A DNA stretch of 64,000 bases from Hydnum rufescens UP504 (Eukaryota; Basidiomycota; Agaricomycetes; Cantharellales; Hydnaceae). Below the pieces are notes generated by a model, which saw only the letters and a program-made list of their open reading frames with translations, searched no databases and was not told the DNA's origin. Positions 1 through 64,000 of this stretch are shown here, in pieces (the first letter of the stretch is position 1; every line of letters starts with the position of its first letter). The translations under genes were made by a program, and so were the position numbers. The stretch spans positions 1 to 64,000 of the forward strand of contig MU128928.1 in assembly GCA_014904985.1 (NCBI GenBank), written 5' to 3'.

Positions 1-271
1 CGTATTCATATTACATAATCTCAGGATTTCCGCTGTTACTCCGGACTACAGGTCCGAGTATTTTCCAGTTGACTCCGCGAGCTTAAGGACCACTGTGCTC
101 ATTTCCACCTAGTCCCTTCCGGGCTGCTGGATTGCCTCTCCATCCCCTCCTATCTTCGTTATCTCATTCCTGCCCGGATTCTCTCGGACTTAGCCAGACT
201 TACACTGGACTTAGCCGGAATTATCTGTGTTTATATTTGTTTGGTGCTCTTGTCACAGCGTGGCCCTGACA
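1..271 (-). repeat. LTR fragment, reverse orientation, cut by the window edge
   Basis: The sequence is the reverse complement of the first 271 bases of the LTR at 8535-9195, with scattered mismatches. Its outer end at 271 reads CCCTGACA, the complement of the TGTCAGGG start. Nothing like a polypurine tract or primer-binding site adjoins it, so it is a solo LTR or the outer 5' LTR of an element lying to the left of the window. Confidence 0.8.
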
Positions 272-415
272 AGCCTGGGTCTCCATTCCTTGTTTCTTTT
301 CCTTTTTCTCTTCTCATCCAAACCCAGTGGAAAGCTTCTCCACAGGTGTTTGGTGCTGCCCTGGTTTCTAACTAGCTTCTTCCCTTATTACATAAGCAAT
401 CACTGATAGCTAGCC

Positions 416-3411
416 ATGGCAGAGTCCGATAATGCATCTTTTCTACCATCATCATCTGTCTGTCTCATGGAGTCATGGACTTACAGATTACGCACTACAC
501 ACTGTGCGACCCCAGCCTTCATGACTAAGCCCACCTATTTTGCCCTTGTGGGCATAAAGACTCTTTCCCTACAAGAGCTACTCACTTGTCAGGCTGTACA
601 AAATGGCCATAGTCCTACAGACTGGACTAATCCATTGGACCTGGAACCTCCACCACCTTCCGGTTCCTCCCAATTCCTTAGTTTGGATATGACCGAACTA
701 ACAGACATGGCCCAGAAAATATTGCTTTGGCTCAGACACATGTGGATCAAGCCAAAAGGCCAGCTAAGTCATTGATCCACCACCATATTCATCTCCAAGT
801 CCCAGTCACTCATGTGGAGCATCCAGTCCTGTGGCAGATGCTCCCTCAAGCTTATTATGAGGGGGATAGGGATGAACCATTCATCCAGTCCATTTGGGAT
901 TCATTTCTCTTTTCACGATCTATGGGGACCCCTTCCCTTGCAAAAGTTCAGCTGGATGACCTTCATACAGTCTTTGGTCCTGGGGTTTTCCCCAAGCCTT
1001 CTGCTCCTGTCATTTCTCCACCTTCTGCCCCTCTGGCCCCTGAGATCATGATGGGTGATCCATCTCAGTTGAATTTGCCTTCTGCCACTCTGGCACCAGA
1101 GATCAACATGGATGATCCATATTATTGGAATTCAGATGAAGAAGAAGATGAGGATGACTAGGATGACAGGTATGGTGGAGCCAGGGCCAGATGAAGGATA
1201 AAGGCTCAAATTGTGGCTGCCCCTGCAAATGCATTGTTTCAGGAGGCTTTCAAAACTGACCACAACTTTTGGGAGCATGTTGAAAAGAGGAAGAAAGAGG
1301 AAGTGGCAATTGTGAAGCAGTGTGCACCAGCCCACGCACTTATGGATGCTGCATATGGTGGGGACATTGAGGCACAACTCTCACTGCAGAAAGTGCTGAG
1401 AGATGCTAAAGGAAAAAAAGATCCACACAATGCTTGCGGGAAACCAGCAAAAACTCCTTTTGATATTTATCTTCTCAACCATTACGATCGTGCCCGAATT
1501 AAGCCTCCTCGCCCTCGCCATCCTGTTGCTTCAAAGTCTGCCCCTACCCCTGCTCCTGTCTCTATCGAGCCGTCAACTTCTGCCTCTGCTGTTCCTCTGC
1601 CTCTGTGTCCTCTGTTGTCCCTCTGCCTCTGTTGTTCCCTCTGCCACTTCCCCCATGCCCTCTACTCCTGCTAAAATCCCTCCCTCCATCAAGAGCCCTG
1701 TCATGGCCCCCACTTCTCTGCCCCCTACTCCTGCTGAAATCCCCCCCTCCACCAACACCAAGAGCCCTGTCATGGGCCCACTTCCCCTCCACCCCCTACT
1801 CCTGCTGCAATCCCACCCTCCACCAAGAGCCCCACCTCTGCCACACCCCCTGCACATGAACTGTGGTCTTGAGCCTCTTCTGAGATCTCAGATGTCGCAA
1901 GCCTTGCACTAGATGAACAGGAGGCCTTTCCTCCAAGGCCTTTGCCCATACCTCAAACCTTGGCTACTTCAGCAGTTCAATATAGTGCTCCAAACTTGCC
2001 CAGTAAGTCAAAAGAGATTGAAGGTTCTGGTGCTCTTGCAAAGCAGACTAAATACCACCCCTCCAATCATGAATGTGAACGGGATGAGCAGGAACGCCAT
2101 GAATGGGAACAACGTGACTGTGATGAATGAGAACACCATGACCAGGAATGACATGATCAGGATGAGCAAGAATGGCAAGACTGGGAACAATGTGATCGGG
2201 ATGAGCAAGATCAACATGAGCGAGAGCATGAGCAGTGACAGATGAGGGAGTATGGCCATGACCAGGTGGCATGAAGACTGGAGCAGGAGCCTCCTGCTCA
2301 TCATTCTCGTGAGCATGGGAAAGGCCAGATGTGTATGTCATATGATGACTCGATGCGATTTGGAGTCACTGGGTCTAGTCGGTATCCAGCAGGGGCCTAT
2401 GCTACAGCAATTCCCCAACCTCCAACTGGACCATGGTCTTCATGCCCCGCAGGCCCTCCTGCATCAGCCTATGGTTGACAGCCTCCTACGGAACCACGTT
2501 CAGGTCATCTGACTATTGCCTCTTCTGCTCCTCCCATCCCTCCAGCCCCTCCTCTCGTTGCATCAGTTATTGTGCCTCATCTCAATGCTGTTCCTCTTAA
2601 GTCCTGGCATTGCATTGACATCAGTCCAATTAGTGAATTTGACCAGGATGTAGAGTGGGTACTCTGGCTTCATCAATGGGAGGTTCTTGCTGCTTGCAAG
2701 AGCAAGCCCACTTGGCACAAGGGTGCTCCCTATCACATCTTCCTGATGTTCAAGGCAGAGAGCAGGTGCAATGCCTGTCAGGAGTACCTCAGGAATGAGT
2801 GGAGCTGATATTTGCTGACAGGTGTGGAGGATTACATCTGGGAGAAACCACTTCAAAATTTTGTTGGTGTTGTGGACATCTTTTACATCGATCGCATGTA
2901 TGCCCATGCCTCCTCAGAGGAAGAAGTCTCTCAACTCCTTGCCATTGGCCCCCCCACTTTGAACAGAGAAAGTTCACTAGGTCAGATCATACTGGACTAT
3001 GAATGGTATCCCCCTATTCCTGTCGATAAAAATGCCCTGGTCCCTTGGAAGATGGATGTTGCTGATATTTTGGCATCCTGGTATAGTGCTCGTCTCACTG
3101 CAGCACCTGCTGGTTCTGTGACCTGTTGGATGCATCATCTGGAGATGATGATTCTGGCTCACACTGATGGAATGGCTATTGGCAACCCAGTGAAGTCACA
3201 CTTCCAGGAGCCAATCTGGCAGACTACCAGTGGCACAATGGTGGCTGACCTTCATCGGATCACCAAGTGGAAACAGGCAGACATTCGCAAGGAGGGGTCG
3301 CAACTCAAGACCCAAGATGCAAGTGAGGAGACATTTGGGCAAATGAAAGGGAATGCAATTTGGAGAGTGATACTAGACTTGACCTTGGAGCAGCCATGGT
3401 ATCCTAGCTAA
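416..3411 (+). pseudogene. Decayed gene of unknown function, TGA-riddled
   Basis: The family is not recognised. A start at 416 opens about 100 codons, then a frameshift near 725 moves into a frame that stays readable in pieces to the TAA at 3409. Visible parts are an acidic stretch (SDEEEDEDD, about 1135), a helical segment from 1213, a Pro/Ser/Thr-rich stretch with frame slips (1540-1860), a charged DEQ/HER repeat region (2060-2240), and a 280-codon C-terminal part (2560-3411) rich in W, I and L. From 1940 onward the stops in frame are all TGA, including one in the charged repeats at 2128 and one after 2800, as expected of CGA codons that lost CpG. A TAG near 1159 may instead mark an intron. 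It resembles the transposon-associated hypothetical proteins common in Agaricomycetes, but that is inference. It is probably not functional. Confidence 0.5.
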
Positions 3412-6060
3412 AGCATAGTGTTTTCCATTGGTACTTGCTTTCCCTCCTACTCATTCTCACAGTGTTACTTATTGTTATCATGATTCTTATCAGCTTTGTC
3501 CCTGCCATCCATGTCAGTTCCAATCTCATGGTCCACACACTCGCCATCTGTGACCTCATGGTGCATCCTCATCATCCCCATCCCTTTCATCTTTGTCTTT
3601 GTCATCTCATTTCTCACTGTACTCTCTGCCATCATTCCTCCTTATATTCGCTCTCTGTTTTGTACTTCTTTTTCTATTCTCATGAATGTAATGCATTTAT
3701 GATATGATATTTGTTGACTCTAAACTTGGGGTGTTGAATGTCAAACTCCAAACTCCAAACTCCAAACGTTGAACTTCAAACTTTAACTCCAGGTTTTGAG
3801 GAGGCAATGTGCTCTGTTGCATTGAATCTTCATGCCTGTGCTTACCAACTGCTGCCTGATGACGACTGCACTTAGCACTCACACCATGTTCACTTCTGTT
3901 TTTTTTCAAGCAACAAGAACACGGAGTTGACGGTCCAGGGAACTCGCTCTGTTGCATTCCCTACCCTCACTCTACTTGCTTAAGAATGACCAGTAAGAGA
4001 ACTTGAGGATCTGGGCTCAATGATCCAAAATCTTATGATGTTCAATGCCTAGGTGCATTCTTGGCTCTGGCACAATCAACATGACAAGAGTTGACTGTCT
4101 GGGACACAGTTTCTTGTGTCTCTGCTTTTGCTCTATCTCAAGTAACAAGATCGCGAGTTGGGCGTCCAAGAAGCTCGCTCTGTTGCATTCCCTGCACTCA
4201 CTCCACTCGCTTAACCATGACAAGTGAGCACACTTACAAGAAATCCAGGTCCAATGACAATGTTCAATGCCTATTTGAGTCCACACCATGCCCATTTATG
4301 TTCTTTGCACCAACTGGTATCATATCAGACTCTGATGATGGTATCTCCCATGGCTGTCCCTATCTATGAGGGTTTTGCAACTTGGTGACATTGGATGGCC
4401 TTTTTCTCAGTTGCACTGATGGATTGTGGTTCTGCAGGGATGGCGGAACACATCGAAGTAGAAGAGGCCTTTTTGGACATCGATGTGAAGAAAGGTTGTG
4501 ACAGCATTGGCTAGTATCTTATGTTGCTACCCACACCTTCCCATTTACGAGCTTTGCACTGACCAGTATCAAATTGGACTCCGACAATGGTGTTGCCCAT
4601 GGCCATCCCAATCTATGAGGGTTTGCAGCTTGGTGATGTTGGATGGCCTTTTTCTCGGTCGTGCCAATGGACTGTGGTTCTGCAAGGATGGTAGGACACA
4701 TCGAAGTAGAAGAGGCCTTTTTGGACATCAATGCAAAGAAAGGTTGTGACAGCATTGGCCAGTATCTTATGCTACACCTTCCCTATTTATGAACTTTGCC
4801 TCAACTGGTATTGTATTGGGGTCCAATGACTCACCCCCTCTATTTACAAACTTTGCCCCAGTGGGGATCAGGCTAGACTCTGATGATGATGCCCTGCACC
4901 TTCCCTATTTACAAACTTCACCTCGACTGGAGAGTTAATTGTCTGGGGCACAGTTTCTTGTGTCTCCACACTGTTACTCTGTCTCAAGTAACAAGAACAG
5001 GAGTTGGGCATCCAGGGAACTCACTTTGTTGGGTTCCCTACACTCACTCCACTTGCTTAAGAGTGGCCTGTGAGAACACTTATGAGACCCAGAAGACCCA
5101 GTTCTAATGACAATTTCAACACCTATTTGAGCCCACAGAGTGTGGAGATTTTTCACTGATTGGTGTCATGCTGAACTCCAATGACAGAGTCACCCACACT
5201 ATCCCTATTTACAAACTTTACACTGATGGATATTGATCTGGACTTGTGCCCACACCATCCTTATGTACGATGGCTTTGCATGCACTAGTGCCATTCTGAC
5301 TCTGCTGATGGTGTCACCCTCACCCTCGCTATCTCTATCTATGAAGGTATTCCATGGCTCGATATATGTTTTGGCTCTGCCAGTGGAACAATGACCTTCA
5401 AGTGAGAGGAGAGTGTTGAGCTGGGACTTGAAATGTGTAATATAGAAGGGTGACTTTTTCCCCTCATTCTCACTATCTCACAAGCACCCCTTTCCTCTGC
5501 ATGGCTACTTACCTGTGATGTGAAAAATAATTGTAACAGCTCAACTGTTCATTATGTATCTGTCTTTACTTCAACATATGCCTAATGAATTACTGGTTTA
5601 GACCAACACATTGGTGTTGAGTCATTTTGCTTCCATAGTCAGCAGTTTCCTCACCGAACCACAACCACACCACAACCAGCTGGCTTTGAGACAGCAAACA
5701 CATGCTGTTGCATTTGTTTTTCATACCTGCTTTGGAGAGGGCTTTTCAGTTGGCCTGCATTGCATTCTCAAATCTGCTTTCTTAATAAGCAGGGAGTTGA
5801 TCGCCTAGGAACATGCTCCAGTGTGTTCTCGGCTTTTACTCCATTACAAGTACAAGGAACAAAACAAGAGTTGATTGTCTGGGGTGCACTTCTGCATTGC
5901 TCACTTTCACTCTATCTCAAGCACCAGGACTATGAGTTGATTATCTGGAACATACTTTTTTGTGTTCTTTGCTTTTGCTCCCCCTCAAGTAATAAGAACA
6001 CGGGTTGATTGTTCAGGGAACTCACTTAGTCAACCTCCCTACCCTCGCTCTGTTTTCCTA
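3412..6060 (+). repeat. Diverged local repeats, no intact gene
   Basis: A segment of about 200-300 bp recurs in diverged form near 3900-4060, 4080-4260, 4930-5110 and 5860-6100. It is marked by GAGTTGA(C/T)(T/G)GTC, CTATCTCAAGTAACAAGA and CACTC(A/C)ACT(C/T)GCTTAA. The stretch at 4369-4530 is repeated at 4617-4778 with a period of 248. A short CCAAACT tandem lies at 3745-3770. No convincing coding frame was found. Confidence 0.6.
4369..4778 (+). repeat. Tandem duplication, period 248 bp
   Basis: Two copies of a roughly 160-bp core, each containing GATGGCCTTTTTCTC and CATCGAAGTAGAAGAGGCC, are offset by 248 bases and share about 90 percent of bases by eye. Confidence 0.8.
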
Positions 6061-6063
6061 AGC

Positions 6064-8281
6064 ATGGGAAACTCGAAAACTTACAAGAAACCTAGAGGCC
6101 CTGGGTCCAATACTCCAAAATCTCAACACATAGCTGACTTGTCAGAGCAGCTGCCCCTTCCACCCTGTGTTAACTGTGCCATTGTTGAGCTAGAACTAAG
6201 GTCTTGCCCTCGCCAAGCTGCCTTCAAGGAGCATACTGGCCCCCCTCATGGCACAAAGCATCTAGATGAAGTTACACAACAAGGCATGAAAAGCCAAGCT
6301 TCTCGTCATCCTTCACCTCTGGTCCCTATTCCACTATTGTCTCATGCTTCCAGTCCCCCACCACCCATGTTTTCTCATGCTCTCACACAAACTAAATCGC
6401 CCTCCCCAATCATTGCAACATCTTCATCCCTGGCTCATTTTCCCATGGTTGATGACAGAGCTCTGGAGGATGAAATAAATGCCCCTGAGCATCCATTGTT
6501 TTTGTCAGACGATGGGTATGAGTCCAACAGCGATGATCCTGTGGCAGATCAAGACTATGCAGATGATCTTGTCGATGCATCTGCAGCAGATCAAGAGGAC
6601 ATCAATAATCTCATTAATGGTGATAATGATGACAATGATGATGATCTGGATGAGGAGGTTGTGTCCTCCATGATGACAGGGGGTTGCTTCACCTGGGAAC
6701 AAGTGCTAGAGGTCAAGGGTCTCGCCAATGGCCTGATGGTGGGTCTTAGGCATTGTGTGAAGGCCTGGGAACGTCCTCTTGATGCCGTGATGTGGATTGC
6801 AAATTTGGTCATTGCCACTAAGGAGCGGCAGGCTGGTGGCAATGCATGGAATGCATACCAGAATGCATTTCCTGAAGATCCTGAGAAGGCAACTCGTAAG
6901 TAATACATTATCTCTCTTCACTCCAGATGTCTTTCTAACATTCATGGCCTTTCCAGGACCACATCATGAATATGTGGCAGAGGTGATCAAGCCAACATAT
7001 CTTGCCCTCATTTCCGAACATGGGGGGTCACAACCCGAGGCATGGAAACAAAAGGCAAAGGAGCTGGTAGCAGAGCACACAAAACGCAAAGTTGTGACTG
7101 CCCAGAAGATCTCATTGAATGCAGCTGAGTTAGGGAGCCAGATGAAGAGCCTGAACAAGAGATGGTCTGATGATGTTAAATGGGGTGCCAAGCTCAATAT
7201 GCATATTATGTACATCATCATATCTGGGAATCCTGATGTTGCTGCATCCAAACATAACACAATGGTGTGTGGGATGAGTGCCATGCAAAAATGGTGTAAA
7301 GCAGAATTACCAGTCCAAACATCGCTTCTACCGAAAATTCATTCATACATCATTGCCACAGAGGGGCTAATGGGAATACAGCCAACACAAGCCCCAAAGT
7401 GGATGCCCCCTGACATGCATGCCAAGCGGACCATGTGTACAGCTGAGCTCACACAGCTTTTTGAGGAATGTAGCAGAGCAACTGTTGGATCGAAGTTTCC
7501 TTGGGGCATGATCCCTGCATTCCTTATATGACATCACCTATGGATCAAAAACTGGCCTGCAGCCCGAGAGTTTCCTGATATGCTTGGATTTACTGTCTCT
7601 TCTGTACGAATGGAGCACTGGACCAACCTGTGGAACCGACTGTTCACTGCGGATGATAACAAATGTCTCACTGTGAAATGGCTTGAACCACCAGAAGATC
7701 AGGCTCTACAGCCAACAACAATGCTTGTCCATAATAGTGATGACTTGATGTTACATGTTGAAGATTGGGAGGGCAAGGTTGCTAAGAAGAAACCATCAGC
7801 TAAAGATGGGTCTGTTCCATCTGAGTAAGGTGGAACTTTGGGGGATCCAAATCCAGATGATGGGGCTGATGGGACTACTAGGCCAAACCCCAAGAGGAGG
7901 AGGAAAAATGAGGTCACAGATGGGAGTGGAACTAGAAGGGGGGAAAAGAGGAAGAAGGTGGTCTCAAATCCAATCATAGAAGATGAAGATGAGGGCCCTC
8001 AGGCCACGTCCACTCACTCAATAGGCCCAGCATTGTCATCTACCTCTACTCCACCATCCCCATTGCCCGTGTTTGGAGTTGGCACTATGGGCCCCCCAAT
8101 GGCTGATGTTGATGTGACCCCAGTGGTGTCATCTATGTATCATTCAACCTTTGAATTTATGCCTATGGACATAAATGACTTTCCAACATCCAATGTTGAC
8201 ATTGATTTCTTGCAGTTCCCAGGCCTGGATATTTTCAAGAATCAGGATCTACTACTGGGCACTCCTGCTGGGCACTTATGA
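6064..8281 (+). pseudogene. Three-exon gene of unknown function, one in-frame TGA
   Basis: The start is set at ATG 6064 (MGNSKTYKKPRG). Exon 1 runs to 6895. Intron 6896-6956 has donor GTAAGT, branch TTCTAACAT and acceptor TTTCCAG. Exon 2 runs 6957-7824. Intron 7825-7881 (57 nt, donor GTAAGG, branch GCTGATG, acceptor CTACTAG) removes a TAA and keeps the frame. Exon 3 runs 7882-8281. The product has a low-complexity Ser/Pro N-terminal part, a very acidic segment (about 6515-6660), a helical middle (from EYVAEVIKPTYLALISEHGG), and a basic patch PNPKRRRKNE that could be a nuclear signal. The only break is TGA at 7529-7531, probably a former CGA. No catalytic motif is seen. It resembles the recurrent Agaricomycete repeat-associated hypothetical proteins, so a transposon accessory gene is possible. 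Confidence 0.6.
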
Positions 8282-8394
8282 GCATGTTGCTCTCATCCAG
8301 TCCACCCTTAATTTTCTTTTTGTTTAATTTCGTTCCATAGATTTTGTTTGGTAGATTTTGTTAAGTACATGATTAGAGCAACCTTAATAAATAA

Positions 8395-9262
8395 TCATTT
8401 TTAACTATGGCCTTATAATCCACACTATAATTTAGAGATAAGGTATTGCTCTATGTAATATTGATTTTGGACAAATCACTAAGGTCAAATTTGATCATTG
8501 TCAATTGACATCAAAGAAAATTAGCCCTCATTAGTGTCAGGGCCACACTGTGACAAGGGCACCAAACAAATGTAAACACAAATAATTCCAGCTAAGTCCG
8601 GTGTAAGTCCAGCTAAGTCCACAAGAATCCAGGCAAGAATGAGATAAGGAGGTTAGGGGTGTCGGAGGAGCAGTCCAGCAGCCTGGAAGGGACTAGGCGG
8701 AAATGAGCATGGCGGTCCTTAAGCTTGTGGAGTCAACTGGATAATACTCAGAGCTGTAGTCTGGAGTAACAGCGGAAATCCTGAGATTATGTAATATGAA
8801 TATGGAATACATGAAGGCTGACCTGTAGTCCGGAGTAACAGCAGAAATCCTGAGAGACCAAAGCTGGGGTCTCTGGACTTTGCTCTTGGACTACTTATAC
8901 ATGATGACTATTACTATGGGGGAGTGATCGCTAAACTGGGGGTGGTTACAAGGGGGCAGGAACAGGAACAGGAACTCAGCCAGGGGGCAAACCGGAAGCA
9001 ATGGGAAATGAAAGGAAATGAAAGGGAAATGAAAGGGAAATGAAACCAAGATAGGGTTGGACCAGAGTCAAACCAGAAGCAAAGTGGACTTGGGCAAAGG
9101 AACTAAGTGGAGGACTGGACTGGAGGTGGGTGGACAAGGACCAGAGTGATCCGGAGTGGACCAGAGTTGACCAGAGTGAGGGGCAAACCCTGACAGTTAG
9201 GCCAGTGAAATGACCTCAAATGGTACTCCTTTTGAGGTCAGCCCAAGTGGCTGACCAAGGTG
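8395..9262 (+). repeat. Repeat R, interrupted by the LTR at 8535
   Basis: The bases before and after the LTR (8395-8534 and 9196-9262) match, in reverse complement, the uninterrupted stretch 40755-40935. The right end reads GGCTGACCAAGGTG, the complement of the CACCTTGGTCAG terminus used by the large foldback elements elsewhere in this window. R may therefore be a small relative of that family. The left limit is uncertain. Confidence 0.65.
8535..9195 (+). repeat. Solo LTR, 661 bp
   Basis: It starts TGTCAGGG and ends CCCTGACA, the inverted ends usual for fungal LTRs. It is flanked by ATTAG (8530-8534) and GTTAG (9196-9200), a 5-bp target duplication with one change. The copy of the surrounding repeat at 40.8 kb lacks it and has a single GTTAG there. 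No primer-binding site or coding region follows. Inside, a 69-bp-spaced repeat of CTGTAGTCYGGAGTAACAGC lies at 8754 and 8823, and a GGAAATGAAA microsatellite at about 9003-9050. Confidence 0.85.
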
Positions 9263-9267
9263 GTTCC

Positions 9268-9420
9268 TTGGTGGAGAAATATGGTACTTTGAAGTGAAGT
9301 TATACATAAAACCTCATGAACAGTTTATATTGACTATACATAGTCTATGTATAGTCAATATAAATGTTGTATGAGGTTTTATGTTTAACTTCACTTCAAA
9401 GTAACCTATTTCTCCACCAA
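9268..9420. repeat. 153-bp palindrome
   Basis: The arms (from TTGGTGGAGAAAT to ATTTCTCCACCAA) pair about a centre near 9344, with only a few mismatches and no spacer. It lies 5 bp beyond the end of repeat R. It could be a miniature foldback element or an imperfectly resolved inverted duplication. It has no coding capacity. Confidence 0.85.
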
Positions 9421-9539
9421 AAAACCTGCTTACATAATTCTGGAACTTGCCAGAATTAATGACTCATTCTGGATTATGGTTAAAATCAGTGTTGAACTCA
9501 GATATTTCTCATGTCTAAAGGGGCTCATGATTTCAAGTT

Positions 9540-9660
9540 TGAACCTGGGTTAAACCTGAACCTAACCTGAACCTGAAAACATGGGGGCCCAAAACCTGAA
9601 CCTGACTTGGGTCAGGTTCAGGTTCGAACTCAGGTTTTCCAGGTTTGTAACCTAACTTCA
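9540..9660 (+). repeat. AACCTG hexamer repeats on both strands
   Basis: Degenerate tandem AACCTG units run to about 9605. Their complement (CAGGTT) follows at 9613-9645, so the block can fold on itself. Confidence 0.7.
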
Positions 9661-9831
9661 GCAACCATACTCATCACACCTGGCACAGCCACACAATTTG
9701 CTTCTGGAGCAATGGCTTTCATCATTCCCTGCACAACCACAAGCTGTACTGGGTCAATTGGCTGCCCTTGCAATGGGACTTATTTGCTTCTACCTGTTCC
9801 TGTCCTCACCCCACCTTTGTAATGACAATCA

Positions 9832-9861
9832 CACAAGAAGAGCAGCCACAGGCTGCTCTTC
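9832..9861. repeat. Hairpin AGAAGAGCAGCC/GGCTGCTCTTCT
   Basis: A 12-13 bp stem with a 3-nt ACA loop. Its core GAGCAGC/GCTGCTC is the same as in the intron hairpins of the foldback elements, although no donor or branch point is seen around it. Confidence 0.6.
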
Positions 9862-9869
9862 TTGGGTGC

Positions 9870-11148
9870 ATGGGTGAGCCTATGCATGTATATAATAATA
9901 TAACAATAATAAATATAATGATCCTACAGCTAGGGACCTCTTGACTGAATTGCAGGGGCCCCCTGGGGCTGATGTCTAGTTAGAGCACATGAATGCAACT
10001 GTTGAAGCTTCATCTAGTTCCATGGGGGGACCCCACAAGAACCCCATGGGGTCCCCCTGGGTTTTTCAACCCCACCTTGTATCCTGCAGCTTTTACCCCC
10101 ATGACTCACAGGGGCAAGTTTTCAACCCCACAGGTGGGAGGTCATAAATTCCCCCATGGGGACCCTGTGCAATAGCTTACTTCATCCTTTGTTTCTGTCC
10201 TGCCTATCTGCCTATTGAGTCTGGTGACCATAGTCCACAGACTTTCCATTCCATACATTTTTGTCATAGATGACTTGCAACAATAATCAAAGCCTTTTTT
10301 TTGCACTGGAGGTGGTAAGAAATTTGAGCATTTTGGTACATGAGTTCTGATAGTACAGTAGATGACTTGCCCCCAGGGCCAAGTCACTTCAGAACTTCCT
10401 AGAACATCCTGAGTTCATACCATTGCTTGGACTCAACCAAGTCAGGGTTTAGATAACCCTGGGAAGACCTGTAATAACAGCTGCCTGTGTAGTCAATGTC
10501 AGCTGAATGCTCTATGATTGAGCCCAACTGCCCTGGGATAATTGCATATTTGAGATTGAGATTGGATTTCTGGCCAGTGCTTTGGATTCAAACATGGTTA
10601 TTGCAATAGGGGGCTTCATGCTGCAAGAATTTGGCTGGAATTGAGGCTGGAATTGAGCTGGAATCTGATCCAGAATTCAGCAATTCCAGCCTTGACTCCA
10701 GGTGAATTCTTGGTGTTGCCTGGAACCCCCCTTGACATGTACATACTGGAATTCCAAGAAATGCAATTCAAACCCTGTATGGAATCTATACATGTCCATC
10801 AACTACATCCATGTTGCTGACATCACATCCAGCCCCCATGGCTGTCTGATTGTCCTGTATATCTGGGACATCCTTTCTATATCCACTAGTTCCCCCACAG
10901 ACTGGCTTTGGTCTGGCAGACTATAAGTGCCTGCTGTCATTGAAAATTTCTTCCCTACTCCATTACCTCATGATTGTACTTGATTTTTGTATATATATAT
11001 TTTCTGACCCTAACCCCAAATGGACAGTGGCAGCTTTTATGTCCCAATAGGAGCAGGTATATACAATGTTGTGGCAGACTAGGAGGTAAGTGGATGGGAC
11101 GCAGGCTCAGGGGTGGGTCTCCTCCATGGATATTGTGTGGCCCAAGGT
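9870..11148. other. Non-coding stretch
   Basis: No reading frame with codon-like character is visible. The segment holds an AT-rich run (9890-9920), CCCCATGGGG-type short palindromes (10020-10060, 10150), and at 10612-10700 a sequence (GCTGCAAGAATTTGGC onward) whose inverted counterpart lies at about 30835-30900, beyond the retrotransposon. Confidence 0.6.
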
Positions 11149-11153
11149 GAAAG

Positions 11154-11733
11154 TGTAATATAGTGCTCATGGTTTGTATGTACATAGCAGTCATCCCCTA
11201 TGTCTGTCCCTTCGTCTGTACTATTATGTAATAGCGTGGCCACGACAATTCTAAGTCGCTAACGCGGCGGAATCAAATTCATCTTTTTGCCCAGACATCT
11301 TTGCTCTCGTGAGACCCGTGAAACTACGCAGCCATGCGACTGAGTTGCATTACGACCTGCTTGATTAAGCTACCCAAACCATTGCCATAGAGCACGGTGT
11401 TGCGAAGGATAAGGGAGAGTCGCATACGAGCACGACTCTACTAAGTGAGTCCTTTCTCTGACCTACTAGCTGACCACTCCCTCGCCTCCTTAGATAGTAG
11501 CCTGGCCCCTTAGCCAGCTACTACCACACTTCCCCTATTCCTTTCCCCTCTCCCTCCGCTTCTCCCATGTATGAGGTGAAGCCAGTGCTTAGCCTCATGC
11601 ATGGCCCATCCGCTCGAAGCCAGTGCTTAGAGCGGGAGGATTACCCTCTCTCCTCTGTTTACAGGAACGTCGACTCTGCCTCGTCTAACGATGACTCCTG
11701 CGTATATTCGAAGTTGAATAATGCGATATTACA
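11154..11733 (+). repeat. 5' LTR
   Basis: 580 bp, ends TGTAATAT and ATATTACA. It differs from the 3' LTR at about 44 positions by eye, nearly all CG/TG/CA transitions. A polypyrimidine tract lies at 11520-11570. Confidence 0.95.
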
Positions 11734-11734
11734 T

Positions 11735-11752
11735 TGGTTCCCTCTAGCCGAC
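11735..11752 (+). promoter_or_regulatory. Probable tRNA primer-binding site
   Basis: One base after the LTR the sequence reads TGGTTCCCTCTAGCCGAC, whose first three bases complement a tRNA CCA end. The tRNA was not identified. The position is right for reverse-transcription priming. Confidence 0.5.
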
Positions 11753-11830
11753 AAGGCAGTCGAACCAACTTCACCCACCACATCCCGCAACTCCCAGTCC
11801 ACTCTCTGTCCCCCTTCCTTGTCCCACAAA

Positions 11831-12751
11831 ATGAGTAAACGAGTGAAGACACCCAAGCTAAACCTGCATATGGCGATCCCCCACCATGTCCCATCATCCC
11901 AGCACGATGACGTGCTCTATCATGCTACTACACACGAATGTGTGGCGATCCCACCCTGGTTACGCTCAATAGAGCGTTATCGAGAGATCACATGACAACT
12001 GGATGAGCCAGTGAATGAGTATATGGACCCGTTCTCATCAGCCCCCATCACTACATACCAATTCCTCATGGTATGGATGAAGTTCGCCCCAGCACAATAT
12101 AACATGACATACTTTGTATATGAGGAGGAACTACAGGAGTGGCACATGGACTGGGAACTCCTTATTACGGTTCAGACAGGCATAGAAAGGCTACAGAATG
12201 TCATTTCCGACGTCATAACTATAGTAGGGAGTGAGGACCACAGATTTGTAATAGACCATGAGGGAAAATTAGCAGAACAACTATGGATGTCCAAGCGTAT
12301 TGAGGAGCTAAAGATGGCCAATAAACTCCTGAAGCTCTGGGTCGAACTGACCTTCGCGTGGCTCTATAAGTTGAAAAAGCTACACCAGGGAGAGAGCCTG
12401 TCCATGCCTATGGCCTCTGAAGACTCGCTCCCCCCTATGCCCGAGCTAAAGGAATGCCTACATAAGGTGTGGCATGATCCACGTCTCCCCACCAAAAGGA
12501 TCGCTTGGAGAGCTCTAGCCATGGGCTGGGAAGCAATCAAGGGCGATATAGAAGGGACACGGCCTATCATACAGGCGACGAGGCATCCATTCTCAGGGAA
12601 CCAAGCCTTAAAATATGCCGAGTATGACGTGAATCTGGAAGAGGCACTCGACGTACAGCCACTCCCCAGAGTGGACACTGACCCACACGGGCTGGGCCTC
12701 TTCGTCCAAGGCTCAGAATTCGAGGAGCTGAGCTGTGGGTGCAAGCCTTGA
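11831..12751 (+). pseudogene. Retrotransposon ORF upstream of gag, unknown function
   Basis: ATG 11831 (MSKRVKTPKLNLHMAI) is the first ATG after the primer site. The frame runs to TGA 12749 with one earlier TGA at 11993, which reads as a lost Arg codon. The 300-residue product is hydrophilic and helical, with a likely coiled-coil stretch (KRIEELKMANKLLKLWVEL, about 12293-12350) and no zinc knuckle or known fold that I recognise. It overlaps the next frame by a few codons. It may be a separate protein or the N-terminal part of a gag read by frameshift. The codon pattern is consistent with real coding. Confidence 0.6.
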
Positions 12752-14786
12752 CCCCACTCACAGCCCAAGAGCAGGGCCCGGCTCCATAATCAACCTGCCG
12801 GCCTGGCCTACACCTCCTTCCGATCGGACGAGGCTTGGGAACTCCTCAACGTTCCATGCCTCGTCTATTGACCTAGATGCATTCCCTTCAATGTGGCAAG
12901 ATATCCCCCTCTACGACTCATTATCCCGAGAGTCAGCCACCCCTACACCAAACCCCCGCAACAGACTCGCCACCCTCTCGCAACGAGTTTCTACTCTCGG
13001 AGAGGGATTGAGGAACGCTCTGTGGACCCCTGCGAAAGTGCAAAACCCGAATAGGGAGCTCCCAGGATCCTGGGAAATGGGGCCTCTAGTGGAAAGCATG
13101 GTGGGGAGGTATCCTAGTGGAGACTCCCTCACCCTGTGACCTCCAGGCCCTTCTCGTGCTCGTTCGCCTCTCACCAACTACTTGATTGGGCAAGCGAACG
13201 CAACGAGCAGAGGTGACGAGTACCTGGGTCCTGCTTGGGATGCGGTTACAGATACCCCAGCCTTGCTGGCCCCAGGAGCCATGAGAGCCCACGACTACTA
13301 CATGAACCTAGTCAAGATGGCTCCTTCCTCCTTCTCATGCACTCTCTTCCCCCTCGATCCCACGACTCTCCCCCTCTCAGAACCAGAAGGTCCATCCATT
13401 GCCCCGTCGCCTTTGCAAGGCTCCTTGCAGAAAGGAAGTCCAAATCCTCCTGCAGGGGACCCTAAGGGCAAGAATCCTCAGCCCCTGCCCCCTCTGCATC
13501 CGGACAGCTTGAAGGAAGGTGGAGGTGGGCTGCCTGACGACGACGGACCCAGGCATGGGGGAGGAGGCTCGAGTCCTGGGAGACCCCCTAGTGGAGGGCC
13601 CTCAGGTTCGGGTGGTCCTCCAGGCCCTCCAGGCCCCCCTGGCCCTCCAGGCCCCCCTGGCCCTCCTGGACCTCCAGGACCACCAGGGACCCCATTCAAT
13701 GCTCCCCCACCAGGCGTAACCTGGGACAATCGGCTAAAGTGGACAGCTGTGCCTGAATGGGATGGCGACCAGGACACAGCGATCGACTGGCTCTATGAGT
13801 GCAATGATCTCGTGGGTCTGGGTCCTGCAGTAGAAGGCCAAATGGCTCAAATAGCCGCCTTCCAATTCAAAGGGGCCGTTGCTACAGCCTGGCGAGCCCA
13901 TTCAGCACCTGTCAAGCACTCCATCCTGCAGTCCTGGGATAACCTATGGGAATGGGTATTGCACCGATACCTGGGGGAAGCCTGGTACACAGCCCAACGT
14001 ATCAAGTACAACGAAGAAACCTTCCGCAGTGCCGGCCATCCTGACGAATCGCCCGCCAAGTATATCCAGCGGCACATCCTCCTCTCCCACATTTTCCTCA
14101 GGTTCACCCCGAATAGTCCTGAGGAAATGGCATTGGTAATGAACAATGCCCCTACCGAATGGGACATCATGCTAAGATGGAGTGACAGACCCCCAATTGA
14201 ATCTGTCCTGATGTACGCCAAACAGTTCAAGGCGACATTAGTGACACAATGGAGGTCCTCACAGAACTACCGACGCCGTCAGGAATCGAAAAACCCCAAG
14301 AGAGCGAATTTCGTGGTGCAGGAGGATGACAAAGGAAGAAGTGAGGGCGAATCGCTACATTCCTCACACCATGATGACCTGGACAGAGCCTTCTACTACT
14401 CAAGTGAGGAAGTGGAAGGAGGGAAAGCTTCATCAGCAGCCTTCAATGTAGGGAAACATGCAGGGGGCCGATCCTACCGCCCACAACGTCATTTCCACCT
14501 GCCGGGCAAGGTGGCCGATAGTGTGGAAAAGATGTACCCCTATCCCCGGGATGACGCTGTAGTTAGTCATCACAAGCCTAACCAGAAATGCTTTGTGTGC
14601 GGAAGTGAAAAACATTGGGTCAGGGATTGCAAACACTTCGGGGCATATTCTAATTGTCTAGAAAGGAAGACACTTAAAAAGGAGCATAGGCGGTGTAAGC
14701 GGGAAACTGAGGAAGAAACCAGCTACAGTCTGCGAAATGGAAACGAGGACAAAGAAGGGGGATCACAGGGCCAATCCGAACGTTAG
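12735..14786 (+). pseudogene. gag: Gag polyprotein
   Basis: The frame opens at 12735 and is interrupted by a TGA at 13137-13139, then stays open to TAG 14784. The N-terminal part is Pro/Ser rich. A collagen-like run of GPP triplets lies at about 13612-13690. The capsid-type region follows (from WTAVPEWDGD, 13739, through YIQRHILLSHIFLRF, about 14060). A CX2CX4HX4C zinc knuckle (CFVCGSEKHWVRDC, 14589-14630) would bind RNA during packaging. The tail is rich in Lys and Glu. The order capsid then CCHC is standard for Ty3/Gypsy Gag. The single nonsense codon and the switch from the upstream ORF make the copy defective. Confidence 0.85.
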
Positions 14787-16120
14787 GGTCCGAGGGAAGG
14801 AAGGGTCTTTGGATGGGTAGAATTGTCCTGTATAGACGGAGCCTATCCAGACAATAAATGAAGGGGTTGTTAAATCAGGGAATCACACTCTAGGTCCTCC
14901 TCTTGAGAGCCTATAAAAAGTGTGATTAGTGGGGGTTGAGTTTTGGAATTTACCCTGATGCCAGCAGCAGTTCAACTAACTTTTCAACTGGGGATGGGGG
15001 GAAAGATGATAAAAATTCGCATCTCCTGCACTTAATATACATCACAGAAAAATGCTATGTTAATCGGCGGAAAGGTGGGATTAAGGCGAAAATGATGAAA
15101 AAGAAATCAAGTCAAAAGCTTCAAAACTGAAGGAGATATTCAATTAACAAGTCAGAATAGGGGAATATGGCTTAACCAAGGTATTCCTCCTCTCCTACTG
15201 AACAAAATCCCTTGGGGAAAGGTGGAACTGGTCGCCCTAGATGTACCCTCCATCGGACATAGGGTGCCGGAACCATAATTGCCTTTAGTAATCAGAAAAG
15301 CGGAGGTAAAAGTGAAATGAGCCATGGGGAGACTAAATTACAGAACGCCGAGTTCTTATCCGCTCGTTTTGCCCTTGGTACTGTTCGATGCGTATTTTTA
15401 GCGTCTTTCCAGGGGTGATCGTTTCGAACGAATCGGATCAAAACTGATGGAGTTATTCGTGATATACTGAAGAATAGTGTGGAACATGAGGTAAAGTCGA
15501 CCTGGAGGATGCAGTTCTCATCCGATAAACGTGTGTGTGGTACCGTTAGACAGGTATTAATTGTATCTTCCTGGGAGCTGTCTTGCCGAGTCGATCTGAT
15601 CGAAATTGGTGGAGATATTTGCGAAATACTCCTTGAGAGTATTGGAATAGCCCCTATTCAACATGTGACAAGTCCGCGAGTCAAAGTGGGAGTCGTGTTA
15701 CATAATACAAGGTCAAATACTGCCCTTGATGCAATTGGATATGCCGATGGTGATACAATAGATGGACGAAAGTAAGCAAGTTGAATTGCTATAGCCTGGT
15801 TGAACTGGCTTGGAGATAAGTACAAATTTGATGGCCTGTTGAAGTGCCAAGGACAGACAAATAATTGTCTCATATATAGGGTGGAGGAAAAGTAAAAAGG
15901 ACCACAGGTCCTGGGATGTGAATCCATGCTATTTGACGGCCAGAGGAATAACGAGTGTGGATATGAGAGAAATGTAAGAATATGGATTCGTTTGAGGAGG
16001 TAATTGGGCCCAGATGAGGTATGTACATAATGGGATTTTATCCCTCCAACAGCGGTATGAAATGCCCAACTACAAGGCAGCATATTCAGCAATGGTCGAT
16101 GCGATGCCGAATTTTTAGAT
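14787..16120 (+). other. Non-coding spacer between gag and protease
   Basis: Unlike the rest of the element this stretch has TAA and TAG as well as TGA stops in every frame. It contains two degenerate units about 160 bp apart (15377 and 15538) that start GGTAC(T/C)GTT and, in the first, include GATCAAAACTGATGGAGTTA. The same motif occurs several times in the unrelated elements at 44426-49614 and 51250-52841. It could be an older insertion, but no target duplication was found. Confidence 0.5.
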
Positions 16121-17528
16121 ATGGGGCAGATGAAACTAGCTTCATCATCTAGCCCCTCTGTACCCCTTGGGAAGCCCACGTACATAGAGACACACCTCGA
16201 CTTATTGCATAATGTAAATATAGCAATGAGTAATATACTGCTTCCCCCTCCCGTAAAAGTCCCCTTGGATCTGCCGAAGAAGCTGCCAGAGAAACGAACT
16301 CCTGAGGACCTCAAAAAGATGCATCGGAAAGTCGCAGCCACGGCAACGATGTCGATGCCCATCAGGGGCCCTCTGCCCGGATCTCGAGAGGCACCGAACG
16401 ACCTTCCAGTGAAGGTCATTCGTTGTCAAAAAGCTAGGACTACGCCCCCAGGGAAATCTGCCCTCGGAATTACAGCTCTCAGCGATGTACGGGGGTCACT
16501 TAGGGTCTCTTTCAAGCCTGGAAATACAGCTACGACTGGATTCCGGCGCTGAAATCACCCTGATATCGGAGGAATGCTACAATGCCCTAGAGCTCCGCCC
16601 GAAACTACAAAAGGGAATGAAACTTAGCCTCTTCAAGCTCACCAACCAGGCAAAGATCCTGGGCTTTATAAACCTTCGCATCTTCATGCCCACGACGAAT
16701 AACCGAGTCCTGGAATTCGTCGAAGAAGCCTACGTGATCCCAGGCATGAATGTTCCAGTACTACTAGGAGAAGACTTTCAGGTCAATTACGAAGTCTCGG
16801 TACTGAGGACAGCACAGGAGACATGCCTGGCGATTAACCAGCCAGGGGAACAGTTCAATGTACGCGCCTACTCGACTCCCTTTTCACCAGAAAAGTTCCA
16901 AGTCCGGCCCCGCCATCCTCCAGAGATAAAAAATCGTGCCACATACCTAGCTGCTTCCAGGAACCCTACCAACGACCAAGAACACTGACGCACGCCCAGC
17001 TTGCTGAAAGCTGCAAGGGACGTGAGGATCCGTTCTGGTTGGGTCACCAGGGTTCCCGTGGAAGGTCCGGCTAAGGGACACGACGAATGGTTCATGGAGA
17101 GGGTCACGCTCTCCACGAGCAATGGTTGCTTCCTGGCAGCCCCTTTGATGCTGCTTAGATCGGAGGAGCTTATCATACTGGTAGCCAATACATCCCCCTC
17201 AGCGGAATGGATATGCAAGGGCGATGTACTAGGTGTACTGCATGATCCAGAGCAATACTTTGATGGAGCCAAGAACGATGAGTGGACGCAGTGCTTGAGA
17301 GCCTATGCCCACGTAGTACAGAAGATCGCTTGGGGATCATTAGGGGACAGGGACCTATCCGATCAAGTGCTGGCGAAGTCACGAGCGCTGGAGATTCCTC
17401 CTGAACCTGACGATCCAGACAAGCTGTGGGGCCCCAAGACGTCAGAACCCGCGGACCTGACAACGTATGAATCGAAGAAGCTGGAGGAGCTTATAGACAT
17501 AGCTCCAGACGCCCCTTCGGACATATGA
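16121..17528 (+). pseudogene. pol: Pol, protease and linker
   Basis: The frame upstream of 16480 (GKSALGITALSDV) shifts by one base near 16483 into the protease frame. LRLDSGAEITLISEE (about 16530-16575) is the retropepsin active site with catalytic Asp in D-S-G. VIPGMNVPVLLGEDF (about 16738-16780) is the conserved second half with the LLG motif. TGA at 16986 and 17526 interrupt the linker that leads to the reverse transcriptase, and both are in frame with the flanking sequence. The aspartic protease would cleave the Gag-Pol polyprotein. As it stands it cannot be read through without suppression of two stops and a frameshift. Confidence 0.85.
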
Positions 17529-18722
17529 GCGAAAACACTGAAGCTGATCAGAAGACACATCCAGGCATTCGGTTTCGATGATTGCCTGGGGACATTGGAT
17601 ACGATCGCCAAGATCCGCACAAAAGAGGAGGCTCACCCAGTCTCCATGCCGATGTACAGGGCCTCCCCAGCGAAAAGGCTGGTGATCGACGAGCAGATGG
17701 ATAAATGGATTTGTCAGGAAGTAGTGGAACCCTCAAAAAGCCCTTGGGCTGCTCCTGTAGTAATAGCATATAGAAACAGGAAGCCGAGGTTCTGTGTAGA
17801 CTACAGGAAACTCAACGCCATGACTATACCAGACGAGTTCCCAATCCCACGGCAAACTGAAATCCTGCAAGCCCTGTCCGGATTGCAGGTTTTGTCTGCC
17901 CTTGATGCGCTAGTGGGATTTCATCAGATGACGATGGATGAGGACGATAAAGAGAAGACAGCTTTTCATTCGCATCAAGGGCTCTGGCAGTTCAAACGGA
18001 TGCCCTTTGGCCTCAGAAATGGCCCCTCCATTTTCCAAAGGATGATGCAATCTATCCTAGCCCCTTTTCTGTGGATATTCTCGCTAGTCTACATAGACGA
18101 TATAGTGGTGTACTCGAAATCATACGAGGAGCACCTGGAGCATCTCAACCAAGTCCTCCAGGCTTGTGCAGAAGCCAAGCTGACTCTAGTGCCAAATAAA
18201 TGTCATTTCATGTATACCTCCATCCTGCTACTAGGACAAAAAGTCTCCTGGCTGGGGCTGTCAACGCACAAGGAAAAAATCAAAGCTGTTACAGGCTTGG
18301 CCTGCCCACATAATAAAGCCACTCTACAAACATTCTTGGGAATGGCCGTCTATTTCTCACACTACATACCCCACTATTCAGAGCGGGCTGCGCCATTGTT
18401 CAAACTATTACGAAAAAGCACGAGCTGGACCTGGGGGGCAGAACAGGAACGAGCCTTCGAAGACGTTAAGGAAGGACTCATCTTGGCCCCCGTACTGGGG
18501 CACGCGATGCCTGGAAAACCGTACTGCATATACTCTGATGCCTCTGACGTAGCGATGGGAGCTAGTCTACAGCAGGTACAGCCCATAGCTCTATGAGATC
18601 TGAAAGGCACGAAGGTCTATGATAAGGTCATAGATGCTCATGCCAAGGGCGAGCTGGTCCCAAAACTAGCCCGTCAAGTCTTGAAGAATACAGACGATGT
18701 ACCCAATCCAGGTTCTTGGGCC
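17529..18722 (+). pseudogene. pol: Pol, reverse transcriptase and N-terminal RNase H
   Basis: A long open frame (17529-18593) carries the reverse-transcriptase blocks in order: FCVDYRKLNAMTIPDEFPIP (about 17791), ALDALVGFHQM, FKRMPFGLRNGPSIFQR (about 17993), and the catalytic LVYIDDIVVYSKS (about 18085). The thumb/connection segment with LGMAVYFSHYIPHYS follows. The RNase H domain starts at YCIYSDASDVAMGASLQQV (about 18523). A TGA at 18594 (former Arg) is followed by in-frame sequence to 18722, where a DNA element interrupts the domain. The RT and RNase H would copy the element's RNA and remove the template strand. Confidence 0.9.
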
Positions 18723-19239
18723 GAAAGCGCACAATAGGGACACTACTTTGGACCTCTTAGGCTGGCTTCCACTATGCAGGAAGGGACCTAAGAGGTCTCA
18801 GACTGCTAAGTAACCACAATGCCAACAGAGGCTGCTCACAGGGTCTGACCCTAGGGTAGCTCATGGAGCCTCATTTTATTGTCCATTGGAGCTCCTGGCT
18901 TCATGCATAGAAGCTCTGACAGTGCAGCAATCTGTTTATTGCAGCTGCTTTAAGGCAGTATTGGAGCTGCTCACAGGCTGTTAATACTATTGTAGCTGCC
19001 CTGGAACTCCATCCCATAGAGAATCAGAGCTGCTCATCTTCATGTAGGCTGCTGTTAATGGCCCAAGGAGCAGCTCCTCCTACAGCAGCTTACTATTATT
19101 GATATCTTGAGTTGCTCATTTCTCCATTCAGGAGCTGCTCATTTCACAGCAGCTGCTTGTCTCAGCACTGCTGTAGCAGCTGCTTGTCTCGTAGCGCTCT
19201 GCCTAGCAGCTGCTTGTCTCCTAGCAGCTGCTTGTTGAG

Positions 19240-19560
19240 GGTTGGGGACTGTTGGGGGTTAGGGTTAGGGTTGGATTGGGGTTGTTGGGGTTGGAGTTGA
19301 CATGGTACAGGTTGGAAGTCCCCCCCCACAGCACTCCCACAGCTGCTTGTCCCACAGCAGCTGCTTGTCCACAAGAGCTAGCATGTTGAGGGTTGGGGAC
19401 TGTTGGGGGGGTTAGGGTTAGGGTTGGGCTGGTTGGGGTTTGTTGAGGGTTGGAGTTTCACATGGTACAGGTTGGAAAGTCTACCCCAATGTCAGGTAGT
19501 ATAGTTGATGGTTGGGGGACTGTTAGGGGTTGGGGTTTAGGGTTAGGGTTGGAATTGGCT
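19240..19560 (+). repeat. Telomere-like GGGTTAGGGTTAGGGTT patches
   Basis: Three short patches (about 19256, 19408, 19527) of two TTAGGG units lie within a larger 140-bp repeat that also contains GTTGAGGGTTGGGGACTGTT and CATGGTACAGGTTGGAA. They are internal to the inserted element. Confidence 0.7.
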
Positions 19561-19647
19561 GGGTGTATGTCTACCCCTGGTTGGGGGCTGCTGACTAATC
19601 ACCCTTACATGTGCTGCTGTAAGTATGATTAGTCACCAGAAATGTTC

Positions 19648-19725
19648 CAATGGCAGGATTTGAACCTGTGACCTCATTGTAGGGCCTGGGATTTTGGCAG
19701 TTTAGACCACTGGACCTTCAACCCC
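19648..19725 (-). other. tRNA-like (SINE-type) promoter block
   Basis: On the minus strand a box A-like TGGTCTAAACTG (19698-19709) and a perfect box B GGTTCAAATCC (19656-19666) lie about 32 bases apart. The acceptor stem cannot be paired convincingly, so this is a tRNA-derived pol III promoter or tRNA relic rather than a functional tRNA gene. Confidence 0.45.
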
Positions 19726-20653
19726 CTCCCACCCACCCATGATTTTTTGTACTACAAGTAGGTGCATTCAAGCCTAAGGTGTATCAGCTAGTTATGAAGT
19801 AGATTGGAGCTGCTATGGAATGGAAAGGAGCTGCTGCTGGCACTAAATGTCAGTAGCTGCATGCTGATATAGCAGCTGATTATTGGTCATTATAAGAGCT
19901 GCTGGCTCTCAGAGGTGCTGGAAGCACAGCCACATATTGGCTCAGCAGAGCTTATGAGCAGCTCTTTGGATGTTATATCAGCTGCTATAGAAGTCATAGG
20001 AGCTGCTGGCTCTGAATCTCAGCAGCTGCATACCATATAGCAGCTGATTACTGTTCATTATTGGAGCTGCTCATTCTCAATATACCAGCAGCTGCTAGGA
20101 GCACAGCCACATACCAGCTTTTCTGATGATATATCAGCTGCTATAGAAGTCATAGGAGCTGCTGGCTCTGAATCTCAGCAGCTGCATGCCATATGGCACC
20201 TGATTACTGTTCATTATAGGAGCTGCTCATTCTCAATATACCAGCAGCTGCTAGGAGCACAGCCACATACCAGCTTTTCTGATGATATATCAGCTACTTT
20301 GGGATGGATAGGAGGTGCTGACTCTGAGTCTTAGTAGCTGCATGGGCACATAGCAGCTGATTATTGTTCATTATAAGAGCTGCTAGCTCTGAGGGTAGCA
20401 GCTGCTGCTGTAAGCACAGCCACACAGCCACAAATCAGGACCTATGAAGAGCTCTTCTGATGATATTGCAGCTACTATAGCATGGATTGGAGCAGCTGGC
20501 TGTCAGTATGACAGCAGGTGCTAGAAGAAAGCCCTGATAGCAGCTGAGTGCTGGTGATTGCAGGAGCTGCTGGATATCAGTGCTGGACCTCTTAGGTCCC
20601 TTCCTGTGTAGTGAAAGCCAACCTAAGAGGTCAAAACTTGTTTCCCTGGGCTG

Positions 20654-21690
20654 GAAAGTGTAGAAGACACAATCATCAATGTCGAGTGAGTGATCACCTA
20701 TTGGAGCAGATCTCTGAAGTCAGCTGAAAGGAACTACTCAGTGACCGAAAGGGAAGCTCTGGGAGTTAAGGAAGCACTAGTGCAATTCCAACTGTTTATC
20801 AAAGGTGAAAAGAACATAGTGATCACAGATCACGCGGCCCTACAGTGGGCCCAAACCTACGAGAATGCCAACAGGCGTCTTGCGGCGTGGGGGGCAGTGT
20901 TCGCAGCGTACCCAGGCTTGGATATAGTACATTGAGCAGGAGTCATACACTCGAACGTAGATCCGCTCTCCAGGCTGCGACAAATCCCGCCACATCAATC
21001 GCCTGTTGAAGACAACTCCCCGGCTTTACCAAGCCAACTCCCTGTGCAACCCCTATTCGCGTGGGGAGACGTTGTAGAAAGGAGACCAGCAGAATGAGCA
21101 GCATTTCTATCGACATGAGCACAGGCCAAAAGGAGGTTGGAAGGGATACCTCCAACAACAGCAGATGAGCTAGAAGTAGCAGCGAGGTGGAGGGGTAAGA
21201 CGTCCAATCCCCCTGGTTGAGAATGGATGCCCTGGACACTGGATATTTCCATCAGCCCCACATGAACAGAAGCCTTCGTTCAAGGATATCAGGACGATCC
21301 CAGCTTCAAGCAGCCATGGAAGGAAGCCGTCGACAACAAAGAGGAGCTTTCAGCAGCACAACGCTTCTATCGATCAGAGGAGGGCCTTCTCATCTTCCAC
21401 GACGCCAATTGGGTTGCCTGCTTATGCGTACCCAAGTCAGAGGTGAGGAAAATAATCCAAGATTCTCATGAGTCGCCCTGGGAAGCAGCACACACAGGGT
21501 CCTCCAGGCTGTTTCACAAGCTAGCCATGAGATTTTACTGGCCCAGAATGTGGGCTGACATTGTAGAATTTACAAGAACATGCGACGTCTGCCAAAAGAC
21601 CAAGTCAGACAAATGTGGCCCTGTGGGAAAGCTACACCCCCACGTGATCCCGCTGCTTCCATTTGAAGTAGTTACGACTAGATCTGATTA
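20654..21690 (+). pseudogene. pol: Pol, C-terminal RNase H and integrase zinc-binding domain
   Basis: The frame resumes after the insertion with VITYWSRSLKSAERNYSVTE and the RNase H end (IVITDHAALQWAQTYENANR, about 20815). It then runs through a variable linker to the integrase HHCC domain, ending in CDVCQKTKSDK (about 21580). Stops at 20687, 20933, 21095, 21116, 21218 and 21263 are all TGA in the same frame, as if six Arg CGA codons had decayed. A frameshift near 21680 separates this part from the catalytic core. Confidence 0.85.
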
Positions 21691-22760
21691 TGGGCCTCCC
21701 AAAGTTGGAGGGGTTCGATGCAGTATTAGTGATCATAGACAAGCTTACAAAGTTCATCCAGTACATCCCCACTACTTCCAACTTAAAGCAGGAGGGGTTT
21801 GCGAAGCTATTCATGCGACACCTGGTTCTGAAATACGGTATCCCCCACCAAATGATTGCCGATCAAGACGCCAGATGGGCCAAGTCTTTCTGGGTGTTGG
21901 TGGCCAAGCACTTAGACCTGGGCCTACTGCTCTCGACTTCACATCACCCCCAAATGGATGGGCAGACCGAAAAGGCTAATGACATGCTAGAGGTAGCATT
22001 ACGAGCGTATACCGCGGGCAATCGTAGCTCCTGGGCCCAGTGGCTAGGGACACTAGCGATGGCCCACAATGCTACGCCACACTCCTCCACGGGCTATTCA
22101 CCCTTCTTCCTATTGCATGGGTATGCACCACAGATGGAAGCAGTGGCAATAGACCCAGTAAAGAGAGGAATCACCCAGCTCGAGCCCAATGGCGTAGCAG
22201 CAACAGCCTTTATCAACGAGCTCGAGGTGCACCAATCCCAAGCAAGGGACACTTTAGTACGAGCCCAAGCCAGGCAAGCCAAAGCCTACAATCTTAAACA
22301 ATGCAACAAGGAATTCAAAGAAGGGGATGAGGTTCTAGTGAACCCTCATTCCTTGGAGCTAGTGGACGTACAAGGGACAGGGAGAAAGCTAGTACAATGT
22401 CACATAGGCCCTTTCCTGGTCTCAGAAAAGATCAACCCAGTAGTATATTGCCTCCAGATACCGCCTGAGTATAAGATGCACCCCGTTATAAATATACAAC
22501 ATCTAACGAAATACTACCACAATGACCAGGCGGAAGAACGAGCAAAGCTCCCAGAAATGAGAGAATTAGCTGCAGAAGAAGAGTACAAAGTAGAAAGAAT
22601 AGTCGGGCATCAATACAATCCACGGAAACGAAGAAGAGAGTATCTTGTAAGATGGAAGGGCTACGGGCCAGAGCACAATACCTTTGAGTCGGAACCCGGG
22701 CTGCGGAATGCTTTCTCCAGGCTCAGGGAGTATCGCAGGACCCTGGAGGAGTGTGCCTAG
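21690..22760 (+). pseudogene. pol: Pol, integrase catalytic core and chromodomain
   Basis: The frame is open for 356 codons to TAG 22758. GLPKLEGFDAVLVIIDKLTK opens the core. The second catalytic Asp (ADQDARW, about 21858) and the Glu (DGQTEKAN, about 21960) are 35 residues apart, giving DD35E. The GPY-type region with HIGPFLVSEKI (about 22402) precedes a chromodomain (YKVERIVGHQ...YLVRWKGYGPEHNTFE, about 22582-22700) with the conserved aromatic residues. The integrase would insert the cDNA, and the chromodomain is expected to direct it to marked chromatin. This is the best preserved part of the element. Confidence 0.92.
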
Positions 22761-23180
22761 AGTACTTGCAGACCCCACGAGGCAGCTGTGGAGCTCCCCT
22801 ACCCCCATGTCCGCAACTTAAAAGCCCCTGGCTCCCTTGATCTCCTCTTCCCCACTTCCTAATTGCCTCTCTCCCCGTGTTCTCGCTTACTCCCTTTCCC
22901 AGTCCTCCCTTTACCAGCAGCTAACCCCTCCGACAGTACTTATGCAGCATCCAGGCCCCAGAAGACATAAGGGCATCAGGCGAGGTTGCTGCTATGCCAT
23001 GCCTGGGGAGGGTATGGATCCCTTGGATCCCTACTATGCCCAATACAGAGACAAAGAGGATAACCCCGAAAGGTGCCCTGCCGAATACCTATCACTTGAG
23101 AGCTGCGGGTATTTTTACGTCTACAGCCTAACTACTCTGAACCTCACCGGAGCCTTTCCTCGAGTCCAGGGCCAAGCTCC

Positions 23181-23262
23181 CAGGCTGGTCAGTCACATAG
23201 GGGACCTAATTTAGGTACCACTTTCGGGGCAGAAAATGGTACCTAATAGGTCCCCCAGACCT
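23181..23262 (+). repeat. Left terminal inverted repeat (A type)
   Basis: It starts CAGGCTGGTCAGTCA and contains an inner hairpin, GACCTAATTTAGGTACCA pairing with TGGTACCTAATAGGTC. The same A-type end occurs at 40940 and 56973. Confidence 0.85.
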
Positions 23263-23331
23263 TACGGCCGAAATCAGGCTATTCCAATTCAGTTTTTGGG
23301 CCATCTATCGGCCAATCCATGGCTGTGCCAG

Positions 23332-23450
23332 ATTATATATTTATTTATTATTATTTGTTTGCTATTTATTATTATTATTATTATTATTATATACATATTA
23401 TACTATATCCATATTATCCCCCCCCCCCTGGGGTCTGCCACCACAGGGGG
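23332..23450. repeat. AT-rich run and CCCCCTGGGG patch
   Basis: A TTATTATTA run (23335-23415) is followed by a C-run/G-run palindromic patch. The same order occurs at 57130-57230 and, interrupted by a small transposon, at 41080-41890. Confidence 0.7.
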
Positions 23451-23646
23451 GGATGGTTTATTGCGGGTCATGTGCCCACATATACCCACTGTACCCTCCG
23501 CAGCAAGTGCGGTCGGGGGCCGGTTCCTTTTGGGCACTCCCTTGAGGGGTCAGTCTTCATTTGTGGGGGTTCGTTTGTAATTATCGTTCGCCATGTCTCG
23601 TTCGGCCGGTTCTGCTTGGGGGCTCATGGGGATTCTGGTTCAGGAT

Positions 23647-23762
23647 CTAGAGAAATAAATAATAAAATATTAGTGCAACAGTAATGCAGTGCAAAAAGAG
23701 CAGCTTATGCTGCTCTTTTTGCACCACAACAATAAGAAATAAAAAAATAAAAGAAAACATAC
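23647..23762 (-). other. Intron-like unit L3
   Basis: 116 nt on the minus strand. Donor GTATGT, branch-like CACTAATAT, acceptor TTTCTCTAG. A perfect hairpin (23689-23724, 16-bp stem, 4-nt loop) sits in the middle. It is preceded by the exon hairpin CCCCACACC...GGTGTGGGG. Confidence 0.7.
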
Positions 23763-23954
23763 GTTATAGTACCCCACACCCACTGCAGCGGTGTGGGGTA
23801 CTGAGGCCATGGGCTCTGGCTCGTACGTATGTACAGTGGTTCGTATGGCAGTTCATACGGGGGCTCGCACGGGTGCCCCGTCGTTCGGGCATCGATAAGG
23901 GGAGTTACAGGGGGGGGGTTTGCGTCGGTATTCATTCACAGGGGATGTTGAAAC

Positions 23955-24059
23955 CTACAGAATAAAACTTGTAAATTAGTTAAGAATCAAATACCACGCA
24001 AAAAGAGCAGCTTTTGCTGCTCTTTTTGCGTGGCTGTAGCTACTGGGCTGGGGACTTAC
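23955..24059 (-). other. Intron-like unit L2
   Basis: 105 nt on the minus strand. Donor GTAAGT, branch TTAACTAAT, acceptor TTCTGTAG. Hairpin 23994-24033 (18-bp stem, loop AAAA). The exon hairpin ACCACACACCCGCC...GGCAGGTGTGTGGT ends 10 nt before the donor. Confidence 0.75.
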
Positions 24060-24109
24060 CTTATATAGGACCACACACCTGCCATGGCGGGTGTGTGGTT
24101 CCTGGGACC

Positions 24110-24365
24110 TCATTTGGCGTGGTGCCATATGTTGCATCATTGGCATGGTACCGTAGGTCGCGTCGTTGGCGCATTGGCGCATTGGTGTACGTCGCATCAT
24201 TGGTGCAGTACTGTAGGTCACGTCATTGGGGTGTTGGGGTGGGTTGTATCGTTGGTGCGTTGCCGTAGGTCGCGTCATTGGTGCGGTACCGTAGGTCGCG
24301 TCATTGGGGTGTTGGCGCGTATTGCATCGTTGGCGCATTGCCATACGTCACGTTGTTTGGCATGC
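24110..24365. repeat. Minisatellite of GTAGGTCGCGTCATTGG units
   Basis: About nine degenerate units of 20-30 bp built on CGTAGGTCGCGTCATTGGTG. The complement of the same array is at 63800-64000, and CpG-poor relatives are at 42530-42690 and 57850-57990. Confidence 0.75.
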
Positions 24366-24438
24366 CTTTGCTTGGGGCATTGCCGTTTGGGCCCTCGTTT
24401 CGCGTGTTTTCATTGTGCCTTGGACCCCAGGTCTCAAT

Positions 24439-24539
24439 CTAGAAAAATACAAAATATGTTAGTAAAAAGGTTCAAAGGGGCACAAAAAGAGCAGCGCTGC
24501 TCTTTTTGTGCTGTTGTATCTACTAGGGGAAACACTCAC
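24439..24539 (-). other. Intron-like unit L1
   Basis: 101 nt on the minus strand. Donor GTGAGT, branch TTTACTAACA, acceptor TTTTTCTAG. The hairpin at 24480-24511 is a 32-nt loopless palindrome. The counterpart at 63622-63722 has the same length and signals. Confidence 0.78.
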
Positions 24540-24639
24540 CTTGTGACCACACCCCCGCAGCAGCAGGTGTGTGGTTGTGTGCTTGCCTTTCCAGGCGGTT
24601 GCTTGTTTTGGTTGCGGAGATGCGAAGGAAGATACAAAC

Positions 24640-25262
24640 TCAACACCGGCAATTGCCAGTATTTAAGAAGCACCCAGTGCTGATGCTACAAGCACAGTAC
24701 ACATTAATAGTAAGCATGTAGATGCAAAATAAATACTATATAATAAATATTTGTCCAAGAAAATTCTAAGAAGAAGAAGATAATGAGTCAGAGCTCAATA
24801 AGGTGTGATATGGCTAATTGCAAAGTGGATTGGGCCACTTCTATGCATCAGAATTGGCCAAAATTTGAATATATTGATGGTATATATGCACTCTACATTA
24901 TATTGGACGTTCTGGGCATTTTTCAATTTTTCATGCCTTCAATTCCCTAAATAGGGAATTGAAGGTGTGAAAAATTGAAAAATGCCCAGAACGTCCAATA
25001 TAACTTGTTGTCCATGTAGAGTGCATATATACCATCAATATATTCAAATTTCGGCCAATTCTGATGCATAGAAGTGGCCCAATCCACTTTGCAATTAGCC
25101 ATATCACACCTTATTGAGCTCTGACTCATTATCTTCTTCTTCTTAGAATTTTCTTGGACAAATATTTATTATATAGTATTTATTTTGCATCTACATGCTT
25201 ACTATTAATGTGTACTGTGCTTGTAGCACCAGCACTTGGGCGCTTCTTGAGTATCGGCAGTT
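24640..25262. repeat. Central palindrome of the foldback element
   Basis: The arms pair about 24950.5 (AATTCCCTAAATAGGGAATT). They are nearly identical over the inner 250 bp and diverge outward. Each arm encodes the same short frame beginning MSQSSIRCDMANCKVDW, reading toward the centre. The left one is broken by an internal deletion near 24895. Arrays on both sides are oriented away from here, so a two-way promoter is a reasonable inference. Confidence 0.85.
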
Positions 25263-25377
25263 GCCAGCATTGAATTTCACAACTACACAGCCACATCCTA
25301 AGGCAACACACACGACCACCACATGACCCCATGACCCCGTGACCACACCCCCGCTGCTGTGGGTGTGTGGTCATAAG

Positions 25378-25479
25378 GTAAGTTTCCATTTTAGTAGGTA
25401 CAACGGCGCAAAAAGAGTAGCGAAAGCTACTCTTTTTGTGCTGGTTTTAATTTCTTTACTAACAACTTTATTATTCTAG
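25378..25479 (+). other. Intron-like unit R1
   Basis: 102 nt. Donor AAG/GTAAGT, perfect branch TTACTAACAA, acceptor TTATTCTAG. The hairpin 25406-25441 has a 16-bp stem (one G-T pair) and a GAAA loop. The exon hairpin (CCACACCCCCGC...) lies just upstream. The 162-nt exon that follows encodes MALSQVPTRRPNLPQMRTC in one frame. Confidence 0.8.
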
Positions 25480-25641
25480 GATATGGCTTTGTCCCAGGTG
25501 CCAACAAGGAGGCCCAACCTGCCACAAATGAGGACCTGCGGAGCAAGCCCCCCAGAACAACAAAGGAGACCGGCAAACAACAATGCCAAACGAAGGGACG
25601 AACCACACACCCGCAGTAGCGGGTGTGTGGTTCTATACAAG

Positions 25642-25736
25642 GTATGTAATGTACCCCCGACAATGCAAAAAGAGCAGCAACAGCTGCTCTTTTTGTGTTG
25701 CTTTTATTTTTTGAACTAATAATATTTTATTCTAAG
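25642..25736 (+). other. Intron-like unit R2
   Basis: 95 nt. Donor AAG/GTATGT, branch-like GAACTAATAA, acceptor TTCTAAG (one base longer than the TTCTAG of its neighbours). Hairpin core AAAAAGAGCAGC with loop AACA. The exon hairpin ACCACACACCCGC/AGTA/GCGGGTGTGTGGT lies directly before the donor. Confidence 0.75.
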
Positions 25737-25849
25737 TATCGCCACAAATGAACCTGTGAAGCAAGCCAGAATGACAGCACCCCCGCAAACGATGCACCAC
25801 ACAAAGAGAACCACACACCCACTACTGTGTGTGTGTGGTTTTATACTCA

Positions 25850-25943
25850 GTATGTAATGTACCCCCGATGGTGCAAAAAGAGCAGTGAAAGCTGCTCTTT
25901 TTGCATCGTTTTTCATTTTTTAACTAATAATTTTTCATTCTAG
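25850..25943 (+). other. Intron-like unit R3
   Basis: 94 nt. Donor GTATGT, branch TTAACTAATAA, acceptor CATTCTAG. The hairpin has a GAAA loop closed by a T-G wobble. The preceding exon is 113 nt. Confidence 0.75.
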
Positions 25944-26060
25944 GTATCCTCACAAATGGTGACCCACAGAGCAAGCCCACCACACCTGCAAGGGGGACTG
26001 GCGAACGACGGCACACCACGAACCATACACCCACAGTAGTGGGTATGTGGTTCTATCTAT

Positions 26061-26154
26061 GTATGTAATGCACCCCTGACAATGCAAAAAGAGCAGTGAA
26101 AGCTGCTCTTTTTGCATCGCTTTTAATTTTTTAACTAATGATTTCTTATTCTAG
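26061..26154 (+). other. Intron-like unit R4
   Basis: 94 nt. Donor GTATGT, branch TTAACTAATGA, acceptor TTATTCTAG, hairpin with GAAA loop. The preceding exon is 117 nt. Confidence 0.75.
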
Positions 26155-26280
26155 GTATTGTCACAAATGGAGACCCACAAAGCAAGCCCCCCAGAATGAC
26201 AACACCCCGCGAACGACGATGCACCACATGAAGAGAACCACACACCTGCAGTAGTGGGTGTGTGGTTCTATCTATGCAAG

Positions 26281-26374
26281 GTATGTAACACACCCCCGAC
26301 AATGCAAAAAGAGCAGTGAAAGCTGCTCTTTTTGCGTCACTTATAATTTTTTAACTAATAATTTTTTATTCTAG
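26281..26374 (+). other. Intron-like unit R5
   Basis: 94 nt. Donor AAG/GTATGT, branch TTAACTAATAA, acceptor TTATTCTAG, hairpin with GAAA loop. The preceding exon is 126 nt. Confidence 0.75.
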
Positions 26375-26500
26375 GTATCACCACAAGTGAAGACCTGCAA
26401 AGTGAGCCCCCCGGAACAACAACATTGCCATGAACGATGACGTGCTGAACAAAGAGACAAACCACACACCCACAGTAGCAGGTGTGTGGTTCTATACATG

Positions 26501-26600
26501 GTATGTAATGTAGTGCACCCCCAACGGCACAAAAAGAGCTGCAAAGGCAGCTCTTTTTGCATTGCTTTAACTTTTACTAATCTAAAATTTTGTATTCTAG
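26501..26600 (+). other. Intron-like unit R6
   Basis: 100 nt. Donor GTATGT, branch-like TTACTAATC, acceptor TGTATTCTAG. The hairpin uses a shortened stem AAAAAGAGCTGC/GCAGCTCTTTTT. The counterpart at 53475-53574 is also 100 nt. Confidence 0.75.
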
Positions 26601-26736
26601 ATCTTCCTTCCCCCCAAATGAGTACGTGCCCGAAAACCCCCAACCCACTGTATGGAAAACCAGCAGTCAAGGGTACGTGACCCCGGGCAAAAATGAGTAC
26701 CACACACCCGCCAATGCGGGTGTGTGGTATTACAAG

Positions 26737-26848
26737 GTATTTTTTTTAAACTTTCTACATCTACAGTGACGCCAAAGGAGCAGCGCAAGCTGCTCCTCCG
26801 GCATCACTTCGAATTTTTTTACTAACGTACATTATCATTCCATTCTAG
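26737..26848 (+). other. Intron-like unit R7
   Basis: 112 nt. Donor AAG/GTATTT, branch TTACTAACG, acceptor CCATTCTAG. The hairpin variant is GGAGCAGC/GCAA/GCTGCTCC, with outer pairing of TGACGCC to GGCATCA. The GCAA loop is again of the GNRA type. Confidence 0.72.
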
Positions 26849-27055
26849 GATCAAATTTAAAGCTCCCAAAACGACGACAGACAGCTGCAACCCCCGAACG
26901 ACCCACACAACGGTGAACCACCAAGCCACGCCCGCCCAAATGGCTACCAACAAGCCGGGCGAGCCCCCATCCCAGCCCCAAGGCAGAAATGCCCAGTACC
27001 ACATAGCCCCCTCAGTGGGGTGTGGTCTTTTATTTTTATTTTTATTTTTATTTAC

Positions 27056-27142
27056 AAGTGGTGCAAAAAGAGCAGTGATAGCTGCTCTTTTTGTGCTGCT
27101 TTGAATTTCCTCCTTACTATTTTGCCACCTGACACCCCAGCA
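27056..27142 (+). other. Degenerate intron-like unit R8
   Basis: The hairpin GTGCAAAAAGAGCAG...CTGCTCTTTTTGTGC is intact and CCTTACTATT and CACCCCAG could be branch point and acceptor, but no GTATGT donor remains (ACAAGTGGTGC). It follows a run of TTTTTA units. Confidence 0.45.
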
Positions 27143-27564
27143 ACATGTCCCCTGAACCTGCATCTGAACACTGGATGACCCCCCGTCCTAAGTCCCGAGG
27201 AAACAACAAACGGTACCACACACCTGCCCTAGCGGGTGTGTGGTATGTTTTTTTAATTGAATTTTTAAATAAATAAATACATTAGTTCATAAGAACAAAA
27301 CACGAGACTGCCAAATGAAAACAGCCCCCACCTGGTGTATATAGTGATAATGATAATAAATAAATAACTATAAATGAAACACCAGAGGGGGGAATATAAT
27401 AATAATTACTGGTGATTATCCCCGATAAGCCCGCATGGCCCACTGTCCTGCAAGTCTGAGATTCTCTCCAAGTCCCAGTTTCAGCCAATTTTCGGCCAAT
27501 TTTCGGCCATTTTGGCCAATTCTGGGCCAGGAGGTGAAATCATAAAAATGGCCATTTTGGCCAG

Positions 27565-27648
27565 AATAGTGATGGGACCTACTTAGGTACCATTATCTGC
27601 CCCGGAAGTGGTACCTAACTAGGTAGGCTTAGATGACTGACCAAGGTG
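27565..27648 (-). repeat. Right terminal inverted repeat (B type)
   Basis: Read from outside it begins CACCTTGGTCAGTCATCTAA, followed by an inner hairpin TTAGGTACCA...TGGTACCTAA. The same B-type end starts further copies at 50843, 55064 and 58456. Confidence 0.85.
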
Positions 27649-30034
27649 AAGCTCCATTTGCTAAAGATCCCTATGGCTACAGATGGGAGCACTTGGATGA
27701 ATGGGGACGGCTGGGAAAGTTCAAATGGACATATCACACCCAGTTGCTTCCTAAGAACTTCCCCTTCCCATTGCACCGTGCCTTCATTCCCTTCGACATC
27801 AGCCAGTTCAACTTCGACCCTCACATTCACCTCCTCCAAGCACGGGGGCCAAACCCTCAACTTTGCTCCCTGTCGATCAAATTCTTGAATGATGCCCGGG
27901 ACGCTAGCCACGTGATGCTGCACTGTATTAGACATATAGACCAGATTACGAGCCGATTTCACATCCTCCTTCCCTCTGCCTATGATCAGGACTGGCATTT
28001 CGGCTCTATGTGGATGTATCTCCTACAGCAGGGATTGACCCCAGCCCCAGCTTGGAAAGCCATCCACGTCGCCCAGGAGATTCGAAGGAGAGTACTCAAC
28101 ACGACAGGGTTCACCAATATGGCCTTCCACGTCATATTATACCTCATCTGCTTCAAGGAACAGCTCCACCCTCTGCAGTTCTGGACGACCATATGTCTCG
28201 CGTGGCTCATCATATCAAAACAGGATGCCTGCTCCCAACTCATCAGTGAGGGGCTTGCGCAATTAGGAGTCCTGGTATGGGCGATGGAAATTGAGAACAA
28301 GAACCCTCCCCTTGAGCTTCTTCCCAGGGGGATGACTCAGAACTCGCCCTTGTGGATTTCGGCTGAACGGGAGATCCGTGAAAAGCACCCCTCCTGGAGA
28401 ATGATGGACTCGTACCCCTGCAAGGTTGTTCAGGAGAAATTCAAGCAGAATGTCCGAGAGCAGTTCTCTCATCGTTTGGTGAGCCCACCTGAATATGCAT
28501 GGGTGATGAAGAAAAACCACCCGTGGGAAACGAGGCACCCTGGTCCTTACTACTGCCATCATCCAGCCTACTTCCACAAAGCCAAGGGCCCGCCTGGTGA
28601 AGTCTACCTGGAGGGGCTGCTCCGATGGCTGTCGCAAATCCAGGAAGGCAACTATCTGCCAGTACTGAAGGAGCTGCAGGAATGCCTGGGGGAGGAGACA
28701 TTGCCTCTGACCAAGTGGGCCAATCATGAATTCTCTCCTCCCCCCCCTGGCCTTCCTCCACCAGAATTATCCGATGTGTCATGAATGGATGGAATGCAAA
28801 GTACATGAATGGCACAAGCCCGAACCTTTCCCCAAACCCACCTTACGGACTGAGTTGGCGGCGCACCTAATCAACCCCTCTGCCTGCACTCATGGCGCTC
28901 CCCCTGCCCTGCTGGAGCACCTTGACGACATAGACCCCTGTTACCCCTCCACTCGAGGTGCAGCAAGAAGGTCCCATGCGGAATCGCCAGAGAGAGACGA
29001 GTACGCCAGCGACAGGATGCTCCCTCCTATCCTGAGGAAGAACTTGAACCGTACGAGGACTTTGCATCTCAGGAGGATAACGATTTCACCCTGCCAGAAG
29101 GGGCCACTCTCCTGTCCGACGAGTCCCCCACCAAGGAATCAGGGAACGTGCCCCCTACAACCGACCCTGATGAAGTCTGGGGAGAAACCAAGGTGCAAAT
29201 GGAGAGGTTCCCAGTGGAATTATCCCCATTTGTGTACTTGAACTCCCCAGCGCAATTGGAGGAGGAACTAGTCAAACGCTATGGTTCTGGGGTCAAAGAA
29301 TGGCTCTATGAAGAACCCCAACTCATCCTGGTCTTCACACATTGAGACCGTGCCCGCAGAGCCCTAGAGAGCCAAAAGGGGGCAGCGAAGTTCTACCCTT
29401 CAGAGCCCTCAGCATGTGCCCGGCCATACAAGGAAGGAAAATATCATACGTGGAGTGGGGAAGTCCAAAACCAGATTTTGGAGACTGTCAAGATATGCCG
29501 CATGGGGCGTAAGAACGAATGTCCTATCCCAGAAATGGTTCTTGTAAGCGGTAGCCCAGCTCGCCCCCCTGGCACGACGTTCAAATCGGCCGACCTCATG
29601 CGGGTTCTCTACCCCCAAGGCCCCCCTCAGATTTTTGGGACCTCCCAAAGCCTCATGTTGCGATACTTAATCTCACCCCTAATCGCGATCCAATATCTTA
29701 AGCAGAGGGTGAATCATCTCAAACCTATCAAACATCCATTCACCGCCCAGATCATTAAGGCCACAAACGAGGTATTAGGGGTACTCGAAAGACATCTATC
29801 ATACGAAGATCCCATCAAATTCAACATGCAAATCCTGTTCCTAGGTCCCCACCATGACAGTCCTCATATGGCTAGCCCATGCCATCCTGGAAGTCGACCC
29901 CACCTCTATTGGAGCCTGTGGCATGTATGCCAGTGAACAATTCAGATGGAACAGGTGGTTTGAAAGGTATGAGATTACATTAGATGACCTAGGTATCGAA
30001 GACCTTGGCCTCCATGGAACAAGAATCATAGTGT

Positions 30035-30050
30035 CCATGCTGGGGGGCTC
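30035..30050 (+). promoter_or_regulatory. Probable polypurine tract
   Basis: CATGCTGGGGGGCTC lies immediately before the 3' LTR. The G run is where plus-strand DNA synthesis would be primed. It is short and interrupted. Confidence 0.5.
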
Positions 30051-30630
30051 TGTAATATAGTGCTCATGGTTTGTATGTACATAGCAGTCATCCCCTATGT
30101 CTGTCCCTTCATCTGTACTATTACATAATAGCGTGGCTGCGATGATTCTAAGTCGCTAACACGGTGGAATCAAATTCATCTTTTTGCCTGGACATCTTCA
30201 CTCTTGTGAGACCCGTGAAACTATGCAGCCACGTGACTGAGTTGCATTATGACCTGCTTGATTAAGCTACCCAAACCATCGCCATAGAGCACAGTGTTGC
30301 GAAGGATAAGGGAGAGTCGCGTACGAGCGCGACTCTACTAAGTGAGTCCTTTCTCTGACCTACTAGCTGACCACTCCCTCACCTCCTGAGATAGTAGCCT
30401 GGCCCCTTAGCCAGCTACTACCACACTTCCCCTATTCCTTTCCCCTCTCCCTCCGCTTCTCCCACATACAAGGTGAAGCCAGTGCTTAGCCTTGTGCGTG
30501 GCCCGTCCACTCAAAGCCAGTGCTTAGAGCAGGAGGATTACCCACTCTCCTCTGTTTACAGGAATGTCAACTCTGCCTCATCTAACAATGACTCCTGCAT
30601 ATATTCGAAGTCAAATAATGCAATATTACA
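30051..30630 (+). repeat. 3' LTR
   Basis: 580 bp with TGTAATAT and ATATTACA ends, followed by GAAAG. Compared with the 5' LTR it has lost a different set of CpGs. Confidence 0.95.
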
Positions 30631-30635
30631 GAAAG

Positions 30636-31426
30636 GCATGGCAGTGGAGAAGTAAAGACAAGTGTTGGCACTGTACAGTTGATTAGTCACTTGCATAGCC
30701 CTTGGCCCCTTATGTGTTCTGGATTCCAGAGATCAATGCTTGACTGCTGGAATTTGTGGAATGTCAATTCAAGCTCTTGAGTTCAAATTACATTCCTGAG
30801 AATTTGAGGCTAGAATCCAGATTCCCAACTAATTCCAAAACTGATTCTCAACTTGATTCCAGCTCAATTCCTGCCAAATTCTTGCAGTGTGAAACCCCCC
30901 AATGTGACAGTGACAATTGATGCCCCACTTCCAAGCTTTATTTTGTAGTGCTGTCTATGCAGCCTGAAAGTATAAGAGCCATTCACTTTCAGCCTTCAAG
31001 AGCATCAGTCCTTTTATTTCTTCTCCTGATCTCATCTATCTTATAATGAGGTCTACAGTCTCTTTGTTTCTTGCTCCAGGAATTGAATACATCAATAATT
31101 CACCCCTCAAAGGAGGATCCATCACACAGGGTGCTCCTCACTTCATTGTTTAATGGTGTGGTATATTGCAATCAGCATTGAATTGATCTCTTGCAAGGAT
31201 TAGCACACAATCCACTTCAGGCTGGGGAGCCAGCAAGACTGCCCCCCAAGACAAATTGAAGCTCATGGGGTACTACATGATCCTAGAATTGCATTGTCAT
31301 ATGGGAAGAGAGAAGGAAACAATAGTAGAAGTTGTATCATGCAAGGGGTTGTACAATATACACAATGGTTCTTGGGCTGCCCCCTATGCCAAGTTGGTTA
31401 TCAACACCACTAACAACCAGCACCTT
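30636..31426. other. Non-coding stretch between the retrotransposon and the first NLR gene
   Basis: AT-rich and almost free of CpG. It holds the inverted counterpart of 10612-10700 at about 30835-30902. No coding frame or other repeat was identified. The 31230-31420 part is probably the 3' flank of the NLR gene. Confidence 0.5.
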
Positions 31427-34400
31427 CTACTTCACAATCAATTCTTGACATTGTGCCCACTGTATACCACACTTAAAGTGCTGAAAATCAATCTGGGTCT
31501 TGTTGGGATTTCCCATCATGAGAGAGTTAGGGTGCTCCAGGGATGTGCGGTAGGCAACAGGGATCCAGAGAATACACTCATTATTGAGTCCCAAAATCCA
31601 TCCATCATCAAGCTGAAAGGGGCAGGGTGGGAGTGGGAATAGATGGACAGGGTATTGGAGGATGTGCTTGGACACTGCAGCAGCCAGCTGTGAAATTTCA
31701 ACAGCATTGTTCTCAGAGCCACCTGCAGTCCACCTGCCATGAGGTGAAAAAGCAGTGGACAAGATTCCACCATCATCTCCCTTCATTGGCTGGCCACCTG
31801 ACTCTACATCCCAGAGTTGTATGGTCTTATCTGAGGAGCCAGATGCAATCTGCTGGCCATCAGGTGAGAAAGCAACAGACAAAACAGCATGATCATGTCC
31901 CTCCATTGGCTGGCCAATGTTTGCACCTGTCTCCACATTCCAGAGTTGAATGGTCTTGTCTCCAGACCCAGAAGCAATCTTCCTGCCATCAGGTGAGAAA
32001 GCAATGGACAAGACAGCATCATCATGCCCCTCCATTGGCTGGCCAAGACTCACACCTGTCTCCACATCCCAGAGTTGTATGGTCTTGTCCAATGAGCCAG
32101 AAGCAATCCACTGGCCATCAGGTGAGAAAGCAACAGACAAAACAGCATGATCATGTCCCTCCATTGGCTGGCCAATGTTTGCACCTGTCTCCACATTCCA
32201 GAGTCGAATGGTCTTGTCTTCAGACCCAGAAGCAATCTTCCTGCCATCAGGTGAGAAAGCAATGGACAAAATAGCATGACCATGACCCTTCATTGGCCCA
32301 CCAATGCTCACACCCATCTCCACATCCCAGAGTCGTATAGTCTCATCCAAGGAGCCAGAAGCAATCTTCCTGCCATCTGGTGAGAAGGCAATGGATGAGA
32401 CAGCACCATCATGCCCCTCCATTGGCTGGCCAATGCTCACACCCATCCTTACATCCCAGAGTTGGACAGCCTTGTCCAAGGAGCCAGAAGCAATTTGCTT
32501 CCCATCAGGTGAGAAAGCAATGGACAAGATGGCATCATGCCCATCCATTGGCTGGCCAATGCTTGCACCTGTCTCCACATTCCAGAATTGGATGGTCTTG
32601 TCTGATGAGCCAGAAGCAATCTGCTTGCCATCAGGTGAGAAAGCAACAGATAGTACATCTTTATGATGTCCTTCTAAGATATTTGGCCAGTGCTGAAGTC
32701 GTCCCCGTGCAAGTCTTGCAACTCCTGGAAATTGGCTTTGCCACCTCTGATATAGGAGGGATGATGCAGGAGCAAATGTCAGGCCAGAGAGGTAGATGTG
32801 AGGTGTGCTTGTTGCAATGGCAGTTGCAAACATGGAGATGAATTGCATAGCATCCTGTTGCAGCTCAGCAAGGCCCACAGGAATCTGGGGAACACATGTT
32901 TTGGATCAGCCCACAGCTTCTGTGTGTTCCCAAATTAGAACCATGCTCACATGAGAGGTATTAAGTGAGGCTAATGCAATTTGAGGGGAGCTCTGGGTAA
33001 GGCTCATCACTTCCAACCAGTACAGAAAATGTTTCTGGAAGAATGACTCCAAGGGTTTCTGAGGAAACTTGCCAGCACGCAGTGCAGACACATGGACACT
33101 CCAGAATCGACAAGCATAATACAGATGATGAGGGATGTATTTTTCCTGGAGATACTTAATGTAGGGGATGTCAATATTGCGAAGGAATGACGTTGGGATT
33201 TGACAGATATTGAAGCTCAAGGTCTGGTCCATCACGTGAAAGCACCCCAGGGCCATGTGTTCATTTGCTTCGTTTTTGTCGATGTAGAAATCTTTGTTAC
33301 GCTCCGGGTTACACATGAAATCACGATAAGACGAGTGGAAAGGCACAATTGGCTCATGGTCACTGTGTGTCCCACTAAGAAGCGAGGCGAGAGACTTCAC
33401 AATGCTTCGCTGGATCTCCATGTCATTCGGGTCATCCGGAGTGAGGATAGAGTCAGGTGGAACTAGGTGCACCAGGGCATGCAACGACAGAGGCTCCTGA
33501 GCGCATATAATTCGGCCTAGGATTGACTTGACTTGCTTTACTGCTATCTCGTTGTATCGACCCCAGTGCTCTTTCATGATGGTGCTATAGAGCGGGTACA
33601 GCCCTTCATCACCATGCAGCACCGTCGCAATCCTTTCCCGCGGGCCGATGCCGGCTTCACCATCCCCACGAATGAAGCGGCAGGCAGTAGCAGCCCACAG
33701 AAAAGATGTTCCGGCCATCTGAATGAGATCCCTTAGCTGGGTACGATACTTTTCTCGGAGTACATTCACGTGACGTAGGGCATTGTGTATAAAGATTGCA
33801 ATGTCGCGCGAGGTCTGATAAGTCGGGATATCATCTACAAGGATGATGTCAACCCCGGGCGGTAGCGGAGACTGCAATGCACTTTGAACATCGGGCTCAT
33901 ATCTCGAAGTGACTACGACTCGAAGACCAGGTGGGAGTTCTGATGCTCGCTTTGTTAGAATAGCGAGTGCGTCCGCACGATCCAAAACGTCCCCAGATTC
34001 GTCGAATGCGTCGATGAAAACCGCAGTCACCCCAAGGGCCTTATCATCCTCGAATGGTGCAATGATAAAGTGTTGGAACTGCAGTTTGCAGTCAGGGGTT
34101 GTTCGTATCGCGGCGTCATTCTTGACAGCATCGACCAGGCGTTGCTTCCGGGAGTTGTCGAGGTCGGTGAGGTCTCGAGCGATCGTACTGAACAGGTTGG
34201 TTAGGTTTGCGAGGGGTTTATTTTTGTCGAAGCCATAGTATGACCCCATGCGGTCAAGCTCAGAAATGCGTTTCGCGCATGAGCGAAGGATCGAGGATTT
34301 CCCCGAACCCGCGGGGCCACAGAGCCAAAGTATACGAGACGATTCATTAGAGTTCAATATTATCGAGCCACTTGAATCAGACGATGCCGTGTCTGCTCCA

Positions 34401-35915
34401 ACGACCCAGTGTACTATAGCGTCGATGATTTCAGTACGCGTACCTGGAAAGCACGCTTTATCCAGATCGTGATGGGCCTGTGGGGCGTATTTTAGTTCAT
34501 TGAGCACTTGCAAGTCCCCTGAGGACCATCTTAGAACGCAGGTTTTGACCGAAGACATGCAAGAAGCACTTACGGACTTCGGTCACGACATCTAAGACGC
34601 GATGCGTAATGACGGAGGATTGTATGTTCGCATGATCAATCAGATTCCGTCGGAGAGTTTCCAGGATCGTCGTGTAGTTATCGATCCGTGCGTCCACATG
34701 AGAAACCGTGTACTTTACAGTGCGTTTGACTGTGCCCCCTCCTGATCAGTCTTGGAGTAGTAGAACACGCAGGATTCTCCATACCGAACGACTTGTCTCT
34801 GCTATAATCCCGAATGAAATGGGCACATTCCATTACTTGGTGTAATATTTGGTTGATGATATCTTGATCTCTTTCCGAGCGTTTCTTCAATTCCTCGGGT
34901 TCATCAGCAAAAGAGCAGCTATCCGCCATAGCCTGGACTAAACGCATCACTTTGGCATCTTGGGCAGAAGCAATCTAACAGAACACGGGTCAGAGAACAT
35001 ACAGATACAAAAGTTGATTCTAGTCGCACCATATACGCTGCTGAGGCAACCCCCCACGTTAACTTGATCCAAGGGTGAGCCTGTTCGTAAAATATTTCTT
35101 AACGGTCGCGTGGCGCAGGCAATTCAGGATGAAACGTACCTCGGCCAGGATATCAGCAACTTTCACAAGAGCGGCAAGGCGACTCAACAAAGGCTGCCAA
35201 GCATTGAACTGGGCTGTGATTTCTGTTACAAGTGGGGTGGTAGGTTGAATGGCGTTGTTGACCGCGGCTAGTCTGGGACCAAGCTGCTCGGCAACCTCAC
35301 GAGTGGATGCGAGAGAGGATGTGACACATATTGTTAATTCTCCGAGTTTGTTGTTCGTGTCACCCTTCAGATCGAGGCATATCTCTGCTGGGATAGAGGC
35401 CGCGCGTGAGCGTGGCCCAATCTCCACATAAACATCAGCAGCTTCACCTTTGTCTGTCGCGGAGGAGAGATCCAAAGTACACGATGCGACGGCTCGCGAC
35501 AAACGTCCAAAACGGCGCTCGCGCAAATCTATAGTCACTCTGCAATCGATAGGCGTTCGAGTTCGAGTCACCACCGTGCTGCCGAGGGAATGTGAATAAG
35601 GGCGACGAAATATGTGCGCATGAACTAGACCTACAACTCCTCCCCGAAGGGATCCTTCCACGTCATGACCTCATGTGTTGCCCGGAGGTAGGCTGACTTT
35701 GGCGAACGCAGCCCAATGACGGTGGCAGGAGGCTCAATGATGAAGTGAAGGCGATAGCGTTTCGATGTATGTAGAAAGTGACTGCTACATCTGGCCTCTG
35801 TTGCGAGGACCAAATAGGCTTGTTGGATGCGAATTGTTGGTCTGTAAGTGGATAGCATACCTGAGATATGAACTTGGCGCATGTCCGCTGGGTTCAGCGG
35901 GTCTTTGGATACCAT
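31427..35915 (-). CDS. NACHT-WD40 NLR-like protein (NLR1), seven exons
   Basis: The exons are 35635-35915, 35140-35578, 35030-35080, 34785-34974, 34574-34729, 32951-34518 and 31427-32884, together exactly 1381 codons with the stop. The six introns are 55-66 nt with GTRNGY-like donors. The last (32885-32950, donor GTGAGC, branch GCTGATC, acceptor CCCCAG) removes an in-frame TGA, so the gene need not be broken. Domains: an unrecognised N-terminal region, a helical segment typical of fungal NLRs (PWIKLTWGVASAAYMV, then AMADSCSF), CFPGTRTEII leading to NACHT with Walker A GPAGSGKSS (about 34291-34317) and Walker B VFIDAFDES, a winged-helix-like region, and seven WD40 repeats plus a degenerate eighth. 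The conserved end DDGWI...WAQC is present. Such proteins are implicated in fungal non-self recognition. The ligand here is unknown. Confidence 0.88.
32885..32950 (-). other. Intron 6 of NLR1, removes an in-frame TGA
   Basis: 66 nt (22 codons), so both spliced and unspliced forms stay in one frame, but the unspliced form stops at TGA 32906-32908. Retention would give a NACHT protein without WD40 repeats. Confidence 0.75.
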
Positions 35916-36546
35916 GATGGGCGAGAGAGCGAACTGCCCAGACGTTTAAAGATAATAGACGGCGGTGTGATCGACCAACACTCGAGGGGCGAAGAGGCGG
36001 AGATCAATTTGCGATCACGGAGCTCTCGTGGAGAAGCACACTAGAAAGGACCCCGGCGAGCTCAAGGAACCCCCCGATCCAAAAAAGTACCTTTTCGCCC
36101 CCTTTTTGTACCTAGCATTGATCCAAAATCGTACCCTTTTTGCTGTTTTTTTGCGCAATGTACCATAAGAACAAGTACCTTTTTGGACTCAGTTGGGGGA
36201 AGGTCAGAGGAAAAATAGTACTGTTTTGGCAGACGGGCAAGTGGTTCACTCACGGAGACCCCACTTTCCCCTTTCGTCCTTGAGGCTTGAGGTCTCTGCA
36301 AAAAGCTCCCGGAAATTCCCGGAAATAGCCGGGGGCCTCAACAGCAGTCACTTGCGAGATCTCCAGCCAAAGGAATGGGAAGAAGGGACCCGGACACCCC
36401 ACAGAGGACCACAAAGGGTCTTCACAGGTCTAGAGGGAAGTGGCGGTAGGGTCCTATCGGAAAAAAGTACCTTTTTGGACGTTTCTCAAAAAAAATTGTA
36501 CCGAAATGGCATGGTCAGTGAGATTCATTAGGAAGTTGCTGACGTA
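35916..36546. promoter_or_regulatory. Shared upstream region of the divergent NLR pair
   Basis: The first codons of the two NLR genes are about 630 bp apart. The region contains repeated (A)n(A/G/C/T)GTACC(T)n words at about 36081, 36101, 36129, 36158, 36172, 36461 and 36490, several of them near-palindromic around GGTACC. Transcription starts cannot be placed from sequence. Confidence 0.5.
36074..36482. mobile_element. Possible miniature inverted-repeat element in the NLR promoter
   Basis: The left ATCCAAAAAAGTACCTTTT and right (complement) GTCCAAAAAGGTACTTTTTT ends pair over about 20 bp, 410 bp apart. Related words occur inside. No clear target duplication was found. It could equally be a cluster of regulatory motifs. 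Confidence 0.35.
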
Positions 36547-39500
36547 ATGACATGTTTCAGGCACGGATCCAGGTTTATCATCAGCGGAATATACCGGTCC
36601 GGTTCCGAGATTGACGCGCTTAGAGTCCATGCAGATTGCGGGGTATATCGGATTGAACGATACCGCCTTCGTATCTCCACCCTCGACGCAGGCGAGTGGA
36701 TCCTTCCAACTGATCCTGGTATTGTCAAGGGTGGGGCACACTTGTTGATCACGATGCAACACATTACACACAATATCACTCTCAGTACTATCAGTGAGTT
36801 ACTTTTCAATCTCTCCTCCGGTCCTCCCCCTCACCAGTGCTTGTCCTCAGCCACTGGCCATGGGGGTCATGGGGAAAACGGCGGTACTGGTGGTCGTGCG
36901 GGGGATATCTATTTCGGTTCTGGTAATAGTCAACCCCCCCCCTCGATACCTGGAATCCTTGCCCATAATCAATGCTCTTCCAGGCGGGACTTCCCTTTTA
37001 ATGGCTCTTCCTCACGCTCCATATGCGGCCCACGACTCTTTCCGCGAGGATGCACCATCCTCATGTCTAGTGGGCACACGTGTTGCTGTATTGGAGGAAA
37101 TTTCCACGTGGTCAGAGAGTGCGAATGGTGAAAGGCCACCTATATACTGGCTTAACGGAGTCGCTGGCATCGGTAAATCGACCATCGCGAAAACCGTCGC
37201 AGAACGAGCGCAAGAGAAACGCATGCTAGGCGCGACTTTCTTTTTTTCTCGGAAGAAGGAGTCTCTATGGGATCCAGCCCTCGTACTACCGACCCTCGCT
37301 TTCCAACTTGCCCAATCAGATGATGCGTTCAGGAACGTCATAGTGGATGCCATCGAACGAGATTCGGAAGCCGGACGAAAGACACTGTTGTCTCAGCTTC
37401 AGAAATTAATCCTGTCGCCCCTACTCACTATCGATCCCCGTCGGAGCCCAATACTTATCGTCCTTGATGCCCTCGACGAGTGCGAGGAAAATGGTGCTAC
37501 TAATATTTTGGAACTCATGTTTACACACCTCATCCGAATACCTTTCCTACGGATCTTAATCACAAGCCGTCCACAACCTCACCTATCCTCCGTATTCAAC
37601 AAGGCATCGAGCCTGGCGGAGACAGCTCTTCACGATATCGACGCCTCAGTCGTTGACCAAGACATCCGCTTGTACATCTCTACCGAACTGGCCAAAATTC
37701 CAAGGAAACTTGGTCTTGACATGCCTACTGATTGGGCGACGGAGGCGGAGAAGAATGCCCTGGACACCCTGGTAAAGAAGTCCGGGAAGTTATTCGTTTA
37801 CGCAGCAGTGGTGATCGGCTTCATTGGGGACGGTTGGGTGCGAGATCCTCAATTTCAACTAGGGCTCATCCTTAACACCTGGTCCCTCAAACAAGCCCAG
37901 GCGAAACCTTATTCGCCCCTGGACAAGCTCTACATGGAAGTGCTTCGCAAGTCGCTTTCTCCATTTAATCATCAAGAGATTCTGAAACGGTTTCAAACCG
38001 TCGTCGGGAGCATCGTGCTGTTGCGGGAACTCCTCCCGCTCCCTTCATTGGCTGTGTTTGTTTGCTACACAACGCACGTCGTCGAGGAGAGTTTGCGCCA
38101 TTTTCACTCAGTCATCATCCCCCCCTCTAATAACCAGCCCCCTCGTATCTACCACCCTTCATTTCTCGAGTTTATTACCGATCCTTCGCGCTGTTCCATG
38201 AGGGAATTTGTGATTGTTGCTGTGCCAGAGCAGGAACTGCGGCATGCTATCCGATGCTTCGAACTCATGGCGAAACATCTAAAACGGGACATCGCCGGGA
38301 TCTCGGATCCATCTCTGCTGAACAGGGAAGTCGATGGATTTAAGGAGAAAGTGAGAGAGGCGCTATCACCGGAGGTCCAGTATGCATGTCGGCACTGGGC
38401 ATCCCATCTACGGTGCGTGGAGATTGGGGAGGGGAGTATAATGAGGGCACTGGAGACATTCTTGACGCAGTCAGTTTTATGGTGGTTCGAAGCAATGAGT
38501 CTGCTTGAGAGTATCTCGAATGCTCCAAGCTCGATTGAAGTGGCTCACCGCTGGGCGGTATGTGTATTCCTTCTCGATCCTCGATGCAGTGACTGAATAG
38601 GGAACGACTGTAATTATAGGACAGTTCGAGATGCAAGCCGAGTGTTGTAAGAATTCTGTCCGATTCCCATCGATTCATTCTCGCACATCGGGATGTGATA
38701 AGATCGAGTGCACTGCATGTGTACCATTCTGCATTGCCTTTCACAGCACATGACACTATGCTATACAAGACATATACTGGAGATGGAAAGAATTCTATTC
38801 AGGTTCTCCAAGGCATGGAGTCCAAATTGCCACGGCACTTGGGTGCTTTACATGCCCATTCTGACACAGTTACAACTGTTGCATTTTCCCCCGACGGATT
38901 GTGCCTGGCATCAGGCTCCAGTGATTATACTCTGCGGTTGTGGGATCCCAAAACAGGCATATCCATCAAAACACTGAAAGGCCATTCTGGTTCGGTTAGG
39001 ACCATTGCATTTTCCCTTGATGGATTGTGCCTGGCATCAGGCTCCAATGATTATTCTCTGCGATTGTGGGACCCCAAGACAGGCAGATTGATCAAAACAC
39101 TGGAAGGCCATTCTGGTTCAGTTAGAACCACTGCATTTTCCCCTGATGGGTTGCACCTGGCATCAGGCTCTGATGATTATACTCTGCGACTCTGGGATCC
39201 CAAGATGGGCATATGCATCAAAACAATGAAAAACCATCATGGTTCGGTTAGGACCATTGCATTTTCCCCCAGGCCTGATGGATTGTACCTAGCATCAGTC
39301 TCTGATGATCATACTCTGCAATTGTGGGATGGCATGTCTGGTGTATTCATCAGAAGATTGGAACATGATTCTCATCAACTTTGGGAACTTGGATTTTCCT
39401 TTTATCATGATACTCCAATTCCACACCCAGAGACCTTGACTGCCCAACCCCTGCATCACCTACCATCTGTAATAACTCCTAAGCCATCTGTGGCCATGAC

Positions 39501-39936
39501 TCCACTCATCTGGCAATGTGAAGGTCATTGGATACAAGTGATGCAGCAACAAGAGGGCTATGCCCGACGAATATGTTACATCCCAGAAGATCACCTAACC
39601 AGCACTGAGATTGCTGTGTCAAGCCAGGAAACATACTCTCAACTTGCAGTTGGATGCTATAATGGTCACATGATCATTCTTGTTGTTCCACATGACCTGT
39701 TTCCTTGGAGCTTCAGCAAGGAACCAGCTGATACCCAACTGATGCCCACTGTTACATGTCCACATACACCTCTCATGAGCAGCACCTTTCCCATGAATGA
39801 TGACCCCCCTCTCCCAACTCATGGCACTGGTCAAAGGCATGCCTGGAGCCTCCCCAGACTCTTCAGGCATGGGGCAGATATCTTGGCTAGGGTAGTGACT
39901 GTAAAGACTCAGTCTGGGGGAGGGTACAAGGGCTAG
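36547..39936 (+). CDS. NACHT-WD40 NLR-like protein (NLR2), four exons
   Basis: The exons are 36547-36793, 36851-36922, 36984-38557 and 38620-39936, together exactly 1070 codons with the stop. The introns are 57, 61 and 62 nt. The last (donor GTATGT, acceptor TTATAG) joins the NACHT part to the WD40 part (AHRWA/DSSRC). A Gly-rich linker (GHGGHGENGGTGGRAG) precedes the NACHT domain, which has Walker A GVAGIGKST (about 37158), Walker B LIVLDALDE (about 37457) and ITSRPQPHL. LHVYHSALPFTAHDTMLYKTY (about 38708-38770) is the conserved segment before the WD40 repeats of basidiomycete NLRs. Four WD40 repeats follow, then a divergent C-terminal part of about 190 residues. The 5' end is uncertain: the donor at 36923 (GTAATA) is weak and a TTTCAG near 36560 may be an acceptor of an earlier intron. 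Confidence 0.82.
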
Positions 39937-40754
39937 GCCTGTGCATGTGCCTGGGTCTTTCCATTGTTCTACCTTGCACCTGCATATAATCCTGGCCCTT
40001 CAAGACTTCACCTAGGGGGATTCTGTAATGTAGTGTATATAATATGGTTTGGAGCCAACAGTCATGTATAGTTCTCACCCAATCACTGAAAAGTAAAGAT
40101 ATGTTTCTACAAACCCCAAACATGTAGAATACCACTTGAATTTTTTGGGAAATATAGAGGAACATATTGGGCACCCCCTCACCCAATGTACAAGGTATTT
40201 AAGTGTTGTAGTGCATAGTTATTGTGACTTGCTGAAAGGTGTTGAAATTACATAACCCCACTCAATGACTGGTACACAATAGGCCAAGATTCCTCAGTAG
40301 CCAGAGCTCTCATCCTGCAGGGGGGCATAATGAGACCCTGTCAAGTGATTCCCAGTGTTCTGGAATGTGTATGTGCCTCACTGTTAAGTACTCTTTGTTG
40401 GGTGCTTCTATAGTCAGGAGCAGGTGAGCCAAACTGGTTTTTTGGTGGTATCTTTCTCATAGCTCAGTTATATAATAGCTTGTTCCTGGTCACAGTTAGG
40501 TGGGCAGGGAGAACCAGGCCTTTTAGGCCGGGACCTTGGAGCATGCAATGAAGGACACATGACTGTGAGACCTACATAAGGCACATTGTTTTGTGGACCA
40601 AGGGGGAGGCAAAAGGGAGGAGGGTGGGTGATTAAGAGAGTAAATGGAATTCTGCAATATTTCACTTGAGTGGTTTGAGTCTTGGAAGTCAAAATGGAGA
40701 AGTGTGACTCAAACCACTTGCTTATCTAACTGTCAGTCTGAGACTCCAGCAGGT
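39937..40754. other. Non-coding stretch 3' of NLR2
   Basis: AT-rich and CpG-poor. No gene, tandem array or known repeat was identified except isolated homopolymer runs. Confidence 0.5.
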
Positions 40755-40935
40755 CACCTCAGTCAACCACTTAGGCTAAGGAGGACTGTTTGAGGTCATT
40801 TTTCTGGCCTAACAGGGCCTAATTTTCTTTGATGTCAATTAACAATCATCAAATTTGACCTTATCAATGATTTGACCAAAATCAATATTACATAGAGCTA
40901 TACCCCATCTCTACATTACAGTGTGGATTATAAGG
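40755..40935 (-). repeat. Repeat R, copy without the LTR
   Basis: Reverse complement of 8395-8534 plus 9196-9262. It begins CACCTCAGTCAACC, close to the CACCTTGGTCAG terminus. The point equivalent to the LTR insertion reads GGCCTAACAGGG with one GTTAG (complement). Confidence 0.75.
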
Positions 40936-41114
40936 TGCTCAGCCTGGTCAGTCACATGGGGAACCTAATTTAGGTACCATTTTCAGGGCAGAAAATGGTA
41001 CCTAATAGGTCCCCCAGACAGTATGGCTGAAATATGGCCATTCCAATTCAGTTTTTGGCCCATTCATGGCTGTGCTAGATTATATATTTATTTATTATTA
41101 TTATATATACTATA

Positions 41115-41842
41115 CAGTCTTTCACCACTCAATGAGCCAGAATTTGTATTTCCAGTCTCATTCATGTAAATCTTGGAGATTTTGCCTCAAATTTTCACCA
41201 GCACATAGAGGAGGTCCTTGTGCATTACTCTGTGTAATAGCATAGTAATAGAGTGGGAATTGAGGGAGGATGAGAGAAATTACAAAGTAGGGGCTATTTC
41301 AGCCATTCCCAGTCCCTGAGCCACCTGGTTGTGTACCAACCTACTGTTCATCAATGTTGCTCTCACCTTCTGAACTTCTGCCATAATGAGTAGGCAACTA
41401 GTTAAGGAGCAGTGAGTGGGTACATGGGCAGTGGAGGCTCAGGCTGGGGAATTGAGATGAAGAGATTGAATGGTGATTATTACTGTGTTTATCCAACAAC
41501 ATGTTTTATTATCAAAACAGATAATGAAGCTTCACATTAATAAGCAAAATTCTTCCTTTATGTGCCCTTAAGGACTTAAATATGTTTTGGGGGATTTGTG
41601 GGCTACAGGGAACAAGAAAAACCTGTTGAGGAATTGCATCTTGTTCAAAAATCACTCAATTCAGCCTTAATGCCTAGCATGCAGGTTTTCTGTGCATCCA
41701 TTTCACTTCAAATTTGGCGCAATGATTCCTTACATGTGTCCCTCCAAGATGCAAAAAAAAGTGAAAGGATATCTTTTAAATTGAGGGAGATATAGGGAGA
41801 TGGCTCATTGACTGGTGTGGCTCATTGAGTGGTGAAAGACTG
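41115..41842. mobile_element. Tc1/mariner-type miniature element
   Basis: It has perfect 25-bp inverted ends beginning CAGTCTTTCACCACTCAATG and is flanked by TA on both sides (41113-41114 and 41843-41844), the mark of Tc1/mariner insertion. It is 728 bp long with no transposase frame, so it is non-autonomous. It interrupts the AT-rich run of the surrounding element. Confidence 0.85.
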
Positions 41843-42779
41843 TATACATATTATCCCCCCCCCCTGGGATCTGCCACCACAGGGGGGGCACCATTCCTGT
41901 GGGTCACACACCTGCATATACCCACCACACTCAGGTGGGGTTCATATGCCCCAATCAGGGCTGGTTCCATTTGGGCACTCCCTTGAGGGAGTGGGTTTTT
42001 GTTCATGGGTGCTCATTCACAGTTTTTGTTCCCAGCATGTCATTTGGTAGGTTTGGAGGGGGTTTGTGCAAGTTCTGGTCAAGGATCTAGGTGAATAAGG
42101 AATAGAATATTAGTACAACATTAATGCAGTGCAAAAAGAGCAGCTTATGCAGCTCTTTTTGCACCACAAGACTAAGAAATAAAACAAAATATCAAACATA
42201 CCTTGTACCCCACACCTGCTCTGGCAGGCATAGGGTACTGGGCCATGGACATGGGCTTGTATGCACAGCAGTTCATATGGGTCCCCCATTGTTTGGGCGT
42301 TGATAGGCAGGGTTATGGGGGGTTCTTTGTCAGTATTCATTCACAAGGGAAGTTGAAACCTACAAAATACTATGTTTAAATTAGTTAAGAAATAAGCACC
42401 ATGCAAAAAGAGCAGCTTTTGCTGCTCTTTTTGCATGGCTGAAGCTACTGGAGGGGGGGGAAGGGACTCACCTGATATAGAACCACACACCCACTGTGGT
42501 GGGTGTGTGATTCCTGGGGCATTATTTGACATGGTCACACCCTCATTTGGCACATTGCTGTGTCACACTGTTGTGTGTTGCATTGCCATGGCATGCTGCC
42601 GTGTGTCATATTGCTGTGTTGTGTTGCTGTGTGGCATTACTGTATGTGGTGTTGCCATGTCACATTTCTGTGCATCACATTGCTTTTTGGGCTCTTGTCA
42701 TGTGTGTTGGATGAGGCCTCAATCTAAAATAAATAAACACACATTAGTAAAATATTCCAAAGCAGCACAAAAAGAGCAG

Positions 42780-43260
42780 CAAAGTGGGCCCCCATGGCTC
42801 ATCCTTTAGGTGCTGGAGGCTGCCCATTCAAAATCCTGCCAAAAGTTTTAAAATTAAATTACATAATGGTAAACAGAAACACTGTACTCACTTCAGGGGA
42901 GTGTAAGAGACATGATCTTATGGTTCTCATTTGAGTCCCATAGTCTTCTGAGTCTCCTGTTCATATGTAAAAGTATTTCTACCTAACTTTCCAGGAAAAG
43001 ATATGAAAGAAAGTAATTAGTTTGCACCAAGACAGGTGCTGAACACACAGTCAACATCTTTCATGGCATTAAGCCAGTCTGTAATATCAGCCCAATCTCT
43101 CTCAGCCAGATGCTTTCCCCACCAATAGAGTGCCATCATAATACACATCACCCCATTATTGCTCCCAACAAGGAGAGCCTCCCAATCTCTTGTAATGTCT
43201 GACCAACTCAGTCAGCCACAAATGTAGGTCTAGTTAGATATTACGAGCCTTGCATTTATA
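42780..43260. other. Segment of other origin inside copy 2
   Basis: It breaks a hairpin right after AAAAAGAGCAGC. The first 60 bp (GGCTCATCCTTTAGG ... CATTCAAAATCCTGCC) are weakly tRNA-like. It ends near a short palindrome TCTAGTTAGA...TCTAACTAGA (43230-43274). No boundary duplication was identified. Confidence 0.45.
43017..43220 (-). pseudogene. Fragment of a hypothetical protein gene
   Basis: The minus strand reads about 60 codons (DWEALLVGSNNGVMCIMMAL ... DWADITDWLNAMKD) before a TAA at 43017-43019. The pattern of a hydrophobic stretch followed by W-rich helices resembles small hypothetical proteins repeated in Agaricomycete genomes. There is no start codon and no upstream exon visible. 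Confidence 0.35.
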
Positions 43261-44425
43261 TAGTCTAACTAGAGGTTTTGATGCTGGGGCCCTTGGGGCC
43301 GGCTAACATGATTTGTGTGATTCAGGCAGGGGCCCCTGCCTCTCACCTTAGACTGGGACTTAGAGATTCTCAGACAACAGTGGGCTACACAGGCTTATTG
43401 GGGATAATCACCATTGTTTATTATGATGTAGCAGGCCATACAGGCTTATTGGGGATAGTTCCATTTATAATTATTTATTAATTATATATTAAACATAACC
43501 TGGGTGGGGTTTCATTCAGTGGTCCCATTATTTTAGTTATTGATTTATCTGTCAAAATTAAGAAAAAATTAAAACTACTTAGTAGCACCACCCACTAGGG
43601 TGGGTGTGTGGTACTGTCCATACAAATCAAAAAGAAAAAAAGTACTACTTAGTAGCACCACACACCACTGAAGTGGGTGTGTGGTACTCATTTGTACCAT
43701 GGTCATGCATTTGGATTTGTGTACAGGGGCTGGTTGTCGTTTGGGCAAATGGTTTGTTTGCGGGTTTCTGTTCTCACATGTTTTTTTGGCAGGTGTCATG
43801 GGTCTTGATTGGGGGTTGGTTGGGTTGTAGGATCAGAGAAAACCTAGGAATAAATAATGGGTTAGTAAAAGAGAAGAAACAACAAAACAAAAGCCACACA
43901 AAAGGAGCAGCATATGCTGCTCCTTTTGTGCGATTGTACTTACCCTGAATTACCACACACCCGCCGAAGCAGGTGTGTGGTTTGTCTGGGGTCCTGTCAC
44001 ATTGTGTTCCTGTTCCCGGGTTTCATTTGGTGGGTCACATTGTCATTTCCGAGTGGGGGGGTTCATTTGGCCAGCTCAGGCAAAAACCTAGAATAATATG
44101 ATAAATGATGTGTTAGTTAAAAATTAAAACAAAAAATGAATGCAAAAAGAGCAGCCCTTGCTGCTCTTTTTGTGTCATTGGGGGGTGTACTATATCACTT
44201 ACCTTTTGTAGAACCACACACCTGCTATCATGGGTGTGTGGTTTGTGCGGTTCAGGGGAGGGGGAGGTCGCTTCACAGGCCTTCATTTGTGGTGATGATA
44301 GCCTAGAAGACTGCATTATTAGTCAAAAAATTTAAACCAGTGCAAAAAGAGCAGCAGGTGCTGCTCTTTTTGTGCCATTGTGGGTACCCAACATTACTTA
44401 CCTTGCATAGAACCACACACCCACT

Positions 44426-46067
44426 ATAGAAGAAGGATTGGGAGCTCCGATGACTGTCAAATCAAAATCTGGTTCAGCCAGTGTGTAGATAGGAGACTGT
44501 GTTTCTGTTTATTCAAATGGGTTGGTTCGCTTCAATGGTTGATCACTCTCTGCAAGATATGTATGTGTTTATTGGAGAATGGAATGTGATATGGACTAGC
44601 AATAGTCAATGATATATCGTAGATGCTTATAGGAAGGCTTATATGTCATATGGAATGCTTATAGAAAGGCTTATATGTGGGGATGCTTATAGGAAGGCTT
44701 ATATGTGTTCGTGTTGTGTTTGTTTGTTTACTGATATTTGTGTGTCCTTGTTTACATCCTCCTGGTCAAAATGGGGATATCTGTGGGCTATAGAATGGTC
44801 AGTGCTTGGTTAATTTTGTTAGTCTGCTTCAATCTTCTTTCCTGACTCATATTTCATTATGCTTACCTTTTCCTTGGATGTCCAGCAACTCTAACCTTAG
44901 GTTCTGCAACTATCCTTGGCTTCAGTATTTTGAGTAGATGGCTTCCAGTAGCTTGGTCTCAATGACTTAGCTCCAGATGGCTTTAGATAGACAGTTCTTT
45001 AGATATTAAGCAGAATGGTAGACAGTAGTTGACAGTGGTTGATTTCCAGAGTGAGGAGATTGGGGGGACAAGAAAATCTGCTAGCTTATATACCTATCTG
45101 AAGGTGGCTGTGCATGGAGCAAGAACAAAAGAGTAATAAAGCTATGAGATCATAGTGATGTCATGGGGGAGTCATAGTGGAGTAGAACAAAAGAGTAATA
45201 AAGAAATGATGTCATAATGCGGTCATAGCTGAGTCATCCATAGAGTGTGATGTCATAGTGAAGTCATAGTGATGTCATTCATAAAGAGAACAAAAGGATT
45301 CATGAAGGGAATGATGTCACTAATTTGCTGAGCTTGTGGAGTAGTTGGAGCATGATGTCACTGGTCTTGTGATGTGTTTTTGGAGCTCATGGGAAGCGAA
45401 ATTAAGGAACATCTCTGGGTTCTGGAGATTAATCTGAGCATAGTCCAGTGGTTAAGGTGTTTTTGTTACTGGTTAATAAAAGGAACAAGTGCATGGTGTG
45501 GGATTCAATGCAGAGACAGCAGTTTGCATCCATAATAGGCATGCTCAATATCGTTCAGTGCGGATTTTTAGCAGCTTTCTGGGTGCAGTGGTTCCGAGCA
45601 GATCTGGTGTAAACTGACAGAGAAATTTGTTTTTTACTGATGGCTGTTGATTCTGATAGTAATATCGTTCTGTAGAGTTCAGTTTTGATTTGTTCTTCGC
45701 GTGCTCAGTACCGTTGGATGCGTATTTTTTATATCTTTCCAGGCGCGGTTGTTCCGAGAGTATTGAATGCGAACTGATGGAGAAATTCGTTTTTTACTGG
45801 AAATCCCGGATTTTGATAGTAAAATTGGCCTGGAGAGTGCAGTTTTGGTCCGTTCCACTTGTGTTTGGTACCATTCGAAAGGTGTGAATCGTAGCTTTCT
45901 AAGCATTATATGGGGGTACCTCTTCGATCAAAACTGACGGAGTTATAGAACGAATTCGGTTTCTGTGCATAGCCGTAATTAATTTTATAATTGGTCATGT
46001 GATCGTCCAATGGCTGGAAGTAGTGTAATTTCGCATTTTCTGATACTGGATGTTTTTATCTTCCACA
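44426..46067 (+). mobile_element. Hairpin-apex element, copy 1
   Basis: 1642 bp between CCACT copies (44421-44425 and 46068-46072), set in the loop of an ACCACACACC...GGGTGTGTGG hairpin. The ends are ATAGAAGAAGG and (complement) TGTGGAAGATAA. The interior has no long frame. It holds CTTATAGGAAGGCTTATA tandem units (44620-44710), a tRNA-like block (about 45434-45515, GTCCAGTGGTTAAGG and GGATTCAATGC) and three units of about 150 bp built on GGTAC...TTCGA and AAACTGA(C/T)GGAG (45545-45960). Confidence 0.75.
45434..45515 (+). other. tRNA-like block in the hairpin-apex element
   Basis: A box A-like GTCCAGTGGTTAAGG and box B-like GGATTCAATGC (8 of 11 to consensus) lie about 60 bp apart. Copies lie near 47613 (plus) and, in complement, near 48530-48600 and 51800-51880. 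This suggests a tRNA-derived SINE part. Confidence 0.35.
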
Positions 46068-46208
46068 CCACTATGGCGGGTGTGTGGTTCTATGGGTTTG
46101 GGGTCGGCTCATGTCTTCATTTGGTGTGTTGTCATTTGTTGGTTTGGTTTTGGGGGCTGGTCATCATTTCGGGGGTGATTCGTTTCACTGATCTTCATTT
46201 GTGGTAGC

Positions 46209-46308
46209 CTAGAATAAAAGATGTATTAGTTAAATAATAATAACTGGTGCAAAAAGAGCAGCACTTGCTGCTCTTTTTGTGCCATTGTGGGTACCCAATG
46301 TTACTTAC
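46209..46308 (-). other. Intron-like unit between two inserted elements
   Basis: 100 nt on the minus strand. Donor GTAAGT, acceptor TTCTAG. The hairpin has a 4-nt loop. It belongs to the array of copy 2. Confidence 0.7.
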
Positions 46309-46332
46309 CTTGTATAGAACCACACACCTGCT

Positions 46333-49300
46333 GTGGAAGATAAAAACATCCAGTATCAGAAAACACAAAATCACACCACTGTCAGCCTTTGGACGATCAC
46401 ATGACCAATTATGAAATTAATTACGGCTATGCACAGAAATCAAATTTGTTCTATAACTCTGTCAGTTTTGATTGGAGAGGTGCGCCCATATAATGCTCAG
46501 AAAGCAATGATTCACACCTCTCAAACAGTACCAAACACAAGTCGAACGGTATAGAAGAAGGGTTAGGAGCTCCGATGACTGTCAAATCAAAATCTGGTTC
46601 AGCCAGTGTGTAGATAGGAGACTGTGTTTCTGTTTATTCAAATGGGTTGGTTCGCTTCGATGGTTGATCACTCTCTGCAAGATATGTATGTGTTTATTGG
46701 AGAATGGAATGTGATATGGACTAGCAATAGTCAATGATATATCGTAGATGCTTATAGGAAGGCTTATACGTTGTATGAAATGCTTATAGAAAGGCTTATA
46801 TGTGGAGGATGCTTATAGGAAGGCTTATACGTCTGGGATGCTTGTGGAAAGGCTTATACGTGTTCGTGTTGCGTTTGTTTGTTTACTGATATTTGTGTGT
46901 CCTCGTTTTCGTCCTCCTAGTCAAAATGCGGATATCTGTGGGCTATAGAATGGTCAGTGCTTGGTTAGTTTGGTTAGTATGCTTCAATCTTCTTTCCTGA
47001 CTCGTATTTCGTTATGCTTACCTTTTCCTTGGATGTCCAGCAACTCTAACCTTAGGTTCTGCAACTATCCTTGGCTTCAGTATTTCGCGTAGATGGCTTC
47101 CAGTAACTTGGTCTCAACAACCTTGAAGATGACTTAGCTCCAGATGGCTTTAGATAGACAGTTCTTTAGATATTAAGCAGAATGGTAGACAGTAGTTGAC
47201 AGTGGTTGATTTCCAGAGTGAGGAGATGGGGGGAACAAGAAAATCTGCTAGCTTATATACCTATCTGAAGGTGGCTGTGCATGGAGCAAGAACAAAAGAG
47301 TAATAAAGCTATGAGATCATAGTGATGTCATGGGGGAGTCATAGTGGAGTAGAACAAAAGAGTAATAAAGAAATGATGTCATAATGTGGTCATAGCTGAG
47401 TCATCCATAGAGTGTGATGTCATAGTGAAGTCATAGTGATGTCATTCATAAAGAGAACAAAAGGATTCATAAAGGGAATGATGTCACTAATTTGCTGAGC
47501 TTGTGGAGTGGTTGGAGCATGATGTCACTGATCTTGTGATGTGTTTTGGGGCTCATGGGAAGCGAAATTAAAGGACATCTCCGGGTTCTGGAGATTAATC
47601 TGAGCATAGTCCAGTGGTTAAGGTGTTTTTGTTACTGGTTAATAAAAGGAACAAGTGCATGGTGTGGGATTCGATGCAGAGACAGCAGTTTGTATCCGTA
47701 ATAGGCGTGCTTGGTATCATTCAATGCGGATTTTTAACAGCTTTCTGGGCGCGGTGGTTCCGAGCAGATCCGGTGTAAACTGACGGAGAAATTTGTTTTT
47801 TACTGATGGGTGTTAATTCTGATAGTAATATCGTTCTGTAGAGTTCAGTTTTAATCTGTTCTTTGCGTGCTCAGTACCGTTGGATGCGGATTTTTTATAT
47901 CTTTCTAGCGCAGTTGTTCCGAGAGTATTGAATGCGAACTGACGGAGGTATTCGTTTTTTACTGGAAATCCTGGATTTTAATAATAAAATTGGCCTGGAG
48001 AGTGCAGTTTTGGTCCGTTCAACTTGTGTTTGGTACTGTTCGAAAGGTGTGAATCGTAGCTTTCTAAGCGTTATATGGGCGTACCTCTCCGATCAAAACT
48101 GACGGAGTTATAAAACGAATTTCGTTTCTGCGCGTAGCCGTAATTAATCTCATAATCGGTCATGATGAATCGATTAATGCTGAAGAATGTATTACAAGAA
48201 AAATGTCAGATAATATTCAGACATCATTTTCATGAAATACTGAGATATTTTTCTCCAGATGCACTTCAGTTCATATCAACTCGTCAGTCATCATTGACAA
48301 TCGACTAGAAGGATATAAAAATCGCATCACGGTACTGAGCGCGCGAAGAACAGATCAAAACTGAACTCTACAGAACGATATTACTATCAGAATCAACACC
48401 CATCAGTAAAAAACGAATTTCTCTGTCAGTTTACACCGGATCTGCTTGAACTGCCGTGCCCAGAAAGCTGTTAAAAATACACATCTAATGATACCAAGAG
48501 CGTCTATTACGGATGCAAACTGCTGTTTCTGCATCGAATCCCATCCCATGCACTTGTCCCCATTATCAACCAGCAACAAAACACCTTAACCACTGGACTA
48601 TGCTCAAATTAATCTCCAAAACCTGGAGATATCCTTTCATTTCGCCTCCAGAATGCTCCACATGGTCAGTGACCACATGCTCCAAGCATTCCACATGCTC
48701 AGCAAATTGGTGACATCACCCCCCCTCATGATTCCTTTTGTTCTCTTTTATGAATGACATCACTATGACATCACACTCTATGGATTACTCAGCTATGACT
48801 GCATTACGACATCATAGTTTTATTACTCTTTTGTTCTGCTCCACTATGACCTCATAGTTTTATTAACTCTTTTGTTCTCACATATGACTCACCCATGAGG
48901 GAGTCATATTTCTTAAACACAGCCACCTTCAGAAAGGTATAAAAGCTGGTAGATTTCCTGTATCCCCCTATCTCCTCACTCTGGAAATCAACCACTGTCA
49001 ACTACTGTCTACCATTCTGCTTAATATCTAAAGAACTGTCTATCTAAAGCCATCTGGAGCTAAGTCATCTTCAAGGTTGTTGAGACCAAGCTACTGGAAG
49101 CCATCTACATGAAATACTGAAGCCAAGGATAGTTGCAGAACCTAAGGTTAGAGTTGCTGGACATCCAAGGAAAAAGTAAGCATAATGAAATACAAGTCAG
49201 GAAAGAAGATTGAAGCATACTAACCAAACTAACCAACCACTGACCATTCTATAGCCCACAGAGATCCGCATTTTGACCAGGAGGATGCAAACAAGGACAC

Positions 49301-49614
49301 ACAAATATCAGTAAATGAACAAACACAACATGAACATGTATAAGCTTGTCTATAAGCATCTCAGACGTATAAGCCTTTCCATAAGCATCCCCACATATAA
49401 GCCTTCCTATAAGCATCTATGATATATCATTGACTATTGCTACTCCATATCACATTCCATTCTCCAATAATCACACACATATCTTGCAGAGAGTGATCAA
49501 CCATTGAAGTGAACCAACCCATTTGAATAAACAGAAACACAGTCTCCTATCTACACACTGGCTGAACCAGATTTTGATTTGACAGTCATCGGAGCTCCCA
49601 ACCCTTCTTCTATA
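46333..49614. mobile_element. Hairpin-apex element, copy 2 (composite)
   Basis: It sits between CTGCT (46328-46332) and CTGCC (49615-49619) in an exon hairpin. It consists of a 220-bp reversed end (GTGGAAGATAAAAAC...), a nearly full forward copy starting TATAGAAGAAGGG (about 46552-48160), about 150 bp of other sequence, and a reversed copy from about 48310 to CTTCTTCTATA (49614). The structure is that of an inverted dimer or a nested insertion. Confidence 0.65.
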
Positions 49615-49752
49615 CTGCCATAGCAGGTGTGTGGTTCTATGGGTTTGGGGTCAGCTTGTGTCTTCGTTTGGCACATTGTTCGTTGGTTTCATTTTGGGGG
49701 CCAGTCATCGTTTTGGGGGCGATTCGTTTTGCCGATCTTCATTTGTGGCAGC

Positions 49753-50077
49753 CTAGAATAAAAGATGTATTACTTAAATAATAATAACCAGCGCAAAAAG
49801 AGCAGCACTTGCTGTTCTTTTTGCACTGTTGGGGTGTACAAGGTAACTTACATTATATAGAGCCACACACCTGCCACAGTGGGTGTGTGGTTCCTGGGGC
49901 CTCCCATTGGGTGGTCTGTCACTGGTTCTGGTTTGGCTCTTGCCATTTGGGTTCTCATAAACCTGAACGGTGACTAAATAATAAAAGCTACATTAGTATA
50001 AGACTTCAAAATGGCCCAAAAAGAGTAGCTTTCGCTACTCTTTTTGCGCCCTTGTATTTACTGAAACAAAAACTCAC
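49753..50077 (-). repeat. Two intron-like units
   Basis: 49753-49851 (donor GTAAGT, acceptor TTCTAG) and 49974-50077 (donor GTGAGT, hairpin AAAAAGAGTAGC/GAAA/GCTACTCTTTTT, acceptor TTATTTAG), both on the minus strand. Confidence 0.7.
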
Positions 50078-50189
50078 CTTAGGACCACACACCCACAGCA
50101 GCAGGTGTGTGGTCATGTCCATGCCTTTCTGGGCCGTTTGTTGGGTGTGGCTGCGTAGTTGCACAATTCAATGCCAGCAATTGCCGGTC

Positions 50190-50790
50190 ATTAAAAAGTG
50201 CTGAAGTGTAGTGCCACAAGCAGAATACATATTAATAACAAGTATATAGACATAGAATCAATACTATATAATACATATTTGTCCAAACAAGCAAAGAAGA
50301 CAATGATAATGAGTCAGAGCTCAAATAAGGCACAATATGCCCAATTGCAGAGTGGATTGAGCCACTTCTATGGGTCATAATTGGCCCAAATATAGATATA
50401 ATGATGGTATATGCAAATCCCTACATGGGGGACCAGGTATATTGGACAATTCTGGCATTTTTCAATTTTTCACACCTTCAATTCCCTAAATAGGGAATTG
50501 AAGGCACAAAAAATTGAAAAATGCCAGAATTGCCCAATGTACCTGGTCCCCCATGTAGGGTACATATATCCCACCAATATATTTAAATTTGAGCCGATTC
50601 TGAACCATAGAAATTGCCCAATCCACTTTGCAATCTTCATGCCTTAGTGAACTCTGACTCATTGTCATGGTCTCTTTATTTCCTTTCAACAAATATTAAT
50701 TATATGGTATTTATTTTACATTTAGTCACTTGCTACTAATTCATACTGTAGTCATGGCACTGGACACTTGGGCACTTTTTGGATGCCAGC
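50190..50790. repeat. Central palindrome of copy 2
   Basis: Centre at 50489.5, the same AATTCCCTAAATAGGGAATT core as at 24950. The arms are about 80-85 percent complementary and the short MSQSS... frame is recognisable on the minus strand (from 50692). Confidence 0.8.
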
Positions 50791-51249
50791 AATTGCCAGC
50801 ATTGAGTTGTGTTTCTTTCTTGCAACCACCACCTAACAGGAACACCTTGGTCAGTCATCTAAGCCTACCTAGTTAGGTACCACTTCCGGGGCAGATAATG
50901 GTACCTAAGTAGGTCCCATCACTATTCCAGCCAAAATGGCCATTTTTATGATTTCACCTCCTGGCCCAGAATTGGCCAAAATGGCCAAAAATTGGCCGAA
51001 ACTGGGACTTGAAGAGAATCTCAGACTTGCAGGACAGCGGGCCATGTGGGCTTATCAGGGATAATCACCAGTAATTATTATTATATTCCCCCCTCTGGTG
51101 TTTCATTTATAGTTATTTATTTATTATCATTATCACTATATACACCAGGTGGGGGCTGTTTTCATTTGGCAGTCTCGTGTTTTGTTCTTATGAACTAATG
51201 TATTTATTTATTTAAAAATTCAATTAAAAAAACATACCACACACCCACT

Positions 51250-52841
51250 GTGGAAGATAAAAACATCCAGTATCAGAAAATGCGAATATCCATTGATCCC
51301 AGCCATTGGAATGATCATGTGACCTATTATGAAATCAATTACAGCTATGCACAGAAATCGAATTCGTTCTATAACTCCGTCAGTTTTGATCGGAGAGGTA
51401 CGCCCATATAACTCTCGGAAAGCCACGATTCATACCTTTCGAATGGTACCAAACACAAGTCAAACGGACCAGAAATGCACTCTCCAGACCAATATTACTG
51501 TCAAAATCCGGGATTTTCAGTAAAAAACGAATTTCTCCGTCAGTTCACATTCAATCCTCTCAGAACAACCGCGCCTGGAAAGATATAAAAAGTTCGCATC
51601 CAATGGTACTGAGCACGCGAAGAACAGATCAAAACTGAACTCTACAGAATGATATTACTATCAGAATAAACACCCATCAGTAAAAAATGAATTTCTCTGT
51701 CAGTTTACACCGGATCTGCTCGGAACCACCGCGCCCAGAAATCTGTTAAAACTCCGCATCGAATGATACCAAGAACGTCTATTACGGATGTAAACTGTTG
51801 TTTCTGCATCGAATCCCATCCCATGCACTTGTCCCCATTATCAACCAGCAACAAAAACATCTTAACCACTGGACTACTAACAAATTAATCTCCAAGAACT
51901 CGGAAATATCCTTTGATTTCATCTCCCATTGCCACAAATAACTTCTAGAACCTCACAGATAAGAAAGATAACACTCCCTTGACTACCCTTTTGTTCTGTT
52001 TATGAATGACTCGCCCTCCTTGCAACCACTTTATGAAAGATAACACCTCTTAGCAACCCTTTTGTTCTGTTTATGAATGACTCACCTATCTTGCAACCAC
52101 TTTATGAATGACTCACCTATCATGCAACCACTTTATGAATGACTCACCCTCCTTGACAACCCTATTGTTCTCACATATGACTCACCTAGGAGTGAGTCAT
52201 ATTCTTTAAACACAGCCACCTTCAGAAAGGTATAAAAGCTGGTAGATTTTCCTGTATCCCCCCATCATCTTCTCACTACTGGAATATACTACTGTCTACA
52301 AATCTGCTTGCATCTTAAGAGAGTACTGATCTAAAGCCATCTGAAGCTAAGTCATATACAAGGTTGTTAAGACTAAGTCACTGGAAGCCCTCTACGCGAA
52401 ATACTGAGCCAAGGATAGTTGCAGGACCTAAGGTTAGAGTTGCTGGACATCCAAGGAAAGGTGAGTAAAAACAAAGTTAAGTCAGAAGAAGAAAGAAACA
52501 CTTTGACATACTAGATCAAGCTTAAACTAGTCTAGAGTCCTCTTTAGAATCCGCATTTTGACCAGGAGGACACAAAATAGGTACCCACAAATAGCAGTAA
52601 ACAGTTCAATACAACACGTATAAGCCTTTCACAAGCATCCCATGATATATCATTGACTATAGCTAGTCCATACCACAATCTTATCCTCCACTGAATACCA
52701 TATCTAACTTGTTAGAGAGTGATCAACCATCAGAGCGAACCAGCCCATTGAATAAAAACAGAAATACAGTCTCCCATCTACACACTGGCTGAACCAGAGT
52801 TTGATTTGACAGTCATCGGAGCTCCCAATCCTTCTTCTATA
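51250..52841 (-). mobile_element. Hairpin-apex element, copy 3, reverse orientation
   Basis: It starts GTGGAAGATAAAAAC and ends CTTCTTCTATA, between CCACT (51245-51249) and CTGCT (52842-52846). The uninterrupted hairpin exists at 58858-58887 and reads CCGCT at that point, so the two flanks look like a CCGCT duplication that lost its CpG on opposite strands. The interior differs from copies 1 and 2 by a TATGAATGACTCACC tandem (about 52000-52150). Confidence 0.78.
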
Positions 52842-53474
52842 CTGCTAGGGCAGGTGTGTGGTACCGTTTGTTGTTTCCTCAGGACTTAGGATGGGGGGTC
52901 ATCCGGTGTTCAGATGCGGGTTCAGGGGACATGTTGCTGGGGTGTCAGGCAGCAAAATAGTAAGGAGGAAATTCAAAGCAGCGCAAAAAGAGCAGCTATC
53001 ACTGCTCTTTTTGTGCCACTTGCAAATAAAAATAAAAATAAAAATAAAAGACCACACCCGCTGAGGGGGCTATGTGGTACTGGGCATTTCTGCCTTGGGG
53101 CTGGGATGGGGGCTCGCCTGGCTCGTTGGTAGCCATTTGGGCGGCATGGCCTGGTGGTTCACCATTGTGTGGGTCGTTCGGGGGTTGCGGCTGTCTGTTG
53201 TCGTTTTGGGAGCTTTAAATTTGATCCTAGAATGGAATGATAACATATGTTAGTAAAAAAATTCGAAGTGACGCTGGAGGAGCAGCTTGTGCTGCTCCTT
53301 TGGTGTCACTGTAGATGTAGAAAGTTAAAAAAAAATACCTTGTAATACCACACACCCGCATTGGCGGGTGTGTGGTACTCATTTTTGCCCAGGGTCATGT
53401 ACCCTTGACTGCTGGTTTTCCATACAGTGGGTTGGGGGTTTTCGGGCACGTACTCGTTTGGGGGGAAGGAAGAT

Positions 53475-54696
53475 CTAGAATCCAAAATTTTAGATTAGTA
53501 AAAGTTAAAGCAACGCAAAAAGAGCTGCCTTTGCAGCTCTTTTTGCGCCATTGGGGGTGCACTACATTACATACCTTGTATAGAACCACACACCCGCTAC
53601 TGCAGGTGTGTGGTTCATCTCTTTGTTCGGTGCGTTGTCATTCACGGCGATGTTGTCATTCCAGGGGGCTTGCTTTGCGGGTCTTCACTTGTGGTGATAC
53701 CTAGAATAAAAAATTATTAGTTAAAAAATTATAAGCGACGCAAAAAGAGCAGCGAAAGCTGCTCTTTTTGCATCGTCGGGGGTGTGTTACATACCTTGCA
53801 TAGATAGAACCACACACCCACTACTGCAGGTGTGTGGTTCTCTTCATGTGGTGCGTCGTCGTTCGCGGGGGTGTTGTCATTCTGGGGGGCTTGCTTCGCG
53901 GGTCTCCATTTGTGACAATACCTAGAATAAGAAATCATTAGTTAAAAAATTAAAAGTGATGCAAAAAGAGCAGCTTTCGCTGCTCTTTTTGTGTTGTTGG
54001 GGGTGCATTACATACATAGATAGAACCACACACCCGCTACTGCGGGTGTGTGGTTCGTGGTGTGCTGTTGTTCGCCAGTCCCCCTTGCGGGCATGGTGGG
54101 CTTGCTCCATGGGTCGCCATTTGTGAGGATACCTAGAATGAAAAATTATTGGTTAAAAAATGAAAAACGATGCAAAAAGAGCAGCTTTCACTGCTCTTTT
54201 TGCACCGTTGGGGGTACATTACATACCGAGTATAAAACCACACACCTGCAGTAGTGGGTGTGTGGTTCTCTTCATGTGGTGCATCGTTTGCGGGGGTGCT
54301 GTCATTCTGGCTTGCTTCATGAGTTCATTTGTGGCGATACCTAGAATAAAATATTATTAGTTCAAAAAATAAAAGCAACACAAAAAGAGCAGCTGTTGCT
54401 GCTCTTTTTGCGTTGTTGGGGGTACATTACATACCTTGTATAGAACCACACACCCGCTACTGCGGGTGTGTGGTTCGTCCCTTCGTTTGGCATTGTTGTT
54501 TGCGGTCTCCTTTGTTGTTCTGGGGGCTTGCTCCGCAGGTCCTCATTTGTGGCAGGTCAGGCCTCCTTGTTGGCACCTGGGACAAAGCCATATCCTAGAA
54601 TAATAAAGTTGTTAGTAAAGAAATTAAAACCAGTGCAAAAAGAGTAGCTTTCACTACTCTTTTTGCGCTGTTGTACCTACTAAAATGGAAACTTAC
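53475..54696 (-). repeat. Intron-hairpin array in copy 3
   Basis: Minus-strand units at 53475-53574, 53701-53794, 53922-54015, 54133-54226, 54341-54434 and 54595-54696 have lengths 100, 94, 94, 94, 94 and 102, matching units R6 to R1 of the complete copy in order and almost exactly in length. Donors are GTATGT or GTAAGT, branches TTAACTAAT or TTACTAAC, acceptors TTCTAG. Two less regular units lie at 52966-53330. Confidence 0.82.
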
Positions 54697-55063
54697 CTTA
54701 TGACCACACACTGGCAGCAGCGGGGGTGTGGTCGCGGGGTCGCGGGGTCATGTGGTGGTCATGTGTGTCGCCTTAGGATGTGGCTGCGTAGTTGCGAAAT
54801 TCAATGCTGGCAACTGCCAATACTCAAGAAGCGCCCAAGTGCTGGCACTACAAGCACAGTACACATTAATAGTAAGCATGTAGATGCAAAATAAATACTA
54901 TATAATAAATATTTGTCCAAGAAAATTCTAAGAAGAAGAAGATAATGAGTCAGAGCTCAATAAGGTGTGATATGGCTAATTGCAAAGTGGATTGGGCCAC
55001 TTCTATGCATCAGAATTGGCCAAAATTTGAATATATTGATGGTATATATGCACTGTACATGGA

Positions 55064-56972
55064 CACCTTGGTCAGTCATCTAAGCCTACCCAATTAGGTA
55101 CCACTTCCAGGGACAGATAATGGACCTAACATGGTCCCATCACTATTTCGGCCAAATTCGGTCATTTAGGTCTTTCCCTTTGAAATCTCTCACTCAAGCT
55201 TCTGGCTGAAAATTGGCCGAACATTGGCCAAAATGATGGCTTAGAGCTCAAGCCCTTAGAACACTTTAATTAAAGGCCATTATAGATGGCTTCAAGTCTG
55301 CCTTTAAGGAATCAAACTTAAACTTAGGAATTTTTAGATATAATCAAACAGTTTTTAGAATATAACAGTACTATATACACAAGATATCATAACCATATGG
55401 TACTGTTCAACTGCATCTTCAGAAAGAGTTGAGGAGAAGAAGGGAGGAGGAGCAAAACACTTGAAAAAGAGAGAAGATAAAGACTCGACCGAAAGGGAAT
55501 TGTCTCTCTCGAGTTGAGGGTGCTATCTGGAAGGGTTTGCATATCCTTGATGAGGCTGACTAGGTGACAATCGTGTGCCACCACGATGGTTGGCAGATGA
55601 AAAATGTGGGTGGCAATTATCGCATATCTAAGCTGGAAGGTTGCACGCCGAATCCGACATCATCAAGCCCGTGAGGTGCAAACATGAATGTCTGGTATGC
55701 GGAGGAACATGATGCTATTCAGATGGCGATCCATGAGGCCGGTATGCACTCCAATGAACACATGTTGACTTGAATTCCTTTATGAATCACTTACAGGACT
55801 GGATTCTGCCCTTCGCTGTTCACCTTCTACACAAATTTCACAGATCTCAACAACCCTCGGAGAATTGTGGGAATCATTCTCTCTCTCAACTAACCCTACC
55901 CCTTCCAACATACGATCTATCATGCCTTTCCGCTCGAATAGCGTACATGCAGACGTCACACATGTCCACGCTCTGTCTAACACCCTTTTCCCCGAAGGTT
56001 TTGACAACACAAGCGCTTGATTCAGATTGGTGAAGATTGCAGTCGAACAATGTGAAAAAATTCTAGCAGTCACCTCCGAGGTGCTCTAGGAAAATAGACG
56101 AAAACGAAGAATGCAGTCAACGTGACATCTGCTCTGATGACTCTGTAAATACATATGAATCCAAATAGAGTCTTGCATTGTGTCTGGATTTGACAGATAA
56201 TAAAATCAATGTTGCATTCCGTTGTATTGGAACAAAGTCGGGTTTAGATAGCTCTCCAAGTTCGAGGTCGGATGGAATATGGCACTGACAAACTAGTGTT
56301 TCTGCGACTCAGCTCAAACTCTGGAATTCTTGGTCTGGGGACACCCAAAGTTGGCCTTGGGACACCCAGGGTTAGGCTGTGGGACACCTGAATTAGGCCA
56401 TGGGATCCTCAGATAGGGGTTGGTCTGCCTAGTGTCCGCGACTCAAAGTCACGAAAATCTTTCTCATCTGTTGTAGTTGGTGACTCTGCAACTTGACTTG
56501 ATTCGACTCGACTTGACTTGACTTGACTCGGCTTGACTTGACTTGACTTGACTTGACTTGACTCGACTTGACTTGACTTGACTCAACTTGACTTGACTCA
56601 ACTTGACTCAGTTGAGCATCAGCATGTAAGTAAATAAAGTATGTACAGTTTAAGTGCTTATGGAAAAGGTGGGAGGGCAAAGGAAATACAATCAATCCAT
56701 TGAGATTAAGTTTCCATCAACTAATTAAGAAAACTAAAACTATGCACATTTGGAAGGAGAAAATTCTTGAAAGGGCTGAAGCAAGGAATATTCAGAAGGC
56801 AGGTAGTGCTGCGGGTGACAGACTTCATGAGACTCACGATGAAGTGCACAAGCTTCACAACTTGTGATGAAGTTCGTGAGGTTTGCGAGACTCGCGACGA
56901 GGTTCATGAGATTGAGACTCATGGGGAAGTTTGTGAGGTTGGCGAGAGTCGTGATGAAGTTCATAAGGAGAC
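55064..56972 (+). mobile_element. B-type end with unrelated interior
   Basis: CACCTTGGTCAGTCATC and the inner TAGGTACCA hairpin (one arm decayed) are present to about 55170. The rest is not like the intron arrays. No confident gene: 55780-56073 (minus) has 97 open codons without recognisable motif. A run of GAGACTCRCGATGAAGTT words lies at 56820-56960. Confidence 0.5.
56487..56612 (+). repeat. ACTTG pentanucleotide repeat
   Basis: About 24 tandem ACTTG units with occasional ACTCG and ACTCA variants. The T/C and A/G variation at one position again fits CpG decay. Confidence 0.9.
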
Positions 56973-58455
56973 CAGGCTGGTCAGTCACATGGGGGACCTA
57001 ATTTAGGTACCACTTTCGGGGCAGAAAATGGTACCTAATAGGTCCCCCAGACCTTATGGCCAAATCAGGCTGTTCCAATTCAGTTTTTGGGCCATCTATC
57101 GGCCAATCCATGGCTGTGCCAGGTTATATACTTATTTATTATTATTTGTTTACTATTTATTATTATTATTATTACTATTATTATATACATATTATACTAT
57201 ACCCCCCGGGGTCTGCCACCACAGGGGGGGATAGTTTATGCAGGTCACGTGCCCACATATACCCACCGTACCCTCCGCAGCGAGTGCGGTCGGGGGCCGG
57301 TTCCTTTTGGGCACTCCCTCACGGGGTCGGTCTTCGTTTGTGGGGGTTCGTTTGTAGTTATTGTTTGCCGCGTCTCGTTCGGCCGGTTCTGCTTGGGGGC
57401 TCACGGGGATTCTGGTTCAGGATCTAGAGAAATAAATAATAAAATATTAGTACAACTGTAATGCAGCGCAAAAAGAGCAGCTTATGCTGCTCTTTTTGCG
57501 CCACAAGAATAAGAAATAAAAAAATAAGAAAAAACATACTTGTAGTACCCCACACCCGCTGCAGCGGTGTGGGGTACTGGGGCCATGTACTCTGGCTGGT
57601 ATGTACGGCGGTTCGTACAGGTGCCCGTTGTTCGGGCGTTGATAAGGGGGTTATGGGGGTGTTGCGTCGGTATTTATTTGCAGGGCATGTTAAGACCTAC
57701 AGATAAACCTTTTTAATTAGTTAAGAATTAAAAACCACACAAAAAGAGCAGCTTTCGCTGCTCTTTTTGCGTGGCTGTAGCTACTAGGGTGGTGGGGGCT
57801 TACCTTATATAGAACCACACACCCGCCGTGGCGGGTGTGTGATTCTGGGCCCTTGTTCTTTATTTGGCGCGTTGCCGTGTCGTGTTGCTGTGTCGCGTTG
57901 TTATGTTGCATTGTTGTGCCACGTTCCCGTGTTGTGCTGTGGTGTATCGCGCTGCCGGGTTGCCGTGTCGCGTTGTCTCATCGTTTCACAGGTTATCTTC
58001 GTGCGTTGGATGGGCTCCTATCTGGAATAAAGTGCATCAGTGAAAAAAATCCCAAAGCAGTGCAAAAAGAGCAGCTTACACTGCTCTTTTTGCGCCACAA
58101 CAATAAAAAATAAAAATAAACCTTGTAGTACCCCACACCTGCTGTAGCGGGTGTGGGGTACTGCGGTCCGTTGTTCGGGTGTCGATAGTCAGGGGTTACG
58201 GGGGCTCTCGCATGGGTATTCGTTCGTGTGGGAAGTGATGACCTATAATACAAGACTATATGTTAGTTAAGAGTTAAAGACCATGCAAAAAGAGCAGCTT
58301 TCGCTGCTCTTTTTGCATGGCTGTAGCTACTGAGGGGGGGGGACTTATCTTATATGGAACCACACACCCGCCGTGGCGGGTGTGTGATTCCGGGCCCTCG
58401 TTTGGCGCGTTGCCATATGTCACATCGTCATTGTCGCGTTGTTGTCATGTCGTGT
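56973..58455 (+). mobile_element. Foldback element copy 4, left arm only
   Basis: It has an A-type end (CAGGCTGGTCAGTCACATG), AT-rich run, C/G patch and minus-strand units at 57424-57539 and 57697-57803, then two decayed units (58021-58120, donor GTTTAT; about 58237-58352, donor position reads ATAAGT). It is cut at 58456 by a B-type end. Confidence 0.78.
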
Positions 58456-59349
58456 CACCTTGGTCAGTCATCTAAGCCTACCTAGTTAGGTACCACTTCC
58501 GGGGCAGATAATGGTACCTAAGTAGGTCCCATCACTATTCCGGCCGAAATGGCCATTTTTATGATTTCACCTCCTGGACCAGAATTGGCCGAAATGGCCG
58601 AAAATTGGCCGAAAATTGGCCAAACTGGGACTTGGAGAGAATCTCAGACTTGCAGGACAGCAGGCCATGCGGGCTTATCGGGGATAATCACCAGTAATTA
58701 TTATTATATTCCCCCTCTGGTGTTTCATTTATAGTTATTTATTTATTATCATTATCACTATATACACCAGGTGGGGGCTGTTTTCATTTGGCAGTCTCAT
58801 GTTTTGTTCTTATGAACTAATGTATTTATTTATTTAAAATTCAATTAAAAAAACATACCACACACCCGCTAGGGCAGGTGTGTGGTACCATTCATTGTTT
58901 CCTCAGGACTTAGGACAGGGGGTTGTCCGGTGTTCAGATGTGGGTTCAGGCGGCATGTTGCTGGGGTGTCAGGCAGCAAAACAGTAAGGAGGAAATTCAA
59001 AGCAGCACAAAAAGAGCAGCTATCACTGCTCTTTTTGTGCCACTTGCAAATAAAATAAAAATAAAAATAAAAGACCACACCCCGCTGAGGGGCTATGTGG
59101 TACTGGCATTTCTGCCTTGGGGCTTGGATGGGGGCTCGCCCGGCTCGTTGGTGGCCATTTGGGCGGGCGTGGCTTGGTGGTTCACCATTGTGTGGGTCAT
59201 TCGGGGGTTGTGGCTCTCTGTCGTCGTTTCGGGACCTTTAAATTTGATCCTAGAATGGAATGATAACATACATTAGTAAAAAAATTCGAAGTGACGCCGG
59301 AGGAGCAGCTTGCGCTGCTCCTTTGGCGTCACTGTAGATGTAGAAAGTT

Positions 59350-61207
59350 GAAAAAAAAAATACCTTGTAGTACCACACAACCTTGCATTGGCAGGTGTGT
59401 GGTACTGCGTTTTTGCCCGGGTTCCGTACCCTCTCAGCTGCCGTTTTCCGTACAGTGGGTTCGGGGTTTTTGGGCACATACTCGCTTTGGGGGAAGGAAG
59501 AATCTAAGAATACCAAATTTAGATTAAGTAAAAGTTAAAGCAATGCAAAAAGAGCTGCCTTCCGCAGCTCTTTTTGCGCTGTTGGGGGTGCACTACCATA
59601 CATACCTGGTAAAGAACCACACACCCGCTACTGCGGTGTGTGGTTTGTCTTTGTTCGTGCATCATTGTTCACGGCGATGTTGTCGTTCCGGGGGGCTCGC
59701 TTTCGCGGTCTTCACTTGTGGTGATACCTAGAATAAAAAACTATTAGTTAAAATTAAAGCAACGCAAAAAGAGCAGCTTTCCACTGCCTTTTTGCATCGT
59801 CGGGGGTGTGTACATACCTTGCAATGAGAAAACCACACACCCGCTACTGCGGTGTGTGTGTTCTCTTCCGTGTGGTGCGTCATCGTTCGCAGAGTGTTGT
59901 CTTTCTGGGGGGGGCTTGCTTTCGTGGGTCTCCATTTGTGACAATACTAAGAAAAGAACTCATTAGTTAATAATTATAAGCGACACAAAAGAGCAAGCCT
60001 TTCACCGCTCTTTTTGCATCGCAGGGGTGTGTTACATACCTTGCATAGATAGAACCACACCACCGCTACTGCAGGTGTGTGGTTCTCTTCGTGTGGTGCG
60101 TCCGTCATTCGCGGGGGTGTTGTCATTCTGGGGCTTGCTTCGCGTCTCCATTGTGACAATACCTAGAAAGAAATCATTAGTTAAAAAATTAAAACGACAC
60201 AAAAAGAGGCAGCTTTCACTGCTCTTTGCATCGTCGGGGTGCGTTACATACATAAGATAGAACCACACACCCGCTACTGCGGGTGTGGTTATGGTGTGTT
60301 CGTCATTCGCAGTCCTCCCTTGCGGCGTGGTGGGCTTGCTCCGTGAGTCTCATTTGTAGATACTATGAATGAAAAATTATTAGTTAAAAATGAAAAATGA
60401 TGCAAAAAAGAGCAGCTTTTCCTGCCTTTTTGCACGTGTCGGGGTAACATACATAACGAGTATAAAACCACAACACTGCAGCACGGGTGTTTGGTTCTCT
60501 TCATGTGGTGCAGTCATTTGCTGGGGTGCTGTCATTCTGGCTTGCTTTCGGGTTCATTTGTGCGATACCTGATAAAATATTATATTCAAAAATAAAGTGA
60601 CACAAAAAGAGCAGCTGTCGGCTGCTCTTTTTGCGCGGGGTACATTACATACCTTGGTATAGAACCACACCCCCGCTACTGCAGGGTGTTGTCGTCCCTT
60701 TCGTTGGCATTGTTGTTCGCCGGTCTAGTGCGCTCCCTTTGTTGTTCTCCTTGTGCGGGTCCTTTGTTGTTTGCTGGTCTCCTTTGTTGTTCAGTCTCCT
60801 TTGTTTTCTGGGGGGCTTGCTCCGCAGGTCCTCATTTGTGGCAGGTCAGGCCTCCTTGTTGGCACCTGGGACAAAGCCATATCCTAGAATAATAAGAGTT
60901 GTTAGTAAAGAAATTAAAACCAGTGCAAAAAAGAGTAGCTTTCTACTCTTTTTGCGCTGTTGTACCTACTAAAATGGAAACTTACCTTATGACCACACAC
61001 CCGCAGCAGCGGGGGTGTGGTCCGGGGTTCGGGGTCGTGTGGTGGTCATGTGTGTCGCCTTAGGATGTGGCTGCGTAGTTGCGAATTCAACGCTGGCACC
61101 TGCATACTCAAGAAGCGCCAAGTGCTGGCACTACAAGCACAGTACACATTAATAGTAAGCATGTAGATGCAAATAAATACTATATAATAAATATTTGGTC
61201 CAAGAAA
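59350..61207. other. Stretch with many small indels next to the gap
   Basis: Compared with 52843-54900 and 24900-27200, single-base losses and gains are frequent (for example ACCACACACCCGCTACTGCGGTGTG), breaking stems that are perfect elsewhere. Proximity to the gap suggests unpolished sequence rather than real decay. Confidence 0.65.
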
Positions 61208-61232
61208 NNNNNNNNNNNNNNNNNNNNNNNNN
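61208..61232. other. Assembly gap of 25 N
   Basis: The N run starts inside TCCAAGAAAATTCTAAG of the palindrome arm, whose other side resumes at 63001. Confidence 0.99.
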
Positions 61233-62256
61233 GCAACACTGGAAGTCCTCAAACCATCCAATCCCCCTGAAGATAATATTGGAAGAGATCCCAAACTGAG
61301 GGATTTCTATCAAGCCCAGTAGCCCCCCATAGTACACTGCTTCCATCAAACAGTGTGTGAATGACAAGGCAGATGAATGCCTTAAAGCCCCAACACTAGA
61401 AATGCTCCTGTGCCTTGAGTTGTTATCAGATCGTCCTGAATGTACTGGAATTGGAATGCCACGATAAAGGCCTTTCTTCCAAGCCCATATATGAGGAGAA
61501 GCATGTAGATTACATGACGAAGTGAGGGTGGGAATGAAATATCAGCTCCAAAGTGCGTTGGGAGCTCCTGAAGGTGAAATTCGCCACGGATAAGCTCGCC
61601 AATGGTACCTTTGGAAAGCCTAAATCACAGCTTTTGATCGAGCACAATATTGTATGTTTTGGTGGGGATTTGGCAACAAAGAGGCAGGAGGAGTACAGAG
61701 GTGATGAGGAGATCACACTCATCTCACTCCTGAGCATGTAGTTCACCTCCAATCGTCTCACAAATGGGACCAATGGAAAGCTGTGATTCACAGCTCCATG
61801 TCAAGCCTATTATGAAGACGATTGGAAACAACTCATGAAGATATGGGGGAAAAGGTGGGAAACAGGGCATAGGAAAGACGAAGCCACTGTGCCCCCAATA
61901 CCCCACCAAAATGCGCGATATAGGGCTTGTTTGAAAGCGTTGATTCAGGGCTTTCCATCGGGCATACGAACGCAATGAATACGACAATTGTGCTACTCCC
62001 TGAAACCACACAGAGGTGATAATAGGGACATGGCGACAATTAAGGACCCTGGTATGCCACCCTCCAGAAACCTCACAGAGGTGGTTTCTGGTTGTTGCAG
62101 TGTCCATCCCCCCCTCTTGTGCTACTCCCTGAAGCCACACAGAGGTGGAAACAACAGGGAAATGGCGACAGCTAAGGACTCTAGTATGCCACCCTCCAGA
62201 AACCTCACAGAGGTGGTTTCTGGGTGTTGCAGTGGTCATCCCCCCCCCCCTCTCCC
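61233..62256. other. Inserted sequence right of the gap, no gene recognised
   Basis: No confident coding frame. It ends in a tandem pair of 129-bp units (61988-62245), each with the hairpin CCAGAAACC...GGTTTCTGG. With 62257-63000 it separates two halves of the palindrome, so the two blocks may be one insertion or two. Confidence 0.45.
61988..62245 (+). repeat. Tandem pair, period 129 bp
   Basis: Both units begin TTGTGCTACTCCCTGAA and include CACACAGAGGTG, ACCTCACAGAGGTGGTTTCT and a C run. Confidence 0.85.
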
Positions 62257-63000
62257 CTAAAATAAAGTTCTAATGCACCTATCACACCAAAACCAGCAGA
62301 GGTGGCTTAGGGGCAGTGATAGGAATTGACACCCAGAGGGTGTCCCCAGACCTCCTGTTGATCAGGATGGAATGTGCTCAAGTCACTGTCCACTCAGAGG
62401 TGACAGTGACCTTGTGCAATGTTTCCTAAGCAGCAGCTATGGGGATTGATGCCAGATCAGTAAAAATCAAAAAGATAGTGCAAAAGAGCTGCACAGGCAG
62501 CTCTTTTTGGCACCAATGTTATATACTAGGTAGCATATACTCACCTTACTTCCACAGCCCAGGTGTTCTAGGGTGTGGTGTTGAGTTGGGGAATAAGGGT
62601 GTGGTGAGTTGCAAGGAAAGGGCACAGCCACTGTGCCTTTCCTCACAACTCAACCCACCACCTTATTCCCCACTCACACCAACACCTAGAACAACCTGGG
62701 CTGTGGAAGTAAGGTGAGTATATGCTACCTAGTATATACATTGGTGCCAAAAGAGCTGCCTGGTGCAGCTCTTTTGCACTATCTTTTGATTTTTACTGAT
62801 CTGGCATCAATCCCCATAGCTGCTGCCTTAGGAAACATTGCACAAGGTCACTGTCCACCTCTGAGTGGACAGTGACTTGAGCACATTCCATCCTGATCAA
62901 CAGGAGGTCTGGGGACACCCCTCTGGGTGTCAATTCCTATCCAGCCATAAGCCACCTCTGCATGGTTTTGGTGTGATAGGTGCATTAGAATTTATTTTAG
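62257..63000. mobile_element. Miniature foldback with one intron-like unit in each arm
   Basis: A 744-bp near-perfect palindrome centred at 62629 (GGCACAG/CCA/CTGTGCC), starting CTAAAATAAAGTTC. The left arm has a minus-strand unit 62437-62544 and the right arm a plus-strand unit 62714-62819. Each has donor AAG/GTGAGT, a hairpin AAAAGAGCTGC/GCAGCTCTTTT, branch TTTTACTGATC and acceptor CCCCATAG. The 169-nt middle is one large hairpin (ACTTCCACAGCCCAGG...). It is a minimal version of the large elements with no similarity outside these signals. Confidence 0.75.
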
Positions 63001-63397
63001 TTCTAAGAAGAAGAAGATAATGAGTCAGAGCTCAATAAGGTGTGATATGGCTAATTGCAAAGTGGATTGGGCCACTTCTATGCATCAGAATTGGCTGAAA
63101 TTTGAATATATTGATGGTATATATGCACTCTACATGGATGATGAGTTATATTGGATGTTCTGGGCATTTTTCAATTTTTCACACCTTCAATTCCCTAATT
63201 TAGGGAATTGAAGGTGTGAAAAATTGAAAAATGCCCAGAACGTCCAATATAACTTGTCGTCCATGTACAGTGCATATATACCATCAATATATTCAAATTT
63301 CGGCCAATTCTGATTCATAGAAGTGGCCCAATCCACTTTGCAATTAGCCATATCACACCTTATTGAGCTCTGACTCATTATCTTCTTCTTCTTAGAA
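63001..63397. repeat. Central palindrome of copy 5, inner part
   Basis: Centre at 63199. The arms are nearly perfect. Both strands encode the same frame of about 62 codons starting MSQSSIRCDMANCKVDW, at 63020 (plus) and 63378 (minus), running toward each other through the centre. Confidence 0.85.
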
Positions 63398-63621
63398 TTT
63401 TCTTGGACAAATATTTATTATATAGTATTTATTTTGCATCTACATGCTTACTATTAATGTGTACTGTGCTTGTAGTGTCAGCACTGGGCGCTTCTTAAAT
63501 ACTGGCAATTGCCGGTGTTGAGTTTGTATCTTCCTTCACATCTCCACAACCAAAACAAGCAACTGCCTGGAAAGGCAAGCACACGACCACACACCCGCCG
63601 CTGTGGGGGTGTGGTCACAAG

Positions 63622-63722
63622 GTGAGTGTTTCCCCTAGTAGATACAATGGCGCAAAAAGAGCAGTGCTGCTCTTTTTGCACCCCTTTGAACCTTTTTACT
63701 AACATATTTTGTATTTTTCTAG
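63622..63722 (+). other. Intron-like unit L1 of copy 5
   Basis: 101 nt. Donor AAG/GTGAGT, loopless hairpin GCAAAAAGAGCAGTGCTGCTCTTTTTGC, branch TTTACTAACA, acceptor TTTTTCTAG. Same length as its counterpart 24439-24539. The 63770-64000 minisatellite follows. Confidence 0.78.
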
Positions 63723-64000
63723 ATTGAGACCTGGGGTCCAAGGCACAACGAAAACACGCGAAACGAGGGCCCAAATGGCAATGCCCCAAGCAAAGGCACG
63801 CCAAACGATGCGATGTACAGCAACGCGCCAATGATGCAATACGTGCCAACACCCCAACAACGTGACCTACGGTACCGTGCCAACGATGCGACCTACACCA
63901 ACGCACCAACGATACAACCCACCCCAACACCCCAATGATGTGACCTACAGTACCACACCAACGACGCGACATACACCAACGCACCAACATGCCAACGACG

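What the first reader, a model, noticed from the sequence alone, without database searches (positions are those of the whole stretch)
23181..27648. Transposon-like element built from two divergent arrays of spliceosomal-intron-like units
Ten units in one 4.5-kb element have a fungal donor (GTATGT, GTAAGT, GTGAGT), a branch point (TTACTAAC or TTAACTAAT) and a TTCTAG-type acceptor in the right order and spacing. Three face left on the minus strand and seven face right on the plus strand, away from a central palindrome. The exon-like pieces are repeats of one another and hardly coding. I know of introner elements, which create single introns, but not of elements carrying tandem intron arrays. The element is complete and has a 7-bp target duplication, so it behaves as a mobile unit. 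It may express two multiply spliced non-coding RNAs.
Basis: partly seen in the sequence, partly recalled or inferred. Interest (0 to 1): 0.92.

Follow-up and report, generated by a model that had tools for sequence, protein, structure and literature searches.

The report
Fungal transposon carrying spliceosomal intron arrays
A fungus, probably of the mushroom class, carries many copies of a jumping DNA element that seems to make no protein but holds two outward-facing rows of well-kept introns, which suggests that being spliced is itself what this genetic parasite preserves.

Summary
Window 23181-27648 is a complete 4,468-bp element with inverted ends and an exact 7-bp target duplication; three intron-like units face left and seven right from a 99% central palindrome. 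The exact intron hairpin occurs 1,491 times in the genome and the exact 15-bp ends 716 times. Twelve of 12 end-to-end copies checked have the same divergent layout. Between units diverged by 10% or more, the donor GT, branch TAA and acceptor AG change 0.11-0.32 times as often as the same letters elsewhere in the unit. The intron hairpin keeps pairing through compensatory changes at 12 of 18 predicted pairs. Exons hold 11% T, introns 44%. No coding frame is conserved. One 15-bp end is shared with elements that carry a KDZ transposase, and the 7-bp duplication and CA..TG ends match published Kyakuja elements. I read it as a non-autonomous, KDZ-mobilised transposon whose conserved cargo is two multi-intron non-coding transcription units. 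Splicing itself is not shown (no RNA data), and its use to the element is inference. Seven literature searches showed no element of this design.

The parts
23174..23180 (.). target site duplication AAGCTCC, left copy
23181..23246 (+). left terminal inverted repeat, begins CAGGCTGGTCAGTCA
   Evidence: (I6)
23647..23762 (-). left-array intron 3 (outermost)
23955..24059 (-). left-array intron 2
24439..24539 (-). left-array intron 1 (nearest centre), GTGAGT...TTACTAAC...TTCTAG
24540..24672 (-). first exon/leader of left transcription unit (inferred)
24673..24898 (.). left arm of central palindrome, 99% complementary to right arm; bidirectional promoter region (inferred)
25014..25239 (.). right arm of central palindrome
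25240..25377 (+). first exon/leader of right transcription unit (inferred)
25378..25479 (+). right-array intron 1, GTAAGT...TTACTAAC...TTCTAG
25642..25736 (+). right-array intron 2; acceptor altered (TTCTAAG)
   Evidence: not taken by the automatic caller
25850..25943 (+). right-array intron 3
26061..26154 (+). right-array intron 4
26281..26374 (+). right-array intron 5
26501..26600 (+). right-array intron 6
26737..26848 (+). right-array intron 7, weak donor GTATTT
   Evidence: not taken by the automatic caller
27060..27096 (+). eighth right-hand intron-type hairpin, no recognisable donor (degenerate or terminal unit)
27583..27648 (-). right terminal inverted repeat, begins CACCTTGGTCAGTCA on the minus strand
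   Evidence: (I6)
27649..27655 (.). target site duplication AAGCTCC, right copy

Best explanation
This is a non-autonomous DNA transposon of a fungus, probably an agaricomycete. It is moved in trans by a KDZ-type (Kyakuja-like) transposase that recognises ends of the type CAGGCTGGTCAGTCA. Its body is two non-coding, multi-intron transcription units that run outward from a central palindrome. Each repeat unit is an exon ending in a CCACACACC hairpin, then a spliceosomal intron of about 100 nt holding a second hairpin between donor and branch site. Shown: the anatomy, the mobility marks, the sharing of an end with KDZ elements, constraint on the splice signals and pairing constraint on the intron hairpin. 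Inferred: that the palindrome is the promoter, that the RNAs are spliced, and that the intron hairpin folds out some 35-45 nt so that donor and branch site come to a spacing usual for short fungal introns (recalled). Proposed use (least certain, about 0.3 on its own): efficient splicing makes the element's RNA pass as host mRNA, which keeps the element transcribed and accessible and avoids RNA interference triggered by poorly spliced transposon transcripts.
For: Mobility: TSDs and inverted ends; 357+359 exact ends, control 1+2 (these include ends of KDZ and foldback relatives); the 169-bp right end is 95-98% identical in the other 39 matches, 40 scored of 580 first-look candidates. KDZ link: L050 has a KDZ domain (PF18758, E 2.4e-34) inside an end CAGGCTGGTCAGTCA. 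Of 17 long copies of that end region, ends on seven contigs (C5, C57, C76, C109, C130, C157, C391; the C391 match lacks the first 25 bp) have a KDZ domain 1.5-2.7 kb inside, by comparison. Among 94 ends on C1-C19, 1 of 20 listed KDZ and 0 of 16 listed hAT domains lie within 5 kb inside an end. Published Kyakuja has 7-bp TSDs and CA..TG termini (PMC12730594, passages). Splicing signals: (278 of 354, shuffle 1.3%); decoy-controlled conservation, ratios 0.11-0.32 in the three bins at 10% divergence or more, bootstrap upper limits 0.40 or less; 40 diverged units aligned; AG depleted between hairpin and branch site, 23 seen, 57 expected (200 shuffles 44-72), T 10.7% in exons and 44.4% in introns. 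Hairpin: 12 of 18 intron-hairpin pairs with compensatory changes; an outer pair not used for finding the hairpins is kept in 82%, permuted 55%. Layout: minus units left, plus units right in 12 of 12 end pairs checked. No shared frame.
Against: No RNA data. No intron-less junction copies in the 0.30 Mb held, nor genome-wide for one junction type. Exact 7-bp TSD in only 4 of 11 plain-size end pairs, two of which share one flank; 6 of 11 have none. The KDZ-type pair at C200 has no TSD, and the CACCTT end was not seen on a KDZ-bearing copy. Of 20 listed KDZ domains on C1-C19 only 1 lies inside a listed end, so most KDZ genes there belong to other families. In pairs under 5% diverged the splice sites are not slower than non-CpG background. 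One copy (L032) gives a 400-aa spliced frame, 0 of 100 shuffles as long, and six of the other 18 arrays reach 7 of 100 or fewer, so a weak excess of open frame exists, though relatives do not share the frame. AG between branch site and acceptor is not significantly depleted (17, expected 24, range 13-39).
Confidence: 0.7

Rival explanations
1. Satellite-like hairpin repeats inside a DNA transposon. The units spread by tandem duplication and gene conversion, the hairpins matter as DNA structure, and the splice-like motifs are hitch-hikers of a young repeat.
For: Arrays are tandem and vary in unit number. The window's palindrome arms are 99% alike. Both hairpins recur in the units.
Against: Homogenisation keeps all positions alike, yet splice letters change only 0.11-0.32 times as often as the same letters nearby in units diverged 10% or more. 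Exon and intron composition differ sharply and AG is depleted before the branch site. Splice strand and exon-hairpin strand agree in 251 of 276 units, 6 disagree.
Confidence: 0.11
2. The spliced exons encode a repetitive, fast-changing protein, and these copies are decayed genes.
For: Exon lengths modulo 3 are uneven (69/60/34 of 163). Window right-array exons of 162, 117, 126 and 126 nt keep frame. L032 has a 400-aa spliced frame (0 of 100 shuffles) and six of the other 18 arrays reach 7 of 100 or fewer.
Against: The other 18 of 19 arrays lie inside the range of 100 shuffles. Frames and junction positions differ between relatives. Exon indels are multiples of 3 in 21%, intron indels in 23%; substitution distances fall smoothly (73,001/64,812/57,353 for 0/1/2 modulo 3 in exons; 66,020/60,892/56,919 in introns). 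T-poor exons make long frames easy.
Confidence: 0.07
3. The array is a production line for intron-borne small RNAs: the intron hairpin is the product and the exons are only carriers, as in host genes of small nucleolar RNAs (recalled).
For: The intron hairpin is among the best conserved parts and covaries, while array exons diverge.
Against: The exon hairpin is kept as well. A stem of about 18-20 pairs with a 4-base loop is short for Dicer (recalled). 20 Rfam matches up to E 1, none at its gathering score. Splice signals outside the hairpin are also conserved.
Confidence: 0.12

Closest known systems
KDZ transposons, Kyakuja group (Laccaria bicolor Kyakuja-1_LB, -2_LB; PMC12730594, passages seen)
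   Same: 7-bp TSD, 5'-CA..TG-3' termini; one terminal 15-mer shared with KDZ-bearing elements in this genome
   Different: no transposase gene; clear terminal inverted repeats (the paper says its Kyakuja families have none); body made of intron arrays
Introners / introner-like elements (PMC9860276, part of the abstract and passages seen)
   Same: multi-copy non-autonomous elements that carry their own splice signals; most of them consistent with DNA transposition
   Different: an introner makes one intron in a host gene; here several introns per strand lie inside one non-coding element with its own exons. In the passages seen, Pezizomycotina is the fungal group named and 'basidiomycot' does not occur in the text
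Stwintrons in Hypoxylaceae and Xylariaceae (PMC12403724, PMC8469720; search listings with start of abstract only)
   Same: multiplied fungal introns
   Different: nested introns in genes, not tandem arrays with exons inside a transposon
Foldback-type element with the same ends in this genome (L048)
   Same: same terminal repeats, large inverted arms
   Different: no intron hairpin found, arms of about 1.7 kb in pieces, interrupted by a retroelement that I read as copia-like from its frames, not searched

Membership tests
KDZ (Kyakuja) DNA transposon | 7-bp target site duplication | tested here: met
   exact in window, L009, L022, L024 (the last two share a flank), i.e. 4 of 11 plain-size pairs; L013 8 bp with one mismatch; 6 of 11 none; L021 (7.7 kb) 8 bp
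KDZ (Kyakuja) DNA transposon | 5'-CA..TG-3' termini | tested here: met
   11 of 11 plain-size pairs; the genome-wide list has CA by construction of the pattern
KDZ (Kyakuja) DNA transposon | encodes a KDZ transposase | tested here: not met
   no long frame in the element; a passenger at most
KDZ (Kyakuja) DNA transposon | ends shared with transposase-bearing members | tested here: met
   for the CAGGCT end only; not seen for the CACCTT end
KDZ (Kyakuja) DNA transposon | sub-group Kyakuja rather than Dileera or Zisupton | not tested
   no reference sequences compared
KDZ (Kyakuja) DNA transposon | no terminal inverted repeats (as published for two Laccaria families) | tested here: not met
   61-bp imperfect inverted ends, 80%
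Introner | the element is a single intron in a host gene | tested here: not met
   splice sites are internal; 0 of 8 places that looked alone or nearly alone proved to be a single intron
Introner | carries its own donor, branch site and acceptor | tested here: met
Spliceosomal intron | conserved GT, branch A and AG in order | tested here: met
Spliceosomal intron | removed from RNA | not testable with these tools
   no RNA data
MITE | short (under about 1 kb, recalled) non-coding element with terminal inverted repeats | tested here: not met
   11 plain-size pairs are 4.4-5.1 kb

The most novel reading that the evidence does not exclude
A lineage of selfish DNA whose only maintained product is splicing: arrays of introns are kept under selection across diverging families because being spliced, not coding for anything, lets the element be transcribed, escape silencing and move. 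If so, spliceosomal introns can be the cargo of a transposon in their own right and can multiply as tandem exon-intron units, a route of intron multiplication unlike single-intron introners.
Probability: 0.32. Interest if true: 0.92.

Novelty: new variant of a known kind. Interest (0 to 1): 0.77.

Why it matters
Introners tie single introns to DNA transposons. This element ties whole multi-intron, apparently non-coding transcription units to one, many times over in one genome and with clear constraint on the splice signals. It gives a direct test of whether splicing helps a transposon (expression, export, escape from RNA interference linked to stalled spliceosomes) and a natural library of more than a thousand related introns with varied donors, branch sites and stems for work on fungal splicing.

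Tried and rejected
Protein-coding exons: thought unlikely, with the L032 frame told as an exception. Single introners in genes: 8 places that looked alone or nearly alone all held at least two hairpins; one of them (C1:331827) had a listed neighbour. hAT as the mobilising family: 90 hAT-dimer matches, 0 of the 16 on C1-C19 within 5 kb inside a listed end, KDZ 1 of 20 (numbers typed). Rfam: 20 matches up to E 1, none at its gathering score. Fossil spliced copies: none. TSD for a KDZ-type pair at C200: none. A first TSD script failed because I put IUPAC letters into a plain regular expression; one search repeated it. Viral contigs with the KDZ piece: nothing. Homologues of the frame beside the element: two proteins without a telling name. 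Host: 'agaricomycete' is inferred from the few named, 29-35% identical relatives of a neighbouring NACHT-type protein (Clavulina, Suillus, Chiua, Imleria, Hygrophoropsis, Dichomitus; the closest, up to 77%, are unnamed) and from at least 154 KDZ matches (150 of 584 candidates scored). Cryptic donors in exons: 2 sense, 27 antisense, but GT is rarer on the sense side too (392, 1565), so not used.

Weak points of my counts: donors were sought by GT-like patterns, so the 100% G there is by construction; hairpins were found with up to 3 substitutions per arm, at least 10 of 13 pairs, and 120 nt from a locus end; one search used 110 and one search used 130 of 267 reference units, and pairs are not independent; one search aligned 40 of 62 representatives and is loose between exon hairpin and donor; RNAalifold predicted only 4 exon-hairpin pairs, none with compensatory change, and the compensating exon stems that I noticed (e.g. 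L035, L033) are by eye; L022 aligns poorly; loci L001-L008 were dropped as duplicates.
Full report
What is there. The element at 23181-27648 is bounded by inverted ends (CAGGCTGGTCAGTCA and, on the other strand, CACCTTGGTCAGTCA) and by AAGCTCC on both sides. It lies between frames that I read as a Ty3-type retroelement (13140 to 22760; not searched) and a 383-aa frame without a Pfam match. A palindrome with 226-nt arms, 99% complementary, sits in the middle. Left of it three introns lie on the minus strand and right of it seven on the plus strand.

The repeat unit. Each unit is an exon that ends in a hairpin (CCACACACC..GGTGTGTGG), then, mostly 7-17 nt later, a donor (most often GTATGT, GTAAGT or GTGAGT after AAG), a second hairpin (GCAAAAAGAGCAG..CTGCTCTTTTTGC), a branch site (ACTAAY) and an acceptor that is TTCTAG in 166 of 267. 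In these 267 units the median intron is 102 nt (middle half 94-105); 163 internal exons have a median of 144 nt.

More than chance. In 40 held sources (39 loci of this genome plus the window) I found 354 intron hairpins. 278 have donor, branch site and acceptor in order in at least one orientation, 276 of them in exactly one; 76 do not. Shuffled flanks give 1.3%. In 251 of the 276 the exon hairpin lies upstream on the same strand only; in 6 on the other strand only; in 18 it was not found; in 1 on both. The exact hairpin occurs at 1,491 places in the 63.2-Mb genome and the pattern read backwards at none. The exact 15-bp ends occur 357 and 359 times, control 1 and 2.

Constraint. Reference units were compared with other hairpin places, intact or not. 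Donor GT, branch TAA and acceptor AG were compared with the same letters elsewhere in the unit. For pairs diverged 10-20%, 20-30% and 30% or more the ratios are 0.23, 0.23, 0.21 (GT), 0.21, 0.18, 0.20 (TAA) and 0.11, 0.22, 0.32 (AG), with upper bootstrap limits of 0.40 or less; below 10% they are 0.14, 0.21 and 0.44. A second measure uses whole motifs and non-CpG sites only: in pairs under 5% the motifs are no slower than the rest (donor 0.005, branch 0.015, acceptor 0.008, other 0.004-0.009), at 5-10% only the acceptor is clearly slower, and at 10-40% the motifs run at about one seventh to two thirds of the background. Beyond 40% (49 pairs) the acceptor is hardly slower (0.32, other 0.41-0.42). 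So constraint between families is clear. Whether recent copies drift freely is not settled, since the two measures differ there.

Structure and composition. RNAalifold on 40 diverged units predicts 18 pairs in the intron hairpin, 12 with compensatory changes, and 4 in the exon hairpin, none with such changes. A pair outside the arms used for searching (position -3) is kept in 82%, 55% after permutation, with four pair types. Three intron-bearing pieces fold with z-scores of -5.5, -2.7 and -3.7, an exon piece with -2.5. Exons without their hairpin hold 10.7% T, introns 44.4%; AG is seen 23 times, 57 expected, between hairpin and branch site, while between branch site and acceptor 17 seen and 24 expected is within the shuffles.

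Layout across copies. In 12 of 12 end pairs checked, the called units on the left are minus and those on the right plus (10, L011 and L021). Mean identity per 100 bp among 10 copies is 0.96-0.98 at the outermost bins, 0.87-0.93 around the centre and 0.61-0.85 in the right array; L022 aligns poorly and lowers the means. L011 has two CACCTT ends and a repeated right arm, as if arms recombine through the palindrome.

Not coding. Of 19 arrays spliced in silico, 18 have longest frames inside the range of 100 shuffles, six of them near its top (7 of 100 or fewer). L032 plus (400 aa) exceeds all 100, but the frame is not kept in relatives. Indels in exons are multiples of 3 in 21%, in introns in 23%.

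How it moves. L050 holds a KDZ transposase domain (PF18758) inside the same terminal 15 bp. On C1-C19, 1 of 20 listed KDZ domains and 0 of 16 listed hAT domains lie within 5 kb inside one of 94 listed ends. Published Kyakuja elements have 7-bp TSDs and CA..TG termini but no TIRs (PMC12730594, passages). I could not confirm a TSD on a KDZ-type pair, nor assign the sub-group, nor find the CACCTT end on a KDZ copy.

How it may work. The best reading is a non-autonomous KDZ passenger that is transcribed outward from the palindrome and spliced. Why splicing is kept is open. My choice is that good splicing licenses the transcript and helps it avoid RNA interference set off by stalled spliceosomes, known from Cryptococcus (recalled; search listing only). 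Rivals are small RNAs from the intron hairpins, a satellite-like origin and a decayed protein gene.

Novelty. Seven searches of the held, open-access paper library aimed at such an element listed none that I could recognise by title and abstract; two more served other questions.

Noticed in passing
L048 (G000:C2:140300-148850) 119-8448: Another element with the same ends, long near-perfect inverted arms (about 1.7 kb in pieces) and no intron hairpin found; a retroelement with 240-nt repeats, copia-like by my reading of its frames, lies inside it. A related frame appears in the window near 61724-62269.
   Followed up: partly
window 40940-50857: A more diverged stretch of the same kind: ends at 40940 and 50843 that point the same way, a palindrome near 50490, several units, and 28-bp minisatellites at 44622, 46747 and 49339.
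   Followed up: no
window 52844-64000: Several further, partly broken copies lie close together; by eye the one near 59-61 kb has many single-base insertions and deletions, as if old or poorly assembled.
   Followed up: no
L011 1307-5850: A copy with two CACCTT ends and right-arm sequence on both sides, suggesting recombination through the central palindrome.
   Followed up: partly
window 24673-25239 and 50076-50808: Palindrome arms are 99% alike in the window copy although the copy near 50490 differs from it by 23-24%, which hints at gene conversion between arms; in L010, however, the two arms match the window unequally (96% and 87%).
   Followed up: partly
L032 spliced plus array: A 400-aa frame appears only after in-silico splicing (0 of 100 shuffles as long); not kept in relatives, but worth a peptide check.
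   Followed up: partly
L026 5505-5642: By eye, one copy is inserted inside the intron hairpin of another unit, its CAGGCTGG end directly following TTTTG of the stem.
   Followed up: no
window 56491-56608: ACTTG pentanucleotide array, about 24 copies.
   Followed up: no
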